From Bacteroidota bacterium (GTDB lineage: Bacteria; Bacteroidota; Bacteroidia; Bacteroidales; UBA12077), in NCBI GenBank assembly GCA_020444275.1, contig JAHLLG010000001.1, positions 1,267,773 through 1,331,772 on the forward strand: a DNA stretch of 64,000 nt, given 5' to 3'. The notes below the pieces were generated by a model that saw only the letters and a program-made list of their open reading frames with translations, had not been told where the DNA came from and did no database searches. Shown one piece after another: positions 1-64,000 of this stretch; positions within the stretch are counted from its first letter, which is position 1, and each line of letters begins with the position of its first letter. Position numbers and translations under genes: made by a program.

Positions 1-1
1 A

Positions 2-859
2 GATTCTATTTCACATACAATAATTACTACTAAATATGGAAATGCAATTAGAGTATCAAGGTTTGATGGAAAAGGATGGTGGCCTTTGTTATATAAAGGA
101 CCTGTAATACAATACAAAAAAAACTATACCTATCAATTTTCGTTTAAATTCAGAGTTATTAAAGGGAAAGGAGCTCCATTTAAAATAGGATGGTGGTTAA
201 AAGAAGATGGAAAGTATATTTACAATCTTAAAAAAGATATTAAACCGCTGGATGATGATTGGAATGAATGTATATGCACTTATACTTTTAAAGAAAACCA
301 TTTTACGCGAGCCGGAACATTTATGAATTCGCAACATCCATTTACTGTTATAGATTTTGCTGATATTAGCCTTATTTGCTTGGATTGTAATGTTGATAAT
401 TCTAATCAGTTAAAACCAGATATATTCGCAGAAATAGAAAATAATAAATTTATCTCTCCTAGAACAAATCGTTGGAGATTTGCTTATGAAATTTTCAATA
501 ACTATAATTTTCTGCAAAAAATGGTTGGAAATGGATTTAATTATGGATCTCTTTATTCAAGCGAATTTATTAAAAATAATAGCAGTAAGTTTGATTACCC
601 ACATAATCCTATACTATCTGCATTTTTATATTCTGGATTAACTGGAGGATTTTATTATATCTATTTTCTAGTGATGTCGTTTTATTATTATATAAAAAAC
701 AGAAAGTTTTTACAAGTGTTTTTATATATGTATATAGTAACTTTTTTCTTTATGATGTTTAGTGCAAATAGCCATTTTTCTGTTCCAATATTTACTTTAT
801 TATCGATATTACCTTTTATAGAAAATATACCAACAAAAAAAGCACAGAATGCACTTTAA
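2..859 (+). CDS. O-antigen polymerase/ligase-like membrane protein, C-terminal part (5' truncated)
   Basis: The reading frame is open to the left edge, so only the C-terminal ~285 residues are present and the true start lies outside the window. The first ~150 residues are hydrophilic and rich in Trp/Tyr and beta-type sequence (GWWLKEDGKYIYNLKK), resembling a carbohydrate-binding-like insert in a periplasmic loop. This is followed by a HNPILSAFLYSGLTGG stretch and at least two membrane helices. A conserved HN...GxxG loop before the last helices is typical of the Wzy/WaaL (O-antigen ligase/polymerase) superfamily, which joins or transfers undecaprenyl-linked glycans in the periplasm. The place at the head of a polysaccharide cluster agrees. 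A second Wzy/WaaL-like gene lies at 8173, so which one polymerises and which one ligates cannot be told from sequence alone. Confidence 0.65.
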   Translation, partial: DSISHTIITTKYGNAIRVSRFDGKGWWPLLYKGPVIQYKKNYTYQFSFKFRVIKGKGAPFKIGWWLKEDGKYIYNLKKDIKPLDDDWNECICTYTFKENHFTRAGTFMNSQHPFTVIDFADISLICLDCNVDNSNQLKPDIFAEIENNKFISPRTNRWRFAYEIFNNYNFLQKMVGNGFNYGSLYSSEFIKNNSSKFDYPHNPILSAFLYSGLTGGFYYIYFLVMSFYYYIKNRKFLQVFLYMYIVTFFFMMFSANSHFSVPIFTLLSILPFIENIPTKKAQNAL

Positions 860-927
860 AATAATCAAGATCGACATTGTCATTTTTATAGATTATCTAG
901 TATTATTATATCCTAAAAAGAAATAAA

Positions 928-1719
928 ATGAACAAACTAATTTTATTTGTAATATTTGTACTAATTACAGTAAATGTTATGGCTCAAACAAAGGTAGTTG
1001 CGCACCGAGGTTTTTCGAGCAAGTTCCCAGAAAATACTCTCATTGCATTTGAAAAAGCGATTAAATGTGGAGCTGATTATTTTGAGCTTGATGTTCGAAA
1101 AACTTATGATGATTCTTTAGTAGTTGTTCATGATAAAACAATAAATAGAATAAGTTCCAATAATATGAAAGGGACAATTGCTAAAATGTCTTATCAGGAT
1201 TTATCTAAAGTTGATGTAGGAAATAGTGATAAATTTGAATATAAAAAGAAATATAAAAAGGAAAAAATCCCTCTTTTAAGAGAGGTGCTGGAGTTAGCTA
1301 AGAAAGATACAAAAATATGCATTGAAATAAAGACTGAAGGAATTGAAGAGGATGTTGTTAAAATGGTTAATAATTTAAATCTAAGTGAGGAGGTTATTAT
1401 ATTTTCTTTTAAAGATTCGATTTTAACAAAAGTTCGACAACTGAATAAAAACATACCAATACTTTATCTAGTGCATCAAATAGACAGTCAAACACTGGAT
1501 AATGCAAAAAGAAATGATGCATTTGCTATTGGAGTTGGACCTAAAACAATTATCAAACAAGAAGATATTGTTTTTTTTCATAATAATAACTTAGAAATAT
1601 GGAAATGGGTTGTTAACGATATAAATGAAATGAGAGATTTGATTGAAGTAGGAATAGATGGGATAATCACTGATTTCCCAGACAGGGCTTTAAAAATGTC
1701 TAATAAACGAAGACTTTAA
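928..1719 (+). CDS. Secreted glycerophosphodiester phosphodiesterase (GDPD family)
   Basis: A 263-residue protein with an N-terminal signal peptide (hydrophobic stretch ending VMAQ near residue 20) followed directly by the GDPD TIM-barrel signature: VAHRGF with the catalytic His near 26, the FPENT metal-binding Glu, then FELDVRKT and VVVHD carrying the second metal ligand pair and the second His. The family hydrolyses glycerophosphodiesters to an alcohol and glycerol-3-phosphate. The export signal suggests periplasmic scavenging of lipid head groups or teichoic-like polymers. It sits inside a polysaccharide cluster but has no obvious role in glycan assembly. The 68-bp gap from the upstream gene and 20-41 bp to the next are compatible with co-transcription. 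Confidence 0.88.
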   Translation: MNKLILFVIFVLITVNVMAQTKVVAHRGFSSKFPENTLIAFEKAIKCGADYFELDVRKTYDDSLVVVHDKTINRISSNNMKGTIAKMSYQDLSKVDVGNSDKFEYKKKYKKEKIPLLREVLELAKKDTKICIEIKTEGIEEDVVKMVNNLNLSEEVIIFSFKDSILTKVRQLNKNIPILYLVHQIDSQTLDNAKRNDAFAIGVGPKTIIKQEDIVFFHNNNLEIWKWVVNDINEMRDLIEVGIDGIITDFPDRALKMSNKRRL

Positions 1720-1760
1720 AAAAATAAAAGCATTTAACTTTGTTGTCTAATTCTAAGTAT

Positions 1761-2636
1761 ATGAACCGTGTATTAATTACAGGAGCAAATAGTTTTGTAG
1801 GAAAAAGCTTCATTAAATTCTCCAAACAAGAATCGATTGATGAGGTATCATTACTAGATAAAAAACCCGAAGAAATTAATTTTTCGAAATATGATGTCGT
1901 ATTACATTTAGTGGCTATTGTTCATCAATCGAAGAAAATTAGTGAAAAGGAATATTTTAGAGTAAATAAAGATTTAGCAATTCAGGTAGCCAATGAGGCA
2001 AAAAAGGCTGGTGTTCAGCAATTTGTTTTTTTAAGTACAGTAAAAGTTTATGGAAAATATATTCCGGGGGCAGGAGCGTGGAATGAGAGCTCTACATGTG
2101 ACCCTGAAGATGCATATGGTAAAAGTAAGTATGCTGCTGAATTAGCACTTAAGGAATTGGAAGATTCGAATTTTACTGTATCGATAGTTCGAACACCGTT
2201 GGTTTATGGAGAAAATGTGAAAGCCAATATGCGAAGCATCATTAAGTTAGTGGAAAAATTCCCCATATTACCATTAGCTGAAGTAGATAATAAAAGGTCT
2301 TTTACATCAGTGGAAAACCTGGTGGCATTTATCGATCGAATTATTGAAAAGAGGGCTTCGGGTGTTTTTATTGCTAAAGATGAAAAAGGATTATCCACTA
2401 CCGAGTTAGTTAAGATTATTTCTCAATACCTGGAAAGAAAGTTAATACTGTTTTCCATTCCTCGATTTATCATTAGAATATGTACCTTTGTTTACCCTAA
2501 AATTTTTGACCGATTGTACGGTTCTTTTGAAATGGAAAATAAGAAAACACTAGAAAAACTAGATTTTTTACCTCCATTAACCGTTGAAGAGGGTATTAAA
2601 AAAATGATCTTAGCGTATAGGTCACAAAAGTGGTAA
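1761..2636 (+). CDS. NAD-dependent sugar epimerase/dehydratase (extended SDR)
   Basis: The protein begins MNRVLITGANSFVGKSF, a Rossmann TGxxxxxG dinucleotide-binding motif. FLSTVKVYG supplies the catalytic Ser and AYGKSKYAAE carries the Tyr-xxx-Lys pair. The length of 291 residues fits UDP-hexose 4-epimerase/dehydratase-type extended SDRs. I place the start at the ATG at 1761, where the Rossmann fold begins; a TTG seven codons upstream (1740) is possible. It is directly followed (15 bp) by a WbpL/WecA-type transferase. In Pseudomonas-like O-antigen clusters an SDR of this type (WbpK/WbpV) makes the 6-deoxy-HexNAc sugar that the WbpL enzyme attaches to undecaprenyl phosphate, so the pair probably makes and loads the first sugar. 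The exact substrate is inferred, not shown. Confidence 0.85.
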   Translation: MNRVLITGANSFVGKSFIKFSKQESIDEVSLLDKKPEEINFSKYDVVLHLVAIVHQSKKISEKEYFRVNKDLAIQVANEAKKAGVQQFVFLSTVKVYGKYIPGAGAWNESSTCDPEDAYGKSKYAAELALKELEDSNFTVSIVRTPLVYGENVKANMRSIIKLVEKFPILPLAEVDNKRSFTSVENLVAFIDRIIEKRASGVFIAKDEKGLSTTELVKIISQYLERKLILFSIPRFIIRICTFVYPKIFDRLYGSFEMENKKTLEKLDFLPPLTVEEGIKKMILAYRSQKW

Positions 2637-2651
2637 TTTAAACATAAGTGA

Positions 2652-3644
2652 ATGTTGAGTATAGTAGTATTAATTTCAGTAGGTTTATTATTTTTATCCT
2701 TTATATTAACTTTCTTCATAAAACAGATTGCTTCCAGGTTAAGTATTATTGATATTCCCAATGAACGTAGCTCCCATAAAACACCTACTCCACGCGGAGG
2801 TGGCCTGGCTATAGTTATATCCTGGTATATAGGAATAACAATGTTATTCTATTTCAATTTGATTGAGAGTTATCTTTTTTATGCGTTACTATCAGGTATT
2901 ATCTTAGCTATTGTGAGTCTTATTGACGATGTTATAGACTTACCACCAGTTGTAAGACTTTTAGCTCAAATAACAACAGCTGTACTAGCCTTTATTTCAT
3001 TAAATGGGATAGATCCAATTCAAATTTTTGGATTTGCAATGAATATTAAGTTTATTGTTTATCCTGTTGTTATAATTGGGATGGTTTGGTTTATTAACCT
3101 CTATAATTTTCTGGACGGGATTGACGGTTATGTGTCCATAGAAGCAATTCTGGTTTCTGCAATACTTTTTATCTTTTCAGGTAATAGCATTCTTCTAATT
3201 CTTATTGCTTGTGTTTTTGGATTTCTTATTTGGAACTGGCCAAAGGCAAAGATTTTTATGGGAGATGTAGGTAGCACTCAGTTAGGATTTATTTTGGTTG
3301 TTTTGGGAATTTATTTTCATAATCAACAACAATTCTCAATACTTCAGTGGTTTATTTTGACTTCTCCTTTTTGGTTTGATGCAACGTTTACGCTATTTAG
3401 AAGATGGAGAAATAAGGAAAAGTTAAGTCAGGCACACAAAAAGCATGCTTACCAGCGAATAGTTCAGGCAGGTTTTTCTCATTTTAAAACTGATTTATAC
3501 CTAATTATAATTAATATAATAATATTGGGATTGGTGTATGGAGCATATTATTATCCGAAATTTGATCTGTTGTTTTTGTTAGCTGCTATTTTATTTCTGT
3601 ATGGCATTGTAAGATGGGTTGATCAAAGAAAAGAGTTTTCGTAG
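2652..3644 (+). CDS. Undecaprenyl-phosphate glycosyl-1-phosphate transferase (WecA/WbpL family, GT4-type)
   Basis: A 330-residue polytopic membrane protein of the MraY/WecA family. Visible signatures are the IPNERSSHKTPTPRGGG loop near residue 38, the DDVID catalytic/Mg-binding Asp pair near 98, NLYNFLDGIDGY near 155 and FMGDVGSTQ near 205. The late cytoplasmic loop ends QAHKKHAYQR, the HxxH-like substrate-specificity region. Such enzymes start polysaccharide synthesis by moving a HexNAc-1-phosphate from UDP-sugar to undecaprenyl phosphate on the inner face of the cytoplasmic membrane. The PNERSSH/TPRGGG version resembles WbpL (FucNAc or GlcNAc) more than MraY. It follows its likely sugar-supplying SDR by 15 bp. 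Confidence 0.9.
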   Translation: MLSIVVLISVGLLFLSFILTFFIKQIASRLSIIDIPNERSSHKTPTPRGGGLAIVISWYIGITMLFYFNLIESYLFYALLSGIILAIVSLIDDVIDLPPVVRLLAQITTAVLAFISLNGIDPIQIFGFAMNIKFIVYPVVIIGMVWFINLYNFLDGIDGYVSIEAILVSAILFIFSGNSILLILIACVFGFLIWNWPKAKIFMGDVGSTQLGFILVVLGIYFHNQQQFSILQWFILTSPFWFDATFTLFRRWRNKEKLSQAHKKHAYQRIVQAGFSHFKTDLYLIIINIIILGLVYGAYYYPKFDLLFLLAAILFLYGIVRWVDQRKEFS

Positions 3645-3683
3645 ATTATAAGATAAGTACGTAAAAAGAAAATCAGGTTATTC

Positions 3684-4799
3684 ATGAATACTATTTCTAT
3701 ATGTCATATTACTACAGCTCACCCGCGTTACGATGTACGTATTTATCATAAATATGCAAAATCATTATCACAAAGTGGTTATGATGTTTCTTTATGTGTT
3801 GCAGATGGATTAGGAAATCAGTTTAAGGAAGATGTTAATTTTATAGACATTGGAAAACCTGGTAATCGGTTTAGCCGCTTCTTCTTTTTACCTTTGAAAA
3901 TGTTTAATAAAGTAAAAAGAATAAAGGCAGATATATATCATTTTCATGATCCCGAGTTTCTACTTCCAGCACTTTTCTTAAAAAAATTAGGCAGAAAGGT
4001 AATTTATGATGTCCATGAGGATGTTCCTCGAAGTCTTACGGGGAGAGATTGGTTACCCAAATGGATTTTAACAATCATTGCCTTCTTTTTTGAATTAATG
4101 GAAAATTTTATCACGAAGAGACTAACAGGTATAATAACGGCAACACCTCATATTCGTGATAGATTTTTACAATTTAATAAGAATACAATCGACATTAATA
4201 ATTATCCGATTAGAGAAGAATTTAACTGCGATAAAATTCCTTTTGAGAATAGAAATGATATTTGTTATACAGGAGCTGTCACAGAAATAAGAGGAATCAG
4301 AACTTTGATGGATGCATTGTTGCGATGTCATAAAGATATAAAACTTCATTTGGCTGGTAAGTTTGCTGATTCCGAATTTGAAAAAGAAATACTAAATCAT
4401 AAGGCAAAAGATAACCTCATTTACTATGGGCTGGTTGAAAGAGATAAATTAAATGAAATATATAATAAATGTTTTGCTGGAGTGGTAACTTTTTTACCTT
4501 ATGAAAACCATATTCATGCTCAGCCAAATAAAATCTTTGAGTATATGTCAGCCGGGATTGCTGTAATAGGTTCTGATTTTAAATTATGGAAAGTCATTAT
4601 TGAAAAGTATCATTCCGGCACATGTGTAGATCCTGATAATTCTGAGGAAATAGCACAAGTAGTTAATAAATATCATGGTAATAAACAGCTGGCAAGTTCT
4701 CATGGTTTGAATGGCAAGAAAATAGTACAAGAAAAATTCAATTGGGAAAAAGAAAAACAAAAGTTATTATCTTTTTATTCTGAAATGTTAATTGACTAA
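3684..4799 (+). CDS. Glycosyltransferase family 4 (GT-B fold)
   Basis: A 371-residue cytoplasmic protein with a GT-B organisation. The N-terminal acceptor domain starts ISICHITTAHPRYDVRIYHK, followed by DIYHFHDPEFLLPA and YDVHED. The C-terminal donor domain contains CYTGAVTEIRGI, LAGKF, YYGLVERDKLNEIYNKC and the sugar-nucleotide motif PNKIFEYMSAGIAVI, with the E-x7-E-like Glu typical of retaining GT4 enzymes. It adds one sugar of the repeat unit on the cytoplasmic side. Specificity cannot be read from sequence. It lies 39 bp behind the initiating transferase and 130 bp ahead of the flippase gene, consistent with one assembly cluster. Confidence 0.88.
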   Translation: MNTISICHITTAHPRYDVRIYHKYAKSLSQSGYDVSLCVADGLGNQFKEDVNFIDIGKPGNRFSRFFFLPLKMFNKVKRIKADIYHFHDPEFLLPALFLKKLGRKVIYDVHEDVPRSLTGRDWLPKWILTIIAFFFELMENFITKRLTGIITATPHIRDRFLQFNKNTIDINNYPIREEFNCDKIPFENRNDICYTGAVTEIRGIRTLMDALLRCHKDIKLHLAGKFADSEFEKEILNHKAKDNLIYYGLVERDKLNEIYNKCFAGVVTFLPYENHIHAQPNKIFEYMSAGIAVIGSDFKLWKVIIEKYHSGTCVDPDNSEEIAQVVNKYHGNKQLASSHGLNGKKIVQEKFNWEKEKQKLLSFYSEMLID

Positions 4800-4929
4800 A
4801 TAATCTCTATAAGGTATATATTTTTAGTAGGTTTGTTTGCTAGGTAGGTAATTGAAATGTATAGATAATTAAGGAATGAAAGTAAAGAAAAATAAAATGT
4901 GTCGTAAAAGCGTAGTTTTAGATTAAGTT

Positions 4930-6174
4930 ATGAATTCTCCCTTTAAAAATATATTAACTTTAGCTGGAGGAACAGTTTTTGCACAAATCATAGCGTTTAT
5001 TGTTCAGCCTGTACTTCGCAGAATTATTCCTGTTGATGAATTTGGAGTTTTTGCTGTGTATATGAGTATAGTTACAATAATTGCTACAGTAGCTGCTTTT
5101 AGATACGATATGGCTATTGTCATACCAAAGGAGGATAAAAAAGCTTCTGAATTAGTTTTAGGAGGCATTTTACTCTCCCTTTTTTCATCATTACTTTTAT
5201 TAATCGTTTTATTAACTTGTAAAACCTTTATTTTACCCATTCTTAACATCAACCACGTTTATTATTGGTGGTTCTATTTTATCCCCTTTACTGTCTTTTT
5301 TGCCAGTTCGTACCGTGTTTTAAATAATTGGTTGATCAGAAAAAAGGCATTTAAGTGGTCTTCAGGTAATAAGGTAATTAGAAGAGGAGGAGAAGCAACA
5401 GTACAAATTAGTTTTGGACTGAAAAGTTTTTCCGTAGGGTTAGTTATTGGTGATTTAATTGGGAATATGATTAATTTTTTATTCGGGATGATACAGTTAC
5501 TTAAATCATCATTGCGCATTGGAATAAATGTTAAGAATATATATGCTGCTTTGAAGGAATATAGTGTGTTTCCAAAATACAATGCAATACCTGTTTTATT
5601 TAATACACTGGCTTTAATGTTGCCGGTTATTATTATTAATAAATTATTCAATAGTGAAATCACTGCTTATTTTGATTTAACCCGTCAAATCTTTGCAATT
5701 ACCTTAGCACTAATTTCAGCTTCAGTGGCTCAGGTTTATTTACAGCGAATTGCCGAAAAAAGGAATAACAAAGAGCGGATTTTACCTGAAATTCTGAAAT
5801 TATCGAAGGTTCTTGGGGTTATTTCACTAATTGGAATTGTTATTGTTTTAATATTTGGTCCGGATGTTTTTAGCCTGGTTTTTGGCTCTGAATACAGGGC
5901 TTCGGGATATTATGCACAGATACTAATATTTTCTTTTGCAATAAGATTTATCGCTTCTACATTATCTATTGTTTTTATTACCTTGCAGAAATTAAAAATG
6001 AATGCCATTTGGCAAATATTATATTTTATAGCCATCGCATCACTTTTTATGTTTAAATATGAAAGCATTAAATCCTTCTTATTTACATATTTAATTATAG
6101 ATGTAATTTTTTATGCAGTATATTATACCTTAATTATTGCTATTTCAAATCAACATGATAAAAACATAAGTTAA
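4930..6174 (+). CDS. wzx: Polysaccharide flippase (Wzx/oligosaccharide flippase family)
   Basis: A 414-residue protein made almost entirely of hydrophobic helices (about 12), opening with NILTLAGGTVFAQIIAFIVQPVLRRI and DEFGVFAVYMSIVTIIATVA. This is the hallmark of the MOP-superfamily polysaccharide exporters: a GG..AQ.....P.L.R....EFG...... first-helix region. The family flips undecaprenyl-linked repeat units across the inner membrane. Position between sugar transferases and a C5-epimerase-domain protein, and the presence of Wzy- and Wzz-like partners, support a Wzx/Wzy pathway. The 130 bp in front of it contain no recognisable terminator. Confidence 0.9.
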   Translation: MNSPFKNILTLAGGTVFAQIIAFIVQPVLRRIIPVDEFGVFAVYMSIVTIIATVAAFRYDMAIVIPKEDKKASELVLGGILLSLFSSLLLLIVLLTCKTFILPILNINHVYYWWFYFIPFTVFFASSYRVLNNWLIRKKAFKWSSGNKVIRRGGEATVQISFGLKSFSVGLVIGDLIGNMINFLFGMIQLLKSSLRIGINVKNIYAALKEYSVFPKYNAIPVLFNTLALMLPVIIINKLFNSEITAYFDLTRQIFAITLALISASVAQVYLQRIAEKRNNKERILPEILKLSKVLGVISLIGIVIVLIFGPDVFSLVFGSEYRASGYYAQILIFSFAIRFIASTLSIVFITLQKLKMNAIWQILYFIAIASLFMFKYESIKSFLFTYLIIDVIFYAVYYTLIIAISNQHDKNIS

Positions 6175-6188
6175 AAAATGGCGGTTAA

Positions 6189-7145
6189 ATGAATATAAGA
6201 TCAAAATATATCTTTATAAAAAAATTACTGAATGATTTCAAAACAGCACTGATCGGAACATCTGAATATAACCTGAACGTTAAAGCTTTTGATACAGATG
6301 CTTATTTTATGGATTACTCATTTGCTTTAAGAAATGAGGCTAAACATTATCACCCTAAAGATGCTGAAGGAATACCGATGTCAAATTATTTGAATAGTGG
6401 AAAGAGCTATAACCCAACGCGTGTGGCCTCATTTGGTTTAGCACATTTCCAAAAATTCTTAACAGAAGGTGAGGTTGCAAATAAGGAAATGTTTCTAAAG
6501 GTAGCAGAGTGGTTTACTCAATTTGATGATGGTAAATTTATTTATACGATTCCTTATGGTGAACTAAAACCACCGTGGATATCCTGTATGGCGCAAGGAC
6601 AGGGTATAAGTGTATTAGTTAGAGCATATAATCTAACCAAGGAAGAAAAGTACCTTACTGTTGCTAAAAAGGCAATTGTTCCTTTTACAATAAACATTGA
6701 ACAAGGAGGTTTGCATTCTAAAATTGAGAATAAGTTTGATTTTTTAGAAGAGTTCCCATTTAAAAAGCCCAGACATGTATTAAACGGATTTATTTATGCG
6801 ATTGTCGGAATTCATGAATTGTCATTAATAGCTGGAGATGTTGCTAAAGAAGTTCAATTAGATAATCTCATAAAATCAGTATCAAATTGTAATTTTTGGT
6901 ATGCCCATAATTGGTCAACGTATGATTTGCATAAATCAAAAAAAGGAAGAAGAAATACAGCAACTATTACTTATCAGAATGTTCACATAACACAGTTTAA
7001 ATATCTTGAAAAAATTTTCCCTGATTATGGATTTGGAGAGTTCGCCTTGAGGTTAGAACAGGATTATAAAAATGTTTTTTTAAGATTTAAGGCTTTAAAA
7101 AATAAAATATTATACAGGATTGATCAACCTGCTGATAGGTTTTAA
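6189..7145 (+). CDS. D-glucuronyl C5-epimerase C-terminal-domain protein (copy 1, polysaccharide cluster)
   Basis: A 318-residue protein whose core matches the alpha-helical barrel domain of heparan-sulfate glucuronyl C5-epimerase (Glce_C): YHPKDAEGIPMSNY near the start, PPWISCMAQGQGISVLVRAY at about 138-157, GGLHSKIE, then VLNGFIYAIVGIHEL near 198-212. No signal peptide or clear membrane anchor is visible, so it would act in the cytoplasm or as a peripheral membrane protein, for example on lipid-linked sugars before flipping. The eukaryotic family turns D-glucuronate into L-iduronate within a polymer. It starts 14 bp after the flippase gene and 32 bp before a GT2 gene. The epimerase reaction is inferred; a lyase or hydrolase-like role of the same fold is possible. 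A paralogue sits at 14195. Confidence 0.8.
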   Translation: MNIRSKYIFIKKLLNDFKTALIGTSEYNLNVKAFDTDAYFMDYSFALRNEAKHYHPKDAEGIPMSNYLNSGKSYNPTRVASFGLAHFQKFLTEGEVANKEMFLKVAEWFTQFDDGKFIYTIPYGELKPPWISCMAQGQGISVLVRAYNLTKEEKYLTVAKKAIVPFTINIEQGGLHSKIENKFDFLEEFPFKKPRHVLNGFIYAIVGIHELSLIAGDVAKEVQLDNLIKSVSNCNFWYAHNWSTYDLHKSKKGRRNTATITYQNVHITQFKYLEKIFPDYGFGEFALRLEQDYKNVFLRFKALKNKILYRIDQPADRF

Positions 7146-7177
7146 AAGATGTTACTAAAATAGCGATTTTAATCAGG

Positions 7178-8167
7178 ATGAAAGAACTTACAGTAATTAT
7201 ACCATGTTTAAATGAAGAAAAGTTTATTGAGAAGACGCTGAAATCAATAATTAATTCTGATTTTGACAAGGATAAATTGGAAGTATTGATTTATGATGGG
7301 AATAGTGAAGATCGCTCAACAGAGATAATTAAAGATTATGAAGAAAAATTTGATTATATTAATCTAAGAATTAATAATGAACGTATTGCTCCGGTAGCTT
7401 TTAACGAAGGAATTAAAGAAGCAAATACTGAATTTGTAATGATTCTTGGAGCACACAGTGAAGTTGCAACCAATTATTTTACAAAATGTGTTGATTTCCT
7501 ACAAAATAATAAAAACTATGATGTTGTTGGTGGTGTTTTGAAAAATAAAGGGGTTGATAAAGTTTCAGATTCAATTGCAACGGCTATGTCATCGCCATTT
7601 GGTGTTGGTGGAGCACATTTTAGAACAGGAAGGAAAAGTGGTGATGTTGATACAGTAGCTTTTGGAGTATATCGAAAATCTATTTTTAAAAAAGTAGGAT
7701 TGTTTAATGAAAAACTAATTCGTGGACAAGACGGAGAAATGAATTTTCGTATTGTAAAAAACGATGGTAAAATATACCTGCTGAATACTACTTATGCTGA
7801 ATATTATGTGAGGTCTTCGTTTAAAAAATTGTTTAAACAGTATTTTCAGTATGGGTATTGGAAATTTAAACTAAATGTAATAAATAAAACGTTCATATCG
7901 CTTAGACAGATTGTGCCATCTCTCTTTATTCTATTAATATTATTAACAATAATTAGCGGGTTTTATTTTAAATCCGTTTTTATATTATGTCTTAGTTTCA
8001 TAATTTTATACTTTATTTTAGGTATATATCAAAGTTTACGATTAGCCGCATCCTTGATTACAAGATTTCATATTCTTTTAAGTTTTATTGTTTTGCATAT
8101 AAGTTATGGATTAGGTTATTTTGCCGGTTTAGGGGCCGTTTTGTTAAATAAAAGGGTATTTAAGTAG
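7178..8167 (+). CDS. Glycosyltransferase family 2, ExoA-like, membrane-anchored
   Basis: A 329-residue GT-A enzyme. The nucleotide-binding region is LTVIIPCLNEEKFIEKTLKS, with DGNSEDRST for the first Asp. An ILGAHSEV stretch replaces the usual DxD, DVVGGVLKN follows, and GQDGEMNFRI is the acceptor/catalytic ED-like motif. The C-terminal ~90 residues form three or four membrane helices. This layout resembles succinoglycan ExoA-type transferases, which add a hexose to a lipid-linked chain. It begins 32 bp after the C5-epimerase gene and ends 5 bp before the next gene, so these three are almost certainly co-transcribed. Donor and acceptor sugars are unknown. Confidence 0.88.
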   Translation: MKELTVIIPCLNEEKFIEKTLKSIINSDFDKDKLEVLIYDGNSEDRSTEIIKDYEEKFDYINLRINNERIAPVAFNEGIKEANTEFVMILGAHSEVATNYFTKCVDFLQNNKNYDVVGGVLKNKGVDKVSDSIATAMSSPFGVGGAHFRTGRKSGDVDTVAFGVYRKSIFKKVGLFNEKLIRGQDGEMNFRIVKNDGKIYLLNTTYAEYYVRSSFKKLFKQYFQYGYWKFKLNVINKTFISLRQIVPSLFILLILLTIISGFYFKSVFILCLSFIILYFILGIYQSLRLAASLITRFHILLSFIVLHISYGLGYFAGLGAVLLNKRVFK

Positions 8168-8172
8168 TAGGC

Positions 8173-9462
8173 ATGACACGTTCAATATTTAGTTATATAA
8201 GGAATAACTTCCAGTATTATGCACTAATTGTGGTGGCTTTTTTCATTCCTTTTACTAAGGAGTATCTACCATATGCTATGGCTTTATGGGTTCTGACTGG
8301 TATTTTATCAATAAGAAAAATATATAAAGATAGATTTCAGCATACTATACTATTACTATTTCCTTTTCTTTTTTATCTGCTTCATGTTTTTGGTTTAATT
8401 TATACCACTAATGTGAATAATGGATTATTTGATTTAGAAGTCAAATTGTCTATTTTCTTGGTGCCATTAATTTCTTTATTTATTTCACACAGATCTAAAA
8501 TTAAGATTGTTACAGTTTTAAAGGTATTTGTGCTTGCTAATTTACTTGTTAGTATACTGTGTCTAATATTAGCTTTTCAAAATAGCATTCAGCTTATCGA
8601 CTCGGGCAAGCTTTTGTTTGAACCATCTGTTTGGAAAGTAACAAGAGACCTTAGTTTTTTGCAATTAATATTTGGGAGACATAGTTGGTTCTCTTATTCT
8701 TTTTTGAGTTTTGTGCACCACCCTAGTTACTTTTCGGCATATATCTTATTCGTCATCTACATTTTGATTGATTTAATCCGTGCAAAAAATGAAAAATGGA
8801 GCAAGTGGTATTATGCGCTAATAATCTATTTTTCAGTTTTTTTAGTGCTATTAGGTAGTAGAGCAGCTTATATGACATATTTGTTGGTATTAATAATATT
8901 TTTTATAAAGCAAATAGTAAAGTATAAAAAGATCAGGATTCTTTTAGTAGGTTTTGTTTCTGTATTTTTTTTATTACTTGTGGTATTTTCAAATAATAAA
9001 ATTCGTAGAAATATTCAGCAAACGATTACTATCACGAATACTAAGTCGCTGAATGAGGATTCTGATATAAGACTCTGGCTATGGAAATTTAGTTTTGAAA
9101 TATTTGAAGATAATTTTTGGTTTGGCGTTGGGACAGGAGATATTGATGATGCTTTACATCAAAAATATATTGAAAATAGTATAAAAGTAGCAGAAGAACA
9201 TAATTACAATGCACATAACCAATACTTTGATACAGCCATAAAGCTGGGTGTATTTGGTTTAATAGTGCTACTTCTTTGGATAATTTACACACTATATATA
9301 ACAGCAAAAAGGAAGCAGTTTTTATTTTTTTATTTTATGTTAATTTTTGCAGTCAACTTCATGTTTGAGGTTATGTTGAACTCAATTGCCGGGGTAGGTT
9401 TTTTTGCTTTTTTCTATAGTTTGCTCTATGCAAAATATAACATAAAAGAAAAAAGAGCTTAG
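8173..9462 (+). CDS. O-antigen ligase/polymerase family membrane protein (Wzy/WaaL)
   Basis: A 429-residue polytopic protein with 10-12 predicted helices. The family features are HHPSYFSAYILF, an LLGSRAAYMTYLL helix, a large periplasmic loop with DIRLWLWKFSFEIFEDNFWFGVG, and the diagnostic HNQYFDTAIKLGVFGL near residue 345, the HN..D....G..G motif of the Wzy_C domain. It polymerises repeat units or transfers the finished chain in the periplasm. Its last codons and stop lie inside a perfect 44-bp palindrome shared with the convergent gene (9441-9484), and the protein ends IKEKRA just like its neighbour on the other strand. It starts 5 bp after the GT2 gene. Confidence 0.87.
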   Translation: MTRSIFSYIRNNFQYYALIVVAFFIPFTKEYLPYAMALWVLTGILSIRKIYKDRFQHTILLLFPFLFYLLHVFGLIYTTNVNNGLFDLEVKLSIFLVPLISLFISHRSKIKIVTVLKVFVLANLLVSILCLILAFQNSIQLIDSGKLLFEPSVWKVTRDLSFLQLIFGRHSWFSYSFLSFVHHPSYFSAYILFVIYILIDLIRAKNEKWSKWYYALIIYFSVFLVLLGSRAAYMTYLLVLIIFFIKQIVKYKKIRILLVGFVSVFFLLLVVFSNNKIRRNIQQTITITNTKSLNEDSDIRLWLWKFSFEIFEDNFWFGVGTGDIDDALHQKYIENSIKVAEEHNYNAHNQYFDTAIKLGVFGLIVLLLWIIYTLYITAKRKQFLFFYFMLIFAVNFMFEVMLNSIAGVGFFAFFYSLLYAKYNIKEKRA

Positions 9463-9484
9463 CTAAGCTCTTTTTTCTTTTATG
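9441..9484. terminator. Perfect 44-bp palindrome acting as bidirectional terminator over two stop codons
   Basis: Bases 9441-9462 are the exact reverse complement of 9463-9484; the centre lies between the last base of one stop codon (TAG, 9460-9462) and the last base of the convergent stop codon (CTA on +, 9463-9465). The stem has AGAGCTTAG/CTAAGCTCT at its tip side and A/T tracts on either flank, as expected of a two-way intrinsic terminator. Because both genes read through the arm in the same register, both proteins end IKEKRA. Confidence 0.85.
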
Positions 9485-10290
9485 GTTTTATTAATATTTC
9501 GAATGATTAAATAAAATAAGGCTAACATAAAGAAAGCAAATGCACTAATAAAAGTATAAGTCTTTGTTTTGCGAATCGGTTTTTGATATATCGTAAAATC
9601 CTGAATAATTCTGTAGGGAGTAGCAAACCGCAAGAACTTTTCTCTACTTTGCTTCTCTTTAATGAGTCCTAGAAGCTCGTTTTGAAAAGAATTTTGGTCA
9701 TTATAAATGTTAACATCTCCTTTACTTTGTGCTGTATGAATCAATTTGTCTTGTAGAGCTTCAATTTTGGTAATTTGCTTATCAATCTCATCAATAAGAT
9801 TCTGGTTATTTTCTACAAACAAACTAATCTCATTTTGAACAAATGGCTCTTTTTCCAAATAATTAGATATTCCTTGATTTAAGAATTTTAAAATTTCGTT
9901 ATTAGTAACATTAGCAGTTACCTTAACAAATCCCAGGCTTTTTTTATCATCTTTTTCGTCATAAACAATTTCGGCTTCTAATGAATTGATTGATGCCAAG
10001 CTGACGGTGTCAATTTCCATACGTTCACTTAAATATCTTTTATTATTATCACTAATGATTGATTGTATATTATCTATCTGTTGAATGAGTATATTATCGG
10101 ATACCGTATAGGAATTAATTAAAGAGGAAGATTCATAGTGTTCCTTGCTAAAGAACTTTGTTGAATAGCCTAAAATTGCTCCTATGACCACTGCAATGGT
10201 AAAAAACCAAAAATGTTTTTTAAAGAAAATATAAATGTTTAGAAAAAGTTCTATCAAATCAATTTCGTCGTTTCTTTTTTCTTCTGTCAT
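9463..10290 (-). CDS. Wzz-like polysaccharide chain-length regulator
   Basis: A 275-residue inner-membrane protein with the layout of Wzz/PCP proteins. A short cytoplasmic start (EIDLIELFLNIYIFFKKHFW) is followed by a first helix (FFTIAVVIGAILGYS), a periplasmic domain of about 190 residues with coiled-coil content (ENNQNLIDEIDKQITKIEALQDKL) and a second helix near 248-265 (TFISAFAFFMLALFYLII), then a basic tail. The ...Y.TPYRIIQDFTIYQKPIRKTKT segment before the last helix is like the Pro-rich motif of Wzz proteins. It probably sets polymer length for the locus it faces. It is convergent with the Wzy-like gene, so it is transcribed separately, from the side of the downstream housekeeping genes (5 bp after the SirB1-like gene). 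Confidence 0.82.
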   Translation of the reverse strand: MTEEKRNDEIDLIELFLNIYIFFKKHFWFFTIAVVIGAILGYSTKFFSKEHYESSSLINSYTVSDNILIQQIDNIQSIISDNNKRYLSERMEIDTVSLASINSLEAEIVYDEKDDKKSLGFVKVTANVTNNEILKFLNQGISNYLEKEPFVQNEISLFVENNQNLIDEIDKQITKIEALQDKLIHTAQSKGDVNIYNDQNSFQNELLGLIKEKQSREKFLRFATPYRIIQDFTIYQKPIRKTKTYTFISAFAFFMLALFYLIIRNINKTIKEKRA

Positions 10291-10295
10291 TGTAT

Positions 10296-11159
10296 TTAGT
10301 TGATAATGTTAAACAAATTTTTCATATCGGAAACCTTATCTGGGTATCCTAATTTTTCGTACGAATATATTAAATTTAATATTAACTTTTTAATTATTTC
10401 AACATTAGAACAAGGTGAAAAGTAAGATTTTTTAGATTCAATTTTTTGCTGTTTTAAGAAATACTCTATTTCCCGTTCACCAAGCACTTTTCCGTTATTG
10501 TAGGGGTTAATGTAAAATAGAATATCCTTTTCATACGGATCATGAATGCTCTGTTCATCAACATATGCCAGTATAAAATTACGTGGCATGCTAACTCCAT
10601 AAATCGGAATCCCTAATTCTTGAGCTAACGCAATGTATATTATGCCAAGTGTAATAGGATTTCCCTTTTTGGTTTCAAATACATGATTTATATAAGAATT
10701 TTGAGGAGCGAAAAAGTTGGAACTATTACCTGAAAATTCGTGTACCTGAAATATGATATGATTTAGAATACGAGTTTTTTCAAGTGCAGTTAAATTGGTA
10801 TTTATTTCTAGCCAGGCATCTTGCTTAAGTTGAGCAAACGATTCCTGAATTGTAGTATATTTCAAATCAGGATACTGATATTTTGCTACGATATAAGCTG
10901 CTTTTAATACATCTACTGCTCCAGTTTCTTTCCACTCTTTTAACTGATCCTGGGTTGAAGAATACTGAATTTCCTGTATAAGATTTTCAATGCGTTCTTG
11001 CAAAATAGCATTGAGCGATTTTTCCCAGACTTTCTCCAGTTCGGGTATAATAACCTCGCCTTGTTTCAGTAAATTCTTGGAAACATGCATATAAACTTCA
11101 TCGCTTGGATCATCCAGCAATTGCATTAAGGCTTGTATTTCTTTTTCTTTTGAGCTCAC
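10296..11159 (-). CDS. SirB1-type transglutaminase-like protein
   Basis: A 287-residue protein with no signal peptide. The N-terminal third (LMQLLDDPSDEVYMHVSKNLLKQG) looks like HEAT-type helices, as in other Bacteroidota members. The central part has the transglutaminase-like SirB1 core: NHIIFQVHEFSGNSSNFFAPQNSYINHVFETKKGNPITLGIIYIALAQELGIPIYGVSMPRNFIL. The GNPITL/GIP..GV.MP.HF pattern is characteristic, although the usual Cys of transglutaminases is not obvious. The biochemical role of this family is not established. It lies between uridine phosphorylase (4 bp upstream) and the Wzz-like gene (5 bp downstream), forming a tight three-gene minus-strand operon. Confidence 0.8.
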   Translation of the reverse strand: MSSKEKEIQALMQLLDDPSDEVYMHVSKNLLKQGEVIIPELEKVWEKSLNAILQERIENLIQEIQYSSTQDQLKEWKETGAVDVLKAAYIVAKYQYPDLKYTTIQESFAQLKQDAWLEINTNLTALEKTRILNHIIFQVHEFSGNSSNFFAPQNSYINHVFETKKGNPITLGIIYIALAQELGIPIYGVSMPRNFILAYVDEQSIHDPYEKDILFYINPYNNGKVLGEREIEYFLKQQKIESKKSYFSPCSNVEIIKKLILNLIYSYEKLGYPDKVSDMKNLFNIIN

Positions 11160-11163
11160 TTTT

Positions 11164-12036
11164 TTAAGCTGTAAGTCGTTCTAAAACCGTTTTTATCAGA
11201 TTCTTTATAACGGGTTTGTAGTCTTTACTATATTCACCTTTTAATCGGTTCGCAATGATAACACAAATTGTAATCGCATTATGACCCATTAGTTTTGATA
11301 GTCCAAATATGGCCGAACTTTCCATTTCGTAGTTTGTTATCTTTTGTCCTTCAATCTCGAATGATTCAATTTTACTATTAATCTCAGGATCAACAATAGG
11401 CAATCTTAATGTTCTTCCTTGCGGACCATAAAATCCAGGAGCAGAAATAGTAATTCCTTTGTTCATGTCCGCTCCATCTAATTTATTAATTAGCATCTCC
11501 GATGCATCAACAACATAGGGTGAGGCCAGCAGATGATTCCACTGAACATGATATTTAAAGGCAAATTCAAAATCTAAATCTGATACCTTATTGCGATCTT
11601 GATAGAAATTTAAAAGTCCGTCAAATCCTATGGATCTTTTGCTCATTAAATAAGAATCAACCGGAATATCGGCTTGTAATGCTCCGGAAGTTCCAATACG
11701 AATTAAATTTAAGGTTCTATGTTCTTTCTTTTTTGTACGGGTTTGCAGATCAATGTTGGCAATAGCATCCAGCTCATTAACAACAATATCAATATTATCG
11801 GTACCAATACCGGTAGAAATAACAGTTATTCTTTTACTATTATATGTGCCCGTAACAGTATAAAATTCTCTATTTTGTTTCTTTAACTCAATTTTCTCAA
11901 AAAAGGAAGCTACAACTTCAACTCTGCCAGGATCACCTACAAGAATAATATCATCGGCAATATCTTCTGGTAATAAATGTAAGTGAAAAATGCTACCGTC
12001 TTTGTTAATGATTAATTCTGATTCTCTAAATTCCAT
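11164..12036 (-). CDS. udp: Uridine phosphorylase / nucleoside phosphorylase
   Basis: A 290-residue PNP/UDP family enzyme. DIILVGDPGRVEVVASFF carries the phosphate-binding GDPGR, VISTGIGTDNIDIVVNEL follows, and RIGTSGALQADIPVDS is the second phosphate-binding region. NYEMESSAIFGLSKLMGH supplies the ribose-binding Met-Glu (MES). It splits uridine with phosphate to uracil and ribose-1-phosphate in pyrimidine salvage. The phylum's members are usually close to 290 residues, so it is full length. It is the first gene of an operon with the SirB1-like and Wzz-like genes and has a convincing promoter at 12068-12098. Confidence 0.88.
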   Translation of the reverse strand: MEFRESELIINKDGSIFHLHLLPEDIADDIILVGDPGRVEVVASFFEKIELKKQNREFYTVTGTYNSKRITVISTGIGTDNIDIVVNELDAIANIDLQTRTKKKEHRTLNLIRIGTSGALQADIPVDSYLMSKRSIGFDGLLNFYQDRNKVSDLDFEFAFKYHVQWNHLLASPYVVDASEMLINKLDGADMNKGITISAPGFYGPQGRTLRLPIVDPEINSKIESFEIEGQKITNYEMESSAIFGLSKLMGHNAITICVIIANRLKGEYSKDYKPVIKNLIKTVLERLTA

Positions 12037-12067
12037 AACAACCCACCTTTCTTTAATTTAAGGACTT

Positions 12068-12098
12068 CAAATCTATCTAAAATATATGAAAACCGCAA
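12068..12098 (-). promoter_or_regulatory. Bacteroidota-type promoter of udp operon
   Basis: On the minus strand TAGATTTG (12075-12068) matches the phylum's -7 consensus TAnnTTTG exactly. A TTG (12098-12096) lies 20 bp upstream as the -33 element. The distance from the -7 box to the udp start codon is about 32 bp. Confidence 0.55.
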
Positions 12099-12262
12099 TA
12101 AAGAAAAATCAACATAACCATAATAATTCTTAGAGTTACCTGTTGATAACGTTTTATGCGCAGTTTATTTATTATGGCAAAAAATAACCGATTAATTAGG
12201 TTTTCTATTGTAGATATATTGTTATACCTTTATTCTCCATAAAATTCAGAAAAAAATAGATT

Positions 12263-13231
12263 ATGAAAGACGATCAATTTAAACAAATGAATGTTCCTCC
12301 TGAAATTAAGAAAATTTTGAAGAGTTCGAGATTAATAATTATCATAGTAGTTCTTCTTATTTTAGGTTTTGGATCTTTTTTTCAGGTTGAAACAGAAGAA
12401 GTTGCAGTTATAACAAGATTTGGGAAATATATGCGTTCAGTTGAGTCAGGACTTAACATGAAGTTTCCGCTTATTGAAAAAGCATATAAAGTTCCTGTTG
12501 AAAGACAACAAAAAGTTGAATTTGGATTTAGAACGGTAAGTGCAGGTGTAAGATCTCAATACACAAAATCCGGATTAAGCGATGAATCACTGATGTTAAC
12601 GGGAGATTTAAATCTTGCTGATGTGGAATGGGTAGTGCAATACAGAGTTGAAGATCCCTACAACTATTTATTTAAAGTAAGAAATCCGGAAACCACTTTA
12701 CGCGATATTTCTGAGGCTGCTATGCGGCAAATTGTCGGTGACAGAACTGTAAACGAGGTTCTAACTGTTGGTAGAACCGAGATCGCAAGTAAAATGGAAG
12801 AATTAACGCAGAAGATTTGTCGTGAATATTCTTTAGGGTTAAAGATCGATCAAGTGGTTTTACAAGATGTTAATCCGCCGGATCCTGTGAAAGATGCATT
12901 TAATGCAGTAAATGAAGCTCAACAAGAAAAAGAAACGCTGATTAATAAAGCAAAATCTGAATACAATAAAGTAATTCCTAAAGCTAGTGGACAAGCTGAA
13001 GAAACAATTCAGAAAGCAGAAGGATATGCTACAGAAAGAGTGAATATGGCTTTAGGTGAGGTTGCCAGATTTAATGATCTCTATAGAGAATATGTAAAAG
13101 CTCCGGAAGTAACTAAGCGAAGGATTTATTTGGAGACTTTACAAGAAGTAATTCCAAGATTAGGTAATAAGGTAATTACCGATGATGAAGGAAACCAGGC
13201 GCTTCCGTTATTACAAATGAAAATGAAATAA
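12263..13231 (+). CDS. hflK: HflK, SPFH-family membrane protease regulator
   Basis: A 322-residue protein with one N-terminal membrane helix (LIIIIVVLLILGFGSFF, about 30-46) followed by the SPFH/band-7 domain starting VETEEVAVITRFGKYMRSVESGLNMKFPL. YRVEDPYNYLFKVRNPETTLRDISEAAMRQIVGDRTVNEVLT is typical HflK, and a long C-terminal helical region (NAVNEAQQEKETLINKAKSEYNKVIPKASGQAEE) completes it. HflK and HflC form a cage around the FtsH protease in the inner membrane and modulate its access to membrane substrates. hflC follows 12 bp later. The gene is divergent from udp. Confidence 0.94.
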   Translation: MKDDQFKQMNVPPEIKKILKSSRLIIIIVVLLILGFGSFFQVETEEVAVITRFGKYMRSVESGLNMKFPLIEKAYKVPVERQQKVEFGFRTVSAGVRSQYTKSGLSDESLMLTGDLNLADVEWVVQYRVEDPYNYLFKVRNPETTLRDISEAAMRQIVGDRTVNEVLTVGRTEIASKMEELTQKICREYSLGLKIDQVVLQDVNPPDPVKDAFNAVNEAQQEKETLINKAKSEYNKVIPKASGQAEETIQKAEGYATERVNMALGEVARFNDLYREYVKAPEVTKRRIYLETLQEVIPRLGNKVITDDEGNQALPLLQMKMK

Positions 13232-13243
13232 AATTTAAGAATT

Positions 13244-14188
13244 ATGAATAATAAAAAAACAATTATATCTATTGTAATAATCGTTATTGCAATTATTATA
13301 GTATCACAGAGTACATTTATTGTCAATGAAAAACAACAGGTGGTAATTACCCAGTTTGGGAAACCTGTTGGTGAAGCAATCACAAATTCCGGATTAAAGT
13401 TTAAAACTCCATTTGTGCAAAAAGCGAATTATTTTGAGAAAAGATATATGGAATGGGATGGAGATCCAAACCAAATTCCAACAAAAGATAAGAAGTTTAT
13501 TTTTGTTGATTCATATGCACGTTGGCAAATAACAGATCCGTTACAATTCTTTAAGCGTTTAACAAACGAAAGAGGTGCGCAATCGAGATTGGATGATATT
13601 TTAGATGGAGAAACTCGTGACTATATTGCAAATCATAATATTGAAGAAGCGGTACGTAATAGCAATAGAACTCCAATATCTTCAGGAACCATTAGTGAAT
13701 TAATTGGTGATTCATTAATGACCATTAATGTTGGGAGAGAGAAAATTCAAAGCATGATTCTAAAAACAGCCAACGAACAAGCAAGCGATCTTGGAATTGA
13801 AATACTTGATTTTCGTTTTAAAAGAATAAATTATGTTGAGGATGTAAGAGCTCAAGTTTATGAAAGGATGAAAAGTGAAAGATATAGAATTGCAGATAAA
13901 TTCAGATCAGAAGGACAGGGAGAAGCTTCAAAAATAAATGGAGAAAAGGAGCGTGAACTAAAGGCAATTCAATCGGAAGCATTTCGAGAAGCTGAAGAGA
14001 TCAAAGGGAAAGCAGATGCCAAAGCAGCATCTATATATGCTGCTGCATACGATCGATCAGCTATGTCGAGAGACTTATATAGCTTTTTGAAATCTATGGA
14101 AACATTCAGAAATACATTTGATACAACGACTACAGTTATTCTTTCAACAGATAGCGAGTTATATAAATATTTGAAAAAAATGAACTAA
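13244..14188 (+). CDS. hflC: HflC, SPFH-family membrane protease regulator
   Basis: A 314-residue partner of HflK: N-terminal helix (TIISIVIIVIAIIIVSQS), then FIVNEKQQVVITQFGKPVGEAITNSGLKFKTPF, the HflC start of the SPFH domain. DKKFIFVDSYARWQITDPLQFF, GETRDYIANHNIEE and a long charged helix with GQGEASKINGEKERELKAI follow, ending near LYKYLKKMN. It assembles with HflK as the alternating subunit of the FtsH-associated ring. It starts 12 bp after hflK and stops 6 bp before a C5-epimerase-domain gene, which is therefore in the same operon. Confidence 0.94.
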   Translation: MNNKKTIISIVIIVIAIIIVSQSTFIVNEKQQVVITQFGKPVGEAITNSGLKFKTPFVQKANYFEKRYMEWDGDPNQIPTKDKKFIFVDSYARWQITDPLQFFKRLTNERGAQSRLDDILDGETRDYIANHNIEEAVRNSNRTPISSGTISELIGDSLMTINVGREKIQSMILKTANEQASDLGIEILDFRFKRINYVEDVRAQVYERMKSERYRIADKFRSEGQGEASKINGEKERELKAIQSEAFREAEEIKGKADAKAASIYAAAYDRSAMSRDLYSFLKSMETFRNTFDTTTTVILSTDSELYKYLKKMN

Positions 14189-14194
14189 AGTACA

Positions 14195-15235
14195 ATGAAA
14201 AAACTATTTATAACTTGCGTATCATTATGTTTAGTGGTCATTGTTGTACTGCTCGTTTTTTATAAAAAAGGATATCGTGTAAATGTTTTTAATCCTAGTA
14301 AATTACATTGTAATCAAAGTTTTGATCCTGCAGTTTGGGATTCCTGTAATTATACAGACTTTCGATTAGATACATTTAGTTTGCCGGAAATTAAGTATAA
14401 TCAATTGCCTTATATACATGGAAGAAAGAAGCCCAGAGTCTATGATCATTATGATGCAGAAGGGATTCCTTTACATATAGATCGTAGAGAGAATAATTTA
14501 AATTATCACCCAGTTTTTTTAGACTTGGTTGGCTTAATGTATATGGATTACTATGTTAAAAATAAGGATAAGGAAGGATTAGAGAGGGCATATTTAATCT
14601 ACAATAAAATGGTGAATTCAAGTTTAAAACTGGATTCTTCAATTTATTTTCCGTATACATTTCCATTTCCTTTGCACGATTGTGAAGAAGAAACGATGAT
14701 ACCACCATGGTATTCTGCGATGGCTCAAGGGCAAGCCTTATCCTTTTTTAGTAGGCTTTATGAAGAAACGAATGATGATAACGTGTTAGAAAATTGTCAT
14801 AAGGTTTTTAATTCATTTTTGAGATTAAAGGGAGATGGGAATGATCCTTGGGTTACTTGTGTTGATAAAGATGGTTATTTGTGGTTAGAAGAATACCCTA
14901 GAGATTTACCTTGCTTTACTTTAAACGGAATGATTTTCGCAATATATGGTCTATATGATTATTATCGAATTACAGATTCAGAAGTGGCATTAAAATATTT
15001 AAATGCTAGTTTGACAACGATAAAAGATAATATTTTGCGTTTTCGCTGCGAAGATGATGTTAGTTATTATTGTTTAAAGCATAATAATTTTAACGGAAGA
15101 AACCCTGCTTATCATAAAGTACATATTCGAGAGTTAAATAAGCTTTCGGAATTAACGGGTGATCCATATTTTAGTGAGGTAGCAGATATCTTTATTAAGG
15201 ATACAGAAGGTAAAGAAAATCTTAAAGTTCATTAA
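14195..15235 (+). CDS. Membrane-anchored D-glucuronyl C5-epimerase-domain protein (copy 2, hflKC operon)
   Basis: A 346-residue protein with an N-terminal hydrophobic helix (LFITCVSLCLVVIVVLLVFY) that would anchor it with the rest in the periplasm. The catalytic-type domain has the same signatures as copy 1 at 6189: YDHYDAEGIPLHID (copy 1 YHPKDAEGIPMS), IPPWYSAMAQGQALSFFSRLY (PPWISCMAQGQGISVLVRAY) and FTLNGMIFAIYGLYDY (VLNGFIYAIVGIHEL). The Tyr of FIYAI is Phe here. It contains about nine cysteines, unlike copy 1, suggesting disulphides and fitting a periplasmic place. It follows hflC by 6 bp and is closed by a terminator at 15255-15285. It could epimerise glucuronate in an exported polymer; the link with HflKC is unexplained. 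Confidence 0.76.
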   Translation: MKKLFITCVSLCLVVIVVLLVFYKKGYRVNVFNPSKLHCNQSFDPAVWDSCNYTDFRLDTFSLPEIKYNQLPYIHGRKKPRVYDHYDAEGIPLHIDRRENNLNYHPVFLDLVGLMYMDYYVKNKDKEGLERAYLIYNKMVNSSLKLDSSIYFPYTFPFPLHDCEEETMIPPWYSAMAQGQALSFFSRLYEETNDDNVLENCHKVFNSFLRLKGDGNDPWVTCVDKDGYLWLEEYPRDLPCFTLNGMIFAIYGLYDYYRITDSEVALKYLNASLTTIKDNILRFRCEDDVSYYCLKHNNFNGRNPAYHKVHIRELNKLSELTGDPYFSEVADIFIKDTEGKENLKVH

Positions 15236-15253
15236 TAAAATTAATGTATAAAT

Positions 15254-15286
15254 AAAAGGCCCACTTCATTTTGATGTGGGCCTTAA
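15254..15286. terminator. Bidirectional intrinsic terminator between C5-epimerase gene and iorB
   Basis: AAGGCCCAC (15256-15264) pairs with GTGGGCCTT (15276-15284), with an A-run before and T-rich sequence after. It lies between two convergent genes and serves both. Confidence 0.75.
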
Positions 15287-15305
15287 TATTGAAGCTCTTT
15301 TTTTA

Positions 15306-15887
15306 CTATTTATTCTTTTGTGCAAATTCTCTTCCTGCTCGTAATGCTTCTAAATTAACATTCACGATATCTTCACCTTTACGGGCAAAAATCTTTCGAA
15401 TACCTTCTTCGAAACTTTCAAACGAAACATTAAAGAATGGTGTTGCAGCACCTAACATAACAATGTTCGATGATCTTTTTGAACCGATTTCTGAAGCAAT
15501 TTTATCTGCATCAATAGCAATGAAATTCTTTTGTTTCTTAATTTCTGCCATTACGTCTTCAGCTTCCGGATAATCAGGGATATTTACAAATGGAGTAGTG
15601 TTTGTAACCAGCCATCCACCTTTAGCTAAAAATGGTAAATATCTTAACGATTCCATTGGTTCAACCGATAAAATAATATCAGCTGCTCCCATAGGAATAA
15701 GGTCTGATGCGATTGGTTTATCAGAAATACGCATATTCGACTGAACAGCTCCACCACGTTGACTCATACCATGAACCTCTGCTTGTTTTAAATAAAGATC
15801 GTTATGTAATGCTGCCATACCAATGGTTGCGGCAATTGATAAAATTCCCTGACCACCAACTCCGGCTAATATAATATCTGTTTTCAT
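15306..15887 (-). CDS. iorB: Indolepyruvate ferredoxin oxidoreductase, beta subunit
   Basis: A 193-residue protein of the pyruvate/ketoisovalerate oxidoreductase gamma-domain family: DIILAGVGGQGILSIAATIG near the start, then QAEVHGMSQRGGAVQSNMRI, the typical EvhGMsQRGG signature. PVQ-like NTTPFVNIPDYP and AADIILSVEPMESLRYLPFL follow. With IorA it oxidatively decarboxylates aryl-pyruvates (from Trp, Phe, Tyr) to aryl-acetyl-CoA, reducing ferredoxin; it can run in reverse for aromatic amino-acid synthesis in anaerobes. It follows iorA by 35 bp, so the two form an operon. Confidence 0.92.
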   Translation of the reverse strand: MKTDIILAGVGGQGILSIAATIGMAALHNDLYLKQAEVHGMSQRGGAVQSNMRISDKPIASDLIPMGAADIILSVEPMESLRYLPFLAKGGWLVTNTTPFVNIPDYPEAEDVMAEIKKQKNFIAIDADKIASEIGSKRSSNIVMLGAATPFFNVSFESFEEGIRKIFARKGEDIVNVNLEALRAGREFAQKNK

Positions 15888-15922
15888 AATTGTACTTTTT
15901 AAAATTTGTTACTAAATCCGGA

Positions 15923-17539
15923 TTATTTAAGATTTAAGTTTTTTAGCTGTTCAGCAAGTTTCTTGTTTTTCATGGTTTGAACACACTGACGACGTGGTAT
16001 AATTACAGAAACTCCATCGTAAGCTAATTCATCTTTCATGATCTGGATCATTTCGTCCATATTTTTCTTGGTTGGTCTGAATACTTTGATATGATCAGGA
16101 TGAACACCAACTCCCTTACAAATATCTTCAATTTTACCAAGAGCTTTAGAATCTTGTCCGCCAGTCATTCCGGTAGTGAAATTATCAGAAATAATAACTG
16201 TAACAGGACTATTTTCAGTAACACAATCGATTAAACCTGTAATTCCTGAGTGTGTAAATGTTGAATCACCAATAACTGCCACTGAAGGAACTAAACCAGC
16301 ATCTGCTGCACCTTTAGCCATAGTGATTGATGCACCCATGTCAACACATGAGTTAATAGCATTGTATGGAGGTAAAGCACCTAAGGTATAACAACCAATA
16401 TCCGAGAAAACTCTACCATCACCATATTGTTTTAATGCCTCATTTAGTGCAGTATATGCATCAATATGACCACATCCAACACACATTGAAGGTGGACGAT
16501 TTTTAACTAATTCAGGAATTTCTCCATCAAGTACTGTTTCAATCTCTAGTGCTTTAGCTACCAGGTTAGGATTTAATTCTCCATCGCGAGGTAAGGTTCC
16601 GTCTAATCTTCCTGAGATTGGAGTTCCAGCTTCCTGGTATCCTTTAAGCATTTCTTCAATAATAGGATATCCTTCTTCAATAACCAAAATTCGATCACAC
16701 TCTTCAACCATTTTCATGATTTGTTTGCGAGGAATGGGATATTGACCAATTTTTAATACGGGATGATTTAATTCTTTATCCTGGAAATTTTCCATTAGGT
16801 AATTATATGCAATACCCGGAGCAATTATACCTAACGATTTATCAGAACCATCAATATACTTGTTAAATTTTGACTCTTCAGAGTCTTTCTCAATGGCATC
16901 CTGAATATTTAAAAGTGATTTATAATTTTTACGAGCAATAGAAGGTAACAATACAAACTGTCGTAAATCTGAAGGTAATGAACCGTCATTTTGATTTTTC
17001 TGTTCTAGTGTTTGAACTCCTGCACGAGAGTGTGCTAATCTAGTCGTAACACGCAATAGAACAGGTAATTTGTATTTTTCTGAGAGCTCGAATCCGTGAT
17101 AGGCCATTTCATATGCTTCTTGCTGATCAACAGGCTCAAGCATTGGAATCATGGCAAATTTTCCATAAAACCTTGAGTCTTGCTCGTTTTGTGACGAGTG
17201 CATCGAAGGATCATCAGCTGAAACTACAATTAATCCTCCATTAGTACCCGTAATTGAAGAATTAACAAAAGCATCAGCAGCTACATTCAGTCCTACGTGT
17301 TTCATACAAACCATAGCTCTTTTTCCAGCATATGACATTCCCAGAGCAGCTTCCATGGCTGTTTTCTCATTTGCCGACCAGTCGCTATGGATATTGTTTT
17401 CTTTAGCAAACTTAGAAGCCTGAACATATTCAGTAATTTCTGTCGAAGGTGTTCCCGGATATGCATAGATACCTGATATACCTCCATCAAGAGCTCCTTG
17501 TGCTATAGCTTCATCGCCTAATAATAATAGTTTTTGCAT
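15923..17539 (-). CDS. iorA: Indolepyruvate ferredoxin oxidoreductase, alpha subunit (without C-terminal ferredoxin domain)
   Basis: A 538-residue thiamine-diphosphate enzyme. The N-terminal PFOR-I domain opens LLLGDEAIAQGALDGGISGIYAYPGTPSTEI. Near residue 355 PSMCVGCGHIDAY starts the TPP-binding part, with GDSTFTHSGITGLIDCV as the TPP/Mg motif. The end is VIIPRRQCVQTMKNKKLAEQ.... Classical archaeal IorA is some 70-100 residues longer and carries a two-cluster ferredoxin domain with CxxCxxCxxxC motifs; none is here. Only 35 bp separate the stop from iorB, so the domain is absent rather than split off by a frameshift. Electrons must leave another way, or via a separate ferredoxin. Its promoter is at 17590-17622. 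Confidence 0.93.
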   Translation of the reverse strand: MQKLLLLGDEAIAQGALDGGISGIYAYPGTPSTEITEYVQASKFAKENNIHSDWSANEKTAMEAALGMSYAGKRAMVCMKHVGLNVAADAFVNSSITGTNGGLIVVSADDPSMHSSQNEQDSRFYGKFAMIPMLEPVDQQEAYEMAYHGFELSEKYKLPVLLRVTTRLAHSRAGVQTLEQKNQNDGSLPSDLRQFVLLPSIARKNYKSLLNIQDAIEKDSEESKFNKYIDGSDKSLGIIAPGIAYNYLMENFQDKELNHPVLKIGQYPIPRKQIMKMVEECDRILVIEEGYPIIEEMLKGYQEAGTPISGRLDGTLPRDGELNPNLVAKALEIETVLDGEIPELVKNRPPSMCVGCGHIDAYTALNEALKQYGDGRVFSDIGCYTLGALPPYNAINSCVDMGASITMAKGAADAGLVPSVAVIGDSTFTHSGITGLIDCVTENSPVTVIISDNFTTGMTGGQDSKALGKIEDICKGVGVHPDHIKVFRPTKKNMDEMIQIMKDELAYDGVSVIIPRRQCVQTMKNKKLAEQLKNLNLK

Positions 17540-17938
17540 TGTATAGTAGTTTTATTTTATATTTTATTATATCAACTTCTTATTGTAAGCAAATGTATTG
17601 TAAATTTTACAAATTATCCAAAAAAAGACTGTTTTATATAACACATTTTTAGTGAATTAGATAAAACAGTTACAGATTGTAACTAAAAAGGTAAAAATTG
17701 TTAAAATTTATATCTTTCAGATTATCAATAAATTATATTGAAATGATTTATTTTTGTTTTTGTAGCCACTAAAATTAACCTGATTAAATCTTTTTTATAT
17801 TTAAATTGTTAACTATTCTAAAACGAAAAGTGATACATTGTTATCATTTGCATATTTAATTAATGAATAGTGTATCCTACAAAAAAATGAATCTTTTATT
17901 CTTTATTAAAACGTAAGGGTTGAGTTCAAATTTGGGAA
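17540..17938. other. 399-bp intergenic region between iorA and yjbQ with several inverted repeats
   Basis: No coding frame is credible here. Apart from the iorAB promoter it has a perfect 10-bp inverted repeat ACTGTTTTAT (17628-17637) / ATAAAACAGT (17661-17670) with a 23-nt loop. Immediately after comes GTTACA-GAT-TGTAAC (17669-17683). The TGTAA half-site is shared with the operator in the promoter. The remaining ~250 bp is AT-rich and shows nothing I recognise. Confidence 0.5.
17590..17622 (-). promoter_or_regulatory. iorAB promoter with palindromic operator in the spacer
   Basis: On the minus strand TTTG (17622-17619), a 21-bp spacer and TACATTTG (17597-17590) match the Bacteroidota -33/-7 promoter. 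The spacer holds TTGTAAA-T-TTTACAA (17598-17612), a perfect 7-bp palindrome with one central base, which is a likely operator for a repressor or redox/nutrient regulator. Expected leader length to the iorA start is about 45 nt. Confidence 0.6.
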
Positions 17939-18349
17939 TTAATTATAAACTGTAATAACAAGTTTTCTATTTCCTCCGTGGTTTCTGAATTCACATAAAT
18001 AAATTCCCTGCCATGTTCCTAAATTTAATCTATGATTTGTAATTGGAATAGTTAATGATTGTCCAAATGTGGATGACTTAATGTGAGCTGCCATATCATC
18101 AGCACCTTCCATAGTATGAGTAAATAGTTTATCTCCATCAGGAATTAGTTTATTCATAAAACGTTCGAAATCGACTGTAACTGATGGATCAGCATTTTCA
18201 TTTATCGTTAAACCTGCCGACGTGTGCTTTAAAAAAATATGCATTATACCTTTTTCAGGAAGCTCTTCCAATTTATTTATGATATGCTTTGTAATAATGT
18301 GGTACCCTCTGGAAAATGCAGGTAATGTTAATTCATATTGAGTAATCAT
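17939..18349 (-). CDS. yjbQ: YjbQ family protein (UPF0047; secondary thiamine-phosphate synthase-like)
   Basis: A 136-residue single-domain protein. MHIFLKHTSAGLTINENADPSVTVDFERF carries the HTSA...NE..DP family signature. DKLFTHTMEGADDMAAHIKSS and LGTWQGIYLCEFRNHGGNRKLVITV supply the other conserved His and Trp residues that line a metal- or phosphate-binding pocket in solved family members. Some homologues can make thiamine phosphate when over-produced; the natural role is unsettled. It is transcribed alone, diverging from the TonB receptor gene at 18486. Confidence 0.9.
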   Translation of the reverse strand: MITQYELTLPAFSRGYHIITKHIINKLEELPEKGIMHIFLKHTSAGLTINENADPSVTVDFERFMNKLIPDGDKLFTHTMEGADDMAAHIKSSTFGQSLTIPITNHRLNLGTWQGIYLCEFRNHGGNRKLVITVYN

Positions 18350-18485
18350 AATATCTACTTTAGTTTAAATGAATAAAATTATCTAATTTTTATATCTAGC
18401 ACAAATGATTTAGTTTTGACTTTCTTTAAAAAGATAAAATATTTTCATGATTTTGCTGTTTATAGCATAGTAATGTTAACAACGG

Positions 18486-20930
18486 ATGAAGTTCACTTCT
18501 TTTCTATTTTTATTAATTTTAGCTGCAGTTCATGTTTTTTCGCAGGATATAACTTCTCTAAAAGGTAGAGTTATAGACACAAACGGAAATCCTGTTGAGC
18601 TTGCGCATATAAGAAATATGTCTAATAATACGGGTGTGGTTTCTGCAAATGACGGGACATATAAATTAAATATTCCTGCTAACAAAAATGTGCTGGTCCA
18701 GGTTTCATGTATTGGATATCAGGCTCAAAGCTTTACTATAAATTCATCTAAAGATACAGTTGAGAATTTTAACATCATTTTAAAGCTTGCAGTAAGTGAT
18801 ATTGGTGAAGTTTCTGTGGTTGGAGAATTATCTCCCGAGAGCAATTTAATTAAAATAGAAGCAAAACATATTGATTTAAACCCTGATATATCAGGTAACC
18901 TGGAATCGTTAATTAAAACTATGCCCGGGGTTTCTTCTAATTCAGAATTGAGTTCACAATATTCTGTTAGAGGAGGAAATTATGATGAGAATTTGGTTTA
19001 TGTAAATGATATCGAAATTTACAGACCATTATTAATACGATCGGGACAACAGGAGGGACTTAGTTTCTTAAATTCTGATATGGTTTCTTCCATTCATTTT
19101 TCTTCTGGTGGTTTTGAGTCTCGATTCGGCGATAAAATGTCGTCCGTTTTGGATATCAGATACAATAAACCGGTTGATTTTTCGGGAACTATTTCGTTTA
19201 GTTTATTAGGCGCAACGGCGCATCTTGAGGATATTTCAAAAAACGGAAAATTCACGTATAATGCTGGTTTTCGCTATAAAACATCGCAATATGTTCTAAA
19301 TTCCCTTGAAGACAAGGGAGATTATCAACCCAATTTTTATGATTTCCAAACTTACCTAACCTATAAGATAAGTCGAACAATCGATATTGATTTCTTAGGT
19401 TATTATGCGTTAAATAGTTATCAATTTATTCCTAAAAAACGTGAAACTTCATTTGGAACAATTGATCAGGCACTAAACCTGATGATATATTATGACGGTA
19501 ACGAAAAGGATAAATTTGAAACGTATTTGGGAGCAGTAACTACGAATTATAATCCAAATGAGAATGTTTCTTTAAAGCTTATTTTTTCGGCATTTCAAAC
19601 TTTAGAGCAGGAAACGTACGACATACAAGGCCAGTATTATTTGAATGAATTAGATAATACCATTGGTTCTGATACATATGGAGATAGTATAATGAACATC
19701 GGTGTAGGAACATTCCTGAATCATGCACGAAATTATTTAACAGCTACAGTTTATTCGTTAGCTTTTAAGGGTGGTTATTATGCCGATCATAATAAGTTGC
19801 GCTGGGGAGTTAATTACAATTACGAACAGATTGATGATGAAGTTGCTGAGTGGAAGATGCTTGATTCTGCTGGTTATTCGCTACCCTATAATGGAAGTAC
19901 TATTGAACTTTACGAAACAGCGCGTGCTTTTAATAATATTGGTTCAAACAGAATTTCAGGATATATTCAAAACACGTTTAATAAAACATTATCCAATAAT
20001 GCTGATTTCTTTTTTAATATAGGAGTACGGGCAAATTACTGGGATTTTAACAATGAGTTTATCATAACTCCACGCCTGTCAGTTTCATATAAACCCGACT
20101 GGAAGAGTAATATGCTTTTTCGCTTTGCTTCCGGACTGTATTATCAACCTCCTTTTTATAAGGAGATGAAAAATACAAAAGGTGAAATTAATGAGGATAT
20201 TAAATCACAAAAGTCAATTCACTTTGTGCTGGGTAACGACTATGTTTTTAATGCCTGGAATAGACCTTTCAAGTTAAGTACTGAGGTATATTATAAAATA
20301 TTAAGGGATTTAATTCCATATAAAATTGATAATGTTCACCTGGATTATTCAGCATTGAATATGGCCAATGGTTATGCTTACGGAATTGATTTTAAAATTA
20401 ATGGTGAATTTGTGCAAGGAATTGAATCTTGGGCAAGTTTATCTTTAATGCAAACAAAAGAGAGAATAGATCATACTTTTCAGGATGGTGCGGTTCTTTC
20501 AACTAATTATTATCCAAGACCTACCGATCAAATTGTTAATTTTAGTTTGTATTTTCAGGACTATTTACCGATGAATCCATCTTATAGATTGAATCTTAGT
20601 TTACATTATGGAAGTGGATTACCTTTTAGTTCTCCGGAAGAAGATAGCTATGATCAGGTTTATAGAATGAAAGCATATAAACGTGTTGATCTGGGATTGT
20701 CTAAAGTAATAATTAGTAAAGATAGAAAGTTTGAAAACTATAAATGGTTAAATGCATTCGACGATATGTGGATCAGTTTCGAGGTATTCAACTTACTGAA
20801 TATTAACAACACTATTTCGTATATGTGGATAAAAACGGTAAATAATCAGGCTGGTAATGCATCACAATATGCGGTACCCAATTATTTGACTTCCAGAAGG
20901 CTTAATCTTAAATTAACCGCGAAATTTTAA
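18486..20930 (+). CDS. TonB-dependent outer-membrane receptor with N-terminal carboxypeptidase-regulatory-like domain
   Basis: An 814-residue protein with a signal peptide (SFLFLLILAAVHVFS). A CarboxypepD_reg-like/CNA-B domain follows at about 22-105 (ITSLKGRVIDTNGNPVELAHI...YKLNIPANKNVLVQVSCIGYQ). The plug at about 115-225 has MPGVSSNSELSSQYSVRGGNYDENLVYVNDIEIYRP. The C-terminal 22-strand barrel ends with the aromatic LNLKLTAKF. The RGGNYDENLVYVNDIEIYRP form belongs to a widely conserved, SusD-less Bacteroidota receptor family. The substrate is unknown. It stands alone, with a MITE-like element rather than a clear terminator downstream. Confidence 0.9.
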   Translation: MKFTSFLFLLILAAVHVFSQDITSLKGRVIDTNGNPVELAHIRNMSNNTGVVSANDGTYKLNIPANKNVLVQVSCIGYQAQSFTINSSKDTVENFNIILKLAVSDIGEVSVVGELSPESNLIKIEAKHIDLNPDISGNLESLIKTMPGVSSNSELSSQYSVRGGNYDENLVYVNDIEIYRPLLIRSGQQEGLSFLNSDMVSSIHFSSGGFESRFGDKMSSVLDIRYNKPVDFSGTISFSLLGATAHLEDISKNGKFTYNAGFRYKTSQYVLNSLEDKGDYQPNFYDFQTYLTYKISRTIDIDFLGYYALNSYQFIPKKRETSFGTIDQALNLMIYYDGNEKDKFETYLGAVTTNYNPNENVSLKLIFSAFQTLEQETYDIQGQYYLNELDNTIGSDTYGDSIMNIGVGTFLNHARNYLTATVYSLAFKGGYYADHNKLRWGVNYNYEQIDDEVAEWKMLDSAGYSLPYNGSTIELYETARAFNNIGSNRISGYIQNTFNKTLSNNADFFFNIGVRANYWDFNNEFIITPRLSVSYKPDWKSNMLFRFASGLYYQPPFYKEMKNTKGEINEDIKSQKSIHFVLGNDYVFNAWNRPFKLSTEVYYKILRDLIPYKIDNVHLDYSALNMANGYAYGIDFKINGEFVQGIESWASLSLMQTKERIDHTFQDGAVLSTNYYPRPTDQIVNFSLYFQDYLPMNPSYRLNLSLHYGSGLPFSSPEEDSYDQVYRMKAYKRVDLGLSKVIISKDRKFENYKWLNAFDDMWISFEVFNLLNINNTISYMWIKTVNNQAGNASQYAVPNYLTSRRLNLKLTAKF

Positions 20931-21002
20931 CAAATCCATAAAATCATTGTAGATTTGTATGAATGAATTAGTGTTAAAATCCTATTTTCATTACATTAGT
21001 TA

Positions 21003-21164
21003 GAGGCTGTTTGAAAAGTTGAATAATTTACTTTTGTATGTGTTTTTTTACTTTGAGAAACTTCGTGTCTACTTTGTGATCCTTTGTGTAACAGTATTAA
21101 TAATTATACCACAAAGTTTCACTAATAAGGCGCAAAGTACCACAAAGGCTCTTCAGACAACCTC
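21003..21164. repeat. MITE-like element with ~16-bp terminal inverted repeats
   Basis: GAGGCTGTTTGAAAAG at 21003-21018 matches, as reverse complement, CTCTTCAGACAACCTC at 21149-21164 (13 of 16 positions). In between are several copies of CTTTGTG/CACAAAG words in both orientations (21072, 21082, 21111, 21141 region) that can fold back on each other. The 162-bp unit has no coding frame. The structure is that of a miniature inverted-repeat element or dispersed intergenic repeat; only one copy is in this window, so its repeat nature is not proven. Confidence 0.5.
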
Positions 21165-21223
21165 CTAAAACAAAAAAACTAAATGGAGATTTTAGTCCTT
21201 AACTTATAAATAAATTGCAAGTC

Positions 21224-22732
21224 ATGTTTACACAAAAAGATATCCAACAAATAAAAAATAATGGTTTAACCGTTGAGAAAGTTGAAAAACAAATTCAAAA
21301 CTTTAAAGATGGTTTCCCGTTTTTACAATTGGTAAAACCAGCTACTATCGGCGACGGAATAATAAAACTACAGAATTCAGAAGTTGATGCTTACAGTAAA
21401 TTGTTTGATGATATCAATCCCGAGAATTTAAAATTTGTTCCGGCTTCAGGAGCAGCTTCCAGAATGTTTAAATTCTTATTTGAGTTTTACGATTCGGCAA
21501 AGGATAAGTATAATAGCCTGGAAGAAATTGAAGATAAAGAAGTAGAAAAGTTTTTCAGTGAAATTGAAAAGTTTGCGTTTTATAAGGATTTAAGGGACAT
21601 TTTAAAATCAAAAGATCTTGAAATTACAGATTTAATAAATCAAGGAAGATATAAGGAAATTCTGAAATACTTCTTATTTGAAGAAGGACTAAACTATGGT
21701 CAAAAACCTAAAGGTGTTTTAATGTTTCATAAGTATGCTGATGAAATCAGAACGGCTTTTGAAGAGCATTTGGTTGAAGGAGCTCGTTATGCAAAATCAC
21801 CGGAAAATAAGGTTAAAATTCATTTTACTATATCGCCAGAACATGAACAGTTGTTTAAGGAGCTTGTTTCAAAAAGAGCACTAGAAGTTGAGAAGAAGTA
21901 TAATGTAAAATTTGAAATTACCTTTTCGCAACAAAAGCCTTCTACTGATATGGTAGCTGTAGATTTAAATAATGAACTATTCAGAAATGAGGATGATTCT
22001 TTATTGTTCAGACCCGGAGGGCATGGAGCATTAATTGAAAATTTAAACGATTTGGATTCTGAAATCATCTTTATTAAAAACATTGATAATGTAGTTCCTG
22101 ATAATTTAAAAGATATAACAGTAAGTTATAAGAAAGCTTTAGCAGGCTTATTAATAGCTGTTCAGGAGAAAATCTTCAATTATATTGAGAAAATTGAGTT
22201 TAATGATGTAACTGATGAACTAGTTAGTGAAATAGTACAATTTATATCAAGTGATCTTTGTTTTGAATTTAATACGGATCAAATCAGCAGAGAAACCATT
22301 TTGAATATTCTTAAACGACCAACTCGGGTATGTGGTATGGTTAAAAACGAAGGTGAGCCGGGAGGAGGGCCATTTTGGGTAAAAGATCAAAATGGTTCGG
22401 TACAGTTACAAATTGTGGAAACTTCGCAAATAAGTTCTGAACCTGACCAGCAGGAAATATTGCAAAAAGCAACACATTTTAATCCTGTTGATTTGGTTTG
22501 TGCCACGAAAGAAAGGACAGGAGAAAACTACGATTTATTAAACTTTATTGATCCAACAACAGGATTTATATCTAAAAAATCGAAAGATGGAAAAGATTTA
22601 AAAGCGCAAGAATTACCAGGATTGTGGAATGGTGCGATGGCGAATTGGAATACTATTTTTGTTGAGGTGCCTATCGAAACATTTAATCCGGTAAAAACAG
22701 TAAATGATCTGTTACGGCCACAACATCAGTAA
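21224..22732 (+). CDS. DUF4301 family protein (nucleotidyltransferase-like)
   Basis: A 502-residue cytoplasmic protein conserved in Bacteroidota. FVPASGAASRMFKFLFEF near residue 72 resembles the glycine-rich NTP-binding loop of sugar nucleotidyltransferases. LFRPGGHGALIENLNDLDSEIIFIKNIDNVVPDN near 262-295 resembles their GGxG and metal/substrate motifs (as in UDP-sugar pyrophosphorylases). KPKGVLMFHKY and RVCGMVKNEGEPGGGPFWV are further conserved blocks. Function has not been shown to my knowledge; a pyrophosphorylase-like role is an inference from motifs. I chose the ATG at 21224 over a TTG three codons upstream. A strong terminator follows at 22739. Confidence 0.85.
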   Translation: MFTQKDIQQIKNNGLTVEKVEKQIQNFKDGFPFLQLVKPATIGDGIIKLQNSEVDAYSKLFDDINPENLKFVPASGAASRMFKFLFEFYDSAKDKYNSLEEIEDKEVEKFFSEIEKFAFYKDLRDILKSKDLEITDLINQGRYKEILKYFLFEEGLNYGQKPKGVLMFHKYADEIRTAFEEHLVEGARYAKSPENKVKIHFTISPEHEQLFKELVSKRALEVEKKYNVKFEITFSQQKPSTDMVAVDLNNELFRNEDDSLLFRPGGHGALIENLNDLDSEIIFIKNIDNVVPDNLKDITVSYKKALAGLLIAVQEKIFNYIEKIEFNDVTDELVSEIVQFISSDLCFEFNTDQISRETILNILKRPTRVCGMVKNEGEPGGGPFWVKDQNGSVQLQIVETSQISSEPDQQEILQKATHFNPVDLVCATKERTGENYDLLNFIDPTTGFISKKSKDGKDLKAQELPGLWNGAMANWNTIFVEVPIETFNPVKTVNDLLRPQHQ

Positions 22733-22738
22733 TATTAT

Positions 22739-22768
22739 AGCCTGGTTATAGTAGACCAGGCTTTTTTA
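22739..22768. terminator. Intrinsic terminator of DUF4301 gene
   Basis: AGCCTGGT (22739-22746) pairs with ACCAGGCT (22755-22762), followed by a T-run (22762-22767). The next gene converges with its stop at 22770. Confidence 0.8.
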
Positions 22769-22769
22769 T

Positions 22770-24122
22770 TTATCTAATTTTTCCAGATTTCGATAATAGT
22801 GACCATCCTTCCAGCCAGTTCGATCCGGTTGGATCAAAAGCACCTTTGTAGGTTACTGCATCGTACCAGTCGTCCGGGTATGATGCCAGGTTAGTTTCAA
22901 CATCGCCCGTCGGAATAACATCGTAATCTGTTTCTGTTATGCTAATACCCGGATCAATAATCTCGTTTTGAGCCGTTAAAAAATAATCTTGTAACGCTTC
23001 TTGCTGCACAGTTAATGCATCGCCTGATACGTTAAATGCTGACAGAATATTGGAGCTAATATTGTTTTCTATCTGGTAAAAAATATTATTTTCAAATACA
23101 AGGTTTTCGTTCGCAAATTGGGTGTAACTGTCATTAACTCCATCGATGTACTCAATTTCAATTCCAGCAATTTGATTTGTAAAAATAGAGTTGTAATATT
23201 TTCCTCCTGCATCATCAGAAAATACCATTAGGTTTGACGACTGAAGCTGACCGTTTCCGATATATGTCGCATTGTAAATTTCAGGAATACAATATGGCTC
23301 GCCATAAACCGGATTGGTTCCTCCATCATGCTCGGCCAAATTATCGCCTAAAGCTGGAGCTTGTATGGCTAACCAAAATTGTCCTTTGCCCCGGTAGCCT
23401 TCGTCAAAGTCGAAAGCATCATCGCCACAAAAAGCAGCTGCAAGATATTTACAATTCACGGTTCCTCCGAAAAACTCAAAACCATCATCCAGGTTAGAAA
23501 TTACCTCAACATATTCTATGGTTGTTCCAGAACCTACTCCACCTAAAGTAAGCCCATTAATTTCATTATTTTCTCCAATATTGGTTCCACCATGCCTTAT
23601 TGATACATACTTTAATATTCCTGAGTTGTCGTTGTTTACTGATCCACCATAAATTCCTCTTGTTTCAGATAATGGAATGCCTTCAATTTTAGATTCGTTA
23701 AACTCACTATTTAACTGTGCATTTCCTAAAATAATTAAACCACCCCACAGTCCGCGGGATTCGATCGGAACAGAACCTTCCAGATCATCACCTTCAACGG
23801 TAAATATGATAGGATTTTCAGGAGTTCCTTCTGCAATAATTTTTGCTCCACGCGAAATAATTAAAGCACTGGCATTTTCACCCTGTCCGGTTTTTGCTCT
23901 AATAACTGTTCCTGGTTCAATCGTGAGTGTCTGCCCTGGATTAACAAATACAAATCCTTCTAACATATAGTCCTCATCAGCTGTCCAGGTTACATTTCCA
24001 ATGCCGGATCCGTCGTCAACAACTCTTTTGGTATTATCTACAACGATATCACTTTTACGGCATGATAATAGCGTTAAAGCTATTAAGAATGATGTAAGGA
24101 TTATGTGTGCTCTAATTTTCAT
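22770..24122 (-). CDS. Beta-helix lipoprotein (copy 1), paired with porin
   Basis: A 450-residue lipoprotein. The start at 24122 (MKIRAHIILTSFLIALTLLSC) gives a good lipobox (LLSC), and an upstream in-frame start would spoil it. The body has short repeating beta strands of a right-handed beta-helix: QTLTIEPGTVIRAKTGQG, ALIISRGAKIIAEGTPENPIIFT, RGLWGGLIILGNAQLN, GILKYVSIRHGGTNIGE, NEINGLTLGGVGSGTTIEYVEV, DDGFEFFGGTVN. It lacks a pectinase catalytic triad that I can see. It is often mislabelled as a transporter. It starts 10 bp after the porin gene, so both share the Pho-like box at 25201. A paralogue at 31728 is paired with a TonB receptor. Probable role: surface or periplasmic substrate binding. 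Confidence 0.82.
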   Translation of the reverse strand: MKIRAHIILTSFLIALTLLSCRKSDIVVDNTKRVVDDGSGIGNVTWTADEDYMLEGFVFVNPGQTLTIEPGTVIRAKTGQGENASALIISRGAKIIAEGTPENPIIFTVEGDDLEGSVPIESRGLWGGLIILGNAQLNSEFNESKIEGIPLSETRGIYGGSVNNDNSGILKYVSIRHGGTNIGENNEINGLTLGGVGSGTTIEYVEVISNLDDGFEFFGGTVNCKYLAAAFCGDDAFDFDEGYRGKGQFWLAIQAPALGDNLAEHDGGTNPVYGEPYCIPEIYNATYIGNGQLQSSNLMVFSDDAGGKYYNSIFTNQIAGIEIEYIDGVNDSYTQFANENLVFENNIFYQIENNISSNILSAFNVSGDALTVQQEALQDYFLTAQNEIIDPGISITETDYDVIPTGDVETNLASYPDDWYDAVTYKGAFDPTGSNWLEGWSLLSKSGKIR

Positions 24123-24132
24123 AATCAGGATA

Positions 24133-25143
24133 TTAAAATTTGTATTCAAGATTTAAATAAAAATAGGATTCGTTTTCAAGATTCTTTGCATATGGATACC
24201 AATCCTGGTAGTTGGCAGCAATTTTTACATTTTTGATTGGTTCAAACTGAATGCCACCAATTAAAGCACTGCCATCTTTGAAAATATTCCATTGATTCTT
24301 TTCGCCTTCAATAGTGTTTGACCATAACCTGTCATATCTGGCAAAAAGCTCCCATTTTTTTAAAATATCATACGAAACATAGCTGGAAAAACCATAAAGA
24401 TCATGATCTGAATCGTACTTATTATTAACCTGATAGTTATATTCAGCACCAACTTTTCCAATATTTTTTAATTTATAACCAATAAAACCTGTCCATGTTG
24501 TTTGTATTTCAGTTTGCTCAGTATAGTCTACATAAAAACGAGTGGTTAACCCTTTGATTGGTAAAAAAGTTATTCCAAATCCTGTTTTATACGCATTGTC
24601 GGTTTGCAACTGATTATAGCCTTCACCATTCATAACTGTTAAATCTGCAGAGATTTTATCGTGAATTTTATAGCTTATGGATGCTCCCAAATCGGCACTT
24701 GCTCCAAATTTATGTTCATCCATAAATGATTTATAGATATAGCGATGACCCCAAAATTTTTCCTGAATTTTAAACTGATACAAATCGATTAACCCAAAGC
24801 TAAGAGTAAGCTTATCTTTTGAATAGATTAACGCTGCATTTTTAAAATAGGCGTATCGTTTTAAAATGTCGTATGACGATTCCTGGTTAGGACTACCAAT
24901 ATCTAATTTTAAATTAATTGTAAAATTCTCAGAAAGTAAATGTTCATAACCAATATAAGCTCTTTCTACTGCAAATGCCGATTCATTTTCTTCGGCAAGT
25001 TGGTAATGGAAATTGCTAAAAATTTTACCATAAACTTTACCCGAAGGTGTAAAAGTAGTTTGTTCCTCCTGGGAATAGAGTTTTATAGAAAAAAATATCA
25101 GCAATGCTGAGAATAATAGAAAAATGCGCTGAATATTATTCAT
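24133..25143 (-). CDS. Outer-membrane porin, phosphate-selective OprO/OprP-like
   Basis: A 336-residue protein. MNNIQRIFLLFSALLIFFSIKLYSQ is a signal peptide (start at 25143; a longer frame to 25179 is less likely). The mature part is a beta-barrel: GKVYGKIFSNFHYQL, AFAVERAYIGYEHLLSENFTINLKLDIG and alternating strands to the terminal aromatic FYLNLEYKF. The ERAYIGYE..l pattern with a lysine-rich early strand resembles the OprO/OprP and short Bacteroidota porin families. Substrate choice cannot be proved from sequence, but a periodic TTAA(C) box lies directly upstream and the region holds other phosphate genes. It is first in an operon with the beta-helix lipoprotein. Confidence 0.78.
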   Translation of the reverse strand: MNNIQRIFLLFSALLIFFSIKLYSQEEQTTFTPSGKVYGKIFSNFHYQLAEENESAFAVERAYIGYEHLLSENFTINLKLDIGSPNQESSYDILKRYAYFKNAALIYSKDKLTLSFGLIDLYQFKIQEKFWGHRYIYKSFMDEHKFGASADLGASISYKIHDKISADLTVMNGEGYNQLQTDNAYKTGFGITFLPIKGLTTRFYVDYTEQTEIQTTWTGFIGYKLKNIGKVGAEYNYQVNNKYDSDHDLYGFSSYVSYDILKKWELFARYDRLWSNTIEGEKNQWNIFKDGSALIGGIQFEPIKNVKIAANYQDWYPYAKNLENESYFYLNLEYKF

Positions 25144-25200
25144 TCTTTTAAACAAATTAGAAATTAAAGATGTCCGCAATAATACGTAGAATTAAAATTG

Positions 25201-25227
25201 TTAACATTAAATTAATGTTAAATTAAG
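25201..25227 (-). promoter_or_regulatory. Candidate Pho box upstream of porin/beta-helix operon
   Basis: On the minus strand two exact 11-bp units stand head to tail: TTTAACATTAA and TTTAATGTTAA, preceded by a further TTAA in phase. TATTATTG (25184-25177, one mismatch to TAnnTTTG) is placed 26 bp from the TTAA of the last unit. 11-bp direct repeats are the geometry bound by PhoB-type regulators. Confidence 0.55.
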
Positions 25228-25360
25228 AAAAAAAATATGTAGGCTTAACATACGAAGCTCCAAAATTTCATGGATTTTTTGTTTAATCAAGAATAAGATT
25301 CATTTTTTATATGTTTAATGATTTGATTATATTTACCTTATACAAAAAGAAATATAAAGA

Positions 25361-25615
25361 ATGAATAAGTCAAAAACGACGATCTTAATCATTATCTTTT
25401 TCCTACTGGGTGCTCTGGTCGATCGTGCATTTTTGTATTACGAACAAGGAGAACGTAACAAAATGTTGTTAAGGGAACAAGAATCTATTAAAGAGGATTA
25501 CCAGATGTTAATCAGAAAATTTGAATATGTTGAAAAAGAGCTCAAGCTAAGAATGATGATGGATTCGTTAATAAACGATTCTATTTATACCGATACTTCT
25601 TCTGATAATTCATAA
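25361..25615 (+). CDS. Small membrane-anchored coiled-coil protein, unknown function
   Basis: An 84-residue protein: Lys-rich start, one membrane helix (TTILIIIFFLLGALVDRAFLYY), then a charged helix (EQGERNKMLLREQESIKEDYQMLIRKFEYVEKELKLRMM) predicted to form a coiled coil, and an acidic/Ser tail. I do not recognise the family. It diverges from the porin operon and precedes another small unknown gene by 52 bp. Confidence 0.6.
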   Translation: MNKSKTTILIIIFFLLGALVDRAFLYYEQGERNKMLLREQESIKEDYQMLIRKFEYVEKELKLRMMMDSLINDSIYTDTSSDNS

Positions 25616-25667
25616 GCATTACCTATTTTTGTTTACATATACTATTTTCGGATTTAAAGATTTTACA

Positions 25668-26153
25668 ATGAAAGCAGCATCTGTAAAAGAGATAAGAGAT
25701 GAATTAAAAGCTCGTTCTCCTAAAGAATTATTAGAGTATTGTCTTCGATTATCACGCTTTAAGAAGGAGAACAAAGAACTTTTAACCTACCTTTTATTTG
25801 AAATGAGTGATGAGGAAGCCTATATAAAAAGTGTAAAAGAAGAGATTGATGAACTATTTAATAATGTGAATCGTAAAAGTTACTACTATATAAAGAAAAG
25901 TGTTCGGAAAATTTTATCAGTTACCAAAAAATATATCCGCTATTCGCAGAAAAAAACAACGGAAGTGGAATTGCTAATCTATTTTTGTATCAAACTAAAA
26001 AGTTTTACTCCATCCATAAAACATAACATAGCTTTACGAAATATTTACCTCAGGCAAATCGATTTTCTAAAAAGTAAGTTTGCCGGATTACACGAAGATT
26101 TGCGCTTGGACTATGAGCGTGATATGGACGAAATAATTAATTATACTGCTTAA
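25668..26153 (+). CDS. Conserved hypothetical helical protein
   Basis: A 161-residue, soluble, all-helical and strongly charged protein: MKAASVKEIRDELKARSPKELLEYCLRLSRFKKENKELLTYLLFEMSDEEAYI, then Lys/Tyr-rich helices (KSYYYIKKSVRKILSVTKKYIRYSQKK) and DLRLDYERDMDEIINY. I place the start at the ATG at 25668 rather than the TTG at 25629, whose extension is hydrophobic and not conserved-looking. I recall similar short proteins in other Bacteroidota but know no function. A weak hairpin with T-run (26152-26175) overlaps its stop. Confidence 0.65.
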   Translation: MKAASVKEIRDELKARSPKELLEYCLRLSRFKKENKELLTYLLFEMSDEEAYIKSVKEEIDELFNNVNRKSYYYIKKSVRKILSVTKKYIRYSQKKTTEVELLIYFCIKLKSFTPSIKHNIALRNIYLRQIDFLKSKFAGLHEDLRLDYERDMDEIINYTA

Positions 26154-26175
26154 GGGAAGAAAGTTTTTTCCTTTT
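26152..26175 (+). terminator. Possible weak terminator overlapping stop codon
   Basis: AAGGGAA pairs with TTTCCTT (one G-T pair), followed by TTT. The stop codon of the preceding gene lies in the left arm. Modest stem, so low confidence. Confidence 0.35.
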
Positions 26176-26210
26176 AGTTTGAGTCAACGGCATTACGTTA
26201 ATTTAACGTA

Positions 26211-26243
26211 GGTAACACTAAGTTAATATAAAGTTAACAGAAA
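26211..26243 (+). promoter_or_regulatory. Candidate Pho box upstream of small secreted protein
   Basis: Three consecutive 11-bp units: GGTAACACTAA, GTTAATATAAA and GTTAACAGAAA. A perfect -7 element TACATTTG follows at 26282-26289, 48 bp from the last TTAA. No -33 TTTG stands at the normal distance, as expected of an activator-dependent promoter. Confidence 0.55.
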
Positions 26244-26328
26244 GATTATTGTTGCATAATATTCATATAATATTACCCCCTTACATTTGTAGCGTAAACA
26301 AAATCGTAAATAAAAAAAATATATAAAA

Positions 26329-26685
26329 ATGAAAAAGTTAGCAATAATCATCGTAAGTCTTTTGGTTTTCACTACAACTTTTGCAACAAATCATAACGAC
26401 GAAAGTGGAAAATCTGAGAGTGCAGTAATGACAACTTCCATATCAGGTAAAGTATTTGATAAGAGTACCGGAGAAGCTTTAGCAGGAGTAAAAGTGAGCG
26501 TTGCCGGAACGGAAAAAACAGTTTATACTGATTTTGATGGTAATTTTACGTTTGATGGAGTACGAGCAGGCGAATTAGAGCTTAAAGCTCAATACATTTC
26601 TTACGAACAAAAAGTAGAAACAGTTGATGTAAGTCTTTCAAAATCAAATACAGTTGATGTAGAAATTGAAAGTTTATCGAAGTAA
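26329..26685 (+). CDS. Small secreted protein with one carboxypeptidase-regulatory-like (CNA-B) domain
   Basis: A 118-residue protein with a signal peptide (LAIIIVSLLVFTTTFAT). It has a single beta-sandwich domain, SISGKVFDKSTGEALAGVKVSVAGTEKTVYTDFDGNFTFDGVRAGELELKAQYISYEQKVETVDVSLSKS-like, which is the same domain that begins TonB receptors, here alone without plug or barrel. The free-standing form could bind a surface partner or be a small periplasmic factor. It has its own promoter with an upstream TTAA(C) repeat box and a very strong GC-rich terminator, so it is a single-gene, probably well-expressed unit. Confidence 0.78.
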   Translation: MKKLAIIIVSLLVFTTTFATNHNDESGKSESAVMTTSISGKVFDKSTGEALAGVKVSVAGTEKTVYTDFDGNFTFDGVRAGELELKAQYISYEQKVETVDVSLSKSNTVDVEIESLSK

Positions 26686-26705
26686 TTCCAACAACATAAA
26701 TAGTT

Positions 26706-26735
26706 AAAATCCCGGGTTAACCCCGGGATTTTTTG
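26706..26735 (+). terminator. Strong intrinsic terminator
   Basis: AAAATCCCGGG (26706-26716) and CCCGGGATTTT (right arm, ~26722-26732) with a short TTAAC loop and TTTTTT. The GC-rich stem stands out in this AT-rich window. Confidence 0.88.
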
Positions 26736-26804
26736 TTTTATTACTTTTTTTGAATTCTTTACATTTCGTTGATATTTTATTATATTGCATTTAAAAATCA
26801 GTAT

Positions 26805-27506
26805 ATGGATAAAGCAAATCATATTATTCAAATTTTAAAGGAAAATCGTGATTTTATTGCGAAAATTGTCGATGTTGAATTGAATGATAAAAACGTTCAT
26901 GTTTTTGATTTATCAGATCAAAACACGGAATTATATGAAATTGATTTGGATAGTACAGAAGCTTTTAATGAATACATTTTTACTAAATTAAAGAAAGAAA
27001 AAAAGAAAGTTGGCGTCGGTGGATATTTTGAAGACCGCTTAATTTATAAGCGAAGTAAACATTTTGATAATGATGGAGAACCCAGAAGCATTCATTTAGG
27101 TATAGATATATGGACAGAAGCAGGAACACCGATCTATTGTCCTTTGCCAGGTGTGGTGCATAGTTTCAAAAATAATGAAACGTTTGGCGATTATGGTCCT
27201 ACCCTAATCTTAGAACATTTAATCGAAGGAGAAACGTTTTATACATTATATGGCCATTTAAGTGTTGATTCTATTCAGGATAAAGAAGTAGGGCAGCAGT
27301 TAAGGAGAGGAGATACCATTGCTTATTTAGGCGATGCCGATGTAAATGGACATTGGCCACCACATTTACATTTCCAGGTTATAACCGATATGCTTGGGAA
27401 TAAAGGAGACTTTCCGGGAGTGGCTCCGCCTTCGGCAAAGGAATATTATCATAAATTGTGCGTAGATCCAAATCTGATTTTAAAAATAGATAAATTAAAA
27501 AAATAG
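26805..27506 (+). CDS. M23-family (LytM) metallopeptidase-domain protein without signal peptide
   Basis: A 233-residue protein starting MDKANHIIQILKENRDFIAKI (ATG 26805). The LytM domain at about 90-210 has all Zn ligands: HLGIDIW (His and Asp), then GPTLILEH, TLYGHLS and HLHFQV (HxH). Family members cut peptide cross-links in peptidoglycan, but no export signal or membrane helix is present. A cytoplasmic place is odd for a cell-wall enzyme. The N-terminal ~80 residues (VHVFDLSDQNTELYEIDL) are not a known wall-binding domain. Leaderless M23 proteins do occur near or fused to aminotransferase/kinase domains in other bacteria. A shared terminator with the next gene lies at 27503. Confidence 0.85.
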   Translation: MDKANHIIQILKENRDFIAKIVDVELNDKNVHVFDLSDQNTELYEIDLDSTEAFNEYIFTKLKKEKKKVGVGGYFEDRLIYKRSKHFDNDGEPRSIHLGIDIWTEAGTPIYCPLPGVVHSFKNNETFGDYGPTLILEHLIEGETFYTLYGHLSVDSIQDKEVGQQLRRGDTIAYLGDADVNGHWPPHLHFQVITDMLGNKGDFPGVAPPSAKEYYHKLCVDPNLILKIDKLKK

Positions 27507-27530
27507 GCTCTTGAATTTAAGGGCCTATCT
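27503..27530. terminator. Bidirectional terminator between convergent genes
   Basis: ATAGGCTCTT (27504-27513) pairs with AAGGGCCTAT (27519-27528), nine of ten positions; A-run before and T's after. It overlaps the stop of the M23 gene. Confidence 0.6.
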
Positions 27531-27548
27531 GTTTTAAGTAGCTAAGTT

Positions 27549-28013
27549 CTATTTTGTGTAATCTCTTTTAGATGTAAGCTTGCCATTTTCATCGTATACC
27601 TTCCAGATTCCGGTTCTTTCTCCCTGGCTGTATTTCATTTCATAACGCAATGTGCCGTTATCATCCCAAACATACCACATACCATCTTTTTTCCCTTTAT
27701 TGTAGTTGGCTTCAGCAAGTTTAACTTTTTTCTCGTTCCACGTTTCCCACGTTCCATGCATTAATCCTGTCTTGTAGAAACGTTTTTCGTTTAATGTTCC
27801 ATCTGAGAAATAGATTAGCGTTTCACCGTCGTACTCGCCATTTATTAAATTTGCTTTAGCCTTTATTGTACCATCATCGAAAAATTCGGTATATTCTCCA
27901 GTATATAAATTATTTGATTTATCGTAGAATTTACCGTCCTTATTAACTAATTCCTGTGAAAAAGAATTTGAATATAATAATATGGTAAACAGGCATATAA
28001 AAAGTTTTTTCAT
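27549..28013 (-). CDS. Secreted MORN-like repeat protein (copy A)
   Basis: A 154-residue protein with a signal peptide (LFICLFTILLYSNSFSQ) and about five 22-24-residue repeats of the MORN/YwqK type: GEYTEFFDDGTIKAKANL, GETLIYFSDGTLNEKRFY, GTWETWNEKKVKLAEANY, GMWYVWDDNGTLRYEMKY and GIWKVYDENGKLTSKRDY. The repeats form stacked beta-hairpins, usually binding or structural. It is a close tandem paralogue of the gene at 28193 (the central two repeats are nearly the same). Databases may label such proteins as YwqK antitoxin; nothing here supports a toxin-antitoxin role. Confidence 0.82.
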   Translation of the reverse strand: MKKLFICLFTILLYSNSFSQELVNKDGKFYDKSNNLYTGEYTEFFDDGTIKAKANLINGEYDGETLIYFSDGTLNEKRFYKTGLMHGTWETWNEKKVKLAEANYNKGKKDGMWYVWDDNGTLRYEMKYSQGERTGIWKVYDENGKLTSKRDYTK

Positions 28014-28146
28014 GTTTCTTTATCTAAAGGATTATATTAATATTCCTCCAAATATACGTATAAATTAACTCAGAGTTACTTTGAAGAAGATAACTAACAT
28101 AATATGTTGAATTAAAAGATTGGGTTCACTAGAAGATAGGGAGGAG

Positions 28147-28180
28147 TAAAAAAAGAGCCTTGATTTTTCTCAAGGCTCTA
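28147..28180 (-). terminator. Intrinsic terminator between the two MORN-like genes
   Basis: On + AGAGCCTTG (28154-28162) pairs with CAAGGCTCT (28171-28179); an A-run at 28147-28154 gives a U-run in the minus transcript. It ends the transcript of copy B. Confidence 0.85.
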
Positions 28181-28192
28181 AATTACGTAGTA

Positions 28193-28660
28193 TTATTCAG
28201 TGTATTTTTTTTCTCCAATCAGAACTCCTTTTTCGTTATACATCTTCCATGTTCCTGATTTTTCACCTTCTATATAATGCATCTCATAACGAAGTGTTCC
28301 GTTTTCATCCCAAACTAACCATTTACCGTGTTTTTTACCAAAATTGTAATTGGCTTCGGCAAGTTTTACTTCCAGTTCGTTCCAGGTAATCCAAGTCCCA
28401 TGCATTTCTCCCTCTTTATATGAACGTTGTTCATTTTGAATTCCATTTTCGAAATAAATATTTGTAATGCCATCCTGGATACCATCCTTTAAGCTCATTT
28501 CAACACGAATGCTTCCATTGTCAAAATATTCCTTGTAAATTCCAGAAAAAGGTTCCTGGTTCTTATCTATGTATTTCCCGTCCTTTAAAGTAAGTTCTTG
28601 TGAGAATATATTTGTTACTGCTACAAAAAATATAGTTGCAGATATAATTAAAGTTTTCAT
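28193..28660 (-). CDS. Secreted MORN-like repeat protein (copy B)
   Basis: A 155-residue paralogue of copy A: signal peptide MKTLIISATIFFVAVTNIFSQ (start at 28660; a longer frame begins with an unlikely extension), then repeats GIYKEYFDNGSIRVEMSL, GITNIYFENGIQNEQRSY, GTWITWNELEVKLAEANY, GKWLVWDENGTLRYEMHY and GTWKMYNEKGVLIGEKKY. Each copy has its own leader and copy B its own terminator, so they are a tandem duplication with independent expression rather than one operon. Mature proteins are probably periplasmic or surface-exposed; function unknown. Confidence 0.82.
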   Translation of the reverse strand: MKTLIISATIFFVAVTNIFSQELTLKDGKYIDKNQEPFSGIYKEYFDNGSIRVEMSLKDGIQDGITNIYFENGIQNEQRSYKEGEMHGTWITWNELEVKLAEANYNFGKKHGKWLVWDENGTLRYEMHYIEGEKSGTWKMYNEKGVLIGEKKYTE

Positions 28661-28728
28661 TTTATTATTTATTATAGTAGTACTAAATATCATATTCCTA
28701 ATAAAGTACTATTGTTATTATTAATTAT

Positions 28729-31629
28729 CTAGAAATTGTATTTCAGACTAATACTATAACTTCTACCTTTTTCCAGTAATTCATAGTATTGATCTTGCGC
28801 TCCATAAGCTTGGTAAACTTTTTCACTTTTATTATTTAAGATATTGTTAACTTTAATACCCAATCCAATTCCATTAAATTCTTTGTTAAGTGTAAAGTTC
28901 AAACTATGAAATGGTAAGGTGTAAATATCAGGTTTACTGGCCATACCAACAATAGTTAGTGTTTCTCCCTGAACATTATAAAATAACCCTGCTTGAAGGT
29001 TTTTCCAAATACCATCACTTGTACTTCCATTATACAGCAAACCTGCATTAATTACATATGGAGATAATCCTGCAAGAGAACGGGTTTTATCTACAGATTC
29101 TCCTACACGCGCATTTAGTAGTCTGGATTCATATTCAGTTTGAGTTAACTCAATCTCAGAATATGCATAAGTGAAATTGGAATTAACACTAAAGTTTTCA
29201 AATCTATGTCCTAAGAATGATAATCCTTGGCGGAATTCAAATTCTGCTCCGTAAACTTCACCATCACCAACATTACGTGGCTGGATTTGGGTTTTTTGTG
29301 TGGTAGCAAATTGTACCATTTCTATGGGATTAAGGAACTGTTTATAGAAGCCGCTTAAAGATATCATTTGGCCTCGTTCGTGAAACCATTCCCAACGTAA
29401 GTCAAAATTATGAACAGATGAGCTCTTTAGATCTCCATCCCAAAATACAACATAATTACCTTCAATGTCATATCCTTTATCATCTGCTAAACCACCAATA
29501 AAAGTTACTCCACTAACCGGATCAAAAATCTGAGCATATGAAAGTTCCTTAAGCGATGGTCGAGCTATTGTTTTGGAGTATGAAACTCTAATATTTTGTT
29601 CATCAGATAGACTGTATACTAAATTAACAGCAGGAAATATATCAAAGTCATCTAATACTTTATCATTTTCAAAAACTTTAGTTCTCGACTGATCAGAACC
29701 AGTGTAGCGTTGAGTATAATTTTCTGCTCGTAAACCAATTACTGATTTTAGTTTTTTGAGGATATTTAATTCACCAGAAACATATACTGCAGCATAGTTT
29801 ACATTAGCATCATATTGATTGGTATTTACCGGAATAAAGTTTGCATCATAAGCTATACCGTTTTGTGGATCACCTAAATAAGGCCATAAATTTTCTTCGT
29901 AAAACAGTTCATCAGGATTTCCAGTTAAATTTGTCATATTTCGCACATTAATTGAATATGTAAATACATCAAATTCACGATCTTTATATGTGTAAGCACC
30001 ACCAAATTTTAATTTAGCATCTTCGCCTTTAAACGTGAACTTTCTGGTAACATGGAATACTCCTCCCAGGTTTATTTCATTCAGATCTCTCCAGGTTCTT
30101 TCAGGAAATCCGGTTTCTGTACCAATTTCTAGGCCTGTACTACGATATACATATCTTGTAAATCTATTATCGGGATCTTCTATTTTTGAAAGAGTGGGTG
30201 ATAACTTCCACAATACCTCCCAGTTTGATTCTATTTTTTTGTGTTTACCTTCAATAAACAGATTGGTTAATGATCTTTGTGTATATTCCAATACATGCTG
30301 ATAGGCAGTGAACGTCGTACCACGATCATCGCTTACAAAATCAAATATTCCTGCACCAGATTCTCCATTTTGAAGGTGAATTAGATTAATTCTATATTTT
30401 GAGTGTGCAGTTTTTACCGCAAATCCAGCTAATCCGCTTAGGAACACATTATTTTTACCAAGTGGTCCGTTTGATAAGTTGTCAGGATTCAATTCTGTTA
30501 TGGATTTGTCTCCTAATTGACTGTATTTGCCATATTTTGCATTCTCGTAAAATTCTGTTTCGTTTTTATATGATAAAGCAAAATTATAACCAATGGTAAC
30601 TTTTTCGCGTACCTTTTGATTACCAAAACTTACTCCTAAACCATAGTTCATTAAGCTTTTCTCTTTAATAGCCGACATATTAGGATTAAAACCTTCAAGT
30701 ATTTCTCTATAGCGAAGTCCTTGCTCGCTCTCCGGATCCATGAAAACCTCTGCAAACTGAGGAATGTTAGAAGTAGCAGGTGCATCTCGGCTTCCATCAT
30801 CAAACCCTAAAAAATCAGTAGAACCACCTTCATAGGTTAAGTAGTTATCCTTAAAATGAAAATTAGGGTTATATCCTGCAGAAATGGATATGTTTCCTTT
30901 TTTTTCTTCAGGGAAGTCTTTTAATTCTATATCAACTGCACCACCCGTAAAATCTGCCGGTAATTCGGCACTAAATGTTTTATGAACAATTATGTTGTCA
31001 ATAATATTTGTTGGAAATATGTCCATTTGTATGGTATTTCGATCAGGATCTAAACCAGGAACATCTACACCATTTAGAATTGTTTTTGTATAACGATCTC
31101 CTAAACCTCTTACATACACATATTTTCCGTTTGAAACAGAAACACCGGTTACTCTTTTTATTGACGAGGCAGCATCTGAGTCGCCTGTCCTTCTTAAACT
31201 GGCAGCGGAAATACCATCAAAAACATTCGGTGACTTATGCTTTAAAGCAAGTAATGCAGTTTCTGTATTTCTTACAGCTTTGGCTGTTACTACTGCACTT
31301 GCAATTTCAAAAGTAGCTTCTTTTAACCCCACATCGTTTATAAGTGTTACTTCCTCACTTTCAACTTTTAATCCCTCCATTACAACAGTTTCGTAAGATA
31401 TAAATGATATCTTTAAATTATATGTCCCTGGTGCTACCTTTAAATTAAATTTACCATCAAGATCAGTTATAGTTCCATGAGAAATGGACTCGATATAAAT
31501 GGTAACTCCCGGAAGAAATTCTCCTGTGTTTGCATCATAAACTGTTCCTCTTATGGTTCCACTTTGAGCATATGCCAGAATACCAGCAAATAAAAAGAGA
31601 GGTAGGAGTATTGATTTTAATTTATTCAT
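28729..31629 (-). CDS. TonB-dependent outer-membrane receptor (beta-helix lipoprotein partner)
   Basis: A 966-residue receptor. A signal peptide (SILLPLFLFAGILAYAQ) precedes a CarboxypepD_reg-like domain at about 22-110 (GTIRGTVYDANTGEFLPGVTIYIES...). The plug has GDSDAASSIKRVTGVSVSNGKYVYVRGLGDRYTKTILNGVDVPGLDPDR, and a long barrel ends in YSISLKYNF. The RVTGVSV..GKYVYVRGLGDRY plug type is found in SusD-less receptors. It is downstream of the beta-helix lipoprotein gene by 98 bp with a hairpin in between, so it may be expressed as the attenuated distal gene of a Pho-controlled operon. Substrate is inferred only: a phosphorus-containing compound or its chelate. Confidence 0.88.
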   Translation of the reverse strand: MNKLKSILLPLFLFAGILAYAQSGTIRGTVYDANTGEFLPGVTIYIESISHGTITDLDGKFNLKVAPGTYNLKISFISYETVVMEGLKVESEEVTLINDVGLKEATFEIASAVVTAKAVRNTETALLALKHKSPNVFDGISAASLRRTGDSDAASSIKRVTGVSVSNGKYVYVRGLGDRYTKTILNGVDVPGLDPDRNTIQMDIFPTNIIDNIIVHKTFSAELPADFTGGAVDIELKDFPEEKKGNISISAGYNPNFHFKDNYLTYEGGSTDFLGFDDGSRDAPATSNIPQFAEVFMDPESEQGLRYREILEGFNPNMSAIKEKSLMNYGLGVSFGNQKVREKVTIGYNFALSYKNETEFYENAKYGKYSQLGDKSITELNPDNLSNGPLGKNNVFLSGLAGFAVKTAHSKYRINLIHLQNGESGAGIFDFVSDDRGTTFTAYQHVLEYTQRSLTNLFIEGKHKKIESNWEVLWKLSPTLSKIEDPDNRFTRYVYRSTGLEIGTETGFPERTWRDLNEINLGGVFHVTRKFTFKGEDAKLKFGGAYTYKDREFDVFTYSINVRNMTNLTGNPDELFYEENLWPYLGDPQNGIAYDANFIPVNTNQYDANVNYAAVYVSGELNILKKLKSVIGLRAENYTQRYTGSDQSRTKVFENDKVLDDFDIFPAVNLVYSLSDEQNIRVSYSKTIARPSLKELSYAQIFDPVSGVTFIGGLADDKGYDIEGNYVVFWDGDLKSSSVHNFDLRWEWFHERGQMISLSGFYKQFLNPIEMVQFATTQKTQIQPRNVGDGEVYGAEFEFRQGLSFLGHRFENFSVNSNFTYAYSEIELTQTEYESRLLNARVGESVDKTRSLAGLSPYVINAGLLYNGSTSDGIWKNLQAGLFYNVQGETLTIVGMASKPDIYTLPFHSLNFTLNKEFNGIGLGIKVNNILNNKSEKVYQAYGAQDQYYELLEKGRSYSISLKYNF

Positions 31630-31665
31630 AAAACGTTAAATCTTAAATTGTTATTTAAATAGTTT

Positions 31666-31697
31666 AAACCCGCATTCAAAAAATAGAATGCGAGTTT
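31666..31697 (-). terminator. Hairpin between beta-helix lipoprotein and TonB receptor genes
   Basis: AAACCCGCATTC (31666-31677) pairs with GAATGCGAGTTT (31686-31697), 11 of 12 positions. There is no clear U-run in the minus transcript, so it may be an attenuator or mRNA-stabilising stem rather than a full terminator, letting some transcription run into the receptor gene. Confidence 0.5.
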
Positions 31698-31727
31698 AAT
31701 ATTGAAAAACTAATATTTGTGTATCAC

Positions 31728-32945
31728 TTAAAATGCGTCTCTTACACCAGCGAATGTCCAACCATTAAAAACTGAGGTGTTAGCACCAACTGTAGCGGTA
31801 GTAACTTCAGTTAATTCAGAAGCTTCAGTAGAAGCAGCAATGTCTGCAAAATAATCAGCAGCCACAGGAGCAACATCTGGAGTATCTTCATCGTCGTCTA
31901 AGTCTACTGGAGTAACATCGAATTCGAAGTTAGAAATAACGAAGTTGCCGTTTGAGTTGTAATCATTCTCAGTACCTGTTGCATCAGTAATCTTAGTAAA
32001 GAATACATTCATTACTTTAGCGTCTGTGTTATCATCATCATCGTAACCACCACCACAAGATTCCATGTATACAGTTACATTTTGAATAGTGTGACCAGCT
32101 CCTTCGTAATCACCTTCAGGACCGTCTAATTCGAAAGCTTTGTCACCAGGATTAATAACTAGTGCATTGTCAAGAGTTCCAGCCCAAGCTTGGTCTGTAT
32201 CAATAGCATCATCACCGTTATTCCATACTAAGATGTTAGAAACATTAACTGTTCCTCCAAAGAATTCAACTCCATCATCTTGGTTAGCAACGATTTCAAT
32301 ATTCTGAATAGTTGTTCCTGAACCAACACCACCTAATGTTAATCCGTTAATTTCGTTACCTTCACCAATGTTTGATCCACCATGACGGATAGATATATAC
32401 TTAAGAACACCAGAATTATCAGTAGCATCATTTCCACCATATTTTCCATTTTCATCATCAGCAGGAATACCTTCAATAGAAGCTTCTGTTCCGTTAGATT
32501 TTGGAGAAATAGGAGCATTTCCTAATACAATAAGTCCACCCCAAAGACCATCTACGTCGTCAGCCATTTCGCTATCGATTTCAGTTGGCTCAATTTCATC
32601 AGCAACACTTGTAAAAATAATAGGCTCATTTGCAGTACCTTCAGCCATAATTTTTGATCCGCGAGCAATAATTAAAGCGGTAGCATTTGTACCTGTACCA
32701 GCATCACCTTTTACAATAACACCAGGTTCAATGGTTAAAGTTGCACCATTCGTAACAGCAACACGAGATTTAAGATAATAAACATTACCAGTTTCCCAGG
32801 TAGTGTTTTCAGTTATATCCGCAGATATATTAAATTGATCAGTAGTGTTATTGTTTGAACCTTCATCATCGTCATCGCATGATGTAAAACTAATAGTTAA
32901 AGCAGCTAAGATTGCTGCAGTTAATTTTAAATAACTTTTTTTCAT
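31728..32945 (-). CDS. Beta-helix lipoprotein (copy 2), paired with TonB receptor
   Basis: A 405-residue lipoprotein. The start at 32945 gives the signal MKKSYLKLTAAILAALTISFTSC and a following acidic linker (DDDDEGSNNN). The core closely matches copy 1 at 22770: ATLTIEPGVIVKGDAGTG, ALIIARGSKIMAEGTANEPIIFT, GLWGGLIVLGNAPIS, GVLKYISIRHGGSNIGE, NEINGLTLGGVGSGTTIQN, DDGVEFFGGTVN. A right-handed beta-helix is expected. The sequence is very acidic (DDDDNTD, DLDDDEDTPD), compatible with Ca2+ or cation-bridged ligand binding. It has a TTAA(C) repeat box upstream and the TonB receptor gene downstream. Likely a surface-side substrate-binding partner of that receptor; not a transporter itself. Confidence 0.83.
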   Translation of the reverse strand: MKKSYLKLTAAILAALTISFTSCDDDDEGSNNNTTDQFNISADITENTTWETGNVYYLKSRVAVTNGATLTIEPGVIVKGDAGTGTNATALIIARGSKIMAEGTANEPIIFTSVADEIEPTEIDSEMADDVDGLWGGLIVLGNAPISPKSNGTEASIEGIPADDENGKYGGNDATDNSGVLKYISIRHGGSNIGEGNEINGLTLGGVGSGTTIQNIEIVANQDDGVEFFGGTVNVSNILVWNNGDDAIDTDQAWAGTLDNALVINPGDKAFELDGPEGDYEGAGHTIQNVTVYMESCGGGYDDDDNTDAKVMNVFFTKITDATGTENDYNSNGNFVISNFEFDVTPVDLDDDEDTPDVAPVAADYFADIAASTEASELTEVTTATVGANTSVFNGWTFAGVRDAF

Positions 32946-33026
32946 TGTGAAATTCATTTTTAGATTTATTAAATTTTTGATCATTTTCGATTGAAATTTT
33001 ATACTGCAAATATGAATGTTGTTATG

Positions 33027-33062
33027 TTAAAACTTATTAAGAGCGTTTTAATCTTACGTTAA
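33027..33062 (-). promoter_or_regulatory. Candidate Pho box upstream of beta-helix lipoprotein/TonB receptor
   Basis: On the minus strand: ATTAACGTAAG, ATTAAAACGCT, CTTAATAAGTT, then TTAACATAAC; TTAA steps of 11, 11 and 10 bp. CATATTTG (33014-33007, one mismatch to TAnnTTTG) follows 26 bp from the third TTAA. Confidence 0.55.
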
Positions 33063-33084
33063 TAAATAGCATACTATTTTTTTT

Positions 33085-33117
33085 CTTAACTTTATCTTAA
33101 AGTTGATTTAAACATAT
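33085..33117 (+). promoter_or_regulatory. Candidate Pho box upstream of response regulator (autoregulation)
   Basis: Three 11-bp units in exact phase: CTTAACTTTAT, CTTAAAGTTGA, TTTAAACATAT. A -7-like TATCTTAG (33145-33152, one mismatch) lies 37 bp from the last TTAA. Back to back with the minus-strand box at 33027-33062. Two small inverted repeats follow in the leader: CTTATAC/GTATAAG (33118-33137) and ATCTTA/TAAGAT. Confidence 0.55.
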
Positions 33118-33182
33118 CTTATACTTGGGTGTATAAGATTATTGTATCTTAGCTACTTAAGATCAAAACAAAATTTACAACA

Positions 33183-33881
33183 ATGAATACGAAAGATTAT
33201 AAAATACTTCTTGTGGATGACGAACCGGATATTCTTGAGTTTCTTAGCTATAATATAAATAAGGAAGGATTCGAGGTGTTTACAGCTTCAAATGGAAGAG
33301 AGGCAATAGATAAAGCCAAGAAAGTTAATCCACATTTAATATTATTGGATGTGATGATGCCGGAAATGGATGGTATAGAAACGTGTGAGCTATTACGTCA
33401 GGATAAAAAATTACAAAACACAATTATTGCATTTTTAACTGCCCGGGGTGAAGATTACTCGCAAATAGCGGGTTTTGATGCAGGTGGAGATGATTATATC
33501 ACGAAACCTGTTAAACCAAAAGTATTAGTAAGTAGAATAAAGGCCTTATTAAAAAGATTTAAATCTGTTGATAGTAACGAAAGTCAAGAAAACAATTCAA
33601 TCATAAAACAGTCAAATTTGGTAATCGATAGGGAAAGATATATTGTAATTAAAGACGGAAACGAATTAGTTTTGCCAAAAAAAGAATTTGAACTGCTTGT
33701 TTTGTTAATTTCAAAGCCAGACCGGGTATTTACTCGCGATGAAATCTTTAGTTCTGTTTGGGGTGACAATATTATTGTTGGTGATAGAACTATAGATGTT
33801 CATATCAGGAAATTAAGAGAAAAAATTGGTGATGAGCATATTAAAACAATAAAAGGGGTAGGATATAAATTTGTAGATTAA
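33183..33881 (+). CDS. OmpR/PhoB-family response regulator
   Basis: A 232-residue two-domain regulator. The receiver has KILLVDDEPDILEFL (acidic pocket DD), LILLDVMMPEMDG (phospho-acceptor Asp near 56), FLTARGED (Thr/Ser switch) and ITKPVKPK (Lys). The C-terminal winged helix runs from about 140 with LPKKEFELLVLLISKPDRVFTRDEIFSSVWGD and DRTIDVHIRKLREKIG...IKTIKGVGYKF, the standard PhoB/OmpR DNA-binding module. The 11-bp repeat box in front suggests it controls its own gene and its neighbours. No histidine kinase gene is adjacent; a PhoR-like partner must lie elsewhere. PhoB identity is inferred from boxes and the PiT neighbour. Confidence 0.87.
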   Translation: MNTKDYKILLVDDEPDILEFLSYNINKEGFEVFTASNGREAIDKAKKVNPHLILLDVMMPEMDGIETCELLRQDKKLQNTIIAFLTARGEDYSQIAGFDAGGDDYITKPVKPKVLVSRIKALLKRFKSVDSNESQENNSIIKQSNLVIDRERYIVIKDGNELVLPKKEFELLVLLISKPDRVFTRDEIFSSVWGDNIIVGDRTIDVHIRKLREKIGDEHIKTIKGVGYKFVD

Positions 33882-33903
33882 GAGTTTAATTAAATTATAA
33901 GAA

Positions 33904-33932
33904 AAAGCCCGACAAATTTTTGTCGGGCTTTC
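33904..33932. terminator. Bidirectional terminator between response regulator and PiT transporter
   Basis: AAAGCCCGACAA (33904-33915) pairs perfectly with TTGTCGGGCTTT (33920-33931). Confidence 0.88.
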
Positions 33933-33950
33933 TGCTGTGGTAAATTCAAC

Positions 33951-36209
33951 TTATTTTTTAGATTTTAACTGATATTCCACAAAGTCTCTTTGCGACTTAA
34001 CCAGGTTAATAGATTGTAATAAGAAATTCTTGATTTCATTTAAAATACCTAAGTAAAGTACGCTATTTCGTGTGCCCGCTTCATTATGCTTAATACGCTT
34101 TATCTGTTTTTTGCGGCACGATTTAAGAATACCAAGTACATCTTGCTGCTTGTCTATCAGGTTCGGGATATTATCAAATTCGTTATTGTCGATAGTAAAT
34201 ATAATTGCATCAAATAGTTCGTTAATGTTGTCTTTAAGCTCATTTAGCTCTTTAATTTGAGCTTCTAATAGTGGCTTATGGTTATTATCAATATGGTCAT
34301 AACTTGGATTTGAGATAAATGTAAGGGCATGTGCCATTTCTCTCAAATAATCAATAACCTGAACATAATAGTGGCCGGTTTCTCCATCTTCTTCCTGAAG
34401 CTTAAGTAATGTATTATGAACATTGGCTTTTAAATATTTAGCATCAGCATTTAGTTTATCAACTTCTTTGCAAACAGCTTTTAGTGCTTTTCGATCTTCC
34501 TTAGTCAGTCCGTCAATAGTTCCTGAGAAGACAGTAGTAACTGCTTTAAGCATATTTCTAACTTCAAGCGAGCATTTGGTCATTATGTTTTTTGCATGTA
34601 AATCTTCATCAGCAAGTCGTTTAATCTTTCTTGTTTCTGATTCCTTTTTCTTAAATGAAGCATGTGTTCTTATTACAGTGTAGAGTGCAACTAAAGAAAA
34701 TGCAGTAATTGCAATTGCACCTCCCCAGCTTATTATTGTTGCGATAATAAAAGCCACGGTGAAAGCTGTAATGGCTGTCATAAACCATCCGCCAATTACA
34801 GTAACTACACCAGTTATACGGTAAACAGCACTTTCTCTTCCCCAGGCCTTATCAGCTAGTGAAGTACCCATTGCAACCATAAATGTAACATAAGTTGTTG
34901 ATAAAGGAAGCTTTAAGGATGTTGCGAAAGATATTAATACACTGGCTACAACAAGGTTTACCGATGCTCTAACCATATCGAAAGATGGAGCATCTTTCAT
35001 GCCTTTTAATTTCTTCTGGTATTCTGTATCATCGAATCTTTTATTTAATGATTCTTTGAGTCTTTTTGGTGTTATATTATCAAAAAACTTACTAGTATCT
35101 ACAGCAGCTCTAACTAATGTTCTGGAAAGCATGCTTGATCCAAATCGCTCACTTCCTGCACTCTGTCTACTTAAATCAAGTGAAGTTTTTACTACAGAAC
35201 GAGCTTTTTTCGATAACCATAAGGTTATAATCATAATTACTCCAGCAATAAGAAGTAAATAAGTATTTGCTTTTGCTTTTCCTGTTAGGGCAATCATTAA
35301 AAATCCATCAGGATCTGCTCCTGGATTAGCAGTGAATGCCTGGAAAGATTTTAATCCTGCCAACGGAACACCAATAAAATTTACCAGGTCGTTACCTGCA
35401 AAAGCCATTGCAAGCGCAAATGTTCCAACTAAAACGATCACTTTAAGTATATCAAGTCGTACTATCCAATACAGGAGTTGGAGTAAAATGGTCCATCCGA
35501 TTAAACTATAACCTATAATTAGTGTTGAATTGTGTTTTATCCACTGGGTTGTTTCATCACTTAAAAACGATGATCCTTTAGCTCCTTTTACTAAAATAAA
35601 ATAAGTTATGGCTGTAATGGCAATACCTCCCCAAATAGCACCGTAACGCTTAAATGTTTTAGCATGATTAAAAGAAAAAACCAATCTGGTTAAATACATG
35701 ACAATTGCCCCGACCGTAAAAGCTACTACCACCGATAAAAGTATACCTGATATAATAGCCAATGCTTTAGCCGAATTGATATAATTTGCTAATTCACCGG
35801 CATCTTGTCCAAGTTTTATCATTTTTATTACCGCAACAGCAACAGCCGCTCCTAAAAGTTCAAAAACAATAGAAACTGTTGTTGATGTGGGTAATCCCAT
35901 GGTATTAAACACATCGAGTAGAACAACATCAGTGAGCATCACAGCAAGGAAAATGACCATAATTTCGGAGAAATAAAACTGGTCAGGATGAAAAATTCCT
36001 TTTCGGGCGACCTCCATCATACCACTTGAAAATGTTGCACCTATTAAAATACCTGCACTGGCAATAATCATTATGACATAATGTGGGGCTACCTTTGCTC
36101 CAATTGCTGAATTTAAAAAGTTTACGGCATCATTACTTACACCAACAATTAAATCGGAAATAGCTAATGCAAAGAGTAATACAACCAGAATTAGATAAAA
36201 ACTTTCCAT
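33951..36209 (-). CDS. PiT-family inorganic phosphate transporter with PhoU-like C-terminal domain
   Basis: A 752-residue protein. Two PiT signature repeats are visible: DLIVGVSNDAVNFLNSAIGAKVAP near residue 20 and FAGNDLVNFIGVPLAGL near 270 (the GANDxxN motif of Na+/H+-phosphate symporters). The matching GLPTSTTVS and KLPLSTTYVTFMVAMGTSLADKAWGRESA segments are present. From about 530 to the end the chain is soluble and helical (DLHAKNIMTKCSLEVRNMLKAV...YLREMAHALTFISNPSYDHID), resembling PhoU/DUF47 helices that regulate phosphate uptake or signalling. It moves phosphate across the inner membrane. A clean triple 11-bp repeat lies upstream on the same strand. Confidence 0.9.
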   Translation of the reverse strand: MESFYLILVVLLFALAISDLIVGVSNDAVNFLNSAIGAKVAPHYVIMIIASAGILIGATFSSGMMEVARKGIFHPDQFYFSEIMVIFLAVMLTDVVLLDVFNTMGLPTSTTVSIVFELLGAAVAVAVIKMIKLGQDAGELANYINSAKALAIISGILLSVVVAFTVGAIVMYLTRLVFSFNHAKTFKRYGAIWGGIAITAITYFILVKGAKGSSFLSDETTQWIKHNSTLIIGYSLIGWTILLQLLYWIVRLDILKVIVLVGTFALAMAFAGNDLVNFIGVPLAGLKSFQAFTANPGADPDGFLMIALTGKAKANTYLLLIAGVIMIITLWLSKKARSVVKTSLDLSRQSAGSERFGSSMLSRTLVRAAVDTSKFFDNITPKRLKESLNKRFDDTEYQKKLKGMKDAPSFDMVRASVNLVVASVLISFATSLKLPLSTTYVTFMVAMGTSLADKAWGRESAVYRITGVVTVIGGWFMTAITAFTVAFIIATIISWGGAIAITAFSLVALYTVIRTHASFKKKESETRKIKRLADEDLHAKNIMTKCSLEVRNMLKAVTTVFSGTIDGLTKEDRKALKAVCKEVDKLNADAKYLKANVHNTLLKLQEEDGETGHYYVQVIDYLREMAHALTFISNPSYDHIDNNHKPLLEAQIKELNELKDNINELFDAIIFTIDNNEFDNIPNLIDKQQDVLGILKSCRKKQIKRIKHNEAGTRNSVLYLGILNEIKNFLLQSINLVKSQRDFVEYQLKSKK

Positions 36210-36284
36210 TTTTTAATATTGTTTTAATTCGGGGTTAAAAGTAGATATACAATTGTTATGTGAATTGCTGTTTTATTTTAAATT

Positions 36285-36324
36285 TTAATTAAATCAATGT
36301 TAAATTAATGTTAACTAAGTTAAG
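36285..36324 (-). promoter_or_regulatory. Candidate Pho box upstream of PiT transporter
   Basis: The clearest of the five: on the minus strand GTTAACATTAA, TTTAACATTGA, TTTAATTAAAA in exact 11-bp steps, with another TTAA upstream. TACTTTTA (36243-36236, one mismatch to TAnnTTTG) lies about 49 bp from the last TTAA. Confidence 0.62.
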
Positions 36325-36503
36325 GAAAATAACTAAACATTTTTATACGGTTCTTTAAAAACTATGATCCACACCAGATTTTGATAAGAATGTACTCTAA
36401 TTTTTCTCAAAACATTTTTTGTTTTTTAATTAATAACATTAACTTTAGATTTTGGTTAGTAATATTTTAGCCGTATATACGAACCTTTCTACTTAATTTA
36501 TTT

Positions 36504-37019
36504 ATGAAGAGTTACGATGTTGTTGTCAATCATAAGGGATTTGTGAGTTTAGAAATTGTCGACACGATTTTACATGAATTAAAAACATATCTATATCATA
36601 AGCCGCACGACAAGTTAATGAGAAAAAGAGTTTATTCATTATCTGTTGAATGTCTAGACAATATCTTAAAACATTCCGATCTTAATGAAGAGAATCATGA
36701 GCTTCTTATTAACTATCCACCAAGATTTATTGTAGAAAAAATTGCTGATGATTATTTGATTCATACAGGTAACATTATTCTAAATGAAAATATAGATGAT
36801 GTTATTTTCAAATTAGAAAGATTAAATAAATTGGAACTGGAAGGTGTTAATCAGTTATACAAAGAGTCGTTAGCTAATGCGGAAATATCAGATAAAGGTG
36901 GTGCAGGCCTAGGTCTTATTGTAATGGCTAAAACAACAAGACAAAAAATTAGGTACGATTTTGAGAAAATTAACAAGAAGTTTTCTTATTTTGCAATGCA
37001 ATTAAACTTAAAAAAATAG
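36504..37019 (+). CDS. SiaB-family protein kinase (DUF6272, GHKL-type)
   Basis: A 171-residue protein. The N-terminal half (EIVDTILHELKTYLYHK...RVYSLSVECLDNILKHSD) carries an N-box-like ECLDNILKH and the end has SDKGGAGLGLIVMAKTTRQ, a GHKL ATP-lid G-box. In Pseudomonas SiaB phosphorylates SiaC, which then can no longer activate the diguanylate cyclase SiaD. A SiaC-family gene follows 10 bp later, confirming the pair, but neither a SiaA phosphatase nor SiaD is nearby. The role in Bacteroidota is therefore open; it may be a partner-switch for another target. Confidence 0.8.
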   Translation: MKSYDVVVNHKGFVSLEIVDTILHELKTYLYHKPHDKLMRKRVYSLSVECLDNILKHSDLNEENHELLINYPPRFIVEKIADDYLIHTGNIILNENIDDVIFKLERLNKLELEGVNQLYKESLANAEISDKGGAGLGLIVMAKTTRQKIRYDFEKINKKFSYFAMQLNLKK

Positions 37020-37029
37020 ATCATTAATT

Positions 37030-37440
37030 ATGAAAGGATTAGATATTCCGGCTACGGCAAAGTCACCAAGAGTTTTATTAGATACTGATAAGAATATCTT
37101 TGAAATTCAGGGTAACTCTCGTCCGGAGAATGTGCGGGATTTTTATTTTCCAATTATTTATAAAATTAGAAAGTATTTCGAAAAGGTAATTGATAAAAAT
37201 AAGGTTGATGAGTTTAATGAAAAATCATTCAAATTTAACTTTAAACTCGATTACTTTAATTCTTCATCAGCCAAATTTATTTCAGATATTTTGGTATTAA
37301 TAAGAGATTTTACCGAAGAAGGTCTTAATCTAAAAGTAAATTGGTACTTTGCTGATGGCGATGAAGATATGATGGAAGTTGGAGAAGATTTTTCTGAAAT
37401 GATTTCAGTTCCTTTCAATTATATTATGATTGAGAAATAG
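37030..37440 (+). CDS. SiaC-family regulatory phosphoprotein (DUF1987)
   Basis: A 136-residue protein with an anti-anti-sigma-like fold expected. SPRVLLDTDKNIFEIQGNSRPENVRDFYFPI is the family start and FNFKLDYFNSSSAKFISDILVLI holds the phospho-site region (Ser cluster 78-80). The Pseudomonas SiaC phospho-acceptor, as I recall a Thr in an NTSS-like motif, appears as Ser here. Being directly behind the SiaB-like kinase (10 bp) and in front of an SDR (6 bp) suggests a phospho-switch that acts together with, or controls, these genes' functions. Confidence 0.82.
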   Translation: MKGLDIPATAKSPRVLLDTDKNIFEIQGNSRPENVRDFYFPIIYKIRKYFEKVIDKNKVDEFNEKSFKFNFKLDYFNSSSAKFISDILVLIRDFTEEGLNLKVNWYFADGDEDMMEVGEDFSEMISVPFNYIMIEK

Positions 37441-37446
37441 ATATTT

Positions 37447-38241
37447 ATGAGATTTAAAGATAAAGTTGTTTGGATAACTGGGGCCTCTTCTGGTATAGGA
37501 GAGGCCTTAACTTATGAGTTTGCTAAGCATAAGGCGAAACTGATAATATCATCAAATCAGCAAACAGAATTAGAGAGAGTTCAACAAAAGTGCAAGGAGA
37601 TGGAAGTAGAGTGCTTTATTCAGTTCCTGGATATGACAGAAGTTGAAAAGATGAAAACTATTGCTGATCAATTAATACAAAAGTTTGGAAGTATTGATGT
37701 GTTAGTTAACAATGCCGGAATTAGTCAACGTTCTTTAGTTGAGGAAACCCCTTTGGATGTCGACCGGAAAATAATGGAGATTGACTATTTCGGAACTGTT
37801 GCGTTAACCAAAGCCGTACTTCCACATATGATTCAAAACAAGTTTGGTTATATTGCTGCTACAAGTAGTATTTCCGGTAAATTTGGCTTTCCGCTCAGAT
37901 CTGCATATTCAGCGGCAAAGCATGCAATACATGGATTTTTTGAAACACTCCGAGCAGAAGTTTACGATTATAACATAAAAGTGCTTATCGCATTTCCAGG
38001 TAGAATAAAGACAAATATTTCCTTAAACGCTTTAACTAAGGAAGGAAAAGTTCATGGTAAAATGGATCAAGGGCAGGATACGGGTATTTCGGCTGAGAAA
38101 TGTGCCAGGAAATATGTAAATGCTATCCGAAAAGATAAAAAGGAGGTATTAATTGGATCAAAAGAATTATTAATGGTATACATTCATAAATTTTTTCCAG
38201 GATTATTTTATAAATTAGCCCGCAAAATAAAGCCGACATAA
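37447..38241 (+). CDS. SDR family oxidoreductase (classical)
   Basis: A 264-residue short-chain dehydrogenase: VVWITGASSGIGEALTYEF (TGxxxGIG at 11-18), NNAGIS (about 90), SSISGK with the catalytic Ser, and YSAAKHAIHGFFETLR carrying Tyr and Lys. The C-terminal end is basic and hydrophobic (MVYIHKFFPGLFYKLARKIKPT), as in membrane-associated DHRS7-like SDRs acting on lipids or retinoids. The substrate is unknown. It overlaps nothing but is only 6 bp from SiaC and 11 bp from the VOC gene. Confidence 0.9.
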   Translation: MRFKDKVVWITGASSGIGEALTYEFAKHKAKLIISSNQQTELERVQQKCKEMEVECFIQFLDMTEVEKMKTIADQLIQKFGSIDVLVNNAGISQRSLVEETPLDVDRKIMEIDYFGTVALTKAVLPHMIQNKFGYIAATSSISGKFGFPLRSAYSAAKHAIHGFFETLRAEVYDYNIKVLIAFPGRIKTNISLNALTKEGKVHGKMDQGQDTGISAEKCARKYVNAIRKDKKEVLIGSKELLMVYIHKFFPGLFYKLARKIKPT

Positions 38242-38252
38242 ATATTATAAAA

Positions 38253-39314
38253 ATGAAGAAACTTATTAGTGGTATACAACAGATAGGAGTGGGGGTTCCA
38301 AATGTATATGAAGCGTGGAAATGGTATAAAGAGAATTTTGGAATGGATATCCGAATTTTCGAGGATGATACGGTAGCTGAATTGATGCTTCCATATACCG
38401 GAGGGAAACCACATAAGCGTCATGCTGCTTTAGCAATGAATATTGCTGGTGGAGGCGGTTTTGAAATTTGGCAGTATACAAGCAGAACACCCGAAGGACC
38501 CGATTTTGAAATCCAGTTAGGAGATTTAGGAATAAATATTGCTAAAATAAAAAGTCCTAATGTTGAAAAGGCGTATAAAACTTTTAAAGAAAAAGGACTA
38601 AATGTTTTAGGAGAGTTAACTGAAAAACATTTTTTTGTTAAAGATCTGTACGGGAATATATTTCAAATCGTAGAGGTGTCCGATTGGTTTAAAAATTCTG
38701 ATAAATTAACCGGTGCTACAGCAGGAGCTATAATTGGTGTAACCAATATTGAGAATGCCAGAAAAGTATATAGTGATATTCTGGGATATGATGAGTTAGT
38801 TTATGATAAGGTAGAGGTTTTTGATGATTTTAAAGCTTTGCCTGGTGGAGGTGAAAAATTTAGAAGGGTCTTGCTAAAATCGTCAAAACCCAGAAAAGGA
38901 GCATTTGTTAAGCTTCTTGGAGATAGTACTATTGAGTTAGTGCAGGTATTCGACCGACAACCTAGAAAAATATTTAAAGATCGATTCTGGGGTGATCTGG
39001 GTTTTATACACTTGTGTTATGATATAAGCGGAATGGAAAAACTGAAAAAAGAATGTGAGGAGAAAGGTTTTCCTTTTACCGTAGATAGTTCTGTTAAGCA
39101 TAACACCGATAATAGCTTCGATATGGGCGAAGCTGCCGGACATTTTTCATATATTGAGGATCCTGATGGTACATTAATTGAATTTGTTGAAACGCATAAG
39201 GTCCCCATTATAAAAAAGTTAGGTTGGTATTTAAATATGAGAAAGAGAAATCCCGAAAAGTCGTTACCAAACTGGATGCTTAGCGCAATTGCTATGAATA
39301 AGGTTAAGTTTTAA
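38253..39314 (+). CDS. Two-domain VOC (glyoxalase/dioxygenase-fold) protein
   Basis: A 353-residue protein with two VOC modules. The first (GIQQIGVGVPNVYEAWKWYKENFGMDIRI...FFVKDLYGNIFQIVE) and second (AIIGVTNIENARKVYSDILGYDELVYD...GFIHLCYDISGMEKLKKECEEKG...FSYIEDPDGTLIEFVE) each have the betaalphabetabetabeta pattern. Metal-ligand type residues (GFIHLCYD, DGTLIEFVE) are seen in the second. The layout is like extradiol or 4-hydroxyphenylpyruvate dioxygenases, but specificity is open. It is the last gene of the SiaB-SiaC-SDR operon and is closed by a terminator at 39340. Confidence 0.82.
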   Translation: MKKLISGIQQIGVGVPNVYEAWKWYKENFGMDIRIFEDDTVAELMLPYTGGKPHKRHAALAMNIAGGGGFEIWQYTSRTPEGPDFEIQLGDLGINIAKIKSPNVEKAYKTFKEKGLNVLGELTEKHFFVKDLYGNIFQIVEVSDWFKNSDKLTGATAGAIIGVTNIENARKVYSDILGYDELVYDKVEVFDDFKALPGGGEKFRRVLLKSSKPRKGAFVKLLGDSTIELVQVFDRQPRKIFKDRFWGDLGFIHLCYDISGMEKLKKECEEKGFPFTVDSSVKHNTDNSFDMGEAAGHFSYIEDPDGTLIEFVETHKVPIIKKLGWYLNMRKRNPEKSLPNWMLSAIAMNKVKF

Positions 39315-39339
39315 GATTAACGTTCATATAAACTATAAA

Positions 39340-39366
39340 ATGCAGGATTTTTCCTGCATTCTTTTT
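39340..39366. terminator. Intrinsic terminator after VOC gene
   Basis: ATGCAGGA (39340-39347) pairs with TCCTGCAT (39352-39359) and is followed by TCTTTTT. Confidence 0.82.
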
Positions 39367-39414
39367 ATCATCATATGTCTAGCTAACAAAAAATTAGTAA
39401 TTCTTTCTTAAATG

Positions 39415-40908
39415 CTACTGTTGATAATTTGCATCTGGCAGTGGCAGTGTAAAGATAAATGTACTTCCTTCGTTAGGTCTACTTTTTATCTTTAGTCTTC
39501 CACCATTCTTTTCAACAAATTCTTTACAGAGAATGAGCCCCAAACCAGTTCCCTTCTCTCTCTCGGTTCCTAAGGTGCTAAAACTTTCATCAATTTTAAA
39601 AATCTTTTTAATGTTTTCAGAACTTATTCCTATTCCACTATCTGATACACTTATTTTACACGTTTTACTACAATTGCCCACTATGCGTATATGGCCTCCC
39701 TGATTAGTATATTTAATAGCATTTGAAATAAGATTGCGTAGGATAGTTCTTACCATATTTTTATCTGCAAATGCAAATGTTTCGCCATTTACTTCAGAGT
39801 AAATACGAATATTTTTATTACGAGCTGTAGACTCAAGCAGATCAATGTTCTCACTAATTAATTCACTTATTGATATCTTCTCTGGTTTAAATTTAAGAGT
39901 ACCCGTTTGAGATCTGGACCAATCCAGAAGATTTTCTAATAAATTGTATGCAAGTTTTGAACTTTGGTGAATAATATGAGTAAACTGTTCTATTTTTTGT
40001 TTATCGTACTTGTCAATATTTAATGCAAGTAATTGAGTAAAACCCATCAGATCATTAAACGGATTTTTTAAATCGTGAGCAATTATGGAGAAAAATTTAT
40101 CTTTTGTGGCATTTAATTCACGTAATCTTTCTTCTGATCTTATTAAGGTGTTTTCGGCTTTTTTTTGTAAGGTAATATCGCTAAATACACAATGTGATCT
40201 TATAAACTTTTTTTGATCGGAATATTCAATTTTACCATGATAATTAGCATGCATTGTTGAACCATCTTTTTTCATCAGCTCGAAGGAAACATTACTTACA
40301 ATTCCCTTTTCTTTAAATATATTAAAAGCTTTTTTAAATTTTGATTTATTTGGTTCTGTTAAGATATATTCAAAATGTTTCCCTACTATTTCGGTTCTGG
40401 AATAACCCATTAGTTCTTCCCAGGCAGGGTTTACATCAATAATTTCACCTTCGTTATTTAAGGATTGGTAGGGTAACGGAAAATTTTGAAATATCTGACG
40501 GAAATGTTTTTCCTGACTTGTTAAGATTTTGTGTCTTTTTTCTTTCTCGGTAATGTCTATAGCTATACATCTTAATGCATCAATTTTTCCGTTTTTCTTA
40601 ATATGAGTATTGTATATTTCAAAGATTCTTTCATTACCCTCTTTATCATATACAGTATAGCTATTGCCCGAAATATGGGAACCGTTAAAATTGTTTTGGA
40701 TACTTTTATTTAGTTTGTGAAGATCTGATGGACTTACGAATTGGTCAACAGGTAATTTATTATTTATGATATCACTTTTTTTATACCCTAAAACATTCTC
40801 ACACGCTTTGTTTAAAAACTTAATATGTAAGTTTGAATCAATTTCAAACACAACTTCCGGCAATAAATCTAAAAACTCGTTACTACTGAAATCTTCTTCT
40901 CTTCCCAT
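39415..40908 (-). CDS. Cytoplasmic PAS-PAS sensor histidine kinase
   Basis: A 497-residue kinase without signal or membrane helix. PAS 1 is at about 12-125 (LLPEVVFEIDSNLHIKFLNKACENVLGY...), with a PAC-type RIFEIYNTHI. PAS 2 is at about 133-250 (FRQIFQNFPLPYQSLNNEGEIIDVNPAWEELMGYSRTEI...). The HisKA box is FFSIIAHDLKNPFNDLMGF with the phospho-His near 273. The HATPase_c domain has NLISNAIKYTNQGG (N-box), ISVSDSGIGIS (G1) and EREKGTGLGLILCKEF (G2). No response regulator is next to it, so it is an orphan kinase sensing an internal cue. Possible but unproved partner: the orphan regulator at 33183. Confidence 0.9.
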   Translation of the reverse strand: MGREEDFSSNEFLDLLPEVVFEIDSNLHIKFLNKACENVLGYKKSDIINNKLPVDQFVSPSDLHKLNKSIQNNFNGSHISGNSYTVYDKEGNERIFEIYNTHIKKNGKIDALRCIAIDITEKEKRHKILTSQEKHFRQIFQNFPLPYQSLNNEGEIIDVNPAWEELMGYSRTEIVGKHFEYILTEPNKSKFKKAFNIFKEKGIVSNVSFELMKKDGSTMHANYHGKIEYSDQKKFIRSHCVFSDITLQKKAENTLIRSEERLRELNATKDKFFSIIAHDLKNPFNDLMGFTQLLALNIDKYDKQKIEQFTHIIHQSSKLAYNLLENLLDWSRSQTGTLKFKPEKISISELISENIDLLESTARNKNIRIYSEVNGETFAFADKNMVRTILRNLISNAIKYTNQGGHIRIVGNCSKTCKISVSDSGIGISSENIKKIFKIDESFSTLGTEREKGTGLGLILCKEFVEKNGGRLKIKSRPNEGSTFIFTLPLPDANYQQ

Positions 40909-41058
40909 GATTAGTGTTTATATTATTTACAACGATAAAACACGCTTTTTGGTTTTATATAAACGCTAAAATAATTTAATAAATAGTAAAATTAGAATTT
41001 TAAAAGTATAAAAAGGTTTGGTTATTAAGAAACTATGGAAATAAATTTTGATAAAAAA

Positions 41059-42384
41059 TTATTCAAGCACTTCGACTGTTAGTACGTTTTTAGTAGCTTC
41101 ATTTATTTTAAAACGTTCGTCAATTCTGTGGCCAATAACCCAGATAATTTTATTTAAACTTTCCAGAATCCAAACTTTCTCTTTTTCTGCAATGGATAAT
41201 TTATTATCGATAAAAAAATCGCTAAGCTTTTTCAAATTATTCATACCAAGAGGCATAAAATAATCGCCTTTTTCCCATTTTCGTAATACCAGTGGAAATT
41301 CCAGGTTATCCAGGTCGAAATATCCAATGTTTCGAGATTTGTTTATCTCAAAATCATCATCGATTTGTGATGTTGTAAGTTTTAACTTTAAAGGATTCTC
41401 AATAAAATCATTTTCACTGTCAATGTAGTAGGTGTTCGCATGTATTGAAGAGTGCTCTTCGATAATAAGATCTTCCCGGTCTCTTATAATTCTGTGAGTT
41501 GCAGAATAAAACTGCTTACCTGGAATACTGTCAAACGATCTGATAATATCTTTAACTTGCGATGGTGAAAACCCAAACGGTTTAATGATCTCAAAAACTA
41601 TGGTTTCCAGAGGGTTTAATTCACTAAGTTTTTCAACACTTACAAGTAAATATCCTTCTTTGCTTCGTATCAAATTTTCTTTGATGTTAGCAATATGTTT
41701 TAAATAAATATCTTCCGTATCTTTTAACTTTGAAATGGTTTCAAGTACGGTATTTCTGAAATTAGGATTTATTTTTTCAAATAGAGGTAAAATTTCATGC
41801 CGTACCAAATTTCTGCTATACTTGGTACTTTGGTTTGAAGAATCTTCTCGGTAGGAGTATTTGTTTTTGTCTATAAACTGTTCTAGTTCATTTCTTGATG
41901 CAAACAGCAGTGGGCGTATTATATTTCCTGATTTTGATTTAATTCCCGAAAATCCTTTAATTCCAGATCCTCTTGAAAGATTAATAAGAAATGTTTCAAC
42001 TACATCGTCACTGTTATGTGCTATGCCAATGCAATTATAATTGTAAGTATCTCTAATTTCTTCAAACCATTCGTAGCGTAAATCTCTTGCTGCCATTTGT
42101 ATAGAGATGCCTTCTCGTTCAGAAACTTCTATTGTGTCGAATCTTTTGGAGAAGAATGGAATATCAAACTGTTCTGCTAAATCCTGAACAAATTCTTCAT
42201 CTAAATCAGATTCATTGCCACGGAGTTGAAAATTACAATGTGCAATGGCTATGGCATAGCTTAGTTGCCTGAACAGGTGGAACATGCATACTGAATCAAT
42301 TCCTCCGCTAACTCCTAATAGAATGCGGTCGGTAGGTAAGCACAATTGATTTGATTCAATATAATTTTTGAATTTCTGTTCCAT
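41059..42384 (-). CDS. tilS: tRNA(Ile)-lysidine synthetase
   Basis: A 441-residue enzyme of the N-type ATP pyrophosphatase family: ILLGVSGGIDSVCMFHLF (SGGIDS P-loop at 26-31), AIAHCNFQLRGNESDLDEEFV, IGIAHNSDDVVETFLINLSRGSGIKGFSGI and RNLVRHEILPLFEKINPNF. The C-terminal TilS substrate-binding domain ends LRKWEKGDYFMPLGMNNLKKLSDFFIDNKLS. It modifies C34 of the AUA-reading tRNA-Ile to lysidine, which is essential. It begins 4 bp after pabB and probably shares its transcript. Confidence 0.95.
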   Translation of the reverse strand: MEQKFKNYIESNQLCLPTDRILLGVSGGIDSVCMFHLFRQLSYAIAIAHCNFQLRGNESDLDEEFVQDLAEQFDIPFFSKRFDTIEVSEREGISIQMAARDLRYEWFEEIRDTYNYNCIGIAHNSDDVVETFLINLSRGSGIKGFSGIKSKSGNIIRPLLFASRNELEQFIDKNKYSYREDSSNQSTKYSRNLVRHEILPLFEKINPNFRNTVLETISKLKDTEDIYLKHIANIKENLIRSKEGYLLVSVEKLSELNPLETIVFEIIKPFGFSPSQVKDIIRSFDSIPGKQFYSATHRIIRDREDLIIEEHSSIHANTYYIDSENDFIENPLKLKLTTSQIDDDFEINKSRNIGYFDLDNLEFPLVLRKWEKGDYFMPLGMNNLKKLSDFFIDNKLSIAEKEKVWILESLNKIIWVIGHRIDERFKINEATKNVLTVEVLE

Positions 42385-42388
42385 AATT

Positions 42389-43696
42389 TTAATTAAAAAC
42401 TTTCAGTATTGCTGCTGCTTTTAATAAGCTTTCTTCATATTCATTTTCCGGATCGCATAAACTAGTTATGGCCCCTCCAACGGTAAAAGATACGTATTTT
42501 TTTGATTCGTTGTACAATATACTGCGAATAACTACATTAAAATCAAAATCGTTTTCCGGAGTAATAAACCCTACGGAACCTGAATATAAGCCCCTTTTTG
42601 TTTTTTCATATTGTTCAATGAGTGTCATTGCACGAACTTTTGGAGCACCTGTCATTGATCCCATTGGGTATGCATTTTTTATTATTTCAACAATATTTTT
42701 ATCTTTTTCAACTCCTGATGTTACCGTTGAAATCATCTGATGTACCTGACTAAACGAATATATGCCATATAGTTCTTCAACTTGAACCGAGCCTTTTTTT
42801 GCGGTTCTTGACAAATCGTTTCTTACCAAATCAACAATCATTACGTTTTCAGCTCTTTCTTTAGGATCATTAAAGAGTTTTTCTTTCAATATATTGTCTT
42901 TTTCTTTATCAGGATCTCTCTTAATCGTTCCTTTTATAGGCTGGGAGACAATTTTTTGATTAATCTTTTTTAGAAATCTTTCAGGACTGGCAGATAGTAG
43001 ATATTTATCATCAATTTTATAAAAACAGGAGAATGGTGTAGGGGAGATTTTATTTAACTGATCGAAAGTTCGAACAGGATCAATGCTATTTTGGCTATAA
43101 AACTCGTGGCAAAAATTGATCTCATAAATATCTCCTTTTTGAATATGATCTTTAAGTTTATTTACGGTATGGATATATTCTTTTTTATTAAATCGTTGAT
43201 TTAATTTGATTTGTTCTTTTTTATAATTTTCATCAGTTAAATCAGATTTTTCGATTTTTTCAAGCAAATTATATACTTCCTTTTCGGAATAATCATCTTC
43301 AAAGTATAAAATAGTTACCAGGTTATTAATAGCATGAATAACTATTTCGGGAATAAAAAAATGTATTGTTGGGAAATCAAGATGATCTTTATTATTTGAA
43401 GTTAATTCTTCAACTTCATTTTTCAGATCATAGGTTAAAAAACCAAATCGCCATTCAGGATTTAATTTATTGAAATCGTTTAATTTACTAAAGGCTTTAT
43501 AATCGGTAACAAGTAATTCGTTTTTTGCATTAATGGCGCAAAGAAAATCATACTTGTAATAGGTAAAATTGGTGTTTTTTTGATTAAAAGAATTGCTATC
43601 TAACAAGACAAACCTTTTAAGATTACGACTAAAACTAAGAAGTTTTCTTTTAAAATTATTACCATCAGCTATTTTAACCTCAACTTTATTTCGCAT
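42389..43696 (-). CDS. pabB: Aminodeoxychorismate synthase component I
   Basis: A 435-residue chorismate-binding enzyme. QPIKGTIKR holds the catalytic Lys that distinguishes PabB from anthranilate synthase TrpE (PIAGT). DLVRNDLSRTA, YPMGSMTGAPKVRAMTLIEQYE and VGFITPENDFDFNVVIRSI are the other conserved blocks. With glutaminase PabA it makes 4-amino-4-deoxychorismate for folate synthesis. No pabA or pabC gene is next to it. tilS follows 4 bp downstream, and a terminator shared with the next gene cluster is at 43708. Confidence 0.92.
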   Translation of the reverse strand: MRNKVEVKIADGNNFKRKLLSFSRNLKRFVLLDSNSFNQKNTNFTYYKYDFLCAINAKNELLVTDYKAFSKLNDFNKLNPEWRFGFLTYDLKNEVEELTSNNKDHLDFPTIHFFIPEIVIHAINNLVTILYFEDDYSEKEVYNLLEKIEKSDLTDENYKKEQIKLNQRFNKKEYIHTVNKLKDHIQKGDIYEINFCHEFYSQNSIDPVRTFDQLNKISPTPFSCFYKIDDKYLLSASPERFLKKINQKIVSQPIKGTIKRDPDKEKDNILKEKLFNDPKERAENVMIVDLVRNDLSRTAKKGSVQVEELYGIYSFSQVHQMISTVTSGVEKDKNIVEIIKNAYPMGSMTGAPKVRAMTLIEQYEKTKRGLYSGSVGFITPENDFDFNVVIRSILYNESKKYVSFTVGGAITSLCDPENEYEESLLKAAAILKVFN

Positions 43697-43706
43697 AAAG
43701 CAAAAA

Positions 43707-43740
43707 TAAAAAAAGCATTTCGAATGGAAATGCTTTTTTA
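43707..43740. terminator. Terminator downstream of peroxiredoxin gene
   Basis: AAAAAAGCATTTC pairs with GGAAATGCTTTTTT around a GAAT loop (about 43709-43739), with A- and T-runs on both flanks, ending the minus-strand peroxiredoxin transcript and insulating pabB. Confidence 0.82.
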
Positions 43741-43758
43741 TCGTTTTGCTGTTATTAT

Positions 43759-44388
43759 TTATTTACTTAAATAATCAGATATTCCTTCTTGTGTTGGCTT
43801 TAAAGCTTTATCACCTTTTTTCCAATTGGCAGGACACACTTCGCCGTTTTCTTCGAAATATTGTAATGCGTCAATCATTCGTAATGCTTCGTCAACACTA
43901 CGTCCTAATGGCATATCGTTAACTACCTGATGGCGTACTATCCCTTCTTTATCAATTAAGAATAAACCTCTGTACGATTGAGGGATACCATGGAAAACAG
44001 TTTCTCCATCTTCTGAATAATCATAATGTCCGGCAAGAACATCATAATTTTCTGATATTGTTTTAGATAAATCAGCAACCAATGGGTATTTAACCCCTTT
44101 AATACCACCGTCTTTTAGTTCTGTTTGTAACCATTTCCAGTGTGAAAATGCTGAATCTACCGAGCAACCAACTACTTGTACATCTCTTTCTTCAAACTCG
44201 TTAAGTCTTTCCTGGAACGCAAGTATTTCTGTCGGACAAACAAAGGTAAAGTCGGCCGGATAAAAGAAAAACAGAACATATTTTTTACCCAGGTACTGTT
44301 CTAATGAATAGTTTTCGGTGATATTATTTCCTTCTAATACTGCATCGGTTTTAAATAATGGTGCTTTCTTTCCTACTAATACTGACAT
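43759..44388 (-). CDS. Typical 2-Cys peroxiredoxin (AhpC/Prx1 type)
   Basis: A 209-residue protein. The peroxidatic Cys is in FYPADFTFVCPTEI (Cys51) and the resolving Cys in GEVCPANWKKGD (Cys185), followed by a short C-terminal helix ending DYLSK. VVGCSVDSAFSHWKW and GLFLIDKEGIVRHQ are typical. It reduces H2O2 and alkyl hydroperoxides in the cytoplasm. No ahpF or thioredoxin reductase partner gene is adjacent. It is transcribed alone with a terminator behind it, and the upstream 100 bp hold an AT-rich promoter region. Confidence 0.93.
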   Translation of the reverse strand: MSVLVGKKAPLFKTDAVLEGNNITENYSLEQYLGKKYVLFFFYPADFTFVCPTEILAFQERLNEFEERDVQVVGCSVDSAFSHWKWLQTELKDGGIKGVKYPLVADLSKTISENYDVLAGHYDYSEDGETVFHGIPQSYRGLFLIDKEGIVRHQVVNDMPLGRSVDEALRMIDALQYFEENGEVCPANWKKGDKALKPTQEGISDYLSK

Positions 44389-44492
44389 AATTTAAAATTT
44401 TATTGTTTCTGATTAATTAAATTGTGATTGAATACAACTAAACAATAAACATTTCTGATTGTTCAGAATTTTCTGAAATATAAAAATGAATT

Positions 44493-46385
44493 CTAATTGA
44501 AATTTATTACGCTGGGTGCGGTTGGTTCAAAGTCAGCAGGGTTCTGATAACTTTCTCCTGAAATGAGAAAGTAAAATTGTTCCGAATCTGCCGGTACAGT
44601 TGGATAATAAGCAAGTCTTATCTGAAAAGTCTTGAAAACAAGGTTTTCATTTCTTATTCGTACTCCTAATCCAATACCGGAGTAGAGCTTATTTCTGTAA
44701 ATGGCATCATTCTCAGGTCCGATAAGACCAAGGTCGCCAAAGGCAAAGAATAAAAATCTGAAATTATAAATAAATAAATCGGAATACGATACTAATTCAG
44801 AATGAAAAGCCAACTTTTGTAAACCAAATAAGTATTCGCTTGAAAGCCCCCATACATCATTTGAGTTTAAATAGATCTTTTCATCACTAAAACGATTTAT
44901 ACCACGGGTATAATTAAAACTTAAAAATTCTCTGAATTTAATTTTATTAAAGTAGTGGAGGTTACTAATTGCTTGTCCTGAAATTTTAATAACACCTTGT
45001 TCTAACCTGTCCTGATAATACAAACTGCCAAATTCTCCGTTCAGATTCAAATAACCTATTTTAGGGAAATAGGCACCACGGGTTGCTTTAAAACCAAGAT
45101 AAGGTCTTCGGTAGTACTCATCGGCTTCAAAACCTGCATTTGCCTGTAATAATAATCCTACCGGAATATCTTCGGTTTTACCAAATCCAAAAATTAGGTT
45201 TGATTTAAAATAGCGTTGTCTGCTATATGCTATACTGGCCAGGAGTTTTTGATTATCGTGATACTGAAAGTTATATCTCTCGCGCACTTCCGGGCCTTCA
45301 TAAAATATATTGTTTACATACCTTAAACCCAGAACTACTTTTGCTCTTTGCTGAAATTGCCAATTGTTAGTTTTTAGAATAAAGGCTCTGCCGATCCAAA
45401 GATCTTGTGTTACATAGTTAAGTCTGACATCAGTATACGTTGTGTCTTCTTCAGGTTTAGTAATGTCAGTTAATGTTGAAATTTCGTAAAGTTTAAGTGA
45501 GCCAGCCCATTTTGTATTATAGTTAACAAACTTTCTGGAGAATTCAAATCCTAAATTTTCGGTTTCAAAGGCATTCAAATATTGAAATTGTGCCTGAATA
45601 AAAGACTTACCAATGTTATTAACGCGATAATTAAATCGATATCCTGTTGGTGGAGTTTCTACAGTACTTAAATATAAACTGGCTTGCATTCTGTGACCTA
45701 TACCCGCTAAGTTATTTTCATATATTTCTATAGTTCCGGTTTCGGTATTTAGTAAATCCAGGTAAAAACCTGCTGAATAAACATCTTTTGTTGTTACAAG
45801 GATATCAACATAGTTAGGTAAGCCGGGGATTTCAGCTATTTGAATTGAAGCATCTTTTATATAGTTAAGTTGTCTTAATAACCTTTCGTTATCAACTAAT
45901 AACAGAGGGTCAATAGTGTCACCCGAATGAATAAAAAGGTTATTTCTGATAATAAAATTTCGAGTATTTACATGAGTTTTATTTCCAAATTTCTCGATCC
46001 ATTTTTGTGCTGATGTAGTGGTGTCAGATAAGGTTGGTCCAAAAACGTCCAATCTTAAGATATCTATATTTCGTATTATTTTTCCACTATATAATCTGAA
46101 ATACTCTTCGTTTCTTAAATCTTCTATTCCAACAAACTTTCCATTTGCAGGGTTACTGTCAATTATTAAACCAAGTGCTGTTTCAGTGATTCTGTTTTTT
46201 GAAGCCTTTACCTTTAGTGAGTCGTAAAAACGTTCGGATTTTAACTGGTTTTGAATATAGATGCTATCTTCACTACCTTGTTCTTTCCCTTGTATTGTAT
46301 CGGTTGGAATGGTTTGGCATAAAAGCGATAATGGCATCAAGTATAAATATACTATAAGGTAATATTTGAAGTGACTGGTTTTCAT
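44493..46385 (-). CDS. POTRA-type outer-membrane barrel protein (BamA/Omp85-like)
   Basis: A 630-residue protein with a signal peptide (YYLIVYLYLMPLSLLCQ), a charged 100-residue N-region (RNEEYFRLYSGKIIRNIDILRLDVFG) and a POTRA-like block at about 135-205 (NLFIHSGDTIDPLLLVDNERLLRQLNYIKDASIQI...VDILVTTKDVYS). The remainder is a predicted 16-strand barrel with repeated aromatic strands. The F.I..GD.......NE..LR.L.YI..A.I.... pattern matches the surface-antigen/Omp85 family. Unlike BamA it has one POTRA. It may insert or secrete outer-membrane proteins or be a lipid/solute channel. It ends 46388 near the terminator of the next gene. Confidence 0.78.
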   Translation of the reverse strand: MKTSHFKYYLIVYLYLMPLSLLCQTIPTDTIQGKEQGSEDSIYIQNQLKSERFYDSLKVKASKNRITETALGLIIDSNPANGKFVGIEDLRNEEYFRLYSGKIIRNIDILRLDVFGPTLSDTTTSAQKWIEKFGNKTHVNTRNFIIRNNLFIHSGDTIDPLLLVDNERLLRQLNYIKDASIQIAEIPGLPNYVDILVTTKDVYSAGFYLDLLNTETGTIEIYENNLAGIGHRMQASLYLSTVETPPTGYRFNYRVNNIGKSFIQAQFQYLNAFETENLGFEFSRKFVNYNTKWAGSLKLYEISTLTDITKPEEDTTYTDVRLNYVTQDLWIGRAFILKTNNWQFQQRAKVVLGLRYVNNIFYEGPEVRERYNFQYHDNQKLLASIAYSRQRYFKSNLIFGFGKTEDIPVGLLLQANAGFEADEYYRRPYLGFKATRGAYFPKIGYLNLNGEFGSLYYQDRLEQGVIKISGQAISNLHYFNKIKFREFLSFNYTRGINRFSDEKIYLNSNDVWGLSSEYLFGLQKLAFHSELVSYSDLFIYNFRFLFFAFGDLGLIGPENDAIYRNKLYSGIGLGVRIRNENLVFKTFQIRLAYYPTVPADSEQFYFLISGESYQNPADFEPTAPSVINFN

Positions 46386-46403
46386 TAATCGCTTTTATAA
46401 CTG

Positions 46404-46440
46404 AAAAAAAAGGTCCAATAATTTTATATTGAACCTTTTT
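46404..46440 (-). terminator. Terminator of the M49-like peptidase gene
   Basis: On the minus strand AAGGTTCAAT pairs with ATTGGACCTT (nine of ten) around TAAAATT, followed by a run of T's (A-run on + at 46404-46411). Confidence 0.75.
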
Positions 46441-46457
46441 CAATAACTTTTATTGTG

Positions 46458-48104
46458 TTAGTTTAAACCTAGAACTTCTTTTCCTTGTTTAAATCTAATA
46501 TCTCTTGGTATACCAGCAGCATTAACTCTGTCAAGATCTTTTTGAAGTGTTTCTTTTATTTTACCATCAGCTTCAACCCATGCTTTTGCAGCTTCAAAAT
46601 CTCCATCACCCTGGATGATTAAGATTTTTTCAGTAAGTTCGTTCATAGCTACTTTCATTTTTTCGAAATCAACTTTGTAGGTTCCGGTTTCTTCATTTCG
46701 TGTGAAAGCACCTTTTTCTTGAAAATAGTAAAAACGCATCATGTTTGCTTTTCCATGTGCACTAGCGGCACTAAATCGTGCTGAACGGAAAATTCCTGCC
46801 ATGAAAGTAACAAAGTTATCCATTACTTCGCCGCTTGAAAGTTCTCCCATCTCATACAGTTTAGTTACAATGAACAAACCTAAGATATCTGCTTTTCCTT
46901 CTTCGATAGAGGTGTAATAACTTTGTAAAGCTTCGCGTACAGTTTGGCTTCCGTCTATTGTAGATCCCATACCTAAACCATGAGCAACTTCGTGGAACAT
47001 CGTATTTTCAAAGAAAGCATCAAACTTAATATGTTTTCTCTGCGATTCATCGATTAAAATATCTGAAATTGGTACTAAAATCTTATCGAATTTAGCTTTC
47101 ATAGAGTTCTTAAGCTGTAATTTACGACTACCTTTGTCTAATCTTACCTTTTCATCATTCGGAAGGTTAATTGCAATGGTTTTACTACCGGCATTACAAT
47201 CACCAGCATAATAAACAGCATCGTATGCGCCAAGGTCAGAATCGCTACCTGGAGTTTCGCTTTTATATTCAGCAGGAACAGGAAGATCTTTCTGAAATTG
47301 TGGTAAGAAAGCTGCAAAGTGATCAAGCTTCTTACTCCATTCCTGATCCTTAATAAGGATAAATGCTTCGTGAGCTGCTTTATATCCAAATAGAGCATCT
47401 CTATAGTTTTCAATTGGACCTACGACAAAATCAATGTCATTTGTTTTCATTTCCATCCACGCAACATCACTTTCGTAATACTCATCGGTAGCTAGTGCTT
47501 CAGCTCTTAATTCAAGATATTTTTTAAAACCTTCGTCTTCAGCTAATGCAGCTGCTTTTTTTAATAGTTCAACAGCTTTGTCTGTTTCTTCTTTATAAGC
47601 TTCGTGGTAAGGTACCGTATATAAATCACCATTCTCATCTCTTTTAACCAAAGTATATAAGCTTGTTTTATCTTCAGCTTCGAAAGCTTCAAACTCTTCT
47701 TTGGTCATATCTTTTGGATAATAATTAACCTCTGGAGGAATTTCGCCAAATCCTTCAACAAATGGTTCAAAGTTATTAAGCATTTCCCAGGGTCCATAAT
47801 TAATTTTTACGAATTCTTTAACAGCCGGATCAGAAATACTTGCGAATAGTTCTTCTTTATCTCCATATACCTGTTTCCAGAAAATATCGTCCATAAGTTG
47901 AGATATTTCCAGAAGATACCCGATCATTTCTTTCTGATTTTCAGATAAGTGACTTAGGTCTGCAGTTAGCTCAACTTCAACAAATTCATCTACTTTTTCT
48001 TGAATTGCACTGTCTGTTTTCATGTCTTTTGTTTGATTTCCACAGCCTGCAATAAACGATATTGCAAATACTGATAGAATAAATAATGAAATTTTTCGTC
48101 TCAT
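46458..48104 (-). CDS. M49-like (dipeptidyl-peptidase III-type) zinc peptidase lipoprotein
   Basis: A 548-residue lipoprotein (SVFAISFIAGCGNQ). The zinc site reads HEVAHGLG at 371-378 and EEGKAD at 401-406. Classical DPP III has HELLGHGSG (a six-residue HExxxH) with EEC(R/K)AE downstream; here the site is the shorter HExxH with the same spacing to the glutamate motif, a variant seen in a Bacteroidota branch of the M49 clan. Other parts (FGEIPPEVNYYPKDMT, RSARFSAASAHGKANMM) are family-like. It likely removes dipeptides or acts as an exo-peptidase at the outer membrane. The reaction is not proved. It has its own terminator. Confidence 0.83.
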   Translation of the reverse strand: MRRKISLFILSVFAISFIAGCGNQTKDMKTDSAIQEKVDEFVEVELTADLSHLSENQKEMIGYLLEISQLMDDIFWKQVYGDKEELFASISDPAVKEFVKINYGPWEMLNNFEPFVEGFGEIPPEVNYYPKDMTKEEFEAFEAEDKTSLYTLVKRDENGDLYTVPYHEAYKEETDKAVELLKKAAALAEDEGFKKYLELRAEALATDEYYESDVAWMEMKTNDIDFVVGPIENYRDALFGYKAAHEAFILIKDQEWSKKLDHFAAFLPQFQKDLPVPAEYKSETPGSDSDLGAYDAVYYAGDCNAGSKTIAINLPNDEKVRLDKGSRKLQLKNSMKAKFDKILVPISDILIDESQRKHIKFDAFFENTMFHEVAHGLGMGSTIDGSQTVREALQSYYTSIEEGKADILGLFIVTKLYEMGELSSGEVMDNFVTFMAGIFRSARFSAASAHGKANMMRFYYFQEKGAFTRNEETGTYKVDFEKMKVAMNELTEKILIIQGDGDFEAAKAWVEADGKIKETLQKDLDRVNAAGIPRDIRFKQGKEVLGLN

Positions 48105-48224
48105 GGTATTTTAAATTTTATTTTTTATGTAATTAGTTTTTTGATTGTGCAATATATAATATTGCTCGAATAATTCATAATAATATGGCGATATGTTTAG
48201 TACATTTCTATTAAGTTTGAAGTG

Positions 48225-48701
48225 CTATTCTGTCATTTTTTTAGCAAACGATTTTATATTCGAATAATTAATATTGGATACACTATTTTCAATGTTAGCA
48301 ATTTTCTTGATTATAGCCTTTTCAAGAAAGTTCATCTTTTCAAAGTTCAGCTCTCCACCAAAAATACCATGAGCATGCGCTTTAATTCTTAATGTTTCAG
48401 GGAAAACATCTTGAAATTGTTCAAGCGCTTTATCGCCTTCGTACATGCAGCATAAAAACAGACCAAGTTTTTTTTCTGCTAAAGAATTCTGATTTTTATC
48501 GATAAAACTTTTTACTTTTTTATTTAAAGTACCTGCATGTATCGATCCACCAACTATTATGGTATCATACGAATTAAGGTCTATTTTTTTATCTGATTCT
48601 AAATTGAATAGTTTTGTGTTAATATCCAGCTCATTTGCTAAGGTTTGTGCGCATTTATCAGTGCAACCATGTTTTGTTGCATATATAATTGCAGTTTTCA
48701 T
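48225..48701 (-). CDS. Flavodoxin-domain protein, HemG/menaquinone-dependent protoporphyrinogen oxidase-like
   Basis: A 158-residue flavodoxin fold: AIIYATKHGCTDKCAQTLANEL is the FMN-phosphate loop (T/S-rich), DTIIVGGSIHAGTLNKKVKSFI and LGLFLCCMYEGDKALEQFQDVFP are the other FMN contacts. The G.I.HAG... signature and C-terminal helical tail resemble HemG-like flavodoxin_5. HemG oxidises protoporphyrinogen IX; Bacteroidota members are not all shown to. It lies 70 bp after a true flavodoxin gene on the same strand; both may serve low-potential electron flow. Confidence 0.82.
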   Translation of the reverse strand: MKTAIIYATKHGCTDKCAQTLANELDINTKLFNLESDKKIDLNSYDTIIVGGSIHAGTLNKKVKSFIDKNQNSLAEKKLGLFLCCMYEGDKALEQFQDVFPETLRIKAHAHGIFGGELNFEKMNFLEKAIIKKIANIENSVSNINYSNIKSFAKKMTE

Positions 48702-48771
48702 AAAGAAACGGTTTAAATAGACTGAATAAAGATACTAGATTTTTTATGATTAATCTTTATTTAAGGTCTAT

Positions 48772-49281
48772 TTAATTTAGATCTGATTTCAAGATTTCTG
48801 TCCAAAGTTGAATTCGGAGTTTGTTTTGTTCTTCTTCAGAATCGTCGTCTAAGGGTAGTCCAACAAATTTGTCACCGAAAATTGATAACGATGATTTAAA
48901 TTCGTATCCTTCGGTTGGGAATTCTCCAACAAAAGTAACTCCTTTTCCTTCAAGGGCTTCAAAGATAATTCCAATGGAATCTGCAAATGATTCAGGATAT
49001 ATGGCAGAATCACCGGTTCCAAATATGGCTATTTTTTTTTCTTTGAGATTAGCTTTCTGAAGTGTATTATATAGAAATTCTTCAAAATCGGGTTGTAGCA
49101 CACCTTCGCCCCAGGTTGAAGACCCAAGTATTATGTTCTCATATTTTTCAATATCACTAATTTTTGCATCTTTAACATTGTAGATATCAACCAGTCCAGG
49201 ATCAAGGTTGCTTTTAATTTTTTCTGCTATTTTTTTTGTATTACCGGTTGAAGAACCATAAAATATACCGATTGGCATCAT
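48772..49281 (-). CDS. fldA: Flavodoxin
   Basis: A 169-residue long-chain flavodoxin: IGIFYGSSTGNTKKIAEKIKS (phosphate loop TGNT), ILGSSTWGEGVLQPDFEEFL (the FMN-ring Trp loop), IFGTGDSAIYPESFADS and a C-terminal extension. It carries low-potential electrons in place of ferredoxin, for example under iron limitation, and could be an acceptor or donor for IorAB, which lacks its own ferredoxin domain. That link is inference. It precedes the HemG-like flavodoxin by 70 bp. Confidence 0.93.
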   Translation of the reverse strand: MMPIGIFYGSSTGNTKKIAEKIKSNLDPGLVDIYNVKDAKISDIEKYENIILGSSTWGEGVLQPDFEEFLYNTLQKANLKEKKIAIFGTGDSAIYPESFADSIGIIFEALEGKGVTFVGEFPTEGYEFKSSLSIFGDKFVGLPLDDDSEEEQNKLRIQLWTEILKSDLN

Positions 49282-49360
49282 GTAAAGTAATTATTTTTTA
49301 ATGTTTAAGCTAGTAACAAAATTATAATAAAGATGTTTATTGAATTGCTAAATTCTTTTA

Positions 49361-50083
49361 TTATTCAGCAGTTTTGCTTTTTACCGTTTTTCTCAATTTC
49401 ATATTCAATATCTCTACGAAAAGTGAGAAAAACACAGCAAAGTAGATATAACCTTTCGGAACATGAATGCCTATAGATTCGATTATAAGCATGAAACCAA
49501 TTAAAATTAGAAACGATAACGCCAACATTTGTAACGTGGGATGCTTGTTAATAAATCGACTTATTGCACCAGAAGCAAGCATCATTATTATCATTGCAAT
49601 TACAACAGCAATAATCATAATGATCAAATGCTGAGTCATACCTATTGCTGTTAAAATAGAGTCGAACGAAAAAATAATGTCGAGCATAACAATTTGAAAG
49701 ATAATACCAGCTAATCCGTGTTTTACTGTATTATTTATATGCTCTTCTTCTCCTTCAATTTTATGATGTATCTCGGATGTACTTTTTGCCAGAAGAAATA
49801 TTCCTCCTAATCCTAAAATTAGATCTCGACCGCTAACATCATATGAAAAAACTGAAAAAAGTGGTTTTGAGAAACCAATAATCCAGCTTATACCAATTAA
49901 TAGTGCGATTCTAAAAAGTAATGCTGCTGCGAGACCAAGTGTTCGAGCTGATCCTTGTTGGTGTTCTGGAAGCTTTCCGGTTACAATTGAGATAAAAATA
50001 ATATTATCTATACCTAAAACAATTTCTAAAAACGTTAATGTAGCAAGTGCAACCCAGGCTTCAAAGGTTAAAAAAACTTCCAT
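49361..50083 (-). CDS. TerC/Alx-family integral membrane protein
   Basis: A 240-residue membrane protein with seven helices. EIVLGIDNIIFISIVTGKLP and VMLDIIFSFDSILTAIGMTQHL are the two family motifs with the conserved intramembrane Asp residues. FIDN-like positions and GFMLIIESIGIHVPKGYIYFAV follow. TerC homologues export Mn2+ or other divalent ions, often tied to metalation of secreted proteins. It stands alone, divergent from an SDR gene, with a consensus promoter in the 66-bp gap. Confidence 0.92.
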   Translation of the reverse strand: MEVFLTFEAWVALATLTFLEIVLGIDNIIFISIVTGKLPEHQQGSARTLGLAAALLFRIALLIGISWIIGFSKPLFSVFSYDVSGRDLILGLGGIFLLAKSTSEIHHKIEGEEEHINNTVKHGLAGIIFQIVMLDIIFSFDSILTAIGMTQHLIIMIIAVVIAMIIMMLASGAISRFINKHPTLQMLALSFLILIGFMLIIESIGIHVPKGYIYFAVFFSLFVEILNMKLRKTVKSKTAE

Positions 50084-50140
50084 ATTCTATTGATTTTGAA
50101 CTAAGCTTAACTAATTTAGTTATTTGTATATATTAAATTG

Positions 50141-50174
50141 CAAATGTAATGAAGATTTTATTAACGGGTGCAAA
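50141..50174 (-). promoter_or_regulatory. Promoter of terC-like gene
   Basis: Minus strand TTTG (50174-50171), 22-bp spacer, TACATTTG (50148-50141), an exact -7 box. The -33 element lies inside the start of the divergent gene. Leader of about 50 nt. Confidence 0.45.
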
Positions 50175-51606
50175 TGGATATATAGGAAAACGCTTATTAT
50201 ATGCTTTATATAATCAAGGACATGATATTGTATGTTGCGTTCGAGATAAGCGACGGATGGATCTGAGTACTTTTGATCCTCAACGGGTTAGTTTAATAGA
50301 GGTTGATTTTGAGAAAGAAGAATCAAAAAACATATCTGTAGCTGGAGTAGATGTTGCGTTTTATCTGATTCATAGCATGACTCATTCAATTGGTAAATTT
50401 GGTGAAATAGAAGCTCTTACGGCAAACAATTTTATTCAATTTTTGGATGGTAGTGGTGTTCAGCAAATAATATATTTAAGCGGAATAACAAACAGTAAAG
50501 AGCTATCGGAGCATCTGTTATCAAGAAAAAATGTTGAGGATATTTTAAAATCATCATTAATTCCGGTTACTATTTTAAAAGCCGGAATTATTATTGGTTC
50601 GGGGAGTGCTTCATTTGAAATTATTCGCGATTTAGTAGAGAAGTTGCCTTTAATGATTACTCCCCGATGGTTGAATACAAAATCACAGCCCATTGCTGTT
50701 AAAAATGTTATTCAATTTTTAACAGGTGTTATTTTAAAATCAGAAACTTTTAATAGATCATATGATATTGGAGGCCCGGAGGTTTTAACCTATAAACAAA
50801 TGCTTTTGCAATTTGCCGAAGTGAGAAATTTAAAACGGTTTATATTTACATTGCCGGTAATGACACCTCGATTATCATCCTACTGGTTATATTTTGTTAC
50901 ATCCACCTCGTATAAGCTCGCTGTAAACCTGGTTAATAGCATGAAAATTGAGGTAGTTGCCCGGTCAAATGATCTGGCTGATCAACTAAAAATTAACTTA
51001 CTTGATTTTAGAAGCGCTGTAAAATCTTCATTTTCTAGTATAGAGCAAAATAGTGTAGTTTCAAGTTGGAAAGATGCGTTTGCTGCAAGTAATGAAAATC
51101 CTACTATAATTAATTTTGTGCAAGTGCCTACTTATGGTTGTTTTATAGATAAAAGAGAGCGAGAGTTAAAAGATAATTATGAAAAAGTTCTCGAGAATGT
51201 ATGGCGTATTGGTGGAGATAATGGATGGTATTATGCAAATATTTTATGGTTAGTAAGAGGCTTTATTGATAAATTATTTGGAGGTGTTGGGCTAAGAAGG
51301 GGCAGAACAAATAAAGATAAAATTAACACGGGCGATGCACTGGATTTTTGGCGTGTTTTGGTTGCTGATAAGGAAAAGATGCGTTTGCTTTTATATGCAG
51401 AGATGAAGTTGCCTGGCGAGGCCTGGCTTGAATTTAAAATTGAAAGAAAAGTTGATAAGCTAATTCTTGTTCAAAAAGCAACATTTCGACCAAGAGGTTT
51501 AGTGGGGCGATTCTACTGGTATTTATTATGGCCGGTACATATCATTATTTTTAATGGAATGATAAATAGAATTGCAGGAAAAAGTAAAGGGCATAACCTC
51601 AAGTAG
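50149..51606 (+). CDS. NAD(P)-binding SDR/epimerase-like protein fused to a DUF2867 domain
   Basis: A 485-residue protein. The N-terminal ~290 residues are an atypical extended SDR (ILLTGANGYIGKRLLYALYNQGHDIVCCVRDK, YLIHSMTHS, IYLSGITNSKELSEHLLSRKNVE, VTILKAGIIIGSGSASFEIIRDLV). The C-terminal ~190 residues are a DUF2867 module (VWRIGGDNGWYYANILW, RGRTNKDKINTGDALDFWRV, LLLYAEMKLPGEAWLEFKI, FRPRGLVGRFYWYLLWPVH). The two-domain protein is common in bacteria; no reaction is established. The start overlaps the promoter of the divergent terC-like gene. A hairpin at 51588 overlaps its stop. Confidence 0.88.
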   Translation: MKILLTGANGYIGKRLLYALYNQGHDIVCCVRDKRRMDLSTFDPQRVSLIEVDFEKEESKNISVAGVDVAFYLIHSMTHSIGKFGEIEALTANNFIQFLDGSGVQQIIYLSGITNSKELSEHLLSRKNVEDILKSSLIPVTILKAGIIIGSGSASFEIIRDLVEKLPLMITPRWLNTKSQPIAVKNVIQFLTGVILKSETFNRSYDIGGPEVLTYKQMLLQFAEVRNLKRFIFTLPVMTPRLSSYWLYFVTSTSYKLAVNLVNSMKIEVVARSNDLADQLKINLLDFRSAVKSSFSSIEQNSVVSSWKDAFAASNENPTIINFVQVPTYGCFIDKRERELKDNYEKVLENVWRIGGDNGWYYANILWLVRGFIDKLFGGVGLRRGRTNKDKINTGDALDFWRVLVADKEKMRLLLYAEMKLPGEAWLEFKIERKVDKLILVQKATFRPRGLVGRFYWYLLWPVHIIIFNGMINRIAGKSKGHNLK

Positions 51607-51621
51607 GTTACACCCTTTTTT
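51588..51621 (+). terminator. Terminator of SDR/DUF2867 gene overlapping the stop codon
   Basis: GGGCATAACCT pairs with AGGTTACACCC (nine of eleven positions), followed by TTTTTT (51616-51621). The TAG stop is in the loop region. Confidence 0.65.
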
Positions 51622-51654
51622 ATGGATGTATATATTGTGTTGATATTGGCAGCA

Positions 51655-51963
51655 CTAATAAATTTTATTTAATACTTTACCCCACGAATTTCGTTTCCCT
51701 ATCTTAAATTTTAATTCTTTACCTTCTTTTAACCTAATATTTAAACCATTAGGAAATATCTTCATGGTATTAAAATATAGAATCTCTTCAATTTGATTTG
51801 GTAAGATTTCAAGGTTATAATCAGCGTTCTGATCTTCATTGGTTTTGAAATATACTCTTTGATTGGTTAATATTAATTTACCATCTACGTTTTTATCATC
51901 AGCAAAAAAATTTGAGTCTCCTGCTTTTAAAACTAGTTCGTTTGCTTTTAAATCTACTACCAT
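51655..51963 (-). CDS. Small GRAM-domain protein
   Basis: A 102-residue protein that is one GRAM/PH-like domain: GKLILTNQRVYFKTNEDQ is the typical strand pair (G.L.LTN.R..F), with ILPNQIEEILYFNTMKIFPNGLNIRLKEGKELKFKIGKRNSWGKVL completing it. Bacterial GRAM proteins bind membrane surfaces or partners; no role is known. It stands alone between an SDR gene and a Tyr-rich hypothetical. Confidence 0.75.
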   Translation of the reverse strand: MVVDLKANELVLKAGDSNFFADDKNVDGKLILTNQRVYFKTNEDQNADYNLEILPNQIEEILYFNTMKIFPNGLNIRLKEGKELKFKIGKRNSWGKVLNKIY

Positions 51964-52168
51964 GACTTTTGAATATTAAAGATTAACAATTTATTTATTT
52001 GTTATCACATACTGTGCCATATTGTATTATAATTCATAAAATCAGTTAGTTGTAAAACTTTTTCCTGAAGAATTGAATTGTTTATTGTTCGTTAATGAAA
52101 CAATATGTGTACGATTTCAAACAACTTATTTACATTTTAAAGACGATTATGTTTTTGGAATGATGCAA

Positions 52169-52205
52169 AAAAAGCCTGAATTTTTTTGAATATTCAGGCT
52201 TTTCT
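52169..52205. terminator. Intrinsic terminator downstream of the 52231 gene
   Basis: AAAAGCCTGAA (about 52170-52180) pairs with TTCAGGCTTTT (52193-52203), with A-run and T-run on both sides. Confidence 0.8.
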
Positions 52206-52230
52206 CGTGTAATATATTAGTATTTAGAAC

Positions 52231-52917
52231 TTAAGAAACGTCGTCGGAATTAAATTTAAATCCTAATCGTTTACCTGTTTTCATTTTATGGAATTCAACC
52301 TTTTCGTTAAGTTGTGCTACTGAAGCAATTTTAACATTGTCGTACGGTGGTACTAAAAGGTCAAAATCTATGGCGTAAATTATTATGCGAAGAATAATAT
52401 CTTTTAATTTTTCTTTGGAAATTACTAAATCCGGAAAATTGTTATATAAATATTCTTGCTGTCTTTTACCTTCAACAAAAAAGTGATTCTCAATATTTAC
52501 AAATAAGCGGGAAATTAAATAGCCTAAGTCTTCTAAACGATTATATTTAAAAGAATCTGCTAAAAAGTTATACACATTAATAATTCCACAGAAACTATAA
52601 ATAGGGTTATCTTTTACATAATTGAGTTTCCAAACACTATGATTTCTGTCAAATTCGAAAATATTGGAATGCATACTAAATATTAACAGATCGCCTGCAA
52701 CTTTTAATTCAACCTCGAACTGACTTCGTTCCTTATATTCGAAACTTACACGAGGATCCTTTACCTGTATTTCGGCATTGTATTCATCTACTATTTCCTG
52801 AAGTAGCTCTTTTAGTAAATTGAATACCTGAAATGTTTGGTCGTAAACTTTTTGTTTTACGAGTGATTTCATTTCGAGAGCTGTTAAAATCTTCTCTTTA
52901 TTGTCTTGTTCTGTCAT
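52231..52917 (-). CDS. Conserved hypothetical protein
   Basis: A 228-residue soluble alpha/beta protein without signal peptide: charged start with a helix (EMKSLVKQKVYDQTFQVFNLLKELLQEIVDEYNAEI), beta-rich middle (FEYKERSQFEVELKVAGDLLIFSMHSNIFEFD) and Tyr/Phe-rich helices. I recall it as a conserved Bacteroidota protein but know no function. It begins 24 bp after proS, which suggests co-transcription with the tRNA synthetase. Confidence 0.7.
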   Translation of the reverse strand: MTEQDNKEKILTALEMKSLVKQKVYDQTFQVFNLLKELLQEIVDEYNAEIQVKDPRVSFEYKERSQFEVELKVAGDLLIFSMHSNIFEFDRNHSVWKLNYVKDNPIYSFCGIINVYNFLADSFKYNRLEDLGYLISRLFVNIENHFFVEGKRQQEYLYNNFPDLVISKEKLKDIILRIIIYAIDFDLLVPPYDNVKIASVAQLNEKVEFHKMKTGKRLGFKFNSDDVS

Positions 52918-52941
52918 AATTGTATGTATAAGTAATGACTT

Positions 52942-54417
52942 TTAGTATGCTTTGGCAAATAATACTCTCTTTTTTGAAGGTTTGCCTGAATAAATACATT
53001 TGCCATTTTCTTCTTCTGCATTTAAAGGAATTACACGAATAGTGGCTTTGGTTTCTTCCTTAATTTTCTGTTCGGTTTCAGGTGTTCCATCCCAATGAGC
53101 CAGAACAAAGCCGCCTTTATTTTCAATAATATCCTTAAACTCATCGTATGTATCCACAGTAAATGTATTTTCTTCTCTGAACTTATGTGCTTTTTGATAA
53201 ATATTATCCTGTATTTCCTTTAATAAATTATCAATGTGGTTTTCGATACCATCTTGCGAAATAACTTCTTTCTGAAGAGTGTCTCTTCGTGCAATTTCTA
53301 TGGTATTATTTTCCAGATCACGTGGTCCCATGGCCAATCTTACCGGAACACCTTTAAGTTCATATTCAGCAAATTTCCACCCTGGTTTTTGCGTGTCTCT
53401 ATTATCGTACTTTACAGATATACCTTTTTCTTCAAGCTTACTTTTGATAAGATTTGCTTTTTCATCAATCTGATTGAGCTGATCTTCACCTTTATAAATA
53501 GGTACAATTACGACCTGAATAGGGGCCAGCTTTGGAGGTAAAACCAAACCGTTATCATCTGAATGTGCCATAACCAAAGCGCCCATTAACCTTGTGGAAA
53601 CTCCCCATGAGGTTGCCCAAACATAATCCAGTTTTCCTGTTTTGTCAGTAAACTTAACATCAAATGCTTTAGCAAAATTTTGTCCCAGAAAGTGGGATGT
53701 TCCTGCCTGTAATGCCTTACCGTCTTGCATAAGTGCCTCAATGGCATAGGTTTCAAGTGCTCCGGCAAAGCGCTCGTTTTCCGATTTGAAACCTTGTATT
53801 ACCGGAACTGCCATCCAATTTTCTGCAAAATCAGCATAAACGTTTATCATTTGTTCTGTTTCTTCTATGGCTTCTTGTTTTGTAGCGTGTGCTGTGTGTC
53901 CTTCTTGCCATAAAAACTCGGCTGTTCGTAAAAATAGTCGGGTTCGCATTTCCCAGCGAACAACATTTGCCCATTGATTAACCAAAATCGGTAAATCTCT
54001 ATATGATTGAATCCAGTTTTTATAAGTATTCCATATAATGGTTTCGGAAGTTGGTCGTACAATTAACTCCTCTTCAAGTTTAGCATCAGGATCAACAATT
54101 ATTTTGTTATTTTCCGGATCGTTTTTTAATCTATAATGTGTTACAACAGCGCATTCTTTAGCAAAACCATCAACATGGCTGGCTTCTCTTGAAAAAAAAG
54201 ATTTAGGAATGAAAAGTGGGAAATATGCATTGGAGTGACCTGTATCTTTAAACATTTTATCAAGTGCTGCTTGCATTTTTTCCCAAATGGAATAACCATA
54301 TGGTTTAATAACCATCGACCCGCGAACAGCAGAGTTTTCTGCTAAATCTGCATTAACGACTAATTCGTTATACCATTGGGAGTAATTTTCTTCTCTTTTT
54401 GTAAGTTTTTTTGCCAT
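52942..54417 (-). CDS. proS: Prolyl-tRNA synthetase (short archaeal/eukaryotic-type)
   Basis: A 491-residue class II synthetase. The order is [48 protein letters not shown] (motif 2 region), [36 protein letters not shown] (motif 3) and the anticodon-binding domain [14 protein letters not shown]. The C-terminal zinc-like module ends in an invariant FAKAY. There is no INS editing insertion, so this is the type found in Archaea, eukaryotes and many Bacteroidota rather than the E. coli type (~570 residues). Confidence 0.95.
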
Positions 54418-54509
54418 ATATGGTATGATTTTTGCTCTAGTTTAAGTGATTTTAATACTAAATTTTAAGCTGCAAAAATAACGAAATAAAAATTAAAATA
54501 TAACTAAAC

Positions 54510-54515
54510 AGGAGG
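54510..54515 (+). promoter_or_regulatory. Canonical Shine-Dalgarno AGGAGG for the 54522 lipoprotein
   Basis: AGGAGG with a 6-nt spacer to the ATG at 54522. Most other starts in this window have no such sequence, so it fixes this start and predicts strong translation. Confidence 0.7.
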
Positions 54516-54521
54516 TTCATT

Positions 54522-55844
54522 ATGAAAACAAATATTTATTTAATCTTATTCTTATCCATACTATTGGCCTCATGTTCATCATTACAGCAAACATCGGTAA
54601 ATGATGATATATACTTTTCACCAAAAGATGAATTAACATCGGATAATGTATATAAAAATCCAACGTACGATAAGAATCAAACCGTGAGTTTGAATAAAGA
54701 TAACGATAAAGAATTTTCAAGATTACTAGAGAATGATGTTCAAAATGACACATTAAAAGAATCGGAAAATCCATACGAAAGCGTTGTGGTTGATGATTAT
54801 GACGAAGCATATGAACGTAGAATGGATGCCATGAAAAGTCCGTATTATGGTATGAACAATAATTATTACAACATTTATTTATCGGATGATTATTGGTATG
54901 CAATGTCATACATGAACGATCCGTTTTACAATGTTGTTATTGTAGGTGATAGAATATGGGTAGAGCCATATTGGATGTCATCGTGGTGGGGTTACAGACC
55001 ATCGTATTATTATGGATATTATGGTTATGGTTCTCCATATTATAATAATTATTATGGATATCACGGATATTATGGATACCATAGTAGCTGGTATTATAAT
55101 CCTTATTATTATAACGGTTATTACGATCCGTATTACTATAGAAACTATTCATATGACGGAAAGAAGAATGTTAACTACAGAAGGTCTCTGGTAACGGGAA
55201 GTCCTACTCGAAATAGCTTATCAGGAAGTACAAGGGAATTACCTGAAACTTATATGGGAAGAGATATAAGATCTTCAAGTACGGTTAAAACAGGAATTGA
55301 CAGAGGAACTGTTACCGATACAAGAACAAAATCAGCGGTGTTGAGAGATGAGAAGAGAAATAACCTTGCTGGTGAAACTATTCGTGTAAGAAATACAAAT
55401 AGTAATCAGAGTGGTTCAGCAGTAAGAAGTACAAGTACAAGAGGACAGTCAGAACCAAACAGAAGCTATACAAGACCACAACAGTCGTCAAGGTCATCAT
55501 CGTATAGTTCACCTGCTCGTTCAACACGATATTCAAGACCTCAAAGTACAGGTTCTAGCTCAAGAGGTAGTAGCTATTCGGGTACTACTAAGTCTTCAAC
55601 GTATACACCAACACGATCAGGTAGTTCAAGATCTGGAAATTCTGGTTCTGGAAGTTCTTACACACCAAGAAGATCAAGTGGTTCATCTGGATCATCATAT
55701 AGAGGATCATCAAGTGGATCATCACGATCAAGTGGATCATCCTATAAAAGCTCGGGTTCAACCAGAAGCTCAGGGTCATCTGGTAGTTCAAGATCATCTG
55801 GAAGCTCAAGTTCCAGCGGAAGTAGTAGAGGAGGTAGAAGATAA
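54522..55844 (+). CDS. Low-complexity lipoprotein with Tyr/Gly-rich and Ser/Arg-rich repeats
   Basis: A 440-residue lipoprotein (LILFLSILLASCSS, lipobox LLASC). Residues about 20-150 are acidic/hydrophilic with the 'PYYGMNNNYYNIYLSDDYWYAMSY' type. About 155-215 is almost all Tyr, Gly, His, Asn, Ser in YGYYGYGSPYY/YYGYHGYYGYHS units. The last ~180 residues are a Ser/Gly/Arg-rich, positively charged tail (SSGSSGSSYRGSSSGSSRSS type). Such composition suggests a disordered, adhesive or matrix-like surface protein. It has a canonical Shine-Dalgarno AGGAGG six bases before the ATG, unusual here. A FadL-like gene follows 31 bp later. Confidence 0.8.
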   Translation: MKTNIYLILFLSILLASCSSLQQTSVNDDIYFSPKDELTSDNVYKNPTYDKNQTVSLNKDNDKEFSRLLENDVQNDTLKESENPYESVVVDDYDEAYERRMDAMKSPYYGMNNNYYNIYLSDDYWYAMSYMNDPFYNVVIVGDRIWVEPYWMSSWWGYRPSYYYGYYGYGSPYYNNYYGYHGYYGYHSSWYYNPYYYNGYYDPYYYRNYSYDGKKNVNYRRSLVTGSPTRNSLSGSTRELPETYMGRDIRSSSTVKTGIDRGTVTDTRTKSAVLRDEKRNNLAGETIRVRNTNSNQSGSAVRSTSTRGQSEPNRSYTRPQQSSRSSSYSSPARSTRYSRPQSTGSSSRGSSYSGTTKSSTYTPTRSGSSRSGNSGSGSSYTPRRSSGSSGSSYRGSSSGSSRSSGSSYKSSGSTRSSGSSGSSRSSGSSSSSGSSRGGRR

Positions 55845-55875
55845 TTTACTAAACACTTTTTAAATTAACAGTACT

Positions 55876-57348
55876 ATGAGAAAACTATTAGCAATATTTA
55901 TTATCATATTATTATCGGGTTCATTTATACATGCTCAAACTCCTTATGTTGTTAATGCATATAGCTTTTCGCAATATGACTATCATGGATCGGCAAGATT
56001 TACAGCAATGAGTGGTGCATTTGGTGCATTGGGAGGAGATATATCATCAATAGCAATAAATCCGGCTGGACTTGGAGTTTACCGAAGTTCGGAAGTTGTA
56101 TTTTCACCGGGCATGGTTTTCAATAATATGAGTGCTTCATATTTAGGAAATACAATGGATCAAAACTCCTATGATATGAGCTTGGATAACATAGGTTTTG
56201 TTGCATCATATGATCTAGAAAACTCAGATACACGTTGGGTAAATGCCAATTTTTCGTTTGCCTACAATAAAACGAAAGATTTCAATTCAGAAGTAACCAT
56301 GCGAGGAGTGAATAATTACTCTATAATGGAGCATTTTGTTGACCGGGCAAATAATGATGTTTGGGATCCATTTTATGAAGAAATGTTTTGGCAGGTATAT
56401 TTAATTGATACTTTGGATAATTATCCAGCTCCCTTGGTTTATACAAGTAAAATAACAGATACGATTGCTTCCGATCCGGCAGGATTTAGAATAAATCAGC
56501 AGAAAGTGATCAGAAGGGATGGATCTATTGGGGAATATAACTTCTCATTTGGTGCCAACTATGCACATAAGTTATATGTTGGTGCAAGTATCGGTATAGT
56601 ACGTTTAAATTACGATGAGTATGCTTCGCATTATGAGTATGAAAGCGCAAGTACAACTGATATTAATAATTTTCAGTCGTTAACATTGGATGAAGTGGCA
56701 GAAACATCAGGATCTGGATTTAACTTAAAATTTGGATTGATTTATAAACCTGTTGAGTATATAAGGCTTGGTTTTGCTTTTCATTCGCCCACGTTTTACG
56801 ACTTTGAAGAAAACTTTTATACTCGTGTTGAAAACGGAGCAGATAGTTATATAGAATCTGATATATCAACCTATAAATATAGTTTAAAAACTCCTATGAG
56901 ATTAAATGGAAGTGTTGGAGTACAAATAGGTAAAATGGCGTTAGTTGATGTTGATTACGAATATGTTGATTATTCGAAAATGGAATTAGACGATGAAGCT
57001 AATAGTCAGGGCGTAATCGATGATAATGAAGATATTCAAAATATTTATCAGGCATCACATAATATAAGGGCTGGTGCTGAGTTTAGATTAAATACGCTAT
57101 ACTTTAGAGGCGGTGCAAGTTATTCTACCAGTCCCTACTCAGAAAACACCATAAACTCAGATAATCATGTTATAGGTGTATCAGGAGGATTAGGATACAG
57201 ACAAAAGAACTTTTTTATTGACTTTGGATTCAGACAATTAGTGAACGACTATAATTATGCCGTGTTGAGTGGTAATCCAAATATGGATCAAGCACAAATT
57301 AAAAAAACCAATAACAATTACGTATTAACTGTAGGATTTCGATTTTAA
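55876..57348 (+). CDS. FadL/OmpP1/TodX-family outer-membrane protein
   Basis: A 490-residue protein with a signal peptide (LLAIFIIILLSGSFIHAQ). The mature start, VVNAYSFSQYDYHGSARFTAMSGAFGALGGDISSIAINPAGLGVYRSSE, is the classic FadL-type N-terminus (GSAR...GAFGALGGD.SS...NPAG). Beta-barrel strands run to the terminal VLTVGFRF. The family transports hydrophobic compounds through a lateral gate. It follows the Tyr-rich lipoprotein by 31 bp and is closed by a hairpin at 57377. Confidence 0.9.
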   Translation: MRKLLAIFIIILLSGSFIHAQTPYVVNAYSFSQYDYHGSARFTAMSGAFGALGGDISSIAINPAGLGVYRSSEVVFSPGMVFNNMSASYLGNTMDQNSYDMSLDNIGFVASYDLENSDTRWVNANFSFAYNKTKDFNSEVTMRGVNNYSIMEHFVDRANNDVWDPFYEEMFWQVYLIDTLDNYPAPLVYTSKITDTIASDPAGFRINQQKVIRRDGSIGEYNFSFGANYAHKLYVGASIGIVRLNYDEYASHYEYESASTTDINNFQSLTLDEVAETSGSGFNLKFGLIYKPVEYIRLGFAFHSPTFYDFEENFYTRVENGADSYIESDISTYKYSLKTPMRLNGSVGVQIGKMALVDVDYEYVDYSKMELDDEANSQGVIDDNEDIQNIYQASHNIRAGAEFRLNTLYFRGGASYSTSPYSENTINSDNHVIGVSGGLGYRQKNFFIDFGFRQLVNDYNYAVLSGNPNMDQAQIKKTNNNYVLTVGFRF

Positions 57349-57376
57349 CAGATAGAATTATAATTTAGGTTTGGGT

Positions 57377-57410
57377 AAGGCTGTTCAAAAGGTAATTTTG
57401 AACAGCTTTC
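57377..57410 (+). terminator. Intrinsic terminator after FadL-like gene
   Basis: AAGGCTGTTCAAAA (57377-57390) pairs with TTTTGAACAGCTTT (57396-57409), 12 or more of 14 pairs around GGTAA. Confidence 0.8.
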
Positions 57411-57566
57411 TTAGTTGTTAATGATTTATAATAATGTTGTATATTTAGGTAATTTAATATTTATGCTAAAATTCTTTGAGTATTAGTGGTTAAATATTTA
57501 TTTTCGTATCCTGTAATAAGCAGGTGATTAACTTATGTAATCATTTGAAAAAGTAAAACTGGTATT

Positions 57567-59579
57567 ATGAGCACTAAAGATCTACAAAACTCTGATTCTG
57601 TTCAGGATAATAATCAAAATCAGAATCCTGAATTAAGCGAAAATAAGTCAGATCAAAATCCTGAGAAAGACGATATTAAAAAGAAAGAGTCTGATAATAG
57701 TAATGCGAATGAAGATAACAATAAGGTAAAAGAAGAAAAGCCTGAAGTTAATTCAAATGCTGAAGCAGAACCTGAAAAAGGTGAAAAAGATGATGAGAGT
57801 GAGGTAAAAGAGGAGAGTAAAGAAGCAGCTGCTTCAGAAATAAAAGCCGATTTTGAAATTGACTATACAAAGTTAAGTAGAGAGGATTTGGTTAAGCACC
57901 TTGATGAGATTATGAATAATAATCCGATCAATGAAATTCGCAAAGATGTTGAAGCAATAAAAGCCAGTTTTTATAAAAAGCAAAAGCCAATAAACGAGAA
58001 AAAAAGAAAGGAATTTCTTGATCAAGGAGGAAATATAGAGGATTTTGCTCCGGCTGAGGATCCGATCGAAACCGAGTTAAAAGATTTATTTAAGCGATAC
58101 AGAAAGCTTAAGGCTGATTATAACAGGCAACTTGAGGGGGTAAAAGAGGAAAATCTTCAAAAAAAGTATCAGATAATTGAGGAGCTGAAAGAGATTGTAA
58201 ATAAAGATGAATCTATTGGCGATACCTTTAAAGAGTTTCGTGAGTTGCAGCAACGATGGAAAGAAATTGGTCAGGTTCCGCAGCAAAAATTAAAAGATCT
58301 TTGGAATACTTACCATCACCATGTTGAAAAGTTCTATGACTATATAAACATTAACAAGGAGCTACGCGATTTAGATTTAAAAAAGAATCTGGAAATGAAA
58401 ACTGAGCTTTGCGAAAAGGCTGAGAAATTAACAGAAGAAAAGTCGGTTGTGACAGCTTTCAAGGCACTTCAAAAACTTCATAACCAATGGAGAGAAATTG
58501 GTCCGGTACCTAATGAACAGAAAGAGCCATTATGGGAACGATTTAAAGAAGCAACCAGAATAATTAATAAAAATCATCAGGATTATTTTAAAAATCTTAA
58601 AGAAGAACAAAAAAATAATCTTGAGAAGAAAGAGAAATTGTGTGAGCAAGCAGAAGAAATAGCTGCAAAAGAGTTGACAAATCATAAAGAATGGACAGAG
58701 CAGACAGCAGAAATTATTAATCTACAAAAAGTGTGGAGAACCATAGGTTTTGCTCCTAAAAAAGATAACAACAAAATATATGCTCGTTTCCGCAATGCTT
58801 GTGATAAATTCTTTGGTAAAAAACGAGAGTTTTATGCTCAAAACAAAGAATTGCAGGATGAGAATCTGGAAAAGAAAATCGAACTTTGTGAAAAGGCAGA
58901 AGCGTTAAAAGATAGTACCGACTGGAAAAAGACAACAAAAGAATTGATTAATCTTCAAAAAGAGTGGAAAGAGGTAGGTCCGGTTGCAAGAAAACATTCT
59001 GACAAAGTTTGGAAGAGATTTAGAGCGGCATGCGACCATTTCTTCAATAGTAAGTCGGAATACTATGCAAATATCGAAAAGGAATTTGACAGTAATCTTA
59101 AGAAAAAGCAGGAAATAATCGATAATGTTAAGAATTATAAGTTTACAAGTGATGTAAACGAGAATTATGAAGCATTGAAAAAATTCCAGGAGGATTTTTC
59201 TGAAATTGGTTTTGTTCCTTATAAACTGAAAGATAAAATACAGAATGAATTTAGAGAGGAGCTCAATAAACAATTCGATAAATTAAAAGTAGACGATGAT
59301 GAAAAGAAACTGTTAAAGTTCCAAAATAGATTAGAAACTTTACAGCATAAACCTAAAGCATATACAAAAATAAAGCACGAAAGAGATAAATTCTTTAATA
59401 AAATAAAAAAATTAGAGAGTAATATTACGCTTTGGGAAAATAATATTGGATTCTTTTCGGCCGACTCAAAAGAAGCACAGGAAATGTTAAGTGATTATAG
59501 AGAGAAAATAGAGAGTGCCAGAAAAGAGATTGAAATACTAGAAGAAAAAATCCGCATGATTGATCGTGCCGAAGATTAA
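57567..59579 (+). CDS. DUF349 repeat protein with acidic N-terminal tail
   Basis: A 670-residue cytoplasmic protein. The first ~95 residues are low-complexity Glu/Lys/Asn/Asp (disordered). Five DUF349 helical-bundle repeats of ~70 residues follow, each with the core L.....W...G..P......W..F: LQQRWKEIGQVPQQKLKDLW, LHNQWREIGPVPNEQKEPLW, LQKVWRTIGFAPKKDNNKIY, LQKEWKEVGPVARKHSDKVW and FQEDFSEIGFVPYKLKDKI. A C-terminal coiled coil (AQEMLSDYREKIESARKEIEILEEKIRMID) ends it. The family is linked in other bacteria to ribosome- or RNA-associated stress roles; no function is fixed. It precedes pyrG by 31 bp. Confidence 0.87.
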   Translation: MSTKDLQNSDSVQDNNQNQNPELSENKSDQNPEKDDIKKKESDNSNANEDNNKVKEEKPEVNSNAEAEPEKGEKDDESEVKEESKEAAASEIKADFEIDYTKLSREDLVKHLDEIMNNNPINEIRKDVEAIKASFYKKQKPINEKKRKEFLDQGGNIEDFAPAEDPIETELKDLFKRYRKLKADYNRQLEGVKEENLQKKYQIIEELKEIVNKDESIGDTFKEFRELQQRWKEIGQVPQQKLKDLWNTYHHHVEKFYDYININKELRDLDLKKNLEMKTELCEKAEKLTEEKSVVTAFKALQKLHNQWREIGPVPNEQKEPLWERFKEATRIINKNHQDYFKNLKEEQKNNLEKKEKLCEQAEEIAAKELTNHKEWTEQTAEIINLQKVWRTIGFAPKKDNNKIYARFRNACDKFFGKKREFYAQNKELQDENLEKKIELCEKAEALKDSTDWKKTTKELINLQKEWKEVGPVARKHSDKVWKRFRAACDHFFNSKSEYYANIEKEFDSNLKKKQEIIDNVKNYKFTSDVNENYEALKKFQEDFSEIGFVPYKLKDKIQNEFREELNKQFDKLKVDDDEKKLLKFQNRLETLQHKPKAYTKIKHERDKFFNKIKKLESNITLWENNIGFFSADSKEAQEMLSDYREKIESARKEIEILEEKIRMIDRAED

Positions 59580-59586
59580 TACATAG

Positions 59587-61215
<1,629 letters not shown>

Positions 61216-61237
61216 AAATAAAAATATACTAATATTG

Positions 61238-61267
61238 CAGGCGAGTAAAACTTGCCTGATTTTTTTA
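61238..61267 (+). terminator. Terminator between pyrG and yidC
   Basis: CAGGCGAG (61238-61245) pairs with CTTGCCTG (61251-61258), seven of eight, followed by a run of T's. Confidence 0.72.
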
Positions 61268-61292
61268 ATTAAGATAATAAAAGAGATTTAAA

Positions 61293-63155
61293 ATGGATAG
61301 GAATTCGATTATAGGGATAGTTTTAATAGCAGGTATATTAATTCTTTGGACAACATTGAATAAACCCTCGAAAGAAGAGATTGAAGCAGCAAAGCACAAA
61401 CAGGATTCTTTGGAGTTAGTGCAACAGCGAGAAGATATAAAACAAAAACAAGTTGAAGCGCAAACAACGAAACAAACACAAGAGAATTTAAGCGAGCAAG
61501 CAGAAGTAGAGCAAATAGGTGAGAATAAAAACCAATATGGTGGATTTGCCGATGCAGCATCTGGTAAACAGGAATTTACTGTTCTTGAGAATGAGCATCT
61601 TAAAGTTAAGATTAGTAATAAAGGGGGTAAAATATATTCCGTTGAGCTTAAACAATATAAAACATACGATCAGAAGCCACTTCTATTGTTCGATGGTGAT
61701 TCAACTGTTTTTGGATTGCAATTTAATACAACTGATTTAAGAGGAATTGAGACTAATGATCTGTTTTTCGTGCCAAGCGAAGTAACATCAAACTCAGCCA
61801 AAATGAGGTTGTATAGTGGTGAAAATAAGTACTTGGAATATGTCTATACATTAACCCCTGATGATTATACAGTAGATTTTGATATCAACTTTGTTGGATT
61901 CGATGAAATTTTATCAAATAATATTAGTGTTATTGATTTAAAATGGTCGATGTATGTTCCTCAACTAGAGAAAGGAGCAAAGAATGAAAATATGTATACA
62001 ACCATAGGTTACAAATACTACCAGGATGAGGTGAATACAGTAAGAGCAAGAGGAAAAGATGATAGCAGTGAGGAATTAACAACAAAACTAAAATGGGTAT
62101 CATTCCAGCATCAATTCTTTTCTTCAATTTTGGTGGCAGATAATTATTTTACCAATGGAATTATTGAGTTTAAAACATTTGAAGAAGAGGCTAAATATTT
62201 AAAATATTTTGAGTCAACTATTGGTATACCTTTCGAATTTTCATCACAATCTTCTGTTCCTTTGTCGTTTTATTTTGGTCCAAACCACTTTAATACCTTA
62301 AAGAAGTATGACCTGGGATTTGAAAAAATAATTCCTTTGGGAAGATCAATTATTAGTTGGATTAATCGTTTTGTAATTATTCCTGTATTTAATTTTCTCG
62401 ATAATTATATAGCGAATTATGGTATTATTATCTTAATACTAACCATTCTAATTAAACTGGTACTTTTCCCATTAACTTATAAATCGTATTTGTCGACTGC
62501 AAAGATGCGTGTTCTTAAGCCTGAAATTGATGAGATTAACAAGAAATTTCCGAAGAAAGATGAGGCTATGAAAAAGCAACAGGCAACTATGGCTTTATAT
62601 AAGAAAGCAGGAGTAAATCCAATGGGAGGTTGTATTCCTATGGCAATACAATTCCCGATTTTAATTGCCATGTTCCGATTCTTCCCGGCTTCATTTGAGC
62701 TTAGACAGAAGGCATTTCTTTGGGCAGATGACTTATCATCTTACGATTCGATTATAAATTTACCTTTCGAAGTTCCGTTTGGTTTTGGCGATCATATCAG
62801 TTTATTTACTGTTTTAATGGCCGTTGCATTAGTTTTTTCATCACGGCTAAATACCGGACAGATGAACGATGCAAATCAGCAAATGCCTGGTATGAAGTTT
62901 ATGATGACCTACATGATGCCTGTGATGTTGCTATTTATTTTCAATAACTATTCTTCAGGTTTGAGTTATTACTATTTCTTATCGAATGTTATAACATTGG
63001 GACAAACATTCGTAATCCGACGATTTGTAGATGAAGAAGCATTGCTTAAAAAATTACATGAAAATAAGAAGAAACCGGTTAAAAAATCGAAATGGCAAGA
63101 GCGTTTAGAACAAGCAGCTAAACAAAAAGGCTATAAACCACCAAAAAAGAAATAA
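61293..63155 (+). CDS. yidC: Membrane protein insertase YidC
   Basis: A 620-residue protein. An N-terminal helix (SIIGIVLIAGILILWTTL) is followed by a Gln/Glu-rich linker, the periplasmic P1 domain (FTVLENEHLKVKISNKGGKIYSVELKQYKTYD...) and the five-helix insertase core from about 360 (YIANYGIIILILTILIKLVLFPLTYKSYLSTAKMRVLKPEIDEINKKF). GVNPMGGCIPMAIQFPILIAMFRFFP is the conserved hydrophilic groove region. The basic C-tail (KKPVKKSKWQERLEQAAKQKGYKPPKKK) is ribosome-binding-like. It inserts membrane proteins alone or with Sec. It has its own promoter region behind the pyrG terminator. Confidence 0.96.
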   Translation: MDRNSIIGIVLIAGILILWTTLNKPSKEEIEAAKHKQDSLELVQQREDIKQKQVEAQTTKQTQENLSEQAEVEQIGENKNQYGGFADAASGKQEFTVLENEHLKVKISNKGGKIYSVELKQYKTYDQKPLLLFDGDSTVFGLQFNTTDLRGIETNDLFFVPSEVTSNSAKMRLYSGENKYLEYVYTLTPDDYTVDFDINFVGFDEILSNNISVIDLKWSMYVPQLEKGAKNENMYTTIGYKYYQDEVNTVRARGKDDSSEELTTKLKWVSFQHQFFSSILVADNYFTNGIIEFKTFEEEAKYLKYFESTIGIPFEFSSQSSVPLSFYFGPNHFNTLKKYDLGFEKIIPLGRSIISWINRFVIIPVFNFLDNYIANYGIIILILTILIKLVLFPLTYKSYLSTAKMRVLKPEIDEINKKFPKKDEAMKKQQATMALYKKAGVNPMGGCIPMAIQFPILIAMFRFFPASFELRQKAFLWADDLSSYDSIINLPFEVPFGFGDHISLFTVLMAVALVFSSRLNTGQMNDANQQMPGMKFMMTYMMPVMLLFIFNNYSSGLSYYYFLSNVITLGQTFVIRRFVDEEALLKKLHENKKKPVKKSKWQERLEQAAKQKGYKPPKKK

Positions 63156-63173
63156 TTACAAATTAAATAAATT

Positions 63174-63208
63174 GAAAAAGGTTGATCTAACGAGATCAAC
63201 TTTTTTCT
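63174..63208 (+). terminator. Terminator between yidC and EamA gene
   Basis: GAAAAAGGTTGATCT (63174-63188) pairs with AGATCAACTTTTTTC (63193-63207), all but one position (G-T pair), around AACG. Confidence 0.85.
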
Positions 63209-63215
63209 TCAAGTA

Positions 63216-64000
63216 ATGATTAGTAAAAAGGTTAAAGGAAGTATTGCAATAGGAATTTCTGCGGTTATGTGGGGATTCGATGGAGTGGTTTTAACACCGC
63301 GTCTGTTTAATCTTGATGTGGGATATGTTGTTTTTATATTGCATCTTATTCCGTTTATGCTTATGAATATTTTCATGTATAAGCAATACCGGTTTGTTAA
63401 AGATTTTACTACAAAAGATATTATTGTTCTTTTAAGTATTGCATTTACAGGAGGTGCACTGGGAACCTTGTCAATTGTTAAAGCCCTGTTTTTAGTAAAT
63501 TTTCAGCATTTAAGTATTGTAGTTTTACTGCAAAAGTTACAGCCTATTTTTGCAATATTACTGGCAGCTGTTATATTAAAAGAGAAGCTAACACTTCGTT
63601 TTCTATTTTGGGGTTTATTAGCAATAGCGGCTGGTTATACCTTAACATTCGAGTTTAAACTTCCAGTTGTTACTTCTGATAGAAATACAATTTTGGCAGC
63701 CGTATTTGCCTTACTTGCAGCTTTTAGTTTTGGTAGCTCTACCGTTTTCAGTAAAATGGTATTGGGTAAATATGATTTTAAAACCGTAACGTTTTTTCGA
63801 TATGGTTTTACAGCATTGTTAATGCTGTTTTATGTAATGGTTACACAGAAGTTTATGCAGTTTTCTCAAACTACAGCAAATAACTGGCTATTCTTTATTA
63901 TTATTGGTTTAACAACTGGTAGCGGAGCTATTTTCTTATATTACCTTGGATTGAAACATGTAAGTGCTATTATTTCAGTAATTGTTGAACTTATATTTCC
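63216..64000 (+). CDS. EamA/DMT-family transporter (3' truncated by window end)
   Basis: An open frame from the ATG at 63216 runs to the end of the window (about 261 residues), with no stop. It has eight or so membrane helices in two EamA halves: GSIAIGISAVMWGFDGVV starts the first, LSIVVLLQKLQPIFAILLAAVILKEKLTLRF is the family's typical helix 4 end, and a second repeat begins ILAAVFALLAAFSFGSSTVFSKMVLGKYDF. Members move metabolites such as amino acids or nucleotide precursors. Substrate is unknown. It lies 8 bp past the yidC terminator, so it is probably a separate transcript. Confidence 0.87.
   Translation, partial: MISKKVKGSIAIGISAVMWGFDGVVLTPRLFNLDVGYVVFILHLIPFMLMNIFMYKQYRFVKDFTTKDIIVLLSIAFTGGALGTLSIVKALFLVNFQHLSIVVLLQKLQPIFAILLAAVILKEKLTLRFLFWGLLAIAAGYTLTFEFKLPVVTSDRNTILAAVFALLAAFSFGSSTVFSKMVLGKYDFKTVTFFRYGFTALLMLFYVMVTQKFMQFSQTTANNWLFFIIIGLTTGSGAIFLYYLGLKHVSAIISVIVELIF

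Follow-up and report, generated by a model that had tools for sequence, protein, structure and literature searches.

Phased 11-bp TTAAC arrays around a PhoB-like regulator gene as putative Bacteroidota-type Pho boxes

In many habitats, Bacteroidota scavenge phosphate and organic phosphorus, and expression studies have mapped how they respond to phosphate; in the open-licence literature searched, we found no defined Pho box for the phylum beyond a TTTAACA motif in Riemerella. The locus described here, part of a 64,000-nucleotide window (the whole stretch of DNA that was analysed) of a Bacteroidota genome, raises the question of whether five 11-bp-periodic TTAA arrays, all present within an 11.1-kb stretch (25201-36314), represent such an operator, and which protein and signal would act on it. 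An array with a defined unit, orientation and phasing would be a searchable operator for Bacteroidota from which phosphate genes could be predicted among outer-membrane receptors, porins, lipoproteins and phytases, and it would allow helical phasing with the Bacteroidota -7 box to be tested cleanly at a promoter. The genes of the island, referred to below by their first coordinate where needed, are as follows.

33183-33881, + strand: PhoB-like response regulator with receiver and winged-helix domains (PF00072, PF00486), the putative array-binding protein
33951-36209, - strand: PiT-type phosphate transporter with a PhoU-like C-terminal part, assigned from sequence
31728-32984, - strand: lipoprotein-type protein, paralogue of 22770 by sequence comparison
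28729-31629, - strand: TonB-dependent receptor (PF00593, PF07715, PF13715), downstream of 31728
24133-25179, - strand: outer-membrane porin-like protein (weak BBP2 match, 19.7 bits against a cut-off of 26.2)
22770-24149, - strand: second lipoprotein-type protein, after the porin, 48% identical to 31728 (residues 7-302 of 31728)
26329-26685, + strand: CarboxypepD_reg protein of 118 amino acids (Pfam-type domain match), behind array B

The arrays lie where the initial annotation had reported them, and their presence at all five places is beyond what chance would give. Scores are those of a matrix trained on the PiT promoters of 12 relatives, with the window's genome excluded.

Array A, 25201-25226, - strand: between the porin gene (-) and a small gene at 25361 (+); three in-phase TTAA; 21.5 bits on the + strand
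Array B, 26212-26237, + strand: before 26329; GTAAC/TTAA/TTAA; 18.2 bits
Array C, 33037-33062, - strand: before lipoprotein gene 31728; three TTAA at exact 11-bp steps; 8.5 bits alone, on the coding strand
Array D, 33086-33111, + strand: before the response regulator gene, of which it would be a putative autoregulatory site; three TTAA at exact 11-bp steps; 18.8 bits
Array E, 36278-36314, - strand: before the PiT gene; TTAACATTAATTTAACATTGATTTAATTAAAATTTAA on the coding strand; 34.4 bits, the best array

The arrays are not equally regular. Regularity is lowest in array B, which has two TTAA 11 bp apart, a GTAA before them and an out-of-phase pair upstream, while out-of-phase TTAA also occur in array A (an interleaved set shifted by 5-6 bp) and in array E (further TTAA beside the three in phase). 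Array C is regular in spacing but low in matrix score, and the score of the C/D region is due to D. The consensus proposed at the outset, (K/N)TTAAYATTNA, was nearly right; the unit reads TTTAACATTNA on the PiT coding strand.

Several controls bear on chance. Across the 4.22-Mb genome there are 11 exact matches to TTAA-N7-TTAA-N7-TTAA, and six of these fall within 25201-36314, a stretch that makes up 0.26% of the genome and yet holds the cluster of exact three-unit matches; the letter-reversed control gives 10 places genome-wide, and the version with 10-bp steps gives nine, none of them in the stretch. Two of the six are overlapping places supplied by array E, and another (36213-36238) shares sequence with the PiT -7 region and could be fortuitous, so that leaving out the latter and counting array E once gives four of nine distinct places in the stretch. 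The matrix ranked the four array-bearing regions 1, 2, 4 and 5 of 75 intergenic regions (L152, which overlaps the window, was left out, and L177 lay beyond the range used for training), against a harsh background, because the third-ranked region (L155) had itself been chosen for matching the motif. Of 2000 dinucleotide shuffles, none reached the observed score for A or for E, three did so for B and one for the C/D region; with the unit spacing set to 9, 10, 12 or 13, the scores of 18.2-34.4 bits all fell, to no more than 14.6.

The promoters of Bacteroidota carry a -7 box of the TAnnTTTG type, and candidates for it, picked by us among TAnnTTTG matches with at most one mismatch, follow each array.

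25177-25184, - strand: TATTATTG, candidate porin -7 box, 26/37 bp from in-phase TTAA of array A
26282-26289, + strand: TACATTTG, -7 box of 26329, 48/59 bp from in-phase TTAA of array B
33007-33014, - strand: CATATTTG, candidate -7 box of 31728, 26/37/48 bp from in-phase TTAA of array C
33145-33152, + strand: TATCTTAG, candidate regulator -7 box, 37/48/59 bp from in-phase TTAA of array D
36236-36243, - strand: TACTTTTA, candidate PiT -7 box, 38/49/60/71 bp from in-phase TTAA of array E

By position, the distance from TTAA to the -7 box modulo 11 is 4, 4, 4, 4 and 5 for arrays A to E, and the earlier claim that the box follows the arrays in steps of one helical turn thus holds. One further -7 candidate, out of phase, exists for each of arrays B and D; the further candidate for C is in phase but overlaps the array itself. 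If the porin box is correctly placed, the porin would start not with the TTG at 25179 but further downstream, with an ATG near 25143.

The 11-bp spacing is conserved in relatives. TTAA pairs at 11 bp were found upstream of PiT genes in 13 of 13 cases, regulator genes in 17/20, porin genes in 7/9 and 26329 genes in 7/8, in counts that exclude the window's genome; the array before the regulator is also conserved in a genus/family set of 20 that includes it. These counts come from related, non-independent sequences, and they drop upstream regions shorter than 150 bases, matches starting past query residue 40 and weaker matches, so that n varies by gene. In ten PiT sequences, the array columns were 0.89 identical, compared with 0.55 for the other columns. 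In distant Bacteroidota, 38 of 79 regulator genes are preceded by GTTA pairs spaced 11 bp (0-2 at 9, 10, 12 and 13 bp), and TAAC pairs at 11 bp precede the TonB receptor gene in 22 of 35 (0-1 at the same alternative spacings); a crude phase script found no clear phase to the -7 box in these two sets. All five congener porin-pstS operons examined carry a TAACA pair at 11 bp, and when T or C is permitted at the first -7 position each has a CAnnTTTG box whose distance to the first unit is exactly 26 bp (the script, whose scoring preferred T there and so chose other boxes, gave phases 3, 3 and 1 for three of the five promoters), and only three of the five exceed 16 bits with the matrix.

What would bind the arrays? 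The regulator at 33183 scores above the cut-offs for both of its domains (PF00072, 100.7 bits; PF00486, 85.5 bits) and is the genome's best match to the PhoB profile NF053854. It reaches 220.4 bits there against a cut-off of 270, and 205.8 bits with the PhoB profile TIGR02154 against 296.2, and since these equivalog cut-offs are not reached we call it PhoB-like; the regulators of four relatives score 209.6-219.9 bits with NF053854. Its company in congeners is that of a phosphate regulator: in one (G018) it adjoins PhoR, PhoU, PstBACS and a porin, and in another (G023) pstSCAB-phoU. The partners themselves score well (PhoR 672 bits, cut-off 500; PstS 354 bits, cut-off 205), and PhoU is above the Pfam cut-off, although that of G018 is below NCBIfam phoU_full (107 of 130 bits). 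In the window's genome, no kinase adjoins the regulator and PhoR (676 bits) is unlinked, about 610 kb away; at two distant loci, the kinase beside the regulator's relative scores under the PhoR cut-offs. Matches to 33183 in relatives fall into two groups, one of at least 60% identity and the other of at most 49%, and given this gap a second type of PhoB may exist.

Elsewhere in the genome, matches had been expected at phosphate genes, and the results point both ways. With at most one mismatch, TTAACATTNATTTAACAT occurs at two places, before PiT and 47 bp before a phytase gene (C9:1031163-1032311; PF02333, 280.7 bits), where the sole plausible -7 box lies 32 bp on, in phase 10 rather than 4. 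With three mismatches allowed, TTAACATTNATTTAACAT shows no excess, at 112 places against 125 in the control; a pattern search with two mismatches gave 32 hits against 23 in the control and was too noisy, tight matches alone being informative. We inspected 19 loci outside the island (five exact three-TTAA places, 13 with one or two mismatches, and one with three mismatches that was picked because a Na/Pi cotransporter gene adjoins it); of these sites, six fall within predicted genes, and a Pfam search of 20 neighbouring proteins returned two phosphate genes, the phytase and the Na/Pi cotransporter. The pst-like operon of this genome, which had been expected to carry an array, has none upstream of its pstS-like gene (C1:145177-146163; best matrix score -4.7), the product of which scores under the PstS cut-offs. 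More broadly, TAAC pairs at 11 bp lie upstream of five of 30 pstS-family genes, a set in which many genes are operon-internal and one entry (L198) is a neighbouring transporter ORF. The phoA site is weak: a two-unit array, 3.0 bits with the matrix in this genome, precedes the nucleotidase gene in front of phoA, and among 16 nucleotidase-phoA upstream regions TTAA pairs at 11 bp occur in seven (0-2 at other spacings) and TAAC pairs at 11 bp in none.

Taken together, we favor the interpretation, with a probability of about 0.83, that the arrays are Bacteroidota-type Pho boxes with the unit TTTAACATTNA, bound by the PhoB-like regulator 33183 and responsive to phosphate. The Pho regulon originally proposed for the island is supported by the conserved arrays, their phasing and a PhoB-like regulator kept with PhoR, PhoU and Pst, but not by any broad enrichment across the genome. 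As for the mechanism, we infer from these features that, at low phosphate, the PhoR kinase would phosphorylate the regulator; each 11-bp unit would take one regulator, head to tail and on one face of the helix, and regulators aligned on two to four units would bring RNA polymerase to the in-phase TAnnTTTG-type -7 box and activate transcription. The targets predicted within the island are PiT, 26329 and the regulator's own gene, together with two gene pairs, one made up of the porin and lipoprotein 22770 and the other of lipoprotein 31728 and the TonB receptor. Elsewhere in the genome, the phytase gene is probably a target and the nucleotidase-phoA operon perhaps one.

Alternatively, another OmpR-family regulator of the genome might bind the arrays, the 33183 gene being merely one of its targets. 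Direct repeats of 11 bp are common to the OmpR class, and this generality counts for such a scenario, as do the at least seven OmpR-type regulators of the genome that exceed 150 bits with the PhoB profile and the fact that the Riemerella motif was likened by its authors, whose stress is on virulence and redox genes, to that of ArcA (PMC9603813, in the part of the article available). Yet the array stays with the 33183 gene in many Bacteroidota, at the position expected for autoregulation, its neighbours carry the array too, and with the PhoB profile the runner-up regulator trails 33183 by 35 bits; a different binding protein is unlikely. We consider it very unlikely that 33183 binds the arrays in response to a signal other than phosphate, that is, as part of an envelope response, or of a response to some other nutrient, in which a phosphate transporter is incidentally included. 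The PhoB family cut-offs that the regulator does not reach, its lack of an adjoining kinase and the pst-like operon without an array would all fit such a response; on the other hand, a congener groups the regulator with PhoR, PhoU and Pst, a comparable Flavobacterium locus is described as Pi-responsive (PMC8115612, available part), PiT has the strongest array, the congener porin-pstS operons have arrays, and it is a phytase gene that follows the best match beyond the island.

That the repeats are simply ordinary AT-rich (UP-element-like) promoter DNA, arisen by chance in a region of 32% G+C, is hardly credible. TTAA is common in AT-rich DNA and loose matches occur at control frequency genome-wide, but chance would not account for the specificity of the spacing (11 versus 10 bp, and across 9-13 bp), the clustering in so small a part of the genome, or conservation above that of the flanks.

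Within the phylum, the Bacteroides fragilis PhoB (BF1576) binds the pstC promoter in a gel shift with a 512-bp fragment and is required for pstC expression at low phosphate; the available part of that article gives no box for this promoter, and the likeness to 33183 is one of description (PMC3547664). For Riemerella anatipestifer PhoP, likened to 33183 by published motif and description, DAP-seq gave TTTAACA as the most conserved letters, the promoter of its own operon was bound, and the two-component system is reportedly upregulated in phosphate starvation; unlike for the arrays here, the accessible text describes no 11-bp array or phasing (PMC9603813). In the PUSIV/phoBR locus of Flavobacterium johnsoniae, phoB has a TonB receptor gene and an FII lipoprotein gene nearby, the latter in a position that lipoprotein 31728 resembles, and all are Pi-induced; the operon includes OprP and PhoR, neither significantly changed in the table, and the study's main text, as far as available, gives no Pho box and contains neither 'pho box' nor 'promoter' (PMC8115612). 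Named Flavobacterium loci show a receptor-lipoprotein-regulator-kinase arrangement, whereas the locus in the window, compared with that of F. johnsoniae, has PiT and no adjoining kinase.

Outside the phylum, the Bacillus subtilis PhoP box consists of TTAACA-type direct repeats at about 11 bp, although it belongs to another phylum and another promoter type. The E. coli PhoB, an OmpR-class regulator, binds head to tail on direct repeats of 11-bp units, as described in the available part of the source (PMC4415409), and the arrays here are likewise direct repeats of 11-bp units. In reverse complement the unit here is TNAATGTTAAA, in which TGTTA is one base apart from the TGTCA of E. coli; the core is TTAACA/TGTTAA in two to four units, compared with CTGTCAT for the E. 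coli Pho box, and the promoter is of the TAnnTTTG type, unlike in E. coli. If TGTTA is equated with TGTCA, the units here are reversed relative to the promoter when set against the orientation of the E. coli Pho box. It is tempting, though doubtful, to hypothesize further that Bacteroidota PhoB-like regulators read TTTAACATTNA arrays opposite to the E. coli Pho box and from a sliding but phased distance (26, 37, 48, 59 or 70 bp to the -7 box), such that a chain of regulators on one face of the DNA, rather than a fixed -35-proximal dimer, would contact the polymerase; if true, such a rule would be linked to the kind of promoter peculiar to the phylum.

We read the five arrays of 11-bp direct repeats between 25201 and 36314 as Pho boxes of a Bacteroidota PhoB-like regulator, with the consensus unit TTTAACATTNA (coding strand), and give this reading a probability of roughly 0.83. 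Open reading frames and a protein scan place the arrays (A-E) in the following gene order, a single number being a gene's first coordinate in the window:

22770, minus strand, lipoprotein-type protein
24133, minus strand, porin-like protein
25201-25226, minus strand, array A
between arrays A and B, plus strand, two small genes
26212-26237, plus strand, array B
26329, plus strand, CarboxypepD_reg protein directly after array B
26769, plus strand, gene
27549-28013 and 28193-28693, minus strand, two MORN-type proteins
28729, minus strand, TonB receptor
31728, minus strand, lipoprotein-type protein
33037-33062, minus strand, array C
33086-33111, plus strand, array D
33183-33881, plus strand, response regulator (receiver and winged helix)
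33951-36209, minus strand, PiT (phosphate transporter)
36278-36314, minus strand, array E

The positions of TTAA bear out the 11-bp steps that the initial annotation had reported for all five arrays, B being the least regular. The MORN-type pair accompanies the receptor-lipoprotein locus in many relatives. The gene at 36504-37019 is divergent from PiT, and the two have the intergenic region with array E in common; since 9/11 of its orthologues are preceded by GTTA pairs spaced at 11 bp, array E may have this gene as another target.

Three exact TTAA at 11-bp steps occur at 11 places in the genome (4.22 Mb, 10 contigs), 6 of them in the 11.1-kb stretch, a clustering count that is post hoc because the stretch was chosen for its arrays. 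The letter-reversed control gave 10 places, and 10-bp steps gave 9 genome-wide and 0 in the stretch. The 5 places with 11-bp steps outside it do not exceed the controls; therefore, the signal is that of the island and not of general AT-richness. The matrix test is not post hoc: its 26 columns were trained only on PiT promoters from 12 relatives, leaving out the window genome, and were scored on 75 intergenic regions from the window and nine other stretches of the same genome. The four regions containing the five arrays ranked 1, 2, 4 and 5 (34.4, 21.5, 18.8 and 18.2 bits), with rank 3 (19.0 bits) taken by a region before dnaA that had been fetched for its motif match, and the remaining regions at or below 11.8. 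Arrays C and D lie in one region, whose score is due to D; array C by itself reaches 8.5 bits. Among 2000 dinucleotide shuffles, the observed score was reached 0 times for A, 3 for B, 1 for C/D and 0 for E, and changing the unit spacing to 9, 10, 12 or 13 lowered all array scores.

The array-like match at rank 3 (C9:691975-692000 of the window genome, G000; 5976-6001 of fetched locus L155) lies ~190 bp before dnaA (PF00308, 202.9 bits) and could be a real phosphate-replication link or chance. Elsewhere in the window, three exact TTAA units in array occur only at 48750-48775, 49 bp before a gene for a 158-aa flavodoxin (PF12724); this region scored low (7.0), and no phosphate link was seen.

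Orthologue upstreams were compared in up to 20 relatives, where TTAA pairs at 11 bp precede PiT in 13/13, the regulator in 17/20, the porin in 7/9, 26329 in 7/8 and 31728 (which has its intergenic DNA in common with the regulator) in 8/9, counts that are not independent events because the sequences are related. The control genes 26769, 25629 and 28193 gave 1/11, 0/5 and 3/10. TAAC pairs before PiT stand at 11 bp in 12 of 13 upstreams and in none at 9, 10, 12 or 13 bp, and in an alignment of ten PiT promoters, the window's own and those of nine relatives, the most frequent base accounts for 0.89 of sequences in array columns vs 0.55 elsewhere. No array was found in the 170 bases examined before the most distant PiT (L177, 36% identical). 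In the named collection of 80 loci, 38 of 79 regulators are preceded by GTTA pairs spaced at 11 bp, against 0-2 for spacings of 9, 10, 12 and 13 bp; for the TonB receptors, TAAC pairs stand upstream at 11 bp in 22 of 35 and at those other spacings in 0-1. Receptor and lipoprotein genes are divergent from the regulator in the loci labelled Flavobacterium (L090), Maribacter (L066), Flagellimonas (L064), Kordia (L072) and Schleiferiaceae (L131), and in three Aquimarina loci PiT lies upstream of the regulator in their place.

With -7 boxes chosen after the known TAnnTTTG promoter type, in-phase TTAA lie 26/37 bp from the box in A, 48/59 in B, 26/37/48 in C, 37/48/59 in D and 38/49/60/71 in E; these distances place the units on one helical face, in agreement with the helical-turn steps proposed initially. 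Modulo 11, this distance is 4 or 5 in 12/13 PiT promoters and 4 in 7/9 promoters of 26329, 11/20 close regulator promoters and, at 26 bp, 5/5 porin-pstS promoters. The distant regulator and receptor sets showed no clear phase by the same method.

For the expectation that sites would mark phosphate genes genome-wide, there are results on both sides. The pattern TTAACATTNATTTAACAT, with at most one mismatch, occurs at only two places in the window genome, PiT and C9:1032358-1032375, the latter 47 bp before a phytase gene on the same strand (PF02333, 280.7 bits; in NCBIfam, a phytase-like match under the cut-off only). This second site scores 15.4 bits by the matrix, and the sole plausible -7 box, TACATTTA, lies 32 bp on, at phase 10. 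Loose genome-wide matches, on the other hand, equalled the control, and the genome's own pst-like operon (C1:142534-146163), whose binding protein falls under the PstS cut-offs, has no array. Of 16 genomes, 7 have TTAA pairs at 11 bp (against 0-2 with other spacings) and none has TAAC pairs at 11 bp before a nucleotidase-phoA operon, which lies ~72 kb from the regulator; the window genome's own copy scores 3.0. Given the pst-like operon and the loose matches, what sequence by itself reveals of the regulon is the island, the phytase and perhaps nucleotidase-phoA. Among pstS-family upstreams, 5/30 have TAAC pairs at 11 bp (0-2 at other spacings). In five congeners (G003, G004, G006, G018 and G019) a porin is followed by pstS, and in all five operons the porin is preceded by two TAACA units spaced at 11 bp, with a CAnnTTTG box that stands exactly 26 bp away from the first of them; three of the five score at least 16 bits by the matrix. 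Upstream of the pst-like operon in the window's genus, which lacks a TTAA array there, a different conserved element, TAAG(C/T)ATAAA(T/C)AC(C/T)TAC, was seen by eye in five genomes (L141, L205-L208; own copy C1:146164-146340), and may be another regulator's site.

The named relatives of the protein encoded at 33183 suggest that the genome is a Bacteroidota one. Searched with the Bacteroidota PhoB profile, the genome gives this protein as its top match (219.9 bits; runner-up, 185.1), under the cut-off of 270; it is better named PhoB-like, since four relatives, one from Flavobacterium, likewise score only 210-220 bits. In congener G018 the regulator adjoins an operon of porin, PstS, two ABC permeases, ABC ATPase, PhoU and a kinase over the PhoR cut-off (672 vs 500 bits), with PiT next, and in G023 it adjoins PstS, two permeases, ATPase and PhoU. 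At the distant loci L136 and L104 the adjacent kinase is shorter and under the PhoR cut-offs. The window genome's PhoR orthologue (61% identical, 676 bits; C7:689983-691752, L240) lies ~610 kb from the regulator, with no regulator gene seen by eye within 1.5 kb on each side. PhoR is an orphan here, unlike its counterparts in some congeners, which adjoin the regulator or belong to the pst operon; this lineage has probably separated the two genes.

The Pho box is a kind of site already known; the useful part of our results is the definition of this one, how widely it occurs across the phylum and how it is phased relative to the -7 box. Both the TTAACA box of Bacillus and the orientation of the E. 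coli Pho box are established. E. coli boxes are described in a review as 11-bp direct repeats of CTGTCAT (PMC4415409). Within Bacteroidota, the B. fragilis report describes PhoB binding to a 512-bp pstC promoter fragment (PMC3547664), and the study of Riemerella anatipestifer gives a PhoP DAP-seq motif with TTTAACA as its most conserved letters and PhoP binding to its own promoter (PMC9603813); no further Bacteroidota Pho box was found among the listings of an open-licence library. In the F. johnsoniae study, the locus comprises phoBR, OprP, a TonB receptor and an FII lipoprotein, with PhoB, receptor and lipoprotein Pi-induced (PMC8115612), a gene set closely resembling that of the window locus.
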